From assembly GCA_015488295.1 (NCBI GenBank), contig WFOC01000012.1, forward strand, positions 1-38,086: a DNA stretch of 38,086 bases. Direction: 5' to 3'. A program made the translations under genes and the position numbers. The first letter of the stretch is position 1. Every line of letters starts with the position of its first letter. Positions 1-38,086 of the stretch are shown here, one piece after another. The notes under the pieces were generated by a model. That model saw only the letters and a list, made by a program, of their open reading frames with translations. It searched no databases and was not told the origin of the DNA. This DNA comes from Gammaproteobacteria bacterium (GTDB lineage: Bacteria > Pseudomonadota > Gammaproteobacteria > SZUA-229).

Positions 1-17
1 TTATTGATAAGAGCCGC

Positions 18-41
18 AGGTTGGGGTGAGGCATGAACCCC
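18..41 (+). repeat. REP-like repeat, left copy
   Basis: A 24-base element that is nearly identical (3 mismatches) to the reverse complement of 276-299. Each copy folds as a short hairpin with a GGGG/CCCC stem around GAGGCA(T/C)GA. The two copies flank a transposase remnant in opposite orientation, the usual arrangement of REP sequences around a RAYT gene. Confidence 0.65.
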
Positions 42-47
42 GGCAAT

Positions 48-242
48 TTAAATTTTTTCACCAAAAGGCTCGTTATCACTTTCATCCTTATGGGTCACGT
101 CACAGGTTAATGCAGCTTTCGCGTTGATGACGGTTCTTAATTTATCAAACAGTAAGGTGTTCTTTCTTTTTCCCAGGTTAACCGTAAAAAAATAGGTGCC
201 GCCTGTTACATTGGCTCGTTTGTATTGCATTACATTACACAT
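48..242 (-). pseudogene. truncated REP-associated tyrosine transposase (RAYT) remnant
   Basis: The N-terminus (MQYKRANVTGGTYFFTVNL, from Met5 at about position 230) matches the conserved start of IS200/RAYT-type transposases, which open with YRRAN-x-GGTYFFTVNL. Only 64 residues are present, whereas family members are roughly 140-220 residues. The second half no longer resembles the family, and neither the HUH motif nor the catalytic tyrosine can be seen. It is therefore probably a decayed or internally deleted copy with no activity. It lies between two inverted REP-like repeats (18-41 and 276-299), which would have been its substrates, and downstream of the uptake hydrogenase operon on the same strand. 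Confidence 0.7.
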
Positions 243-275
243 CCTTGTGGTTATGTTTTGTTGTTGCGTGTTGTT

Positions 276-299
276 GGGGGTCGTGCCTCACCCCGACCT
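276..299 (-). repeat. REP-like repeat, right copy
   Basis: Inverted partner of 18-41, beginning AGGTCGGGGTGAGGC when read on the minus strand. It sits just past the 57-aa gene that ends the hydrogenase operon, so the hairpin could also protect or terminate that transcript. That role is inferred from position only. Confidence 0.65.
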
Positions 300-313
300 A
301 CTGACTTCTGATT

Positions 314-487
314 TCACTTGTTGTTAAACACTTTTATAACATATACGAGCAAACCAGCTGCGGCAAGCATGACGATGTGTTCCGTATGAAGAAAGCTGTG
401 TACTGATTCATTTGGTAGGTGACCGGAATGCGCCAATGCTGATGTTGATGTCAGTAATAATATTGTTGTGAGTAGTTTTTTCATCAT
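314..487 (-). CDS. 57-aa signal-peptide/membrane peptide at the end of the uptake hydrogenase operon
   Basis: A short gene reading MMKKLLTTILLLTSTSALA, then HSGH...FLHTEH, then a hydrophobic stretch (about IVMLAAAGLLVYVIKVF), ending NNK-stop. The first 19 residues look like a signal peptide with cleavage after ALA; otherwise they are a first membrane helix. The start ATG overlaps the hynL stop codon (CAATGATGA), so translational coupling with the hydrogenase large subunit is likely. The mature peptide would be about 38 residues, with a His-rich periplasmic head and one transmembrane segment. The FLHTEH-xxMLA pattern faintly recalls the histidine motifs of HupE/UreJ nickel permeases, but it is far too short to be one. 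Function unknown; a hydrogenase accessory or metal-handling role is inferred from context only. Confidence 0.6.
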   Translation of the reverse strand: MMKKLLTTILLLTSTSALAHSGHLPNESVHSFLHTEHIVMLAAAGLLVYVIKVFNNK

Positions 488-2220
488 TGCACCTTTACTT
501 TAATAATTTCATTTCCATCCGGATCGGTTAGATGCACGGCGCAGGCGAGGCAGGGGTCGAAGCTGTGGATGGTGCGCAGGATTTCGACGGGCTGTTTTGT
601 GTCATACAAGGTGTGGTTGTCCTGCAGTGCGGCTTCATAGGCTCCTGGCTGACCTTTGTCATCTCTTGGCCCGGCGTTCCATGTGCTTGGTACTACCGCC
701 TGATAATTTTTGATGACTTCATCTTTGATGACGATGTAATGTGCAAGGGCACCACGGGGGGCTTCCATAAAACCAACCCCCTGTGCGCTTTTGGGCCAGG
801 AGGAAGGTTCCCATAAAACTTCGTTGAAGGTTTTGGTGTCACCAGCTTTGAGGTTGGTCATCAGTTCGTTATACCAGCCCTGCATGGCATCGGCGATGAT
901 TTTGGTTTCCAGAGTGCGGGCGGCGGTGCGACCCAGTGTGGAGAATAAAGCGGTGACAGGCACATCGAGTTTGTTCAGTGTCATGCCGACCAGCTCTCTG
1001 GTTTGTTCATGGCCGCTGGCATATAACATCAGTACCCGTGCTAATGGCCCGACTTCCATGGCGTGGCCTTTCCAGCGTGGTGATTTTAACCATGAGTATG
1101 ACTGGTCAACATCAAGGTGCTGGTACGGCGGTTTTGGCCCGGTATAATTCAGATTGGTTTCACCATCATATGGATGCAGTCCGGCTTCTTTGCCTTTTTC
1201 ATAGTCGTACCAGGAATGTGCGATGTATTCTTTTATCTCGTCAGCGGCATTCATGTCAACGTCGTGAATGGTGCTGATGTCGCGGTTTAAAATGGCACCG
1301 GGTGGAATCATAAAGCCGGAAGGATTTTCCATGCCGTTAGATGGAAAGTCACCGAAGGTGAGGAAGTTGCCCAGGCCTTCACCGCGTGTTGTCCAGTCTT
1401 TATAAAAACCGGCGATGGCTAAAGTGTCGGGCACATAAACCTGATCAACAAAGGTTTTCATCTGCTGGATGATGTCCTGCACCATGGACAGCCTGTTCAT
1501 GTTGATGGCGGAATCGGAATTTAAGTCGATGGCACAGGGAACACCGCCGACAACAAAATTCGGGTGCGGATTTTTGCCGCCAAAAATCGTGTGCAGGCGT
1601 GCGACATCACGCTGCCAGGAAAGCGCTTCCAGGTAATGTGAGACGGCCATCAGGTTTGCTTCGGGCGGCAGTTTGTAAGCCGGGTGTCCCCAGTAAGCGT
1701 TTGCAAAAATACCCAGCTGACCGGATTCAACAAAACCTTTTAGTTTCTTTTTCATGTCGGCGAAATAACCGGGTGATGATTTTGGGTAACTGCTGATCGA
1801 TTGCGCAAGTTCGGAAGTGGCTTTTGGATCGGCGCTTAATGCGGAGACCACATCTACCCAGTCCAGTGCGTGCAGGTGATAAAAATGCATGACATGATCA
1901 TGGATGTATTGCGCGCCGTTCATCAGGTTGCGGATCAGGTCGGCATTTTTCGGTACTTTATAATGCAGTGCATTTTCTACTGCGCGAATAGAGGCCAGCC
2001 CGTGCACCAGTGTGCAGACACCACAGATACGTTGCGTGAATGCCCAGGCATCGCGCGGGTCGCGTCCTTTCAAAATGGTCTCGATGCCGCGCACCATGGT
2101 GCCGGATGAATAGGCGCTTTTAATCCGGTTGCCATCCATCTGGGCTTCGATACGCAGGTGGCCTTCGATACGGGTTATCGGGTCAACTACAATTCTCTCG
2201 TTTTCACCTGATTCGCTCAT
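484..2220 (-). CDS. hynL: uptake [NiFe]-hydrogenase large subunit (Isp-linked HynL type)
   Basis: Catalytic subunit that binds the NiFe(CN)2CO centre and oxidises H2. The N-terminal motif RICGVC gives nickel ligands Cys66 and Cys69. The C-terminal motif DPCLACAVH gives Cys557 and Cys560, with His563 at the maturation cleavage point and a 15-residue tail (LTDPDGNEIIKVKVQ) to be removed by a protease. At 578 residues it is normal for a group 1 large subunit. It has no signal peptide and would be exported with HynS, which carries the Tat signal. It is separated from the small subunit by isp1, isp2 and an extra gene, like the hynS-isp1-isp2-hynL layout of Thiocapsa-type enzymes. It is the second-to-last gene of the operon. 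Confidence 0.93.
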   Translation of the reverse strand: MSESGENERIVVDPITRIEGHLRIEAQMDGNRIKSAYSSGTMVRGIETILKGRDPRDAWAFTQRICGVCTLVHGLASIRAVENALHYKVPKNADLIRNLMNGAQYIHDHVMHFYHLHALDWVDVVSALSADPKATSELAQSISSYPKSSPGYFADMKKKLKGFVESGQLGIFANAYWGHPAYKLPPEANLMAVSHYLEALSWQRDVARLHTIFGGKNPHPNFVVGGVPCAIDLNSDSAINMNRLSMVQDIIQQMKTFVDQVYVPDTLAIAGFYKDWTTRGEGLGNFLTFGDFPSNGMENPSGFMIPPGAILNRDISTIHDVDMNAADEIKEYIAHSWYDYEKGKEAGLHPYDGETNLNYTGPKPPYQHLDVDQSYSWLKSPRWKGHAMEVGPLARVLMLYASGHEQTRELVGMTLNKLDVPVTALFSTLGRTAARTLETKIIADAMQGWYNELMTNLKAGDTKTFNEVLWEPSSWPKSAQGVGFMEAPRGALAHYIVIKDEVIKNYQAVVPSTWNAGPRDDKGQPGAYEAALQDNHTLYDTKQPVEILRTIHSFDPCLACAVHLTDPDGNEIIKVKVQ

Positions 2221-2235
2221 GACTATTCTCTCTTT

Positions 2236-2706
2236 TTATGTAATTGCCTGTGATTGCAGGTAGTCTGATAAAGCACCGTACTGCCACTCATTTTCTGAAT
2301 ACGCGGACTCATCAGCGTCATCGTCGATTTGTATGCTGGTCTGCGCCATGCGGCAACTGAGCGCCGCCTGCCATGCTGGACTGCCCGAGCTTGTTTGTGC
2401 TTGCGGAGTGAGCGCGGCTACTATTGCGCGCGCGACGAAATATCCTGCCTGGTCTGTCCAGTTGCCTTCCGCGCCGCAGCGTGTTGCGCAGTCGATGGTT
2501 GCTGCTTTGGCTGATTTTAAAGCGTCAGAAATTTCATCTTGCGAGGCAGTATTATTTGCAGCGGTTTTAACAGCATGCTGTACCCGGTCATTGTTACTCA
2601 ACGGCAGCACGTGTTCTATAAATAACGCCGCCACCGTTCTCTGCTGTGTTGCATCCAGTTTTTGCAGGGCCTGTTTGAAATCCTGGTCATTATTTATTTG
2701 GCTCAT
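2236..2706 (-). CDS. 156-aa protein of unknown function between isp2 and hynL
   Basis: Soluble, Ala/Gln-rich and probably all-helical, with no signal peptide or membrane segment. Notable features are a Cys pair in IDCATRCG (around residue 72) and a third Cys in ALSCRM. I do not recognise the family with confidence. The helical LDATQQRTVAALFIEHVLP start is only vaguely like DUF416-type proteins. It begins 28 bases after isp2 behind a good Shine-Dalgarno (ATGGAGAAATGAA) and ends 15 bases before hynL, so it belongs to the hydrogenase operon. An assembly or chaperone role for the large subunit is plausible from position, but nothing in the sequence proves it. Confidence 0.75.
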   Translation of the reverse strand: MSQINNDQDFKQALQKLDATQQRTVAALFIEHVLPLSNNDRVQHAVKTAANNTASQDEISDALKSAKAATIDCATRCGAEGNWTDQAGYFVARAIVAALTPQAQTSSGSPAWQAALSCRMAQTSIQIDDDADESAYSENEWQYGALSDYLQSQAIT

Positions 2707-2734
2707 TTCATTTCTCCATCGTTATGTTTGATGG

Positions 2735-3991
2735 TTAATCTGCCAGATGCTCGGCAAGTGTTTCGGTCAGGCTCAACAGCGGTATTTCCATGTTGTTTTC
2801 TTCCAGGCCGTCCTCAAGATTGATGCGACAGTTTGAGCAGGCGCTGATGATGGCATCGGGTTTTATTTCATCGAGCTGATCTTTTTTGCGCTGAAAAGCT
2901 TTCAGGCGAACTTCATCCGCGCGCTCGTTCGAACTGACACCGCCACCCGCGCCGCAACACCAGCCCATCTTGCCGTGGTCGGGCATCTCGACAAAATTTT
3001 CAGCAAATAGATCGATCAGGTTACGTGGCTGATCGATGACACCGCCCCGGCGCGAGACCTGGCAGGGGTCGTGGTAGGTGAGGCGTTGTTTTTCCTTGCC
3101 GGTGATTTTTAAGCGACCGTCTTTGCGCAGTTCGTCCAGCACTTCCAGAATGTGTCGCACTTTAAAGGTAAATGGTTTGCCGATCAGGTTAGGTCCATCC
3201 CAGCGAATTGCCATGTAGGCGTGTCCGCACTCGGGACTGATAACTGTTTTAACTTTCAGTTTTTCGGCGGCATCAACGATGCGTTGTACCAGTTCGGCGG
3301 CGATGTCGGTGACACCGATCTGGATACCACTGTTGGTGGCTTCGAATGCCTGTGTTGAAATGGTCCAGCTGACATTTGCCTTGCTGAAAATTTTGGCGAT
3401 GGCAGAGATGAACTCCGGGAAGTTCATGATCTCCATCGAAGATAACAGCAGCATATATTCTGCGCCTTCGACATCAAGTGGTATTTTCAGGCCGCTGTCT
3501 TTTTCAACGTGTTTGATCTGCGCCATCAGCGCCGGCAGTTTTACACCCATCGGACTGCCGATGGTGATTGCACGTGTGGTGGCTCCGATCAGACCTTCTG
3601 GTGCATGCCCGGCCGCCGCCATGCCCTCACGGGTCTTGCGGATCAGCAGTGCTATATCCAGCCCCATCGGACACACCATCGAACAACGTCCGCACAGGGT
3701 GCAGTTGTCATAAACCAGCGTTTCCCATTCGCTCAGTAGTGCTTCGTCAACTTTGGCTGTCAGGCCCAGCGCTTTTCCGATGCGTCCCTGCAAAGTGTAT
3801 TCTGATTTCCAGATACGGCGTAATGGTTCGGTTTTATGGATGGGTGTTGCTGCGGGGTTACCGGTTTCTGTGTAGAACAAACAGGCTTCGGCGCACATGC
3901 CGCAATGGACGCAGCTGGTAAAGAATGCGGCGACGGTTGAATCGACCTGTTGTGTTAGCGCATTAATGCCTTTTTCTAATGAAGCGCTCAT
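2735..3991 (-). CDS. isp2: Isp2, HdrD-like iron-sulfur/CCG-domain protein of the uptake hydrogenase
   Basis: Electron-transfer protein that links the hydrogenase to the membrane partner Isp1. It has an N-terminal two-cluster ferredoxin region (CVHCGMCAEAC and CTLCGRCSMVCPMG) followed by two CCG-type cysteine-rich domains like those of heterodisulfide reductase HdrD/HdrB. The conserved pieces are PECGHAY, YHDPCQVSR, WCCGAGGG and CSNCRINL. At 418 residues it is normal for the family. Its start ATG overlaps the isp1 stop codon by four bases (ATGA), indicating coupled translation. In HdrD the CCG domain carries a non-cubane cluster acting on disulfides. In Isp2 it is thought to pass electrons to or from quinone or sulfur compounds. 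The physiological partner cannot be told from sequence. Confidence 0.9.
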   Translation of the reverse strand: MSASLEKGINALTQQVDSTVAAFFTSCVHCGMCAEACLFYTETGNPAATPIHKTEPLRRIWKSEYTLQGRIGKALGLTAKVDEALLSEWETLVYDNCTLCGRCSMVCPMGLDIALLIRKTREGMAAAGHAPEGLIGATTRAITIGSPMGVKLPALMAQIKHVEKDSGLKIPLDVEGAEYMLLLSSMEIMNFPEFISAIAKIFSKANVSWTISTQAFEATNSGIQIGVTDIAAELVQRIVDAAEKLKVKTVISPECGHAYMAIRWDGPNLIGKPFTFKVRHILEVLDELRKDGRLKITGKEKQRLTYHDPCQVSRRGGVIDQPRNLIDLFAENFVEMPDHGKMGWCCGAGGGVSSNERADEVRLKAFQRKKDQLDEIKPDAIISACSNCRINLEDGLEENNMEIPLLSLTETLAEHLAD

Positions 3992-4647
3992 GATTCAACT
4001 CCTCGGTATCCGGAAATGGCACCGTTATACCAGCGTGACAAGGTGATGGTGAAGGCGTGCATCAGTTTGGTGAACGGGAAAATGACCATCAGTAACTCGA
4101 CACTGAGAATATGAATGGCGAGCAGTGTTGGTGCGGTCATGCCGATGCGATGAAAAGCGAGGTAACCGGTAATCAATGGCAGTATCGTTATCAGCCAGAC
4201 AAAATAATCTTCTTTGGTGCTGATAAATCTAAGCGCCCTGTTATTTATGCGATGCACCAGTATGGCGAGCAGTGCGATGATGGTTACCACTGTCATGGCA
4301 TCGATTACCGGTGTGGGCAATGCCGGCCAGCCAAAACCGATGATGTCTTTAAACATCAATATATGCGGTGCGAATAAAAAGATGGTTATAAAAAGCCCGC
4401 CATGAAAAATCCAGCCGGAAACTTCGGTAAACGCCGAGCGCTGAAAAGTGTTTTTGTCGGGAAACGACCTTGAAACAATTGTGCACAATCCGCCGCGCAT
4501 TTCCGAGCCTTTGGCTTCAGCGAGATTGGGTTTACGCCCGAGTAATAAAATTTCAGCGAAACGTATGATCACGCCAGCGACAAAAATAATAATGGCGATC
4601 TGAAATCCCGGGCCTCTCACCCAGTTCAGGAACTCTATTTCACTCAT
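3988..4647 (-). CDS. isp1: Isp1, membrane cytochrome b-like subunit (NarI/HdrE-like)
   Basis: Integral membrane protein of 219 residues with about five hydrophobic helices (roughly residues 15-35, 80-100, 115-135, 150-170 and 175-200). Histidines lie in several of these helices (FHGGLFI, LVHRINN, FHRIGM, IHILSV, KLMHAF) and could ligate two b-type hemes, as in nitrate reductase gamma and HdrE. It would anchor Isp2 and exchange electrons with the quinone pool. It lies directly after hynS and overlaps isp2 by four bases. The size and the pairing with an HdrD-like protein are typical of Isp1. Confidence 0.88.
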   Translation of the reverse strand: MSEIEFLNWVRGPGFQIAIIIFVAGVIIRFAEILLLGRKPNLAEAKGSEMRGGLCTIVSRSFPDKNTFQRSAFTEVSGWIFHGGLFITIFLFAPHILMFKDIIGFGWPALPTPVIDAMTVVTIIALLAILVHRINNRALRFISTKEDYFVWLITILPLITGYLAFHRIGMTAPTLLAIHILSVELLMVIFPFTKLMHAFTITLSRWYNGAISGYRGVES

Positions 4648-4695
4648 TTTGCAGCCCTCGTTACGTTGATCGACAGGCGGGTTTAATCACCTGTT

Positions 4696-5793
4696 TTATT
4701 TTTTTAGATCATCAATGGATGTTCTGTTATGTGTTGCTACAGCCTGGTTTTTTTTGTGTCTGTTCATTGCGCCTAAAGCAACACCGGCAGCGGCTGCACC
4801 AGCGGCAGTGTAAATAACGGTCCGGGTAATGTTTTCAGTTGGCATCGACAGGGCCTTGTAGAAACTGCCGCCATCCCAGAAGTCGGGTTCTGAACAGCCC
4901 AGGCAGGGGTGACCAGCTTCAATCGGAAAACTGGTGCCGTCATTCCACTTGGTGGTGGCGCAGGCGTTGTAGGTTGTCGGGCCCTTGCAGCCGAGCTTGT
5001 ATAAACACCAGCCTTTTTTTGCGCCTTCATCATCAAAGGTTTCTGCAAACAGGCCTTTGTCATAAAACGGCCGGCGGTAGCAACGGTCGTGAATGCTTTT
5101 ACCATAAAAGGCTTTTGGACGACCAATGTGGTCGAGCTCGGGAAGGCTGCCGAAGGTTAAAAACTGCATCAGCGTGCCGGTGATTACTACCGGAATCGGC
5201 GGGCAGCCGGGCACATTGATAATCGGTTTGTCCTTGATCAGATCGCCAACCGAAACCGCACCGGTCGGATTAGGTTTGGCATGTGGAATGCCGCCGTAAG
5301 CAGCACAGGTGCCGACGGCGACGATGGCTGCTGCGCCTTTGGCAGTATCCATTAACATATCGTAATTGCTGATGCCGGCGATGGTAGAGTAACCGGGGTT
5401 GTCCATCGGGATGGAGCCATCAACGATCAGCAGGTATTTGCCGTAATTTTCTTCCATCGCTGTTTCGCGTGCCTGCTCGGCGGCATGGCCGGAGGCGGCC
5501 TGCAGTGTGTGGTGATAGTCCAGTGAAATGAAATCAAAAATCAGGCTTTCGATGGTTGTAGTATGCGCGCGTGTTAATGACTCGGTGCAACCGGTGCATT
5601 CCTGAAACGACAGCCAGATAACCGAAGGCCTTCTTGCGTTTTCCAGGGCGTGAGCGATTTTAGGAATCATCGCTGGTGACAGCGCCATCATCGAAGCGGT
5701 GGTGGCACAGAATTTCAGAAAGCTGCGGCGCGAAATTCCCTGCTCACGTAAAGTTTCTCCCAGTGTTTTATCTCTATTAGAATCGTTTATCAT
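4696..5793 (-). CDS. hynS: uptake [NiFe]-hydrogenase small subunit with Tat signal
   Basis: Iron-sulfur subunit carrying electrons away from the NiFe site. The N-terminus has a twin-arginine motif SRRSFLKF (Arg22-Arg23), then a hydrophobic stretch and a likely AHA cleavage site near residue 49. The proximal-cluster motif ECTGCTES follows, and later cysteines occur in VGTCAAYGG, PGCPP, CYRRP, CLYKLGCKGP and GHPCLGCSEPDFWD, the usual three-cluster set. A C-terminal hydrophobic helix (about residues 322-342, VIYTAAGAAAAGVALGA) followed by basic residues should anchor it in the inner membrane facing the periplasm. At 365 residues it is typical of group 1 small subunits. It follows hupH and precedes isp1. 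Confidence 0.93.
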   Translation of the reverse strand: MINDSNRDKTLGETLREQGISRRSFLKFCATTASMMALSPAMIPKIAHALENARRPSVIWLSFQECTGCTESLTRAHTTTIESLIFDFISLDYHHTLQAASGHAAEQARETAMEENYGKYLLIVDGSIPMDNPGYSTIAGISNYDMLMDTAKGAAAIVAVGTCAAYGGIPHAKPNPTGAVSVGDLIKDKPIINVPGCPPIPVVITGTLMQFLTFGSLPELDHIGRPKAFYGKSIHDRCYRRPFYDKGLFAETFDDEGAKKGWCLYKLGCKGPTTYNACATTKWNDGTSFPIEAGHPCLGCSEPDFWDGGSFYKALSMPTENITRTVIYTAAGAAAAGVALGAMNRHKKNQAVATHNRTSIDDLKK

Positions 5794-5849
5794 TCTGCTT
5801 TCCCCGGCCCTGACGTAATTGTTTTTCGAATGGCTGCTTATGTCATTTT

Positions 5850-6281
5850 TCAGCTATCTTCCACGTTGTTTTTCTGCTCATCATTTAGCGTCAAACCAAG
5901 ACGGCTATAAGCGGCCATGATGTCTTCTGTTTGCGAACAAAGAATCTCCGGCATGCTTGTTACTTCAATAAAACGGCTGATGATGTGGTCGTCGTCGTTA
6001 TAATGGGTGACGATCCATACCCCGGCATATCGGGTCTCGATGACCTCGCTCAAACCCAGCGCATCCAGCCGTGCCTGTACCTCGCCCAGGCCGAGAACGT
6101 TCAGAATTTTTTCTTCTTCGCCGGGTGCCAGCGGGATGCTGCGCAAATCAATAACCGTGCTTTGTCCGGTTTCGATAAGTTTATCCAGCGCATGTTTTAC
6201 CTCGTTGAGCAGTGGCTTAACGTTGAACGTCAGCTCATCGCCAATCTGGATGTTAAATTGCACTACAGTAGAACTGGACAT
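5850..6281 (-). CDS. hupH: HupH/HyaF-like hydrogenase expression protein
   Basis: A 143-residue protein matching the C-terminal HupH domain: PLAPGEEEKILNVLGLGEVQARLDALG is followed by ETRYAGVWIVTHYN and an EVTSMPEIL segment. In known systems HupH/HyaF helps small-subunit maturation and iron-sulfur cluster delivery. The protein is shorter than classic HupH (about 280 residues) and has only the C-terminal domain plus a short lead. I chose ATG 6281 because GAGG sits five bases upstream; a GTG at 6287 in the same frame is possible. The gene follows the protease by two bases. Confidence 0.8.
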   Translation of the reverse strand: MSSSTVVQFNIQIGDELTFNVKPLLNEVKHALDKLIETGQSTVIDLRSIPLAPGEEEKILNVLGLGEVQARLDALGLSEVIETRYAGVWIVTHYNDDDHIISRFIEVTSMPEILCSQTEDIMAAYSRLGLTLNDEQKNNVEDS

Positions 6282-6283
6282 GA

Positions 6284-6835
6284 TCACCTCAAAACCTCAC
6301 GACTCCTGACAGAATAAGCATCCAGTGCAGAAGGTTCCTGATCTGTACTAACTTTTTGCCATTGATCGAGTAATTTCACCGCTTCGTTGACGGCTTCGTC
6401 CAGCGCATTTTTAACCGCAGTGGTTGGTTGCATGCCCCAGCCTATTTTGTCAGGCTGAATGCCGATCAGTGCGCGGTTTTTCGGGAGATGGTCGGTCAGG
6501 CGGGCGATGTCCATCAGGTCGATTAATCCGACCTCGTGGGCGCTGTGTTTTGTGCGGCCAAGAAATTCATCAAAAGTTTTGCCGACAAAGGTATTTACCG
6601 TGCCCGCAGTTTGCTGCAGTTCAGTGGCATCAAATACGATGAGGTTGGTGCAGTCTTCAATCCATACTGCAAGGGTGAAACTGAGTGTGCCGCCATCGAT
6701 AAAGTTTAAGCTGCTTATATCAGGTCGTATATTAGAATAGACTGATTGAAGGTGGTTGAGTGCGTGGATGCCCGCACCTTCGTCTGTGAGTAAGGTGTTG
6801 CCAATCCCAAGGATCAAAGTCTCATCACGGTTCAT
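6284..6835 (-). CDS. hupD: hydrogenase maturation endopeptidase (HupD/HybD family) for the uptake enzyme
   Basis: Nickel-dependent check protease that removes the C-terminal tail of the large subunit after nickel insertion. It starts with LILGIGNTLLTDEGAG, whose Glu is the first metal ligand. VFDATEL contains the Asp ligand and SAHEVGLIDL the His ligand. At 183 residues it is slightly longer than HybD because of a C-terminal tail. ATG at 6835 is preferred; a TTG one codon earlier is also in frame. It is the first gene of the minus-strand operon, so its expected substrate is HynL (484-2220). The group 3b enzyme elsewhere in the window carries its own protease domain. Confidence 0.9.
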   Translation of the reverse strand: MNRDETLILGIGNTLLTDEGAGIHALNHLQSVYSNIRPDISSLNFIDGGTLSFTLAVWIEDCTNLIVFDATELQQTAGTVNTFVGKTFDEFLGRTKHSAHEVGLIDLMDIARLTDHLPKNRALIGIQPDKIGWGMQPTTAVKNALDEAVNEAVKLLDQWQKVSTDQEPSALDAYSVRSREVLR

Positions 6836-6891
6836 CAAGTTCCCCGCATAGATTTAATGTACCTTTGTATCAGTGTCTCGTGTTACTGTTG

Positions 6892-6905
6892 TTGATGTAT
6901 GTCAA
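6892..6905. promoter_or_regulatory. FNR/CRP-type operator between the divergent hydrogenase and hyp operons
   Basis: TTGATGTATGTCAA matches the FNR consensus TTGAT-N4-ATCAA except for one base. Leftward, a -10-like TACAAA (reverse strand, about 6864-6869) is placed for activation with the site near -41. Rightward, TTAAAT (6928-6933) is similarly spaced. One site could therefore serve both operons. It lies about 63 bases upstream of the protease gene and 63 bases before hypC. The function is inferred. Confidence 0.5.
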
Positions 6906-6967
6906 CAAGCGGGCGTATTTTCTGAAGTTAAATGTAGTCTGGTAAAAATAATTTTTTGGGCGGCTCT

Positions 6968-7192
6968 ATGTGTTTAGGAATACCCATGCAAATAAAATCC
7001 ATTGATGGTTTCATGGCGCGCTGTGAGGCCAAAGGAGTCGAGCGTGATGTCAGCCTGTTTATGATGCAGGATGATAAACTCGAAGTGGATGATTTTGTTG
7101 TAGTGCACGTAGGATATGCTATTCAGAAAATTTCGTCGCAGGAAGCGCAAACTGCATGGCAGCTTTATGACGAGATGCTAGGGAAGCCATAA
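6968..7192 (+). CDS. hypC: HypC, hydrogenase maturation chaperone
   Basis: Small chaperone of 74 residues starting MCLGIPMQI. Cys2, after Met removal, is the essential ligand that carries the Fe(CN)2CO group with HypD and contacts the large-subunit precursor. The body (VVHVGYAIQKISSQEAQTAW) is typical. An upstream in-frame ATG at 6956 would add four residues and bury the needed N-terminal cysteine, so 6968 is the correct start. It is the first gene of the plus-strand hyp operon and is followed by hypA after a single base. Confidence 0.93.
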   Translation: MCLGIPMQIKSIDGFMARCEAKGVERDVSLFMMQDDKLEVDDFVVVHVGYAIQKISSQEAQTAWQLYDEMLGKP

Positions 7193-7193
7193 A

Positions 7194-7556
7194 ATGCACG
7201 AGCTTGCTATCTGTCAGTCGTTAATGAGTCAGGTGACAGAGATTGCACGGGAACACGATGCGCAAAGCGTAACGTCTGTTATTGTTGGCATCGGGCCGCT
7301 GTCGGGAGTTGAAGCGAGGCTTTTAAAAAATACGTATTCGATAGCCCGTGCTGGCACTGTCGCAGAAAATGCAGAACTGGTTATCGAGTGCTTGCCATTA
7401 CGCGTCAGCTGTACACAGTGCAATAGCGAGTCGGAAGTGCTGCCAAATAAACTGACATGCAAGCAATGCGGTGACTGGCGAACTACCTTGATCAGTGGTG
7501 ATGAGATGATGCTTCTCAAGGTGGAGATTGAGAAGCAAATGAAAAGTGAAAAATGA
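7194..7556 (+). CDS. hypA: HypA, nickel delivery protein
   Basis: HypA inserts nickel into the hydrogenase large subunit together with HypB. The protein starts MHELAICQSL, with the N-terminal MHE nickel site, and has a structural zinc site of two CxxC pairs (CTQC and CKQC) near residues 74-94. At 120 residues it is normal. The last residues (QMKSEK) and the stop codon are encoded inside one arm of an inverted repeat (7538-7554), so the C-terminus may be repeat-derived. Confidence 0.92.
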   Translation: MHELAICQSLMSQVTEIAREHDAQSVTSVIVGIGPLSGVEARLLKNTYSIARAGTVAENAELVIECLPLRVSCTQCNSESEVLPNKLTCKQCGDWRTTLISGDEMMLLKVEIEKQMKSEK

Positions 7557-7627
7557 AAAATAAATAAACATTAAAAACCACAGACACAGGTACATTGTTT
7601 TTGCTTTTAAATTTTTCACTTTTCATT
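7538..7627. repeat. 17-bp perfect inverted repeat between hypA and hypB
   Basis: The arms 7538-7554 (AATGAAAAGTGAAAAAT) and 7611-7627 are perfect reverse complements enclosing 56 bases. The enclosed part contains ACCACAGACACAGGTAC, which resembles the CACAGAGGCACA-type element found in two inverted copies around 11927-12104. The unit looks like a small palindromic insertion between two cotranscribed genes. Confidence 0.6.
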
Positions 7628-7667
7628 GCCCGATTAGGGAACACTAAAATTATTTGGAGGATACACC

Positions 7668-8513
7668 ATGTGTGACACCTGCGGATGTAACATAACCCAC
7701 GGCAACAAGGGCCTGATTCAGCCTGGCGGCAAACTTCATAAAACTGAAAGCGGCAGGGAAGCGGTTACTGTTTTGCACAGCCTGCTGCATGAGAATGATC
7801 ACACTGCCAGACATAACCGTGATCATTTTGACTATCACAATGTGCTGGCGATCAACCTGATGTCATCCCCCGGCGCAGGCAAAACATCTTTGCTTGAAGC
7901 GACTATCCAGATATTGAACGATGATGCGAATCAGAACCAGTTGCGCATCGCGGTGATTGAAGGTGATCTTGAAACTGAAAACGATGCAGAGCGTATCCGT
8001 AAACATGGTGTCACCGCGATACAGATCACCACCGGCAGTGCCTGTCATCTGGATGCGCACATGGTGCATGAGGCATTACATAATCTTGATCTTTCACAGT
8101 TTGATATTGTGTTTATCGAAAATGTCGGCAACCTGGTCTGCCCGGCCAGCTTTGATCTTGGTCAGCATTTAAATGTGACTCTGCTGTCGGTGCCCGAAGG
8201 TGATGATAAACCTGCGAAGTATCCGGTGATGTTCCGCACCGCCGATCTGGTGATGATCAGCAAATGTGACCTGTTGCCGGTGCTTGATGATTTTGATCCG
8301 GAAAAAGCCGAAGCTTATTTGCACGACATTGCCAGCACTGCGCCTATCATTGCACTGTCATCAAAAGATCATTCCGGCATGGATGTGTGGATTGAATGGC
8401 TTGCGCATCAGATAGAAGAACGTGTTCGCTATCTCGAAAAACATCCGGTGCAGGTGCATGACCACGACCACCATCATGAACATATGCATAACGATGAAGA
8501 AACGCCTGCATGA
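7668..8513 (+). CDS. hypB: HypB, GTPase and nickel-binding maturation protein
   Basis: GTP-dependent nickel insertase of 281 residues. It opens with the high-affinity nickel motif CDTCGC (residues 2-7). A P-loop SSPGAGKTS follows at residues 66-74, then EGDLETENDAERI, the metal-site region GSACHLDAHMV, IENVGNLVCP and NKxD-like SKCDLLP. A histidine-rich tail (HDHDHHHEHMH) ends the protein and may store nickel. In many HypB proteins the histidine-rich segment lies near the N-terminus, so its C-terminal position here is uncommon. The start has a strong Shine-Dalgarno (TTGGAGGATACACC). It overlaps hypD by four bases. Confidence 0.94.
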   Translation: MCDTCGCNITHGNKGLIQPGGKLHKTESGREAVTVLHSLLHENDHTARHNRDHFDYHNVLAINLMSSPGAGKTSLLEATIQILNDDANQNQLRIAVIEGDLETENDAERIRKHGVTAIQITTGSACHLDAHMVHEALHNLDLSQFDIVFIENVGNLVCPASFDLGQHLNVTLLSVPEGDDKPAKYPVMFRTADLVMISKCDLLPVLDDFDPEKAEAYLHDIASTAPIIALSSKDHSGMDVWIEWLAHQIEERVRYLEKHPVQVHDHDHHHEHMHNDEETPA

Positions 8514-9622
8514 CGAGTGGTGTAAAACAATGGGATGCAAAACAATGGCTGGAAAAAATCCATGCGCTGCCGCATAAAAATGACAAAATAAAAATCATGA
8601 ATGTGTGCGGCGGCCACGAGCGTTCGATCACCATGGCCGGCCTGCGAAAAGTGTTGCCGGATTATCTTGAACTGGTTCCCGGTCCCGGTTGCCCGGTGTG
8701 CATCTGCCCGGAAGAAGATATTTTTGAAGCCATACAGCTGGCATTAAACGAAGATATTATCCTGGTCGCGTTTGGTGACATGTTGCGGGTGCCGGTCAAC
8801 GTGGCCAAAGTCAAAGCGCGCACACTGGAGCAGGCCAAAACGCAGGGTGCAGATATTCGACCGGTTGCATCACCCACCGAAGCGGTGAACATCGCAAAAC
8901 AAAATCTGGATAAAGCTGTGGTGTTTTTTGCCGCCGGTTTTGAAACCACTACCGCACCGGTGGCAGCGATGATGGTTGAAGGTGTGCCTGAAAATTTATC
9001 CGTATTGCTGTCCGGCCGTTTGACCTGGCCGGCAGTGGCCATGCTGCTGGAATCGGGGGAACCCGGATTTGATGCGCTGGTTGCGCCGGGGCATGTCTCC
9101 ACTGTTATGGGGCCGGAAGAATGGGCGTTTGTTGTGGATGAACACAGCATTCCGGCAGCGGTCGCCGGTTTCAAACCGGAAAGCCTGCTGGCAGCGATGT
9201 ATTCGATTTTACGTCAGCTCAACGAAGGTCGTTATTTTCTGGATAACTGTTATCCGCAGCTGGTAAAAGCTGGTGGCAATAAATCGGCGCAGGCGCATCT
9301 TAACAAAGCAATGAATATCTACGATGCCAACTGGCGCGGTGTCGGCATCATCCCGCAATCCGGTTACATGCTGGACCAAAACTACAGCCAGTGTGATGCC
9401 AGAAAACGTTTTCCCAGTTATGCCGATGACGCACGCAAACGCGCCGGGCAGATGCCGCCGGGCTGTGACTGTGCGCAGGTGGTGCTTGGTAAAATTTATC
9501 CCAATGAATGCCGTCTGTTTGGCAAAGCCTGTGTGCCGAGAAATCCAATCGGGCCGTGCATGGTTTCAGATGAAGGAGCCTGCCGCATCTGGTGGGCCGG
9601 TGGCATGCGTGAATCGGCGTGA
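8510..9622 (+). CDS. hypD: HypD, Fe(CN)2CO scaffold protein
   Basis: Iron-sulfur protein of 370 residues that, with HypC, assembles the Fe(CN)2CO group. Conserved family motifs are present: NVCGGHERSI, PGPGCPVCICP, FAAGFETT, and near the C-terminus GCDCAQVVLGKIYPNEC, which with CVPRNPIGPCMVSDEGAC holds the 4Fe-4S cluster ligands. The start ATG overlaps the hypB stop (ATGA), so the two are translationally coupled. Confidence 0.94.
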   Translation: MTSGVKQWDAKQWLEKIHALPHKNDKIKIMNVCGGHERSITMAGLRKVLPDYLELVPGPGCPVCICPEEDIFEAIQLALNEDIILVAFGDMLRVPVNVAKVKARTLEQAKTQGADIRPVASPTEAVNIAKQNLDKAVVFFAAGFETTTAPVAAMMVEGVPENLSVLLSGRLTWPAVAMLLESGEPGFDALVAPGHVSTVMGPEEWAFVVDEHSIPAAVAGFKPESLLAAMYSILRQLNEGRYFLDNCYPQLVKAGGNKSAQAHLNKAMNIYDANWRGVGIIPQSGYMLDQNYSQCDARKRFPSYADDARKRAGQMPPGCDCAQVVLGKIYPNECRLFGKACVPRNPIGPCMVSDEGACRIWWAGGMRESA

Positions 9623-9640
9623 TCATTTATTTTTCTGCAG

Positions 9641-11908
9641 ATGAAAACAGAAACTGAAACGTCTGCCAGAAAAATAATATTCTCCGGGCAGGTGCAGGGG
9701 GTTGGTTTTCGGCCATTCATTTATCGACTTGCGATCAAACATGAATTAAGCGGCTGGGTAAAAAACTGTGTTGGTGTGGTTGAAATACATGCGCAGGGAC
9801 AGCCACAAAACCTGAAAAATTTCTTAAACGATATTTTTGATAAAAAACCGCCATTAGCAAAACCCGAGCTTGCATCAGACAAACTGGTTGAACAGGGCGA
9901 TTTTAAAAGTTTCAATATCCTGCAAAGCCAGCAACAGGGTGAGGTGCACATCAGCGTGCCGAGCGATCTTTTTTTATGTGATGATTGTCTGGCTGAATTA
10001 AACCAGCCATCAGATCGCCGTTATCGTTATCCGTTCATCAACTGCACGCAATGTGGGCCGCGTTATACCCTGATACGAAGCCTGCCGTATGATCGCGCCA
10101 ATACCACCATGACGGATTTTGATTTATGCCCGGCCTGTCTGGCGGAATATAAAAATCCGCTGGACCGGCGTTTTCATGCGGAACCTGTAGCCTGTCCGGC
10201 GTGTGGCCCTTCACTGACTTTTTCCATGGCTGAGATGCAAATCGAAAATACTGAAGCGGCGCTAAACAAAGCCATCGATGTGATACGTGATGGCAAAGTG
10301 CTTGCGGTGAAAGGTGTCGGTGGTTATCACCTGATGTGTGATGCGACAAATACAGAAGCGGTGAGCCGCTTACGAAAAAACAAACCACGACCAGATAAAC
10401 CACTGGCGATTATGTTTCCCGCGCCGGTGACCACCCCCTTTCAGGTCGCACAGCAATTTGTAAGCTTAACGAAAAAAGATAAAGATTTTTTGTTGTTGCC
10501 GGCGCGCTCAATTTTACTGGTGGATAAAAAGAAAAATTCTGCACTGTCTGAGCAGATTGCACCGGGCTTGAATGAAGTGGGTGTGATGCTGCCCTACAGT
10601 CCGCTGCATTATCTCCTGTTAAATGATCTTGGCCGGCCGCTGGTGGCAAGCTCGGCAAATATCAGCGGCGAGCCGGTGTTAACTGATAACTTTGATGTCG
10701 AAAAACGACTGGCGCATGTGAGTGATGCCTGTCTGCATCATAACCGGCCGATACAGCGCCCGGTGGATGATCCGGTGTATCGAAGCATTGCAGGAAAAAA
10801 GCGGCCGATTCGAACCGGTCGCGGTTGCGCGCCGATGGAATTGCTACTGCCATTTGAGTTGCCGCACCCTGTGCTTGCTGTTGGTGCCCACATGAAAAAC
10901 ACCATCACGCTGGCATGGAAAAACCGGGCCATTATTTCACCGCACATCGGTGAGATGGATACTGTTCGCAGTCTCAAGGTTTTTGAAAATACGGTGAATG
11001 ATTTACAAAAACTTTATGATGTAAAAGTTGAAGGTATCATCTGTGACGCGCACCCCGGTTACAGCACAACACGTTGGGCGAAAAAACAGAAGCTTCCTGT
11101 GCAGCAAGTGTTGCATCATCACGCACATGCATCGGCGGCATATTATGAATGCCGCACAGAAAAACCTGTCATCGTTTTTACATGGGATGGTGTCGGTTAC
11201 GGCGAAGATGGCACACTCTGGGGCGGCGAAATGTTTCTGGGGAAACCGGGGCAGTGGCAACGTGTCGCCAGTATGCGTGAATTTTATCTTCCCGGCGGTG
11301 ATAAGGCCGGGCGGCAGCCGTGGCGAAGTGCTGCGGCATTATGCTGGCAGGCCGGGCTTGCCTGTGAAAACATTCCGCAAAAAGATCGTCTGTTAAAGCA
11401 GGCATGGCAAAAAAAAATCAACGCGCCGCAATCAAGATCGGTTGGACGTTTGTTTGATGCTGCTGCTGCATTAACCGGCGTGTGCAGTGAGGCGAGCTTT
11501 GAAGGCCAGGGACCGATGCTGTTTGAAGCACTGTGCGGTAAAGCCAATGAGGGTTTTAATGACCGGGTCGCGCTTGAATCAGAAGTGATAAATAATTTGC
11601 TGATAACAGACTGGCAGCCATTGATTGCGGTGATGCTGGATTCGTCTTTAACTATAAAAACACGCGCTTTATTATTTCATCATTCACTGGCGCATAATAT
11701 CTGGCAACAGGCAATAATCATGCGTGAAAAATATGGTGTGAACACGGTCAGTTTTTCCGGCGGCGTTTTTCAGAATCGTGTTTTAACTGAAAAAGCGATG
11801 GCATTATTATCGGATGATGGTTTTGATGTTTGTTTGCCCGAATTGATTCCGGTCAATGATGCAGGGATTAGTTTCGGGCAAGTTATGGAATATAGTTTTA
11901 AGAGATAA
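9641..11908 (+). CDS. hypF: HypF, carbamoyltransferase for cyanide ligand synthesis
   Basis: HypF uses carbamoyl phosphate and ATP to make the thiocarbamate on HypE that becomes the cyanide ligands. Domains in order: acylphosphatase (residues 10-90, FSGQVQGVGFRPF), two zinc-finger units (CDDC, CTQCGPRYT, CPAC, CPACGP; about 108-185), a YrdC-like domain (about 200-390, KGVGGYHLMCDA, DKPLAIM, ASSANISGEP), and a Kae1-like carbamoyltransferase domain (about 400-755) with HHHAHASAAYYE and FSGGVFQNRVL. At 755 residues it is full length. It follows hypD after 18 bases and is followed by repeat-rich DNA before hypE. Confidence 0.94.
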   Translation: MKTETETSARKIIFSGQVQGVGFRPFIYRLAIKHELSGWVKNCVGVVEIHAQGQPQNLKNFLNDIFDKKPPLAKPELASDKLVEQGDFKSFNILQSQQQGEVHISVPSDLFLCDDCLAELNQPSDRRYRYPFINCTQCGPRYTLIRSLPYDRANTTMTDFDLCPACLAEYKNPLDRRFHAEPVACPACGPSLTFSMAEMQIENTEAALNKAIDVIRDGKVLAVKGVGGYHLMCDATNTEAVSRLRKNKPRPDKPLAIMFPAPVTTPFQVAQQFVSLTKKDKDFLLLPARSILLVDKKKNSALSEQIAPGLNEVGVMLPYSPLHYLLLNDLGRPLVASSANISGEPVLTDNFDVEKRLAHVSDACLHHNRPIQRPVDDPVYRSIAGKKRPIRTGRGCAPMELLLPFELPHPVLAVGAHMKNTITLAWKNRAIISPHIGEMDTVRSLKVFENTVNDLQKLYDVKVEGIICDAHPGYSTTRWAKKQKLPVQQVLHHHAHASAAYYECRTEKPVIVFTWDGVGYGEDGTLWGGEMFLGKPGQWQRVASMREFYLPGGDKAGRQPWRSAAALCWQAGLACENIPQKDRLLKQAWQKKINAPQSRSVGRLFDAAAALTGVCSEASFEGQGPMLFEALCGKANEGFNDRVALESEVINNLLITDWQPLIAVMLDSSLTIKTRALLFHHSLAHNIWQQAIIMREKYGVNTVSFSGGVFQNRVLTEKAMALLSDDGFDVCLPELIPVNDAGISFGQVMEYSFKR

Positions 11909-11926
11909 AACATTTTTCATTACAGG

Positions 11927-12104
11927 CACAAAGAGTACAGAGGAAAACCTTTTATTGTTTTCTGTCATCCTGACCGGAGCGAAGCGTAGTGGAAGGATCT
12001 TGCCAACACCTGTTTAACATCAGGTAGTAAGATCCTTCACTATCGTTCAGGATGACAGCGAACCTGGTACAAAGGATATTTTATTTTCCTATGTGCCTCT
12101 GTGG
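11927..12104. repeat. nested dispersed repeat between hypF and hypE
   Basis: The 229-base gap holds two nested inverted repeats. The inner one (11963-12057) starts TGTCATCCTGACCGGAGCG and ends TTCAGGATGACA. Its arms also share GTAGTGGAAGGATCTT-type sequence, and the loop carries a small ACCTG/CAGGT hairpin. A related copy lies at 31132-31273. The outer arms (CACAAAGAGTACAGAGGAAAA at 11927 and its diverged complement ending at 12104) enclose it. The unit can form a long stem and may reduce read-through into hypE. No gene is present. Confidence 0.7.
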
Positions 12105-12137
12105 TGAAAATATCTTAACAGCTGGGATAGATAAACA

Positions 12138-13136
12138 ATGCAAGACACACACATATCATTAGCGCACGGTAATGGCGGTCGTTACATGCGCGAACTCATC
12201 GAAGAGATTTTTGCGCGCCATTTGACTAATCCTGAACTGGATGTACAGGCCGATGCTGTGCCGATTGCGCTTGATGGTGATGTGCTGTTTACCACCGATG
12301 GCTTTACCGTGCAGCCGCTGGAATTTCCCGGCGGCAACATCGGTTCGCTGGCCGTGCATGGCACCACTAATGATCTTGCTGTGGCGGGCGCTATACCAAA
12401 ATATCTAAGTCTGAATGCGTTTATCGAAGAAGGCCTGGAAATCGCCACGCTGGAACGCATCATAAAAACACTGGCAGAAACCGCTGCCGAGATTGGTGTC
12501 AAAGTGGTCTGCGGTGATACCAAGGTTTTACGTCGTGGCGAAGGTGGCGGTTTGTACCTGGCGACCACCGGTGTCGGTATCCGCCATGGGCACGTGATGT
12601 CGATGAAAAATATTCAACACGGTGATGCCATCATCGTTAGTGGCCCGGTCGGTGATCACGGTATTGCCGTGATGCTGGCGCGTGAAGAATTCGGCCTGCG
12701 TGGTGACATTCAATCCGATGCTGCCAGCGTATTAAAATTAACCACCGCCGCGATGGATTTTAAAGGTTTGCGTTTCATGCGTGACCCGACGCGCGGCGGC
12801 ATTGCCACTGTCTGTGCCGAATTATTTCGTGCTACCGGTTTTGGCGTGCGCCTGTTACAGGAAAAACTTCCGGTGCGTGATGCCGTGCAATCGGTGTGTG
12901 ATATGCTCGGTTACGACCCGATGTATCTTGCCTGTGAAGGTCGTGTTGTTGCGGTGGCGGCACCGGCTGATGCGCCGGCATTGCTGAAAACCTGGCAAAA
13001 CCTTGAACAGGGCAAAGATGCTGCCATCATAGGCAGTATTGATGCGGACACCCGCTGTGTTTTAATGCAGACCGATATTGGTGGTGAACGCATACTGGAA
13101 GAACTCGAAGACGACCCTTTACCCAGGATTTGCTGA
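12138..13136 (+). CDS. hypE: HypE, thiocyanate-forming maturation protein
   Basis: PurM-like protein of 332 residues that dehydrates a C-terminal thiocarboxamide to thiocyanate, giving the cyanide ligands. It starts with the family pattern LAHGNGGRYMRELIEEIF and has FTTDGFTVQPLEFPGGNIG, HGTTNDLAVAGA, VCGDTKV and MRDPTRGGIATV. It ends PRIC-stop with the modified C-terminal cysteine. It closes the hyp order C-A-B-D-F-E and is separated from hypF by the repeat unit. A possible ribosome site is GCTGGGATAG. Confidence 0.94.
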   Translation: MQDTHISLAHGNGGRYMRELIEEIFARHLTNPELDVQADAVPIALDGDVLFTTDGFTVQPLEFPGGNIGSLAVHGTTNDLAVAGAIPKYLSLNAFIEEGLEIATLERIIKTLAETAAEIGVKVVCGDTKVLRRGEGGGLYLATTGVGIRHGHVMSMKNIQHGDAIIVSGPVGDHGIAVMLAREEFGLRGDIQSDAASVLKLTTAAMDFKGLRFMRDPTRGGIATVCAELFRATGFGVRLLQEKLPVRDAVQSVCDMLGYDPMYLACEGRVVAVAAPADAPALLKTWQNLEQGKDAAIIGSIDADTRCVLMQTDIGGERILEELEDDPLPRIC

Positions 13137-13145
13137 TAAATAACT

Positions 13146-14369
13146 ATGCAAGCACATACCTTTTTTCTGTATCTGCTGATTATTTTGCTCGCAGCGCGGC
13201 TGTTTGCAGAACTTGCTGTTCGCCTTAAATCGCCCTCGGTTATCGGCGAACTGTTTGCCGGTATTGTTATTGGTCCCAGTCTGTTTGGCTGGATCGAGCC
13301 GGTGGAAGCGCTCAAGCTGATGGCCGAGATCGGCATCATCCTGCTGCTGTTCGAAGTTGGCCTGAGCACCGATATTAAACGCCTGATTCGCTCCGGCACC
13401 AAATCCACCGTTGTTGCCATCGTCGGTTTTATCGCGCCGTTGATTTTTGGTTTTTCCATCGCTTACTGGCTGTTTGAACTGTCATTGCTGATCTCGTTGT
13501 TTATCGGCGGCACGCTCACCGCCACCAGTATCGGTATTACAGTGCGGGTGCTTACCGATCTGAAACTAAATAATTCCCATCAGGGACAGATCGTGCTGGG
13601 CGCGGCCGTACTTGATGATGTGCTGGGGGTTATTTTGCTGGCATTGCTCTACGAATTTTCTACAGGTGGTGGTGTTAACTGGGTAAATGCAGCCAAGGTG
13701 CTGCTGTTTGTCAGTGCCTTTTTTATTCTGGCCCCGGTGCTGGCGAAACTGATGTCGCTGGTTATCAAGCGGGTGCACGCCAACAGCGAGATTCCCGGCT
13801 TGATTCCGACCACCATTGTTTCGCTGGTACTGTTTTTTGCCTGGCTGGCACATGCCATCGGTGCGCCTGAACTGCTTGGTGGTTTTGCTGCCGGACTGGC
13901 ATTGTCGCGCCGTTTCTTTTTACCGCTGGGCGTGACCTTGCGTACCGATGAAAGTTTTGCCGAGACTATCGAGAAACAGATGCAGCCGATCATCAGTCTG
14001 TTCACGCCGATTTTTTTTGTGGTGGTCGGGCTGTCGATCAATCTGCGTGAAATCGACTGGTCGTCGCCGCAGGTCTGGGTCTTTTCTTTTGTGCTGTTGC
14101 TTGCAGCCATCCTCGGCAAGCTTCTTGGTTCGTTTTTTATTCGCGAAAACCTGGCTTCCAGAGTAATGATTGGTATGTCGATGGTGCCGCGCGGTGAGGT
14201 CGGTCTGATTTTTGTCGAGCTGGGCCGACTCAGTGGTATCTTTAATAATGAAATCCATGCTGGTATGGTTATCGTTATTGTGCTGACTACAGTGATTCCA
14301 CCTTTTGCTATGAAATATTTTTACCGGCGTTATTCGCATCTTCTGGTAGAGGCGGAGATACCTAAATAA
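13146..14369 (+). CDS. CPA2-family cation:proton antiporter (KefB/NapA-like)
   Basis: Integral membrane protein of 407 residues with about 12 hydrophobic helices, starting directly in the membrane (FFLYLLIILLAARLFAELA). The conserved pattern SPSVIGELFAGIVIGPSLFGWIEP matches the Na+/H+ or K+/H+ exchanger fold, and LGAAVLDDVLGVI contains the paired Asp residues expected for transport. No C-terminal NAD-binding (RCK) domain is present, so it is unlike full-length KefB/KefC. It begins nine bases after hypE, so read-through from the hyp operon is possible. Substrate ion unknown. Confidence 0.88.
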   Translation: MQAHTFFLYLLIILLAARLFAELAVRLKSPSVIGELFAGIVIGPSLFGWIEPVEALKLMAEIGIILLLFEVGLSTDIKRLIRSGTKSTVVAIVGFIAPLIFGFSIAYWLFELSLLISLFIGGTLTATSIGITVRVLTDLKLNNSHQGQIVLGAAVLDDVLGVILLALLYEFSTGGGVNWVNAAKVLLFVSAFFILAPVLAKLMSLVIKRVHANSEIPGLIPTTIVSLVLFFAWLAHAIGAPELLGGFAAGLALSRRFFLPLGVTLRTDESFAETIEKQMQPIISLFTPIFFVVVGLSINLREIDWSSPQVWVFSFVLLLAAILGKLLGSFFIRENLASRVMIGMSMVPRGEVGLIFVELGRLSGIFNNEIHAGMVIVIVLTTVIPPFAMKYFYRRYSHLLVEAEIPK

Positions 14370-14395
14370 AGTTGAGCAACTGAGGCTGAGACAAC

Positions 14396-15799
14396 ATGGC
14401 AATCGAAGTTGAATTTCTGGGGGCGACCGGTGAGGTTACCGGTTCCTGTCATCTGGTAACGGTTGGCGATTATAAAATTCTGCTTGATTGCGGCCTGGTG
14501 CAGGGGCGCGCCAAAGATGAAGAACGCAACCGGCAGGCGTTTCCGTTTGATCCCGCCAGCATTGATGCCGTGGTTTTAAGCCACGCGCATATCGACCATT
14601 CCGGTCGCCTGCCAATGCTGGTGAAAGCCGGCTTTCGCGGCACCATTTTTACTCACCGTGCCTGCCGTGACCTGTGCCGTATCATGTTAAAAGATTCCGC
14701 TTTTCTGTATCAGAAAGATGTCGAATGGGAAAACCGGAAACGCGCCCGAAAAGGGCTGAAGCTGGTTGAGGCGATGTATACCGTCGACGATGCTGCGGTG
14801 GCGATGAAACAGTTCAAGGGACTGGTCTATCAGCAAAAAAAGCGCATCCTGCCAAATGTAACTTTACAGCTGAATGATGCCGGTCACATTCTTGGCTCGT
14901 CCATCGTGGAGTTGTGGATGGAGGACGAAGGTCAGCAACGCAAGCTTGTTTTCAGCGGTGACCTCGGTCGTTCCGGCATGCCTATTCTGCAGGACCCGGT
15001 TATTATTGAGGAAGCCGATCTGGTTATCATGGAAAGCACTTACGGTGATCGCCTGCATCGTTCCTGGGACAAAACCACAAAAGAAATTTCCGAGGTTTTA
15101 TCGGCGGCCATGAGCGGCAACGGCAATATTCTGATGCCGGCGTTTTCTGTCGGGCGCACGCAGGAGATTCTGTACCTGTTCGCCAAATATTATAAACAGT
15201 GGCAACTGGATCGCTGGCAGATATTTCTCGACAGCCCGCTGGCGATTGAAGCGACGCGCATTTTCATGAATAACGATGACCTGTTCAACGATGAGATGCA
15301 GGCGCTGTTTCAGAAAAACAAGCGGCAGTCCATTTTGCCCAATCTGCATATCTCGCGAACCACCAATCAATCGATGGCACTTAACCGGGTGCATGATGGC
15401 GCGATTATTATTGCTGGCAGTGGCATGTGCAGTGGCGGCCGCATCAAGCAACATCTGAAACACAATGTCTGGCGCAGTGATTGTCATGTCATTATTTCCG
15501 GCTTTCAGGCACGCGGCACGCTCGGCCGCAAACTGGTTGACGGTGCAAAACGCATTACGCTGTGGGGGGAAACGGTGCAGGTGGCTGCCCGCATTCATAC
15601 CATTGGTGGTCTGTCGGCGCATGCTGATCAGCAGGCGTTAAAAAACTGGTACCGGCATTTCAGAAATCGTCCGTGTGTGGTGCTGGTGCACGGTGAACCA
15701 CAGGCGCAGGAACGCTTACGTGACGTTTTGCAAAAAGAGCTGAAGGCGAAAGTCGTCATCGCAAAACGTGGTCAGAAAATTAACCTGTTAAAACTTTAG
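14396..15799 (+). CDS. metallo-beta-lactamase/beta-CASP RNase-like protein
   Basis: A 467-residue RNA-processing-type hydrolase. The MBL core has SHAHIDHSG (His63, His65, Asp67 and His68 as zinc ligands), the metal-bridging Asp in FSGDLGRSG, and STYGDR. The inserted beta-CASP part has AFSVGRTQEIL and AGSGMCSGGRI, and a C-terminal RMMBL region contains GLSAHADQ and VLVHGEPQA. These are the hallmarks of CPSF73-like bacterial and archaeal exo/endonucleases. Its position between two ion transporters, with 26 bases upstream and 2 bases downstream, is odd for an RNase. It may act on their shared transcript, which is speculative. Confidence 0.88.
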   Translation: MAIEVEFLGATGEVTGSCHLVTVGDYKILLDCGLVQGRAKDEERNRQAFPFDPASIDAVVLSHAHIDHSGRLPMLVKAGFRGTIFTHRACRDLCRIMLKDSAFLYQKDVEWENRKRARKGLKLVEAMYTVDDAAVAMKQFKGLVYQQKKRILPNVTLQLNDAGHILGSSIVELWMEDEGQQRKLVFSGDLGRSGMPILQDPVIIEEADLVIMESTYGDRLHRSWDKTTKEISEVLSAAMSGNGNILMPAFSVGRTQEILYLFAKYYKQWQLDRWQIFLDSPLAIEATRIFMNNDDLFNDEMQALFQKNKRQSILPNLHISRTTNQSMALNRVHDGAIIIAGSGMCSGGRIKQHLKHNVWRSDCHVIISGFQARGTLGRKLVDGAKRITLWGETVQVAARIHTIGGLSAHADQQALKNWYRHFRNRPCVVLVHGEPQAQERLRDVLQKELKAKVVIAKRGQKINLLKL

Positions 15800-15801
15800 C
15801 T

Positions 15802-18567
15802 ATGTTTGAATTTTTATCGCGCCTGTTTAAAGCGCCAGCAAACGCTGTCACACAAAAAGATGCGCCCGCAGAAGCTGCGCAAAACTGGCATGCGGAATCA
15901 GTACAGGCTGTTTTTGATGCTTTGCAGACAACAGAGAACGGCTTGTCGGATGAGGAAGCGGCGAAGCGACTTGAGCAACACGGGCCAAACCGTATTGCTG
16001 AAGCAGAAAGCCGTAGTGCGTGGCTGCGTTTTTTTTACCAGTTTCATAATGTGTTGATTTACGTGCTGGTGGTGGCAGCCGTTGTTACCGCCCTGTTGCA
16101 ACACTGGATTGATGCCGGTGTTATTTTTGCAGTGGTGTTGATCAATGCGGTCATCGGCTTTATGCAGGAGGGCAAGGCTGAAAATGCGTTGCGTGCCATA
16201 CGCCGGATGTTATCGCTCAATGCCATGGTGATGCGTAATGGTCGCCAGCAGAGCATTCCGGCACAGTCGCTGGTGCCGGGTGACATCGTGTTCGTTCAGT
16301 CGGGTGACAAAGTGCCGGCAGACCTGCGCCTGTTTCGGGTGAAAGAACTGCAGGTGCAGGAAGCAGCGCTTACCGGTGAGTCGATGGCGGTGAGTAAAAC
16401 CACCGAACCTGTGGCCGGACAGGTAGTGATTGGTGACCGGCGCAGCATGGCGTTTTCCGGCACCATCGTGACGCGTGGCCAGGCTGCGGGTATCGTGGTT
16501 GCCACCGGCGCGCAGACACAGCTCGGACTGATCAGCACACTGGTTGCCGATGTGGAAAATGTCACTACGCCGTTACTGCGACAGATGGCGCAGTTTGGTC
16601 GCATGCTTACCGTCGTTATCCTGATCATCGCCGCAGTTAACTTTGCTTTTGGTGTGCTGGTGCATGATTACCTTTTGCCGGAGATGTTTCTTGCCTCGGT
16701 CAGCCTGGCGGTAGCGGCGATTCCTGAAGGCCTGCCCGCCATCATGACGATAACACTGGCTATCGGCGTGCAGCGCATGGCGCGGCGAAATGCCATCATC
16801 CGTAAACTGCCGGCGGTGGAAACACTGGGCGCGGTGTCGGTGATCTGCACCGATAAAACCGGCACCCTGACACGCAACGAGATGATGGTGCGCAGCATCG
16901 CCGATGCACATAATCTGTTTGAACTGAGCGGTGAAGGTTATGACCCGCACGGTGCGATTTCACTGCAGAACAAAGATGTGCAGCTGGAACAGCATGCGCT
17001 GTTGTCCGGGGCATTGCGTGCCGCCATGTTGTGTAATGATGCCGCGCTGGAAAAAAGTGATGCTGGCTGGCAGGTACACGGTGATCCGATGGAAGGTGCG
17101 CTGCTGGTAGCGGGAATAAAGGCGGGACTGGACCGGGAGCTGGAAATGAAAAACTACCCGCGCACTGATCTGATTCCATTTGAATCGGAACACCGCTTTA
17201 TGGCGACCTTGCATCACAGTCATAAAAATGAAGCATTTATTTATCTCAAGGGTGCACCGGAAAATGTGCTGGAGATGTGCCAGCGTCAACTGACACAGCA
17301 AGGAGAACAGGCGCTGGACAAAAAATACTGGATGTCACGTCTGGAGGCGATGGCTGATAGCGGTCAGCGTGTGCTGGCGATTGCGCTAAAACCGGTGGCC
17401 AGCGATCAGCTGGAACTTAATTTTACCGATGTTGAAGGTGGCATGGTCATGCTGGGTCTGTTTGGTCTTATCGATCCGCCGAGAACAGAAGCCGTTGAGG
17501 CTGTGTGCCGGTGTCGCAGTGCCGGCATACGCATCAAGATGATTACCGGTGATCATGGCATTACCGCACGTGCTATCGCCCGGCAACTCAAACTCGATAA
17601 TGTGGATGATTTTCTCACTGGCCAGGACATCGACCGGATGAGCGAAGATGAGTTGCGTACGCGAGTATTACAGGTGGATGTTTATGCGCGGGTTAATCCT
17701 GAACACAAGCTGCTGCTGGTTCGGCTGCTGCAGGAGCAGGGGCTGATTGTTGCCATGACCGGTGACGGGGTCAACGATGCGCCGGCGTTGAAGCGTGCCG
17801 ATGTCGGTACCGCCATGGGGCAGAATGGTACCGAGGCGGCCAAGGAGGCCGCGGAGATGGTGCTGGCCGATGACAACTTTGCTTCCATCGCGCATGCGGT
17901 AGAAGAAGGCCGCACGGTTTATGACAACATCAAAAAAGCCATTCTTTTTATCCTGCCGACCAATGGGGGTCAGGCGCTGATTATTCTTGTCGCAATATTG
18001 CTGGGTTTCACTCAGCTGCCGCTGACCCCGGTGCAGATTCTGTGGGTGAACATGGTGACTGCGGTAACGCTGGCACTGGCACTGGCGTTTGAGCCGCCGG
18101 AAAAAAATGTTATGCAACGACCGCCGCGTGATACCAGCGAGCCGATGTTGACAGCGCACTTTATCTGGCGCATCGGTTTTGTTTCGCTGATCTTAATGGG
18201 CGGCACCTTTGGGCTTTTTCTGTGGGAAATGGATCGTGGTGCCAGCATCGAACATGCACGCACCGTGGCGGTAAACACACTGGTGGTGTTCGAGATTTTT
18301 TACCTGTTTAACTCGCGTTATATCACCGCCCCGGTTTTTAACTGGTCGGGTTTTATCGGCAACCCCTACGTGCTTGTCGCCATTGCTGCGCTGATTGCTT
18401 TTCAGTTGGGTTTTACCTACCTGGCACCGATGCAAATGTTGTTTGGCACAACGGCGATTTCTCTGGAAATCTGGCTTCGCATTATTCTGGTTTCTTCGTC
18501 GGTGCTATTTCTGGTTGAGCTGGAAAAATATTTCGCACGAAAGATGCAGGCAAGCAAAGCCGGCTGA
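15802..18567 (+). CDS. P2-type cation-transporting ATPase
   Basis: A 921-residue ion pump. An N-terminal cation-ATPase domain (GLSDEEAAKRLEQHGPN) is followed by the actuator motif LTGES (about residues 190-194) and the membrane ion-site motif AAIPEGLPA. DKTGTLT has the phosphorylated Asp351. KGAPE lies in the nucleotide domain, followed by MITGDH and TGDGVNDAPALK, and a C-terminal group of six helices closes the protein. The PEGLP pattern and overall order fit Ca2+/Na+-type P2 pumps rather than heavy-metal P1B pumps; no N-terminal metal-binding domain is seen. It is packed two bases after the RNase-like gene and converges on the next gene. Confidence 0.9.
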   Translation: MFEFLSRLFKAPANAVTQKDAPAEAAQNWHAESVQAVFDALQTTENGLSDEEAAKRLEQHGPNRIAEAESRSAWLRFFYQFHNVLIYVLVVAAVVTALLQHWIDAGVIFAVVLINAVIGFMQEGKAENALRAIRRMLSLNAMVMRNGRQQSIPAQSLVPGDIVFVQSGDKVPADLRLFRVKELQVQEAALTGESMAVSKTTEPVAGQVVIGDRRSMAFSGTIVTRGQAAGIVVATGAQTQLGLISTLVADVENVTTPLLRQMAQFGRMLTVVILIIAAVNFAFGVLVHDYLLPEMFLASVSLAVAAIPEGLPAIMTITLAIGVQRMARRNAIIRKLPAVETLGAVSVICTDKTGTLTRNEMMVRSIADAHNLFELSGEGYDPHGAISLQNKDVQLEQHALLSGALRAAMLCNDAALEKSDAGWQVHGDPMEGALLVAGIKAGLDRELEMKNYPRTDLIPFESEHRFMATLHHSHKNEAFIYLKGAPENVLEMCQRQLTQQGEQALDKKYWMSRLEAMADSGQRVLAIALKPVASDQLELNFTDVEGGMVMLGLFGLIDPPRTEAVEAVCRCRSAGIRIKMITGDHGITARAIARQLKLDNVDDFLTGQDIDRMSEDELRTRVLQVDVYARVNPEHKLLLVRLLQEQGLIVAMTGDGVNDAPALKRADVGTAMGQNGTEAAKEAAEMVLADDNFASIAHAVEEGRTVYDNIKKAILFILPTNGGQALIILVAILLGFTQLPLTPVQILWVNMVTAVTLALALAFEPPEKNVMQRPPRDTSEPMLTAHFIWRIGFVSLILMGGTFGLFLWEMDRGASIEHARTVAVNTLVVFEIFYLFNSRYITAPVFNWSGFIGNPYVLVAIAALIAFQLGFTYLAPMQMLFGTTAISLEIWLRIILVSSSVLFLVELEKYFARKMQASKAG

Positions 18568-18580
18568 ATCTGTCGGGCGT

Positions 18581-19891
18581 TTAAAACGCGGCATCAAATC
18601 CCAGCAGTGCATAATTCTCGCCACTTAGATGCCCGGTCCAGTAGTTGCCGGTTTTATCGACAGTATCAAGCAGGTCGATGTTGACTTCGATGACACCTTT
18701 GATGTTCCGCATAAAATAGTAGGCGGCTGAGAAAGTGAGCGAGTTGATGTCGATGCCTTCATAGATGGTGTCGGTGTTTTTCAGATCGTTGGCATCGGCG
18801 TAGTTGTATAACAGTGAATAGGCCCAGTGATCGCTGTGGATGTAATCAATGCCGATGAAGCTGCCGAACCAGCGGTATTGTGTGTTTTCGTTAATAAAAT
18901 TATCCCAGTCGTTTTGCAGTAACTGGGCGAACCAGTAGGTTTTGCTGCCGATTTTTCCGGATAGATCGATGCCGTAGGATACCTTGTCGGCATCACGTTT
19001 ACCGTTGACCGTGCCGGCTGGCGCGGTGGCATTTTTCTGTGTGCCGGAATAACCGAACAGACCGAGCTGAACGCCAGCGACATCTGCACCGATGCGACCG
19101 AACACCGACTTGCCGCTGTTATTGTCGAACAGATGGTCAGGGCGTTTATACCCCGGGCTGTTGATGGTTTTGTTCTCAGCGATGCCATTGCCATTAACCA
19201 GACCCAGGGACAGATCAAGCGGGCCTGCGGTGTAACCAAAAATCGTGCCGCGATCATAAGTTAAACCGGCCATGCGATAGACCATGAAATCCTGAAACGT
19301 CATGCGAACCTCGCGTGGAAACATCAGATCAGAGACCTGAAACTGCCCCAGCATTATGCTGATGTTGCTGCCAAAAATATCGTCGTGTGAGAACCAGGCA
19401 TCTTCCACGATGACTGAACCGTTATCACCTTTCTCTGCAAAGATGGCGTAAAAGTAGTAGCTGATGTGATCGGACAGGGCCGCACTGGAAAGCAGTTTTA
19501 TCTGGTAGGGCGACTGAAAATCAGCGTCTGCAGAAACCGTGTCACCATTATTGATGTCGATTGCGTCGGCTTCTCTGGCCTGTGCAAATGCCTGGGTACG
19601 AAGTGCCAGCGGTACGCTGCTCGGCAGGGCGAGCATATCGTCACCGGTTTCTACGGTTGCGTCTTTCCAGTTGGGCAGACGGTAATTATTATCAACGAAG
19701 TGCTGACCGAATTCATTGAGCCGGGGAAAGGCTGCATGGCAGGAGAGGCAGCTCATATTATAGGTGCGGGCAAAGGCCGGAATAGCCTGCGCTTTATCCG
19801 GCAGCATCAGCGCTGTAAAAAGCAGTAAAAAGAATGTGACAGATAAAACCGTCAACTGATGGTTTCTGGTTTTGAAATATTGCTTATTCAT
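18581..19891 (-). CDS. Cyc2-like fused monoheme cytochrome c-outer-membrane porin
   Basis: A signal peptide (cleavage near DKAQA, residue 36) is followed directly by IPAFARTYNMSCLSCHAAFPRLNEFG, which contains a single c-heme site CLSCH (Cys48, Cys51, His52). The remaining 360 or so residues alternate polar and hydrophobic short stretches (SYYFYAIFAE, LGLFGYSG, YWFAQLLQ) and end in Phe, as in outer-membrane beta-barrels. The A-x-P-x-FAR...CxxCHxxxPxL pattern and the heme-plus-barrel design match Cyc2-type proteins, which carry electrons from extracellular Fe(II) across the outer membrane. The 436-residue length fits. The donor here is unknown. A strong GGAGG precedes the start. The gene lies downstream of a DsrC-like gene on the same strand and converges on the ATPase gene. 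Confidence 0.75.
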   Translation of the reverse strand: MNKQYFKTRNHQLTVLSVTFFLLLFTALMLPDKAQAIPAFARTYNMSCLSCHAAFPRLNEFGQHFVDNNYRLPNWKDATVETGDDMLALPSSVPLALRTQAFAQAREADAIDINNGDTVSADADFQSPYQIKLLSSAALSDHISYYFYAIFAEKGDNGSVIVEDAWFSHDDIFGSNISIMLGQFQVSDLMFPREVRMTFQDFMVYRMAGLTYDRGTIFGYTAGPLDLSLGLVNGNGIAENKTINSPGYKRPDHLFDNNSGKSVFGRIGADVAGVQLGLFGYSGTQKNATAPAGTVNGKRDADKVSYGIDLSGKIGSKTYWFAQLLQNDWDNFINENTQYRWFGSFIGIDYIHSDHWAYSLLYNYADANDLKNTDTIYEGIDINSLTFSAAYYFMRNIKGVIEVNIDLLDTVDKTGNYWTGHLSGENYALLGFDAAF

Positions 19892-20026
19892 AATAAGCCT
19901 CCGCCCTGTTTTGTTTTTCTTTGTTTGAAGTTTACTCTACTCTTTTTTTTTAAAATGCAAACTGATTTCTGTTTTATTTTGGTAGGCGTGGCGGCTTGTC
20001 TGAAAAAGCAGGCTGCGTGGCACCGG

Positions 20027-20058
20027 CACGGCAAGGCTTGCTTTAGTGCCTTGCCGTG
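20027..20058 (-). terminator. hairpin downstream of the DsrC-like gene
   Basis: The arms CACGGCAAGGC and GCCTTGCCGTG pair perfectly over 11 bases with a 10-base loop, about 30 bases beyond the stop of the minus-strand gene at 20090. A short T-run (CTTTTTC) occurs further along the minus strand but does not touch the stem, so this may be a weak terminator or an RNA-stabilising hairpin ahead of the Cyc2-like gene. Confidence 0.5.
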
Positions 20059-20089
20059 TGTGGGGGCTGGAGTGTTAAAAAAACCGGGC

Positions 20090-20434
20090 TCAGTTCATGT
20101 ATGCTCTGAGTTCATCATCTGGCCGTGGCAAGCCTGCGGCTTTCCATAATTGCAGGCAGGAGCCAAAAGTTTGTTTGAGTGTTGCTTTGTCCAGACCGGA
20201 TGATTTGCACACTGTTCTCATCGGTGGCAGAGCGCCCAGGCGTAAAACTTTATCCCGGATAAAATGGATGACGTTCAGCTGTTCAGCACTCAGGCTGTGA
20301 AAAGGCAGTGCCAGTGTTTTTTCTGCAAACAGCGGTGACCAGTCTTCAGGGTCGATCAGGAAGCCGTCTTCATCTGTGGTGAAGTCCAGAATGTTTATTT
20401 TAAGATTTAATTTTTCTATAGTGTTACTGTACAT
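20090..20434 (-). CDS. DsrC/TusE-family protein lacking the conserved C-terminal cysteines
   Basis: A 114-residue protein with the DsrC fold signature: DEDGFLIDPEDWSP near the N-terminus, LSAEQLNVIHFIRD, LGALPPMRTVCKSSGLD, and a KAAGLPRP tail. True DsrC ends in a flexible arm with two redox cysteines, one just before the K-x-AGLPKP segment and one as the penultimate residue. Here the first position is Trp and the arm reads PDDELRAYMN, so both are missing. A different Cys lies three residues before the first site (GSCLQLW). Cysteine-free DsrC homologues have been described as possibly regulatory (Rsp-type) rather than sulfur carriers. It is divergent from a LysR regulator and upstream of the Cyc2-like gene. 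Confidence 0.8.
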   Translation of the reverse strand: MYSNTIEKLNLKINILDFTTDEDGFLIDPEDWSPLFAEKTLALPFHSLSAEQLNVIHFIRDKVLRLGALPPMRTVCKSSGLDKATLKQTFGSCLQLWKAAGLPRPDDELRAYMN

Positions 20435-20482
20435 AAATGGTTTACCCCCGTTAATCAGGGCTAAACTTTAACCAGAAGGCTA

Positions 20483-20519
20483 TATTACGTAAAATGATAT
20501 ATATTCATATAGTATTACG
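20483..20519. promoter_or_regulatory. probable LysR operator in the dsrC-like/lysR intergenic region
   Basis: The 106-base divergent gap contains ATGA-N7-TCAT at 20494-20508, which fits the LysR T-N11-A pattern (T20495, A20507). Two direct TATTACG heptamers (20483-20489 and 20513-20519) flank it, spaced 30 bases start to start, about three helical turns. This suits binding by the adjacent CysB-like regulator; the assignment is inferred. Confidence 0.45.
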
Positions 20520-20543
20520 AATTGTGATCAAGTGAGTTGAGTG

Positions 20544-21488
20544 ATGGAAATCCGGCAACTACGTACCCTTATCGCGCTTGTCGAATCGCAGTTTAATATG
20601 AGCCGCGCAGCTGAAAAGCTTAACCTTGTGCAGTCAGCACTTTCGCAGCAATTAAACCGCCTTGAAAATGAACTTGGTGCCAAGTTATTTATTCGCAAAG
20701 GCAAGCGTTTAAAAAGTTTGACCACGGTGGGTGAAGAGGTTTTCAAGCAGGCAACAATAGTTTTATCCGCTATAAATAATATTCATTCTGTTGGCAAAGA
20801 ATATACCGAAAGGGATTTTGGCGTGCTGAATATCGGCACAACACATATGCAGGCGCGTTATATTCTGCCACCGGTTATAAAGCTGTTCAGCCAGCTATAC
20901 CCCGATGTGGAATTACAGATTCATCAGGGAACACCGCAGCAACTTGTTCAGCTTGCAATGAACTATGAGGTGGATTTTTCAATATGCACCGAAGCGCTTG
21001 CCGGCAATTCTCAGTTTACCCTGATACCGTGTTACCAATGGAACCGCAGTCTTATTGTTCCGCCTGAACACCCGCTGGCGGACAAAAAAAACATCAGCCT
21101 GGAAGATCTTTGTGATTACCCGATTGTTACTTATGTCGCCGGTTTCACCGGCAGTAAACGGGTTCTGGAAACATTTAAACAGTCAAAGCTTCAGCCGCAT
21201 GTGGTGCTTAGTGCCGCTGATTCAGACATAATAAAATCATACGTGCGCGAACAAATGGGCATCGGCATAATTGCGAGCCTGGCCTATGACAGGAAAAATG
21301 ACAGTGATCTGAAGTGCCGGGATCTGGGGGAATTGTTTCCATGGGAAATAACCCGGATCGCGTATCCGAAAGACAAGTATCTGCGAAAATACCAGCAGGT
21401 TTTTATCCAGCTGCTTTTAAAGCAGGTGTCAAAGCATGGCTCGGAGTCCGGGTATTTTTGTCTGCCCGAAGAAAAAGTCATGACTTGA
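20544..21488 (+). CDS. LysR-family transcriptional regulator, CysB-like
   Basis: A 314-residue regulator. The N-terminal winged helix-turn-helix (residues 1-60) reads MEIRQLRTLIALVESQFNMS, then RAAEKLNLVQSALSQQLNRLE and LGAKLFIRKGKRL. A substrate-binding-like effector domain follows (about 90-300). The FNMSRAAEKL pattern and the effector domain order resemble the CysB/Cbl branch that senses sulfur or nitrogen metabolites. I prefer ATG 20544; a GTG one codon earlier is equally in frame. It is transcribed away from the DsrC-like gene and probably controls it. Confidence 0.88.
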   Translation: MEIRQLRTLIALVESQFNMSRAAEKLNLVQSALSQQLNRLENELGAKLFIRKGKRLKSLTTVGEEVFKQATIVLSAINNIHSVGKEYTERDFGVLNIGTTHMQARYILPPVIKLFSQLYPDVELQIHQGTPQQLVQLAMNYEVDFSICTEALAGNSQFTLIPCYQWNRSLIVPPEHPLADKKNISLEDLCDYPIVTYVAGFTGSKRVLETFKQSKLQPHVVLSAADSDIIKSYVREQMGIGIIASLAYDRKNDSDLKCRDLGELFPWEITRIAYPKDKYLRKYQQVFIQLLLKQVSKHGSESGYFCLPEEKVMT

Positions 21489-21517
21489 TTTTATGTTACC
21501 GGTCTGCCGAATAATTT

Positions 21518-22105
21518 TTATCTGTTTTCGCGCCGGTATTTTAATGCCTGCCATACGGTTCTGACATCAACATGTTCATGACGGATGAGAAAGGTGATGG
21601 CGATTTGTTCGATGGCAGCGTACAGGCAGAACAGTGCAGCAATGCGAAATGGCCAGTCGAGCAGGCCGGAAAAAAGCAGCACGTAGCTCACAACGGTAAT
21701 CGCCACCGCCAGCTTTACGCTCCAGGTATGGTAGCTGGTAAAGCGATGAAATTTGATAAAACCGATCAGCGCCGGCAGGGTGAAACTGAGTACGATAATT
21801 GTGAAGTACAGACTTTCGCGCAGCAGAATATCCGGCCACAGTATCCAGGCGCAGATGGCGATGGTGGTGTAGATAACAAAATCGCCCCAGCTATCCAGGT
21901 GCGAGCCCATTTTTGTGATCTGGTTTAAGCTTCTGGCGAGAAAACCGTCGAGCACATCAGTAAATTCTGCAAACAGAAAAATACCGATAAACCAGTAGGG
22001 CTGCTGTGTGAAGGCAAAGTAGAATAACACCGGTGCCATTAATATCCTGATAAAGCTGACCAGGTTTGGCAGGTTGAATATCTGTTCCTTGTCGTGGCTC
22101 ATCAT
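21518..22105 (-). CDS. CDP-alcohol phosphatidyltransferase (PgsA-like)
   Basis: Membrane enzyme of 195 residues that transfers a phosphatidyl group from CDP-diacylglycerol to an alcohol. The complete family motif is present: Asp50, Asp53-Gly54, Ala57-Arg58, Gly67, Asp71 and Asp75 (DVLDGFLAR...GSHLDSWGD), along with about six hydrophobic helices. The N-terminal NLPNLVSFIRILMAPV is typical of PgsA and related enzymes. The alcohol is not predictable. It is divergent from an EEP-family gene and convergent with the LysR gene. Confidence 0.9.
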   Translation of the reverse strand: MMSHDKEQIFNLPNLVSFIRILMAPVLFYFAFTQQPYWFIGIFLFAEFTDVLDGFLARSLNQITKMGSHLDSWGDFVIYTTIAICAWILWPDILLRESLYFTIIVLSFTLPALIGFIKFHRFTSYHTWSVKLAVAITVVSYVLLFSGLLDWPFRIAALFCLYAAIEQIAITFLIRHEHVDVRTVWQALKYRRENR

Positions 22106-22201
22106 TGTTACCTCAGACGATCCATCGTGGATTTGGCGATCTTCTCACTACAGCATACATGAAAAATAAATAAGGTTTTACTGACCGGGGTCAAGAGTTG
22201 C

Positions 22202-22303
22202 ATGGATATTGAGGGAATGTTGTCTGCATATGGTTATCCAATTGTGCAAGTATTGTTTACGATGGGAATTGATAACAGAAGCTGTAATGCTTCAGCGAGC
22301 TGA
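22202..22303 (+). pseudogene. possible remnant of a DedA-family N-terminus
   Basis: A 33-codon open stretch reading MDIEGMLSAYGYPIVQVLF resembles the start of DedA-type membrane proteins (M-D-x-x-x-L-x-S-x-YGY), then loses similarity and stops. There is no convincing ribosome site. It lies in a 225-base gap between two lipid-metabolism-type genes. The similarity covers fewer than 20 residues, so this is tentative. Nothing else is recognised in the gap. Confidence 0.3.
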
Positions 22304-22330
22304 TGTTTGAAAGCACATGCCTGAAAAATC

Positions 22331-23086
22331 ATGTTTGATAAAACAATGAAAATTCTGACCTATAACATCCACAAAGGGTTCAGCACCAGTAATCGTCGCT
22401 TTATTCTGCATGATATAAAAAAATCCCTGCAGCTGGTTGATGCCGATGTGCTGTTATTGCAGGAGATACACGGTGAGCGCGTTATTTCCAATAATCGTTT
22501 TGACGACTGGCCGAATAACCGGCAGTTTGAATTTCTTGCCGACCAGGTCTGGCCGCATCATGCCTACGGAAAAAATGCCATCTATAAATCCGGGCATCAC
22601 GGCAATGCAATCCTGAGCAAATACCCGTTTATCAAATGGGAAAATATCGATGTTTCCTTTATGCGTTCAGCCAGTCGAAGCCTGTTACATGGTGTTGTTC
22701 AGATCCCCGGTGTCGAAAAAAAACTGCATCTGATTTGTGTTCACCTGGGTTTGTTTGGCCGCGAAAGAGCCTCGCAGCTTTCCATTCTGGTCAGGCATAT
22801 CAGCTCACAGGTTCCGGTTGATGAGCCTTTGATTATCGCGGGTGATTTCAATGACTGGCGCGGACATGCTGAAAATTATCTGCACCATGATCTGGCTGTA
22901 AATGAAATTTTTAAAAGTATGCGTGGCGAATATGCGCGCACCTTTCCAGCGCTGATGCCGCTGCTGTCGATGGACAGAATTTATTATCGCGGGCTGGAGG
23001 CGGTGCATTGCCAGCGCCTGCACGATCAGCCGTGGAACCGTTTATCTGATCACACACCACTTTTAGCGGAATTTAAACTGTTTTAA
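22331..23086 (+). CDS. endonuclease/exonuclease/phosphatase (EEP) family protein
   Basis: A 251-residue metal-dependent phosphodiesterase of the EEP fold. The active-site set is visible: TYNIHKG (Asn), LLLQEIHG (Glu), HHGNAILSKYP, ICVHLGL, AGDFNDWRG (Asp and Asn) and the terminal SDHTPLLAEF (Asp-His). It resembles E. coli YbhP, found near cardiolipin synthase genes, and the neighbouring CDP-alcohol phosphatidyltransferase supports a link to phospholipids. The ATG at 22346 is an alternative start; neither start has a strong Shine-Dalgarno. The exact substrate is unknown. Confidence 0.85.
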   Translation: MFDKTMKILTYNIHKGFSTSNRRFILHDIKKSLQLVDADVLLLQEIHGERVISNNRFDDWPNNRQFEFLADQVWPHHAYGKNAIYKSGHHGNAILSKYPFIKWENIDVSFMRSASRSLLHGVVQIPGVEKKLHLICVHLGLFGRERASQLSILVRHISSQVPVDEPLIIAGDFNDWRGHAENYLHHDLAVNEIFKSMRGEYARTFPALMPLLSMDRIYYRGLEAVHCQRLHDQPWNRLSDHTPLLAEFKLF

Positions 23087-23164
23087 ACGTACTAATGAAC
23101 AGACTTTTTACGTAGACTTCAAAACATAATCACAGGATACTGTGCAACCACGAGGCGCGGCAAT

Positions 23165-25555
23165 ATGAATTCACAGATTATCTGGTTCGATCAGCTTGGC
23201 ATTAAAGACATCAACGATGTCGGCGGAAAAAATGCATCCCTTGGCGAAATGATAAGCCACCTGTCTCCACTGGGCGTAAAAGTGCCCGGCGGTTTCGCTA
23301 CCACGGCGGCTGCTTTTCGTCGCTTTCTTGCACAACAAAATCTTGATGAAAAAATTCGTGCCCGGCTGCTTTCGCTGGACACTAATGACGTGGCGGCGCT
23401 GGTTGAAGCCGGTGCTGAAATACGGCAGTGGATTCTGGACACCCCGTTCCCCGATAGTTTTCTGGCCGAAGTCAGTGAAGCCTGGCAGCGCTTGCAGGCA
23501 GGTGATGAAAATATCTCGGTGGCGGTGCGCTCGTCTGCTACCGCCGAAGACCTGCCCGATGCCTCGTTCGCCGGCCAGCAGGAAACTTTTCTCAATGTCA
23601 GCGGCCTGGACAATGTGCTGGTTGCCATCAAGCAGGTGTTCGCCTCGCTGTACAACGACCGCGCCATTTCCTACCGCGTGCACCAGAATTTCGACCACGG
23701 AAAAGTCGCACTTTCTGCCGGCATTCAGCGCATGGTGCGCAGTGATGTTGGCACCAGCGGTGTAATGTTTACCCTCGACACCGAATCAGGTTTTCGTGAT
23801 GTGGTGTTCATCACTGCCGCTTATGGTCTGGGTGAAACTGTGGTGCAGGGTGCGGTGAATCCCGATGAGTTTTATGTTTACAAGCCGGGGCTGGCGCAAA
23901 ACCGGCCGGCGATTTTAAACCGTACCCTGGGCAGCAAGCTGATCAAGATGGTTTACGATGATGATCCCGCGCACGCGCAGTCGGTGCTTACCGTTGATGT
24001 TGAGGAATTGGCGCGGCGGCGTTTTTGTCTGAGCGATGCACAGGTGGAAGAGCTGGCGCGTTATGCAGTGACCATCGAGCAGCATTACGGTCGGCCGATG
24101 GATATTGAATGGGCGCAGGACGGTATTGATGGCCAGATTTATATTGTGCAGGCACGGCCGGAAACAGTGGAGAGTCGCAGCGGCGCGACGGTTATCGAGC
24201 GTTACGAACTGAAACAACCGGGTGAGGTTCTGCTGGAAGGTCGCGCTATCGGCCAGCGTATCGGTGCCGGCCCGGTGAGTCTGATCAAAGACCCCAGCGA
24301 GATGTCGCGGGTGAAGGAGGGTGACGTGCTGGTTACCGACATGACCGACCCGGACTGGGAGCCGATCATGAAGCGCGCTGCAGCCATCGTTACCAATCGT
24401 GGTGGCCGTACCTGTCACGCCGCCATTATCGCGCGCGAGCTGGGTATCCCCGCGATTGTCGGCTGCGGCAATGCCACCGAGCTGCTTAACGATGGTGAGG
24501 AGGTAACAGTGAGTTGTGCCGAAGGTGATGCCGGAAAAATTTATCGTGGCCGGCTGGATTTTGAGATCATCCGCACCGACACCGGAGCCATGCCGGAGCT
24601 GCCAACAAAAATCATGCTCAACGTTGCCACCCCCGGTCGCGCTTTTGCTTTTTCGCAGCTGCCAAATGCCGGTATCGGCCTGGCGCGGCTTGAATTTATT
24701 ATCAACAACACCATCGGCGTGCATCCCAAAGCGCTGTTGCAGTTTGATCAGCAAAGCAATGAGCTGCAGCAACAGATAAAACAACGCATCGCCGGTTATG
24801 CCGACCCGGTTAGTTTTTATGTAGAAAAACTGGTGGAAGGCATCGCGACTTTAGGTGCAGCGTTTGCGCCTAATCCGGTCATCGTGCGGCTGTCGGATTT
24901 TAAATCGAATGAATACGCCAGGCTGCTGGGTGGTGAGCTGTTTGAGCCGGAAGAAGAAAATCCGATGATCGGTTTTCGTGGCACTTCGCGCTACCTGTCG
25001 GAAGCTTTCCGTGAATGTTTTGAACTGGAATGCCGTGCGCTGAAAAAAGTGCGTGATGAAATGGGGCTGACGAACGTTGAAGTTATGGTGCCGTTTTGTC
25101 GTACGCTGGAAGAAGCTGAACAGCTGGTACAACTGCTGGCTGACAACGGCCTGAAGCGCGGTGAAAACAATCTGCGCATCATTATGATGTGCGAGATTCC
25201 TTCCAACGCGCTGCTGGCAGAAGACTTTCTGCAATACTTCGACGGCTTTTCCATCGGCTCCAACGACATGACGCAGCTCACGCTGGGGCTGGATCGCGAT
25301 TCCGGCTTGATCGCGAATTTATTTGATGAGCGAAACCCGGCGGTGAAAAAATTGCTCGCCATGGCGATAACCGCCTGCCGGCAACAGGGGAAATACATCG
25401 GCATCTGCGGTCAGGGGCCATCTGATTATCCGGACTTTGCGGTCTGGTTGTTCGAGCAGGGCATCAGCAGTATTTCACTGAATCCCGACACTGTGGTCGA
25501 TACCTGGCTGCACCTGGCCGAACTTGAATCGAGCCCTGAAAAACAGGATGAATAA
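23165..25555 (+). CDS. ppsA: phosphoenolpyruvate synthase
   Basis: Converts pyruvate, ATP and water to PEP, AMP and phosphate for gluconeogenesis and carbon assimilation. The 796-residue protein has the N-terminal ATP-grasp domain ([45 protein letters not shown]), the swivelling phosphohistidine domain with [18 protein letters not shown] (catalytic His), and the PEP/pyruvate TIM barrel ([38 protein letters not shown] with the catalytic Cys). Length and order are those of PpsA. The regulator gene ppsR overlaps its end. Confidence 0.95.
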
Positions 25556-26384
25556 TCATGCTGCTGTTCGTCCGGTGTTTTTTGTTTCTGATCGCACCGG
25601 TATCACCGCCGAGAATCTTGGTCATGCGCTGCTGACGCAGTTCAACGCGATAAAGTTCGAGCACCATTCGCTGCCGTTTATTGACTCGGAAGAAAAAGCC
25701 AGAGAGGCGGCGCGCACTATCAACCGGGTGGCCGAAACATCGGAAAATCAGCCGCTGGTTTTCAGCACATTGATTGATGATGTTCATCGCCGCATCATTG
25801 CCAGCACACACGCGCACATCATTGATTTTTTTGATGCCTTTATCAAACCGCTGGAAGAAGAATTGCACACACCGTCTTCACGCGCTGAAGGTTTGCTGCA
25901 CGGCATCAGCAACGAAGTGGTTTATATGTCGCGCATGGATGCTATCAATTTTGCTCTGAAAAATGATGATGGTGCCAGCACCAGAGAATACAAACATGCC
26001 GATGTGATTCTGATTGGTGTTTCACGCAGTGGCAAAACGCCGACCTGTCTTTACCTTGCCATGCAGTTCGGTCTGTGCGCGGCCAACTATCCGCTGACCG
26101 AATCTGATCTGGAAAAAGGTTTTTTGCCGGAGGCGCTTCAGCCTTACCGGGATAAATTGTTCGGCCTGGTAATCAATGCCGAACGACTGCGCATGATTCG
26201 CGAGATGCGCCGGAAAAACAGCGAGTATTCTTCGCTGGCACAATGTCAGAAAGAAACCCGTTTAATCCGTTCGCTGTTTGAGCAGGAAAAAATTCATAAC
26301 ATAGATAGCAGCCAGATTTCAGTCGAAGAAATCGCTACCTCCATTATTCAGTTAATGAAAATTAATCGACCACCGATTTATTGA
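25548..26384 (+). CDS. ppsR: PEP synthase regulatory protein (bifunctional kinase/pyrophosphorylase)
   Basis: DUF299-family enzyme of 278 residues that inactivates PpsA by ADP-dependent phosphorylation of a threonine and reactivates it by phosphorolysis. Conserved pieces are [19 protein letters not shown], the P-loop-like [15 protein letters not shown] and [13 protein letters not shown]. The ATG at 25548 overlaps the ppsA stop by eight bases, showing translational coupling. An upstream TTG would extend it by eight residues with no family support. Confidence 0.93.
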
Positions 26385-26482
26385 TCTAAATTGCAAAGAG
26401 GTTTTTCTCTGCGAGAAAATATTACGTATATTATTTTTTCGGACAGCAGTGACTTTGATCAGAATTTCTTTCGCCCATATAT

Positions 26483-26510
26483 TTGACCTGCTTGCGATAG
26501 CTTGTATGAT
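26483..26510 (+). promoter_or_regulatory. sigma-70-type promoter upstream of the group 3b hydrogenase operon
   Basis: TTGACC (26483-26488) and TATGAT (26505-26510) are separated by 16 bases and lie about 57 bases before the first gene of the operon. Each box differs from consensus by one base. It is the best promoter seen in the 182-base gap after ppsR. Confidence 0.55.
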
Positions 26511-26566
26511 GGTGATTAAAGGGCAGCTCTATTAATGCTTTTAGCCGGATAGCCAAAGGTTTATAA

Positions 26567-27673
26567 ATGAAACCGAGCCATTACTTTTTTCAGACGGATC
26601 AGCTTGCGCAGTTGCTGGGTGAGCTGCAGGACAGGGGATATATCTGCATCGGGCCGCAGGTACGTGATGGTGCTATTGTTTATGACGAACTTCATTCCAT
26701 CAAGCAACTACCCCGAGGCGTTAACGACGCACAGGCACCCGGTCGTTATAGTTTAAAAACCGGTGTCTCTTTGAAATTTTTCGACTGGGCGAATGGCGCG
26801 CAGGCGATCAAACCCCTGTTGTTTTCAGCGCGTGAAAAACTATGGCAAAGCCGGCAGTCTGCGGATGGCAAACTCTCATTTGAAACCCCGGAACCCCGTT
26901 CAAAACCGATAGCGATTATTGCTGCCCGAGCCTGCGATATTGCCGCTATGAAAATTCAGGACCAGCATTTTTTGCAACAGACGTTTGTCGATCCGTATTA
27001 TCAGGTGCGGCGAAAAAATCTGTTGATCATCGCGGTGAATTGCGCACGCCCGGCCGACACCTGTTTTTGTCATTCGAGCGGTGACGGGCCGTTTGTTGAT
27101 GATGGTGCTGATATTGTGCTGACCGAACTGGAAAGCGGTTTTTTAATTGAAGCGCAGAGCACTCAGGGCGAAGAACTGCTCGCCGGTTTATCATTGCAGG
27201 ATTGCACAGAACAGCAACTTGAAGAACAGGCATCGATAAAGGCTGGCGCATCAAAACAGAAAAAACAGTTGCCGAAGTATGATATCAGGTTACGCCTGCG
27301 TCATGAATTGAACAATGATTTCTGGCATGAAATTGCGGCTAAATGTCTGAGTTGCGGCAACTGGACTTCGGTTTGTCCCACCTGTTTCTGTCACAGTGAA
27401 AATGATGTGCCCGAGCTGGATGGAAAATCATCTGGCCATTATCGCGAGTGGGATTCCTGCTTCACTCAGGGGCACAGTTATATTCACGGCATTACCATTC
27501 GAAGTGAAACCAGTCAGCGTTACCGGCAGTGGCTGACGCATAAATTCAGCAGCTGGCATGAGCAATATGGCCGTTCCGGTTGTGTCGGTTGCGGACGTTG
27601 CATTAGCTGGTGCCCGGTGGGCATAGACGTGACTGAAATGCTGGCGAATTTTGAGGGGAGACGTGGTGTCTGA
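26567..27673 (+). CDS. group 3b [NiFe]-hydrogenase beta subunit (HydB-like, two 4Fe-4S clusters)
   Basis: A 368-residue electron-transfer subunit of cytoplasmic NAD(P)-linked hydrogenases (sulfhydrogenase beta type). The first 280 residues are a family-specific domain ([36 protein letters not shown]). The C-terminus holds a bacterial-ferredoxin-like pair of clusters: [16 protein letters not shown] near 272 and [16 protein letters not shown] near 346. It passes electrons between the NiFe small subunit and the flavin subunit. It is the first gene of a four-gene operon and overlaps the gamma gene by eight bases. Confidence 0.88.
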
Positions 27674-28511
27674 GCGGCAGGTTAATCCTTATCAGCCACA
27701 TGAGGCGGTTATTCTTGAGCGTATTCAGGAAGCGCCCAGGCTGTTCACGCTGCGATTAAAACTTACCGAGCAAATGCTTCAGGATGCTTATGAATTCGAA
27801 CCCGGCCAGTTCAACATGCTGTATTTATACGGCGTTGGTGAAATTCCGATTTCGATAGTCTCTGACCCGGTTGACAGTCATATCATTGATCACACAATTC
27901 GTGTCGTTGGCCGCGTTACCCGGGGCATGGCTGAACTTGAAGCGGGTGACCGCATCGGTTTGCGTGGTCCTTATGGTCGTGGCTGGCCGATGTCTGAGTC
28001 CAGGCAAAAAGATGTGGTGATTGTTACCGGTGGCCTGGGTTGTGCGCCGGCCGTTTCGGTTATTAATTATATTGAACAAAGACGTGAGCAGTATGGCCGG
28101 CTGAATATTGTTCAGGGTGTGAAACACAGCGCCGATTTCATCTGGAAAGATCGTTATGATAAATGGCGTGAGCTGCCGGACACCCGGGTGCTGCTGGCTG
28201 CCGATGTCGGTGAACCGCTATGGCCCTGGCATGTCGGGCCGGTCACCTCGCTTTTTGATCAGCTTGAATTTGATCCGGACAATGTTGTTGTGATGATGTG
28301 CGGCCCGGAGGGCATGATGCGCGTGGTCTGTCATCACATGCTGGATAATCGCGTGCCGGCCTCACAGCTTTTTCTGTCGATGGAAAGAAACATGCAATGT
28401 GCGATTGGCCACTGCGGGCATTGCCAGTATGGCGACAAGTTCATCTGCAAGGATGGCCCGGTGCTTCGTTACGACAGGGTGCGTGAGCTGTTTGAGAGCA
28501 AAGGTTTTTAA
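27666..28511 (+). CDS. group 3b [NiFe]-hydrogenase gamma subunit (FAD/NAD(P)-binding reductase)
   Basis: Ferredoxin-NADP+ reductase-like diaphorase. An N-terminal FAD-binding barrel (residues up to about 100, [11 protein letters not shown]) is followed by [12 protein letters not shown] nucleotide-binding domain follows with [16 protein letters not shown] and [12 protein letters not shown], and a C-terminal 2Fe-2S motif with four cysteines lies in [23 protein letters not shown]. This layout is shared with PyrK/sulfhydrogenase gamma proteins. I chose GTG at 27666 because GAGGGGAG lies just upstream and it overlaps the beta stop (GTGTCTGA). A GTG at 27663 and a TTG at 27651 are alternatives. Confidence 0.88.
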
Positions 28512-28562
28512 TCACATGATGTCGATTCATGACTTGTTCAGAGCTTTCCCGGAGGCGCAGGC

Positions 28563-29339
28563 ATGAGCAAACCGAGCGTAGCGATACACAAGTTCAGTTC
28601 CTGTGATGGTTGCCAGCTGGCGCTGCTTAATCTGGGTGAACCGTTATTACAGTTAGCCGAGCTGGTCGATATTCTGCATTTCGCTGAAGCCGGGCCGCTG
28701 GATGAAAACGCAAAAGTTGATATTGCGATAGTGGAAGGCAGTGTGTCGACTTTGCACGATATCGAGCGGCTTAAAAATATTCGTGCCAACAGCGGCCTTT
28801 TGATGAGCATCGGTGCCTGTGCGACCTCTGGCGGATTACAGGCGCTGCGTAACATGGCGGACACTCAGCAATGGATTGCCGATATTTATGCCAGTCCGGA
28901 CGTTATCGACAGCCTGGATAAAAGCACGCCGATAAAAGATCATGTCAATGTTGATCTTGAACTCTGGGGTTGCCCGGTTAATCAGCGTCAGATACTGATG
29001 GCCATACGCGCGCTGCTGTTCGGTGTTATGCCGGTTGATGAGCATGACAAAGTCTGCATGGAATGCAAACGTCAACAAACGGTTTGTACGATGGTGACAA
29101 AAAATGAACCATGTATGGGGCCGGTGACACGCACAGGTTGTGGCGCACTTTGCCCCAGCGTCGGGCGGGATTGTTACGGCTGCTATGGCCCGGCCGAAAA
29201 TGCAAATACGCAGGCCATGGCAAACCGCTTGCAGGGGCTGGGTCTGGTTGATGCGGAAGTTGCCAGGCGGTTTCTGTTTATCAACAGTGGTGCTGATGCG
29301 TTTCACCGGCAGGGTGTGTTGAGCAGGGAGAAGAAATAA
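28563..29339 (+). CDS. group 3b [NiFe]-hydrogenase small subunit (delta, HydD-like)
   Basis: A 258-residue iron-sulfur small subunit without Tat signal or membrane anchor, so cytoplasmic. The proximal-cluster motif FSSCDGCQLALLNL is at the N-terminus, with GACATSGGLQALRN, WGCPVNQRQ and a C-terminal cysteine set (CMECKRQQTVC, EPCMGPVTRTGCGALCP, CYGCYGP) for the remaining clusters. The GCGALCPSVGRDCYGC block is characteristic of group 3 small subunits. Its last codon runs directly into the large-subunit start (TAA then ATG, no spacer). Confidence 0.9.
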   Translation: MSKPSVAIHKFSSCDGCQLALLNLGEPLLQLAELVDILHFAEAGPLDENAKVDIAIVEGSVSTLHDIERLKNIRANSGLLMSIGACATSGGLQALRNMADTQQWIADIYASPDVIDSLDKSTPIKDHVNVDLELWGCPVNQRQILMAIRALLFGVMPVDEHDKVCMECKRQQTVCTMVTKNEPCMGPVTRTGCGALCPSVGRDCYGCYGPAENANTQAMANRLQGLGLVDAEVARRFLFINSGADAFHRQGVLSREKK

Positions 29340-31118
29340 ATGGCAAGCGATACCATCAGAATTCGAGTTCCTGTGCTGGCCCGTGTTGAGGGTGAAGGCG
29401 CGCTCGAGCTGAATATCGAGAATCGGCAGATCACCGATCTTAAGTTACGCATTTTTGAGCCACCAAGGTATTTTGAAAAATTTCTGGAAGGGCGCAATCA
29501 TTACGATGTGCTTGATACGGTAGCGCGCATCTGCGGCATCTGCCCGGTTGCTTACCAGATGAGCGCAACGCATGCGATTGAATCAATCTTTGAGGTGACA
29601 ACCTCGCCCTGGATTCGCGCCATGCGCCGCCTGCTTTATTGTGGCGAATGGCTGCAAAGTCATAGCCTGCATATTCACCTGTTAGCCGCGCCCGATTTTC
29701 TGGGCTTTAACAGCATTATCCAGATGTCCGGCCAGTATGGAGATGAAGTACGGCGTGGTTTGAAACTGCAGGCGCTGGGTAATGAGCTGATTGCTTTATT
29801 CGGTGCCCGCTCGGTGCATCCGGTTGGTGTCAGGCTTGCCGGTTTCAGCCGAGCGCCGGATCAAAAAAAAGCCGCTGCGTTATTGTCACGTATCACAGAG
29901 GCAAAACAGGATGCTGTTGAGCTGATTCACTGGCTGGATAATCTGGACCTGCCAGACGATGAACAGGACTTTGTTTCTGTCGCCCTGCATCATGATGATG
30001 AATACCCTTTTAATGAAGGCCGTCTGATCAGCGATAATGGTCTGGATATAGATATCGTCGAATTTGAAAATCACTTTCACGAAAAACATATTGAGCACAG
30101 CACAGCGTTGCATTGTTTGCTGGATGGAAAACCATATCTGGTCGGCCCGCTGGCACGGATTAATTTAAATTCTGCGCAACTACCTGATGAAGTCAAAACC
30201 GTCATGCAGGTATTGAAAACCCGCTTTCCGTCAAAAAACATGTTTCACAGCATTATTGCCCGGGCAATCGAAATTTATTATGTGCTGATCGAAGCGGAGC
30301 GGTTATTGAGCCAGTATGAATATACCGATGACTGCTGCATGAAATTTTCTGTCAGAGCAGGCACCGGCTACGGCTGCACTGAAGCGCCGCGTGGTTTTTT
30401 ATGGCACCGCTACGATATGGATGAAAAAGGCTGTGTCAGCAAAGCTGTTATTGTGCCACCAACCAGCCAGAACCAGGCGCGTATCGAGCAGGACTTGAAA
30501 AACTCGCTGATTAATTTCGGGCTTGATAATAAAAAAAGTGATCTACAGCTACACGCTGAAAAAGTAATAAGAAACTATGATCCCTGCATTTCCTGTGCAA
30601 CCCATTTTCTTGATCTCAATTTGCTTCGTGATGGCATCGCTGAAAAAAGTGATGATGAAACCGAATTGATGAAATTTAACAGCGCGGATTTATCCCGAAC
30701 CGCCATTATCGGTGTTGGCTCACCCGGCGCAGGGGATGAACTCGGCTGGCAGATGATCGACCGGTTATCACAAAATAAATCTATCCGGCTTCTCAGGCAG
30801 AAAGGTTTGAGCCTGTTCAAGCTGGATCGTCCAGGGCTGGCATTCATTGAAAATATAAAACCGTATGACTATCTGATTATTGTTGATGCCATAAAATCCG
30901 GTGAAGCAGGTGAGCCGTTTATCTGTATTGATGCCAGCCGACTGCCATCAACACTCAAGCGATTATCAAGTCATGAATCTGGCGTGCTTGAAGTTGCCGC
31001 GTTAGCAGAATCCCTGCAGATAAAACCCGAGCAGCTTTTGATTATCGGCGTATCGAGTATTCAAAATATTTTTATCGAGAATATAGTCAATATGTTCTCC
31101 GCCTTTTTGCAAAAATAA
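29340..31118 (+). CDS. group 3b [NiFe]-hydrogenase large subunit fused to a maturation protease
   Basis: Catalytic subunit of a cytoplasmic NAD(P)-linked hydrogenase. Residues 1-422 are a normal group 3b alpha subunit with RICGICP (Cys65, Cys68) and DPCISCATH (Cys416, Cys419, His422). Such proteins normally end shortly after this His, which is where the maturation protease cuts. Here translation continues for 170 residues: a linker (423-452), then a complete HycI/HybD-type protease, TAIIGVGSPGAGDELGWQMIDRL, with predicted metal ligands Glu467 (DELG), Asp516 (IIVDAIKSG) and His545 (SSHESGVLEVAAL). The protease would therefore be the C-terminal extension that has to be removed. Met444 could be a relic of an earlier separate start. 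There is no stop codon or frame change between the two parts. It is the last gene of its operon. Confidence 0.9.
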   Translation: MASDTIRIRVPVLARVEGEGALELNIENRQITDLKLRIFEPPRYFEKFLEGRNHYDVLDTVARICGICPVAYQMSATHAIESIFEVTTSPWIRAMRRLLYCGEWLQSHSLHIHLLAAPDFLGFNSIIQMSGQYGDEVRRGLKLQALGNELIALFGARSVHPVGVRLAGFSRAPDQKKAAALLSRITEAKQDAVELIHWLDNLDLPDDEQDFVSVALHHDDEYPFNEGRLISDNGLDIDIVEFENHFHEKHIEHSTALHCLLDGKPYLVGPLARINLNSAQLPDEVKTVMQVLKTRFPSKNMFHSIIARAIEIYYVLIEAERLLSQYEYTDDCCMKFSVRAGTGYGCTEAPRGFLWHRYDMDEKGCVSKAVIVPPTSQNQARIEQDLKNSLINFGLDNKKSDLQLHAEKVIRNYDPCISCATHFLDLNLLRDGIAEKSDDETELMKFNSADLSRTAIIGVGSPGAGDELGWQMIDRLSQNKSIRLLRQKGLSLFKLDRPGLAFIENIKPYDYLIIVDAIKSGEAGEPFICIDASRLPSTLKRLSSHESGVLEVAALAESLQIKPEQLLIIGVSSIQNIFIENIVNMFSAFLQK

Positions 31119-31131
31119 TCATTTGATATTT

Positions 31132-31273
31132 TGTCATCCTGACCGGAGCGCAGCGTAGTGGAAGGATTTTAAGTGTCGTATCATGCGGGGTTTAACATCT
31201 TTTGGTAATGGCTCCTGTAATATCCTGCATCCATGCAGAGATCCATTCCGCTACCGCTTCAGCCAGGATGACA
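31132..31273. repeat. second copy of the TGTCATCCTGACCGGAGCG palindromic repeat
   Basis: Starts TGTCATCCTGACCGGAGCGC and ends AGCCAGGATGACA. The arms also share GTAGTGGAAGGAT-type sequence, imperfectly paired. It matches 11963-12057 closely in the left arm but has a longer, different centre. It fills much of the 338-base gap after the hydrogenase operon and may act as a terminator-like stem. The rest of the gap holds the FNR site and leader of nrdJa. Confidence 0.7.
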
Positions 31274-31320
31274 GTATCAAGTTAATGGAACAGCAGTAAA
31301 AACCAATAAAAAATATTTTC

Positions 31321-31361
31321 TTGATCCAGATCAAGTTGGCTCGCGCGCGATCTTTTAATAT
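31321..31361 (+). promoter_or_regulatory. perfect FNR/Anr box and promoter of nrdJa
   Basis: TTGATCCAGATCAA at 31321-31334 is an exact match to the FNR consensus TTGAT-N4-ATCAA. A -10-like TAATAT lies at 31356-31361, which places the site near -41, the usual position for FNR activation. The gene starts at 31457, giving a leader of about 90 bases. Class II reductase genes in Pseudomonas are known to respond to Anr, so low-oxygen induction is a reasonable inference. Confidence 0.7.
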
Positions 31362-31456
31362 GCACAATATGTAGTACCCGATAATAATAATAACACTATA
31401 TATAGCTAATTGGCCGGCGTGGTTAATTGGCTGTTATAGTCAAAGGAGATCGCTTG

Positions 31457-34400
31457 ATGAAGACAGTTACACCCCCCGTTATCAATACTGATGAACGTAT
31501 CGAAATCCCGCTACAACCTGCTTCTGAAGACATCTGGGAACGAAAATATCAGCTGAAAGACACGCTTGGTAAAGCTGTCGACCTGTGTGTTGAAGGCACC
31601 TTTACCCGCGTTGCGCGCGCCCTGTCAGAAATTGAAGACACCCCTGAGAAACAGGAATACTGGTACGAACGGTTTCTCTGGGCGCTGAAGCAGGGCGCGG
31701 TGCCCGCCGGGCGTATCATTTCTAACGCCGGTGCGCAGCAATACAAGCCTGCTACTTCAACCATTAACTGCACCGTTTCAGGAAAAATTCACGATTCCAT
31801 GGACGACATTTTGCAGAAGGTGCATGAAGCCGGCATGACATTAAAATCCGGCGCTGGCATCGGTTATGAATTTTCCACGCTGCGACCGAATGATGCCTAC
31901 GTCTCCGGTTCCGGTGCTCTCACCTCCGGCCCGCTGTCGTTCATGGATATTTATGACAAGGTCTGTTTTACCATTTCTTCTGCCGGTGGTCGCCGTGGTG
32001 CGCAGATGGCGACTTTCGATGTCGGCCATCCCGACGTGCTGGATTTTATCCGCGCCAAACGTGAAGATGGTCGCCTGCGCCAGTTCAACCTGTCGTTGCT
32101 GATCACCAGCGAATTTATGGAAGCAGTAAAAAATGACGCGCCGTGGCCGCTGGCTTTTCCGCTGACCGAAGAAGAAATCGAAATCCACAATGTCGATCTG
32201 CAGGACCCGGAAAAAGTCATCTGGCGCAACTGGCCGATCAAGGACAACTACATTGAAAACGAAGAAGGCAAGGTCGCCTGCCGCGTCTATCGCACCATCG
32301 ATGCCGGCAAGCTGTGGAACGTCATCATGACTTCAACCTATGAATACGCTGAGCCGGGTTTCATTCTCATCGATGAATACAACGAGAAGAACAACAACTG
32401 GTTTTGCGAAAATATCCGCACCACCAATCCATGCGTTACCGCTGATACCTGGGTGCAAACATCCACAGGACCACGCCAGGTTTTAGACCTTGTCGGCAAT
32501 GCCTTCAGTGCACGGGTCGATGGCATCGACCATGCCAGTGGCCAGAAAGGCTTTTTCAAAACTGCGACAAAAGAAATCGTCCAGCTTCAAACCGCCGAAG
32601 GTTATAGTCTGAAATTAACCGCCGATCACCGTGTGCGACGTGTCTCGCGTTTTACCCGTTACAGCACAGACACACAATGGTGCGAAGCCGGCAAACTTCA
32701 GGCGGGTGATCGCGTGTTGCTCAATGACCATCGTGCGAATGCAGAATGGCCCGGAAAATACGGTAAAGATGAAGGATACCTGATGGGGCTTTTACTGGGC
32801 GACGGCACGCTGAAAAAAGACGAAGCCGTGCTTTCGGTGTGGAAAGCACCGGCAGTGGTCAACGGCACAACGGCCACCTGTTCGACAGGTGTTGCCGCAG
32901 TCATGCAGCAGGCATTGAGCGCAGCAGAGCAGCTACCACATCGTGCCGATTTTAAAGGCTGGTCAGAAATTGCCGGTCGCAATGAATACAGATTGTCGAC
33001 CGCCGCCATTCGCGATGTCGCCTTTGATCTTGGCATGTCATCGGGCAACAAAACAGTGACCGCTGAAATAGAACAGACATCCAGTGATTTTTATAAAGGC
33101 TTTCTTCGCGGCCTGTTCGATGCGGATGGCTCGGTGCAGGGCAGTCAATTGAAAGGTGTGTCGGTGCGTCTGGCACAATCCGACGAAAGTTGCCTGCAGG
33201 CAACGCAAAGAATGTTACTGCGACTTGGTATCGCATCGGTTATTTATCGAAACCGTCGTGCGGCAGGAACCAGCCTGTTGCCAGATGGCAAGGGCGGCAA
33301 GGCTGAGTACAATACCGCCGCGCAGCACGAGTTGGTTATCAGCGGTGAAAATCTGCGTCGCTATTCCGATTTGATCGGCTTTGCTGACAGCGACAAACAA
33401 AACAAACTGGAACGCTGCCTGGCTTTGTACAAACGTGCACTTAATCGTGAACGTTTTACTGCAAGAGTGATTTCTGTAAGCAAAGCCGGCGTAGAAGATG
33501 TTTATGATGTGCAGGTGCCCGGCATCAATACTTTTGATGGCAACGGTTTGCATGCGCATAACTGTGGCGAGCAGGGCCTGCCCGCATACGGTGCCTGTCT
33601 GCTGGGTTCCATTAACTTAACGCATCTGGTGAAAGAGCCGTTCACCGAAAACGCCAGCTTCGACTGGGACACTTACCGCGAAGTGGTGAAAGTGTTTACC
33701 CGCATGCTGGACAACGTGGTCGAAATCAACGGCCTGCCGCTGCAACAGCAGCGTGATGAGATCGAAAGCAAGCGCCGTCATGGCATGGGCTACCTGGGTC
33801 TGGGTTCAGCGCTGACCATGATGGGTGTACGTTACGGTTCGGATGAGTCACTGGAATTTACCGAGAAAGTCACCCGTGAACTGGCGCTGGCCGGCTGGGA
33901 AGCGGCGCTTGATCTGGCCAAAGAAAAAGGCGCTGCGCCGATTCTTGAGCAGGATTTTGAAGTGACCTCCGAGATGTTAAGCCGCCGCCCCGAGATGAAA
34001 AAAGACGGCTGGCAGGTGGGCGCAACGATCAAGGGTAAAGTATTGCACGCGCGTTACAGCCGCTATATGCAGAAGATTGCCGAGGTGAATCCGGAGCTGG
34101 TTGCCGAGCTGGAAAAAGTTGGTGCGCGTTTTACGCATCACAGCTCTATCGCACCCACCGGCACCATTGCGCTGTCCGTTGGCAACAACGCCAGCAACGG
34201 CATCGAACCGAGTTTTGCGCATCATTATTCGCGCAACATTATTCGTGAAGGCAAAAAGAGCAAGGAGAACGTCGATGTCTGGTCGTTCGAACTGCTGGCT
34301 TACCGCGAGATGATCAACAAAAATGCCAAACCTTATTCAGAAGAAGCGGGCGAAAAACTGCCGGACTATTTCATCAGTGCTGATGATGTCACACCAAAAC

Positions 34401-34744
34401 AGCATGTTGATATTCAGGCCGCTGCGCAAAAATGGATCGATTCATCGATTTCAAAAACCGCCAACATCCCGACCGATTATCCTTACGAGGATTTCAAGAA
34501 TATTTATCTGTACGCCTACAAAAAAAATCTGAAAGGCTGCACCACTTTCCGCTTTAATCCGGAAGTGTTTCAGGGGGTACTGGTGAAAGAGTCTGATCTG
34601 GAAAACACCACCTACCGTTTTTCACTGGAAGACGGCACCGTTATCGAAGCTAAAGGCAACGACGAGATCGACTACGATGGCGAGAAACATACCGCAGCAA
34701 ATTTATATGATGCATTGAAAGAGGGTTATTACGGCAAGTTCTAG
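31457..34744 (+). CDS. nrdJa: class II (B12-dependent) ribonucleotide reductase, NrdJa part, with intein
   Basis: Reduces ribonucleotides using adenosylcobalamin, independent of oxygen. The precursor is 1095 residues; removing the 377-residue intein leaves 718. Visible motifs are INCTVSG (first active-site Cys), KSGAGIGYEFS, the radical site NP|CGEQGLPAYGACLLGSINL, and APTGTIALSVGNNASNGIEPSF. The C-terminal thiol pair needed for re-reduction is absent and is encoded by the next gene, as in the split NrdJa/NrdJb of Pseudomonas aeruginosa. The ATG at 31457 follows AAAGGAGAT at good spacing; a TTG 30 bases upstream is unlikely. Confidence 0.92.
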   Translation: MKTVTPPVINTDERIEIPLQPASEDIWERKYQLKDTLGKAVDLCVEGTFTRVARALSEIEDTPEKQEYWYERFLWALKQGAVPAGRIISNAGAQQYKPATSTINCTVSGKIHDSMDDILQKVHEAGMTLKSGAGIGYEFSTLRPNDAYVSGSGALTSGPLSFMDIYDKVCFTISSAGGRRGAQMATFDVGHPDVLDFIRAKREDGRLRQFNLSLLITSEFMEAVKNDAPWPLAFPLTEEEIEIHNVDLQDPEKVIWRNWPIKDNYIENEEGKVACRVYRTIDAGKLWNVIMTSTYEYAEPGFILIDEYNEKNNNWFCENIRTTNPCVTADTWVQTSTGPRQVLDLVGNAFSARVDGIDHASGQKGFFKTATKEIVQLQTAEGYSLKLTADHRVRRVSRFTRYSTDTQWCEAGKLQAGDRVLLNDHRANAEWPGKYGKDEGYLMGLLLGDGTLKKDEAVLSVWKAPAVVNGTTATCSTGVAAVMQQALSAAEQLPHRADFKGWSEIAGRNEYRLSTAAIRDVAFDLGMSSGNKTVTAEIEQTSSDFYKGFLRGLFDADGSVQGSQLKGVSVRLAQSDESCLQATQRMLLRLGIASVIYRNRRAAGTSLLPDGKGGKAEYNTAAQHELVISGENLRRYSDLIGFADSDKQNKLERCLALYKRALNRERFTARVISVSKAGVEDVYDVQVPGINTFDGNGLHAHNCGEQGLPAYGACLLGSINLTHLVKEPFTENASFDWDTYREVVKVFTRMLDNVVEINGLPLQQQRDEIESKRRHGMGYLGLGSALTMMGVRYGSDESLEFTEKVTRELALAGWEAALDLAKEKGAAPILEQDFEVTSEMLSRRPEMKKDGWQVGATIKGKVLHARYSRYMQKIAEVNPELVAELEKVGARFTHHSSIAPTGTIALSVGNNASNGIEPSFAHHYSRNIIREGKKSKENVDVWSFELLAYREMINKNAKPYSEEAGEKLPDYFISADDVTPKQHVDIQAAAQKWIDSSISKTANIPTDYPYEDFKNIYLYAYKKNLKGCTTFRFNPEVFQGVLVKESDLENTTYRFSLEDGTVIEAKGNDEIDYDGEKHTAANLYDALKEGYYGKF
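32432..33562 (+). mobile_element. intein with LAGLIDADG homing endonuclease in NrdJa
   Basis: An in-frame 377-residue insertion between Pro325 and the catalytic radical Cys of NrdJa. Splicing elements are all present: Cys1 (CVTADTWVQTSTG), block B TADH (residues 63-66), the C-terminal block VYDVQVPGINTFDGNG, penultimate His and terminal Asn (HAHN), and Cys as the +1 residue. The endonuclease motifs GYLMGLLLGDGTL and GFLRGLFDADGSV keep both acidic residues, so homing activity may persist. Because the +1 residue is the radical Cys itself, the reductase cannot work until splicing occurs. Confidence 0.93.
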
Positions 34745-34757
34745 ACAGAGCGGGATT

Positions 34758-34782
34758 GCACTTCCAGGAGGGGTGGAAGTGC
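34758..34782 (+). other. perfect hairpin between nrdJa and nrdJb
   Basis: GCACTTCCA and TGGAAGTGC form a 9-bp perfect stem with the purine loop GGAGGGG, starting 14 bases after the nrdJa stop. No T-run follows, so it is not a simple terminator. It may set the NrdJa:NrdJb ratio by RNA processing or by occluding ribosomes. That role is inferred. Confidence 0.55.
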
Positions 34783-34818
34783 AGAAACGGAATAATAAAA
34801 AATTATCAGGTGAAGAAA

Positions 34819-35556
34819 ATGACTATCGAAATAAAAAATAAAATTGTTGGTTTTGAAGTAGTAAACAACGATGCTGAAGCCGCCGAAGTTGAAAATACAG
34901 CTCCGGAAAAAGCCAAAGATGAAAAGCGTGCGGAAATTATCCAGATGCACGAAAAACTTGAGCGCCCGGATATGTTGCTCGGTTCGACCTACAAGATAAA
35001 AACCCCGCAATCCGAACACGCGCTGTACATCACCATCAACGATGTGTTGTTGAATCAGGGCACAGAACACGAACTGCGCCGGCCTTACGAGATCTTCATC
35101 AATTCAAAAAACATGGATCACTTCCAGTGGATCGTTGCGTTGACACGCATCATATCTGCGGTATTCAGAAAAGGCGGCGACGCAACATTCCTGGTTGACG
35201 AATTACGCAGCGTATTTGATCCGCGCGGTGGTTACTTCAAGAAAGGCGGCAAGTACAAACCATCACTGGTCTGCGAAATCGGTGATGCCATCGAATGCCA
35301 CATGAAAATGATCGGCATGATCAAGGACAATGGTATGGACGATTACCAGAAAGAAATGCTTGAAGCCAAAAGAAGAGAATACGAAGCCATTCACTGCAAT
35401 GAAGGTGCAAGCACCAGCACAGAAAAAACCACCGCAAACGAAACCAGCGACTTCCCGCCAAACTCGCAGTTATGCAGTAAATGCAACACCAAAGCCGTAA
35501 TCAGCATGGACGGCTGCATGACATGCCTCAGCTGTGGTGACTCAAAATGCGGGTAA
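34819..35556 (+). CDS. nrdJb: class II ribonucleotide reductase C-terminal part (NrdJb)
   Basis: A 245-residue protein matching the C-terminal domain of class II reductases. A TSCPD-type region (PHAxYIT-like HALYITINDVLLNQGTEHELRRPYEIFINSKN, RIISAVFRKGGD) is followed by a flexible acidic and Thr-rich linker. A cysteine-rich tail then has CSKCNTKA and CMTCLSCGDSKCG and is expected to shuttle electrons from thioredoxin to the NrdJa active site. I chose ATG 34819 with CAGGTGAAG upstream; a longer TTG start would read through the intergenic hairpin. It would pair with NrdJa to form the complete enzyme. Confidence 0.85.
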   Translation: MTIEIKNKIVGFEVVNNDAEAAEVENTAPEKAKDEKRAEIIQMHEKLERPDMLLGSTYKIKTPQSEHALYITINDVLLNQGTEHELRRPYEIFINSKNMDHFQWIVALTRIISAVFRKGGDATFLVDELRSVFDPRGGYFKKGGKYKPSLVCEIGDAIECHMKMIGMIKDNGMDDYQKEMLEAKRREYEAIHCNEGASTSTEKTTANETSDFPPNSQLCSKCNTKAVISMDGCMTCLSCGDSKCG

Positions 35557-35625
35557 CGACAGAGCGTAAAACCGGCTCAGAAAAAGCTGTTACAACAAAA
35601 CAGAACAAACAGAAAAAAATAAGCT

Positions 35626-35647
35626 GGCCCGATCTTATGTTCGGGCC
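35626..35647. terminator. GC-rich hairpin after nrdJb
   Basis: GGCCCGA pairs with TCGGGCC around an 8-base loop, about 70 bases after the nrdJb stop. There is no T-run on the plus strand; an A-run lies on the left side. It is the only terminator-like structure in the 274-base gap. The remaining part (from about 35695) becomes AT-rich toward the cassette region. Confidence 0.35.
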
Positions 35648-35761
35648 GGTTAACCTGTGGACATTGCCGCCTGCTTCGTTTTTTTATCGGAAGTTGAATT
35701 AAAGATACTTCTGTTTTTTGATTTTTTGAATATATACATCTAGAAACTGGATATTTAGGAT

Positions 35762-35810
35762 TAACAATAATGCATAGATGCACTAATGCAATCTAACTAT
35801 GCTGTTAGGC
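35762..35810 (+). other. attC-like palindrome before the HAD gene
   Basis: TAACA (35762) pairs with TGTTA (35803-35807), and GCATAG pairs with CTATGC inside it, leaving a loop. The right end GTTAGGC fits the integron core GTTRRRY exactly, and the gene begins 21 bases later. At about 49 bases it is shorter than most attC sites, so it may be a degenerate end site. Confidence 0.45.
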
Positions 35811-35830
35811 TCAAGAAGAAGGAAAAGAGT

Positions 35831-36712
35831 ATGACTGATAAGAGAAGGTTCGCGCAAAACTGTATAGCGATAGTATATGACTTCGATGGGACTTTGTCAC
35901 CGCAACCAATGCAGGAGTACACGGTGCTTCCAGAGCTAGGGGTTCCTGCTAAAGAATTTTGGAAACTGGTAAATAAAGAAACTAAGTCTTCTGAGTCTGA
36001 GGCTATGCTTGCTTATATGCGTCTTTTAATTGAAAAAGCTGAAGAAAAAAAGGTGCATCTTGGGCGAAAAGAATTGGCCGCACTGGCATCTGAAATAAAG
36101 TATTTTTCTGGTGTTGAAACATGGTTTGATCGCATTAATATGTTTGTGAAAAATCAAAGCAATAATAAAACCAAGGTAGAACATTATATTATTTCTGCTG
36201 GTATGAAAGAAATTTTAGAAGGTGTGTCTATCAGGAAATTCTTTAAAAATATCTTTGCGTCAGAATACCACTTTAATCATCATGGTGTTGCTGTTTTTCC
36301 AAAACAATTAATTACAGATACAACGAAGACTCAATTTTTATTTAGAATCAATAAAGGGAAACAAAAATTAGTTGAAAGCATTAATAAGCATATGCCTGAG
36401 CATGAGAGACCTATACCGTTTTCAAATATTATCTACATTGGTGATGGGCTTACAGATGTTCCAAGTATGACAGTAACAAAACAAAGTGGTGGTCACTCAA
36501 TTGCTGTATATAAACCAGGTTCATCTACCGGTTTAAAAGGTTGTAAATCATTACTAGAGGTAGGAAGGGTGCACTTTATTGCATCTGCAGATTATTCAGA
36601 AAATAGTTCTCTTGAAAAAAGAATGAAATTGCTGCTCAAATCTGTCATATCTAGCATTGATTATAAAAGGGAACTTTTTTCCTGCAGAAGAGAAAATGAC
36701 TTGTTACCTTAA
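35831..36712 (+). CDS. HAD-family phosphatase/hydrolase
   Basis: A 293-residue soluble hydrolase. Motif I is YDFDGTLSP with the nucleophile Asp, motif II is HYIISAGMKEIL, and motif IV is IYIGDGLTDVPSM with its Asp pair. A helical cap of about 100 residues separates motifs I and II, as in phosphoserine-phosphatase-like members. Substrate unknown. The ATG at 35831 follows AGGAAAAG; an upstream ATG at 35786 would overlap the attC-like site. The gene is clearly AT-richer and has different codon use from the hydrogenase and nrdJ genes, suggesting acquisition. Confidence 0.75.
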   Translation: MTDKRRFAQNCIAIVYDFDGTLSPQPMQEYTVLPELGVPAKEFWKLVNKETKSSESEAMLAYMRLLIEKAEEKKVHLGRKELAALASEIKYFSGVETWFDRINMFVKNQSNNKTKVEHYIISAGMKEILEGVSIRKFFKNIFASEYHFNHHGVAVFPKQLITDTTKTQFLFRINKGKQKLVESINKHMPEHERPIPFSNIIYIGDGLTDVPSMTVTKQSGGHSIAVYKPGSSTGLKGCKSLLEVGRVHFIASADYSENSSLEKRMKLLLKSVISSIDYKRELFSCRRENDLLP

Positions 36713-36799
36713 AAACGGGGTTAAAAACGGGGTCAGAACACAGTTGTTTCTTATATTAGCAACAATTGCTCCCTGGCCCTGCTTTTCTAAACGTTAGAA
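36709..36799 (+). other. attC-like palindromic repeat with duplicated left arm
   Basis: A perfect tandem 12-base repeat TTAAAAACGGGG (36709-36720 and 36721-36732) covers the HAD stop codon. The second copy continues into TCAGAACACAGTTGTT, which pairs imperfectly with AACAATTGCTCCCTGGCCC on the right. The right end is GTTAGAA (36793-36799), close to GTTRRRY, and the next gene starts 16 bases later. Confidence 0.4.
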
Positions 36800-36814
36800 G
36801 TTAAGGAGATAAAC

Positions 36815-37021
36815 ATGATTGAGTGGGTAAATGTTAGATCAAGCGCTATACAAAAAATCGGCTATGATGCATCATGTAATAAAATGTATATAGATTTTGA
36901 AGACAGCGACCCTTACTATACTTATTGTGGTGTTCCAGAGAATATTTTTAAGTCATTTGTATTGGCCGGTTCTGTAGGTGGTTATTATCACCAGCACATT
37001 AAAGACCGTTATGACTGCTAA
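36815..37021 (+). CDS. KTSC-domain small protein
   Basis: A 68-residue protein matching the KTSC domain: NVRSSAIQKIGYDASCNKMYIDF, then YYTYCGVPENIFKSFVLAGSVGGYYHQHIKDRY. These domains are found alone in phage, cassette and accessory-region genes, and their function is unresolved. A good ribosome site (TTAAGGAGATAAAC) precedes the ATG. It stands alone between two palindromic repeats, as a single-gene cassette would. Confidence 0.75.
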   Translation: MIEWVNVRSSAIQKIGYDASCNKMYIDFEDSDPYYTYCGVPENIFKSFVLAGSVGGYYHQHIKDRYDC

Positions 37022-37110
37022 ATAAACAGGGGTCCAAAATAAACAGGGGTCAGACCACGGTTACTTTTAGTAAAAACAGGAAAACCATGGTCTGTCCCTG
37101 TTTTTCTAAT
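37021..37110 (+). other. palindromic GGGGTCAGACCACGG repeat with duplicated left arm
   Basis: AATAAACAGGGGTC occurs twice (37021-37034 and 37038-37051), the first copy touching the KTSC stop codon. The second continues as AGACCACGGTT and pairs with AACCATGGTCTGTCCCTG (37084-37101). The design mirrors 36709-36799. The right end (TCGCCAGCTAAAAAAG) fits an attC core poorly. Confidence 0.5.
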
Positions 37111-37129
37111 CGCCAGCTAAAAAAGCGTC

Positions 37130-37158
37130 TTGACGCTACAACGTTGTAGCGTTATCCT
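37130..37158 (+). promoter_or_regulatory. promoter with embedded palindromic operator for the toxin-antitoxin pair
   Basis: The -35 box TTGACG (37130-37135) and -10 box TATCCT (37153-37158) are 17 bases apart. The perfect 20-base palindrome ACGCTACAACGTTGTAGCGT (37133-37152) fills the spacer. Binding of a dimeric ribbon-helix-helix antitoxin there would block the polymerase, giving autoregulation. The antitoxin ATG lies 24 bases downstream. Confidence 0.7.
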
Positions 37159-37181
37159 TCGTGTGAGCGAGGTATAGTTAT

Positions 37182-37415
37182 ATGAGCGAATTATCAAAAA
37201 GATCGACTGTTTACTTTGAAGCAGAGATTCATCAGGCGCTTAGGATTAAAGCTGCGACTACCAACCAATCTGTATCCGAGGTGGTTAATGAGGCTGTTCG
37301 TGTTGCCCTGAGCGAAGACCAGGAAGATTTAAAAGCATTTTCACAAAGAGTTAATGAGCCAACATTGAGTTATGAGGAGTTGCTAGAGGATTTAAAATCA
37401 CATGGCAAGATATAG
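37182..37415 (+). CDS. ribbon-helix-helix antitoxin
   Basis: A 77-residue protein. The N-terminal RHH DNA-binding fold (KRSTVYFEAEIHQALRIKAATTNQSVSEVVNEAVRVAL) and an acidic C-terminal tail (SYEELLEDLKSH) fit antitoxins of RelB/ParD/CopG type. The toxin gene starts 14 bases before its end, in another frame, so the pair is translationally coupled. The palindrome in its promoter suits autoregulation. Confidence 0.85.
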   Translation: MSELSKRSTVYFEAEIHQALRIKAATTNQSVSEVVNEAVRVALSEDQEDLKAFSQRVNEPTLSYEELLEDLKSHGKI

Positions 37416-37665
37416 CCTTGTATTTAAGAAATCTGTAGCAAAAGACCTTCGGAACATTCCAAAGAAAGATATAAAACGCATTTTAAAATGCATAGAAACT
37501 CTTTGCTCTGACCCGAGGGCAGAAGGCTGTATCAAGCTTTCAGGGCAGGAGCGTTATCGTGTAAGACAAGGCGTGTATCGCATTATTTATGAAATCCAGG
37601 AAACAGAGCTTGTTATTATGGTCGTGAAAGTAGCTCATAGAAGTGTTGTATATAAAAACAGCTAA
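37402..37665 (+). CDS. RelE/ParE-family toxin
   Basis: An 87-residue protein of the RelE/ParE superfamily: SLVFKKSVAKDLRNIPKKDIKRILKCIETL, LSGQERYRVRQGVYRIIYEIQETELVIMVVKVAHRSVVY. The GxYRIIYEI and HRxxVY patterns with basic residues are typical of RelE-like mRNA interferases, though gyrase-inhibiting ParE cannot be excluded. The stop codon lies inside the left core of the following attC-like site, which is common for integron cassettes. Confidence 0.85.
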   Translation: MARYSLVFKKSVAKDLRNIPKKDIKRILKCIETLCSDPRAEGCIKLSGQERYRVRQGVYRIIYEIQETELVIMVVKVAHRSVVYKNS

Positions 37666-37766
37666 CGATTATAAGAGAACGTTCAAAATTCTGTGCCAAA
37701 ACAACAGGGAACAGCCCACAGTTTTGATACCTCGTTCTGCTCTATGCAAAACCTTAGCCGTTAAAA
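37661..37766 (+). other. attC-like recombination site after the toxin gene
   Basis: The left end GCTAACGATT and the right end GCCGTTAAAA resemble attC cores (compare CTAACAATT and GCGTTAAAC of aadA-type sites). Between them AGAACG-TTCAAAA-CTGTG on the left matches the reverse complement of the right half. The result is a 106-base imperfect palindrome that includes the toxin stop codon and ends six bases before the next ATG. Confidence 0.5.
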
Positions 37767-37772
37767 GACAAA

Positions 37773-38012
37773 ATGTATCGATACATAAACTTTATGAGGG
37801 TCGTTTTAATATACGCGCTGCTCACTGTGGCAGGCTGTACATCATCTGAACCAAAGCTTTACGAAGGGAAGGTGGTGGACGAACAAGGTAATCCTGTCGA
37901 GGGCGTTTCAATTATTCTGTGTTATGTCGGGTGGGGTGTACAGACCGGAGACATAGGTAACACTTTGTTCGGGGACATGGGTTACACATTAGTTTGTCTT
38001 AAATCTAACTGA
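37773..38012 (+). CDS. small lipoprotein with a carboxypeptidase-regulatory-like start
   Basis: A 79-residue protein. A signal peptide ends in the lipobox LTVAGC, with lipidated Cys22 in this numbering. The following KLYEGKVVDEQGNPVEGVSIILC resembles the first strands of carboxypeptidase-regulatory-like or transthyretin-like domains. The domain looks cut short: after the stop, another frame (from 38036, NGNYSVDVSWTHTDFLP) resembles the strand that would follow, so a frameshift or decay is possible. ATG 37794 is an alternative start. The window ends 74 bases later. Confidence 0.6.
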   Translation: MYRYINFMRVVLIYALLTVAGCTSSEPKLYEGKVVDEQGNPVEGVSIILCYVGWGVQTGDIGNTLFGDMGYTLVCLKSN

Positions 38013-38086
38013 GTCACCCTCTGATGTCGATAGTAAATGGCAACTATTCCGTCGATGTCAGTTGGACGCATACCGATTTTTTGCCC

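Follow-up and report, generated by a model that had tools for sequence, protein, structure and literature searches.

A gammaproteobacterial [NiFe]-hydrogenase large subunit fused to its predicted maturation protease

Introduction

The maturation proteases of [NiFe]-hydrogenases act on the large subunit only after it has received its nickel, using a cleft lined by a pair of conserved aspartates and a histidine, and in the known enzymes closure of the active site requires removal of the C-terminal tail (PMC12134894). In the literature, docking of the protease is independent of this tail, and an uncut tail holds the active site open. How a protease recognizes its own large subunit and senses nickel is still debated. 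A full-text search of the open-access literature found no description of a natural hydrogenase–protease fusion, and the words "fused" and "fusion" are absent from a 2025 review of cofactor assembly. Because the search covered open-access papers, automatic annotations of such an architecture may exist in protein databases.

The present study concerns such a fusion, encoded in a 38,086-nucleotide stretch of gammaproteobacterial DNA (contig WFOC01000012.1; hereafter, the window). A sequence-only reading of the window had proposed that a [NiFe]-hydrogenase large subunit is joined there to a HycI/HybD-type protease and had added that no characterized example was known, a remark that holds within the open-access papers searched.

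Results

The fused gene (Table 1) comprises 592 stop-free codons, and its product passes the cut-offs of both protein families: PF00374 scores 100.6 bits (Pfam cut-off 25.8), PF01750 (HycI) 26.2 bits over residues 499–574 (Pfam cut-off 23), and TIGR00072 49.1 bits over residues 456–572 (NCBIfam cut-off 47.45). The large-subunit part bears two CxxC metal-binding motifs, RICGIC and DPCISC, whose four cysteines (Cys65, Cys68, Cys416, and Cys419) are invariant in all 22 fused proteins compared. Its final motif, DPCISCATH, ends at His422, the residue named earlier as the cleavage site and likewise invariant in the 22. The equivalog cut-offs for ShyA/HydA are missed (NF040828 and NF040832 score 254.4 vs 700 and 222.2 vs 880, respectively); the group 3b label for this alpha subunit rests on the nearest NCBIfam models and the nearest solved structure; we call it group-3b-like. 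The gene is the last in a beta–gamma–delta–alpha operon (26567–31118), in which the Fe–S beta, FAD/NAD gamma, and delta subunits correspond to the group 3b set, and its ATG follows the delta stop codon without a gap.

Table 1. Coordinates of the fused gene, its parts, and hydrogenase-related features of the window
Feature	Position	Strand	Basis or remarks
Group 1 hydrogenase large subunit	484..2220	-	Belongs to the group 1 hydrogenase of the next row
HupD-type protease of a separate group 1 hydrogenase operon	6284..6838	-	Family search
Cofactor genes hypC (6968-7165 matched), hypA, hypB, hypD, hypF, hypE	6968..13136	+	
Beta subunit, 4Fe-4S, HydB/ShyB-like	26567..27673	+	Pfam/NCBIfam
Gamma subunit, FAD/NAD-binding, HydG/ShyC-like	27651..28511	+	Pfam/NCBIfam
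Delta (small) subunit, Oxidored_q6, HydD/ShyD-like	28563..29339	+	Pfam/NCBIfam
Fused gene, group-3b-like [NiFe]-hydrogenase alpha + HycI/HybD-type protease, 592 aa	29340..31118	+	Open frame, PF00374 + PF01750/TIGR00072
Large-subunit domain, residues 1-422	29340..30605	+	PF00374; metal Cys65, Cys68, Cys416, Cys419; predicted cut after His422
Predicted C-terminal tail + linker, residues 423-450, begins FLDLNLLRDG	30606..30689	+	Comparison with unfused tails
Protease domain, residues 451-592	30690..31115	+	PF01750, TIGR00072, HybD profile and fold matches; invariant Asp466, Asp516, His545

Several further features of the window may be recorded. The group 1 operon (484–6838, reverse strand) carries HmcE/TmcC-like membrane and DsrK-like Fe–S subunits between its small and large subunits, an Isp-type layout, as well as HupH-like and HupD-like accessory genes. 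An intergenic repeat, GTCATCCTGACCGGAGCG (31132–31273; 11964–11981), occurs as two exact copies and a third, inverted copy with 3 mismatches, with 0.02 chance matches expected; the inverted pair lies directly 3′ of the fused gene, its copies 104 bases apart. Beyond it, NrdJ, an adenosylcobalamin-dependent ribonucleotide reductase (31427–34744, forward strand), is interrupted at about residues 337–712 by an intein that bears a LAGLIDADG endonuclease domain, and the TSCPD C-terminal part of NrdJ forms a frame of its own (34756–35556). A small ORF (37402–37665, forward strand) matches the ParE toxin of parDE toxin–antitoxin systems.

With one open frame, both families above their cut-offs, and about 32 gammaproteobacterial genomes carrying it by our count, the proposed fusion is true and conserved. 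The fusion recurs, as a single frame, in 21 further full-length genes (49–74% identity): homologues from the same genus and family share 65–74% identity over their full length and those from more distant Gammaproteobacteria 49–56%, while one more fused copy, cut by a contig end, is 81% identical over its part. Of 369 Gammaproteobacteria drawn evenly, 88 carry this alpha subunit, and 11 of these carriers, representing seven families, have the fusion; outside this class, none was found among the alpha subunits inspected from 398 Pseudomonadota genomes. In the fused relatives, the two domains follow each other without an intervening stop codon, and independent genomes at 50–74% identity support the reading frame across the junction. 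One of the 11 genomes is a single 3.11-Mb contig rated 100% complete, which, together with the many independent genomes, rules out an assembly error. One copy that appeared split (in G005) reflects a contig break, with 127 bases shared across it, and not a real division of the gene.

Unfused alpha subunits end in a short tail of the form FLxLxVxR, mostly 8–10 residues long, and a protease of the same subfamily is mostly encoded directly downstream of them, commonly with an ATGA, GTGA, or TGATG overlap. The pairs of Legionella, Halomonas, Thiodiazotropha, and Acidithiobacillus resemble the fusion in their alpha subunit (∼57–64% identity), in the subfamily of the cognate protease, and in the order alpha–protease, but differ in that they are two genes, often overlapping, and in the tail of mostly 8–10 residues. 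The fused proteins retain the beginning of the FLxLxVxR tail, followed by a variable linker, and their first protease strand ends 22–42 residues beyond the cleavage histidine. The fusion probably derives, within the Gammaproteobacteria, from an adjacent and often overlapping alpha/protease pair. That it arose more than once is a tentative reading, which we hold to be possible but somewhat doubtful: a quick tree of alpha subunits needs three changes, in a main fused clade of 18 (support 99), in L043/L045/L047, and in L049/L062; however, a tree constrained to hold all fused proteins in one group passes the AU test (p-AU 0.746), with a likelihood 18 units higher. In a few unfused relatives (L044, L048, L130/L156, L157, and L158), a stop codon divides alpha and protease, both lying in one frame; such pairs are possible steps toward or away from fusion.

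In seven genomes of 97–100% completeness (G026, G034, G071, G121, G141, G145, and G196), TIGR00072 matches nothing beyond the fused domain, as judged with this single family model at an E value of 0.001, a search that a very divergent protease could escape and that missed the fused domain of G372 itself. All seven possess hypC and hypD, and five of them yielded no further hydrogenase large subunit (G141 and G145 are G081 and G083 in the large-subunit search, with identical contigs and positions). In the remaining genomes to which both searches were applied, every second full-size protease is accompanied by a group 1 hydrogenase; in the genome of the window, the sole additional maturation protease found is the HupD-type protein of the group 1 operon. 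Because the fused domain stands alone in the seven genomes, a separate protease is probably unneeded for the fused hydrogenase, which agrees with the earlier suggestion that this enzyme would be spared the need for HupD.

As judged from its sequence, the fused protease domain is intact, with a predicted nickel-reading cleft of Asp/Asp/His, and the sequence-only description of a full HycI/HybD-type protease is borne out by its family scores, predicted fold, and conserved triad. The domain matches the HybD profile (1cfz) with an E value of 1.5e-15. Modeled by itself (pLDDT 86.6), the protease part matches a HybD-like fold at Foldseek rank 1 and superimposes on Escherichia coli HybD (1cfz) with a Z-score of 14.0 and an rmsd of 3.0 over 135 residues; the loop around His545 has a pLDDT below 50 in the models. 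In addition to the four cysteines and His422, Phe423, Leu424, Asp466, Asp516, Ser543, and His545 are invariant in 22 of 22 fused proteins, and Asp466, Asp516, and His545 are invariant across 54 aligned protease domains; the ligands are thus kept in the fused relatives. The earlier assignment of three metal ligands stands for Asp516 and His545 but not for Glu467: position 467 is E, Q, D, T, S, A, K, Y, or R among the 22 proteins, a variability that rules it out, and the invariant Asp466 is the likely ligand in its place. The corresponding nickel ligand of HybD is Glu16 (PMC2670836). Automatic alignments place the gap relative to HybD ambiguously, and we take Asp466 to be the counterpart of Glu16 because its D-x-x-G spacing to the following glycine matches.

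The fused protease domain evolves somewhat faster than its free form. At 60–65% alpha identity, fused proteases share 24.6% identity vs 33.1% for free ones, and pN/pS, with synonymous sites saturated, is 0.41 for the protease domain, 0.15 for alpha, and 0.46 for the linker. It might be that tethering eases recognition and thereby permits the faster change. Several fused domains score below the Pfam/TIGR cut-offs. The protease part of one fused gene (L062:4055-5872) is so divergent that the Pfam model misses it, and it retains Asp/Asp/His.

Discussion

Collectively, these comparisons make a protease that is supplied by the precursor itself, and that removes itself after nickel insertion, the best explanation of the fusion, and one that we advance with good confidence on sequence grounds. 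The fusion would turn the removable tail of the large-subunit precursor into a dedicated maturation protease. In this model, the Hyp proteins would first assemble the NiFe(CN)2CO cofactor and place it in the large subunit; the protease on its tether would then sense the inserted nickel via Asp466, Asp516, and His545 and cut after His422, just ahead of Phe423. Next, the large subunit would close over the cofactor and join delta, gamma, and beta, with a 170-residue protease fragment being released. The protease most likely acts on its own chain or on a neighboring identical chain, so that one protease would be supplied per precursor; action in cis is plausible as the simplest use of the tether. 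Cleavage, its position, its nickel dependence, and its occurrence in cis are features that we infer. The more specific proposal, of a natural self-processing [NiFe]-hydrogenase in which a nickel check is followed by a single self-cut in cis and no separate protease is needed, is one toward which we lean with some reserve.

The fused protease could instead act in trans only, whether freed or still attached and perhaps on other hydrogenases, with the tether setting its dose. Known maturation proteases work in trans, as might a domain once it is released; moreover, two genomes of 69–71% completeness (G060 and G067) have a group 1 hydrogenase, yet only the fused protease was found in them. We nevertheless regard action exclusively in trans as unlikely, since genomes of good completeness that have a group 1 hydrogenase also retain a dedicated HupD, and since the run of residues from the cleavage site to the first protease strand seems, by our estimate, sufficient for self-contact. 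More improbable still is that the fused domain is never removed and now serves as a structural or regulatory C-terminal domain. Its faster change relative to free proteases and the low family scores of some members would fit such a role, but the invariance of His422-Phe423-Leu424 and of the protease triad, the several genomes without another protease, and the need for tail removal before active-site closure in known enzymes (PMC12134894) speak against it. Finally, that two proteins are made, from an internal start codon or through a stop or frameshift masked by assembly, is very hard to credit: an in-frame TTG-ATG does lie at residues 443–444 of the window copy, and some relatives (L044, L048, G189, G324, and G213) encode the protease after a stop in the frame of alpha, but in 7 of the 22 fused genes the stretch from the cleavage histidine to the first protease strand contains no ATG, GTG, or TTG, which excludes separate translation of the protease from there in those seven, the start seen in the window copy is not conserved in others, and the single-contig genome is in agreement with numerous independent assemblies.

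A natural one-chain precursor fixes both the partner and a 1:1 ratio, so that nickel sensing, cleavage, and release become accessible to study and the contact between precursor and protease can be modeled or solved. Production of active hydrogenase in other hosts may also become simpler, because no matching protease need be supplied.

Among the known systems, the soluble group 3b (sulf)hydrogenases of Pyrococcus furiosus (HydBGDA/ShyBCDA; 9nf0, 9nez) share with this locus the beta–gamma–delta–alpha set and the metal motifs, and the predicted alpha fold resembles that of the SHI alpha subunit (TM 0.92 by target length); in contrast to the fused protein, however, the P. furiosus alpha subunit, of 428 aa in the PDB record, has no attached protease. 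The protease domain resembles HybD, HycI, and HupD (1cfz, 2e85, 5zby) in predicted fold, Asp/Asp/His cleft, and family scores above cut-off. It differs from them in that its loop before the first cleft aspartate is one residue shorter than that of HybD and in that a DRPG motif is common in its subfamily. The stable complex of large subunit and protease in Salmonella Hyd-5 (PMC5299533) represents a similar, cofactor-dependent pairing of precursor and protease. Yet that complex is noncovalent and formed by two separate proteins, and HybD, HycI, and HupD are likewise separate from their substrates, whereas the protease described here is covalently joined to the subunit that it is predicted to mature.
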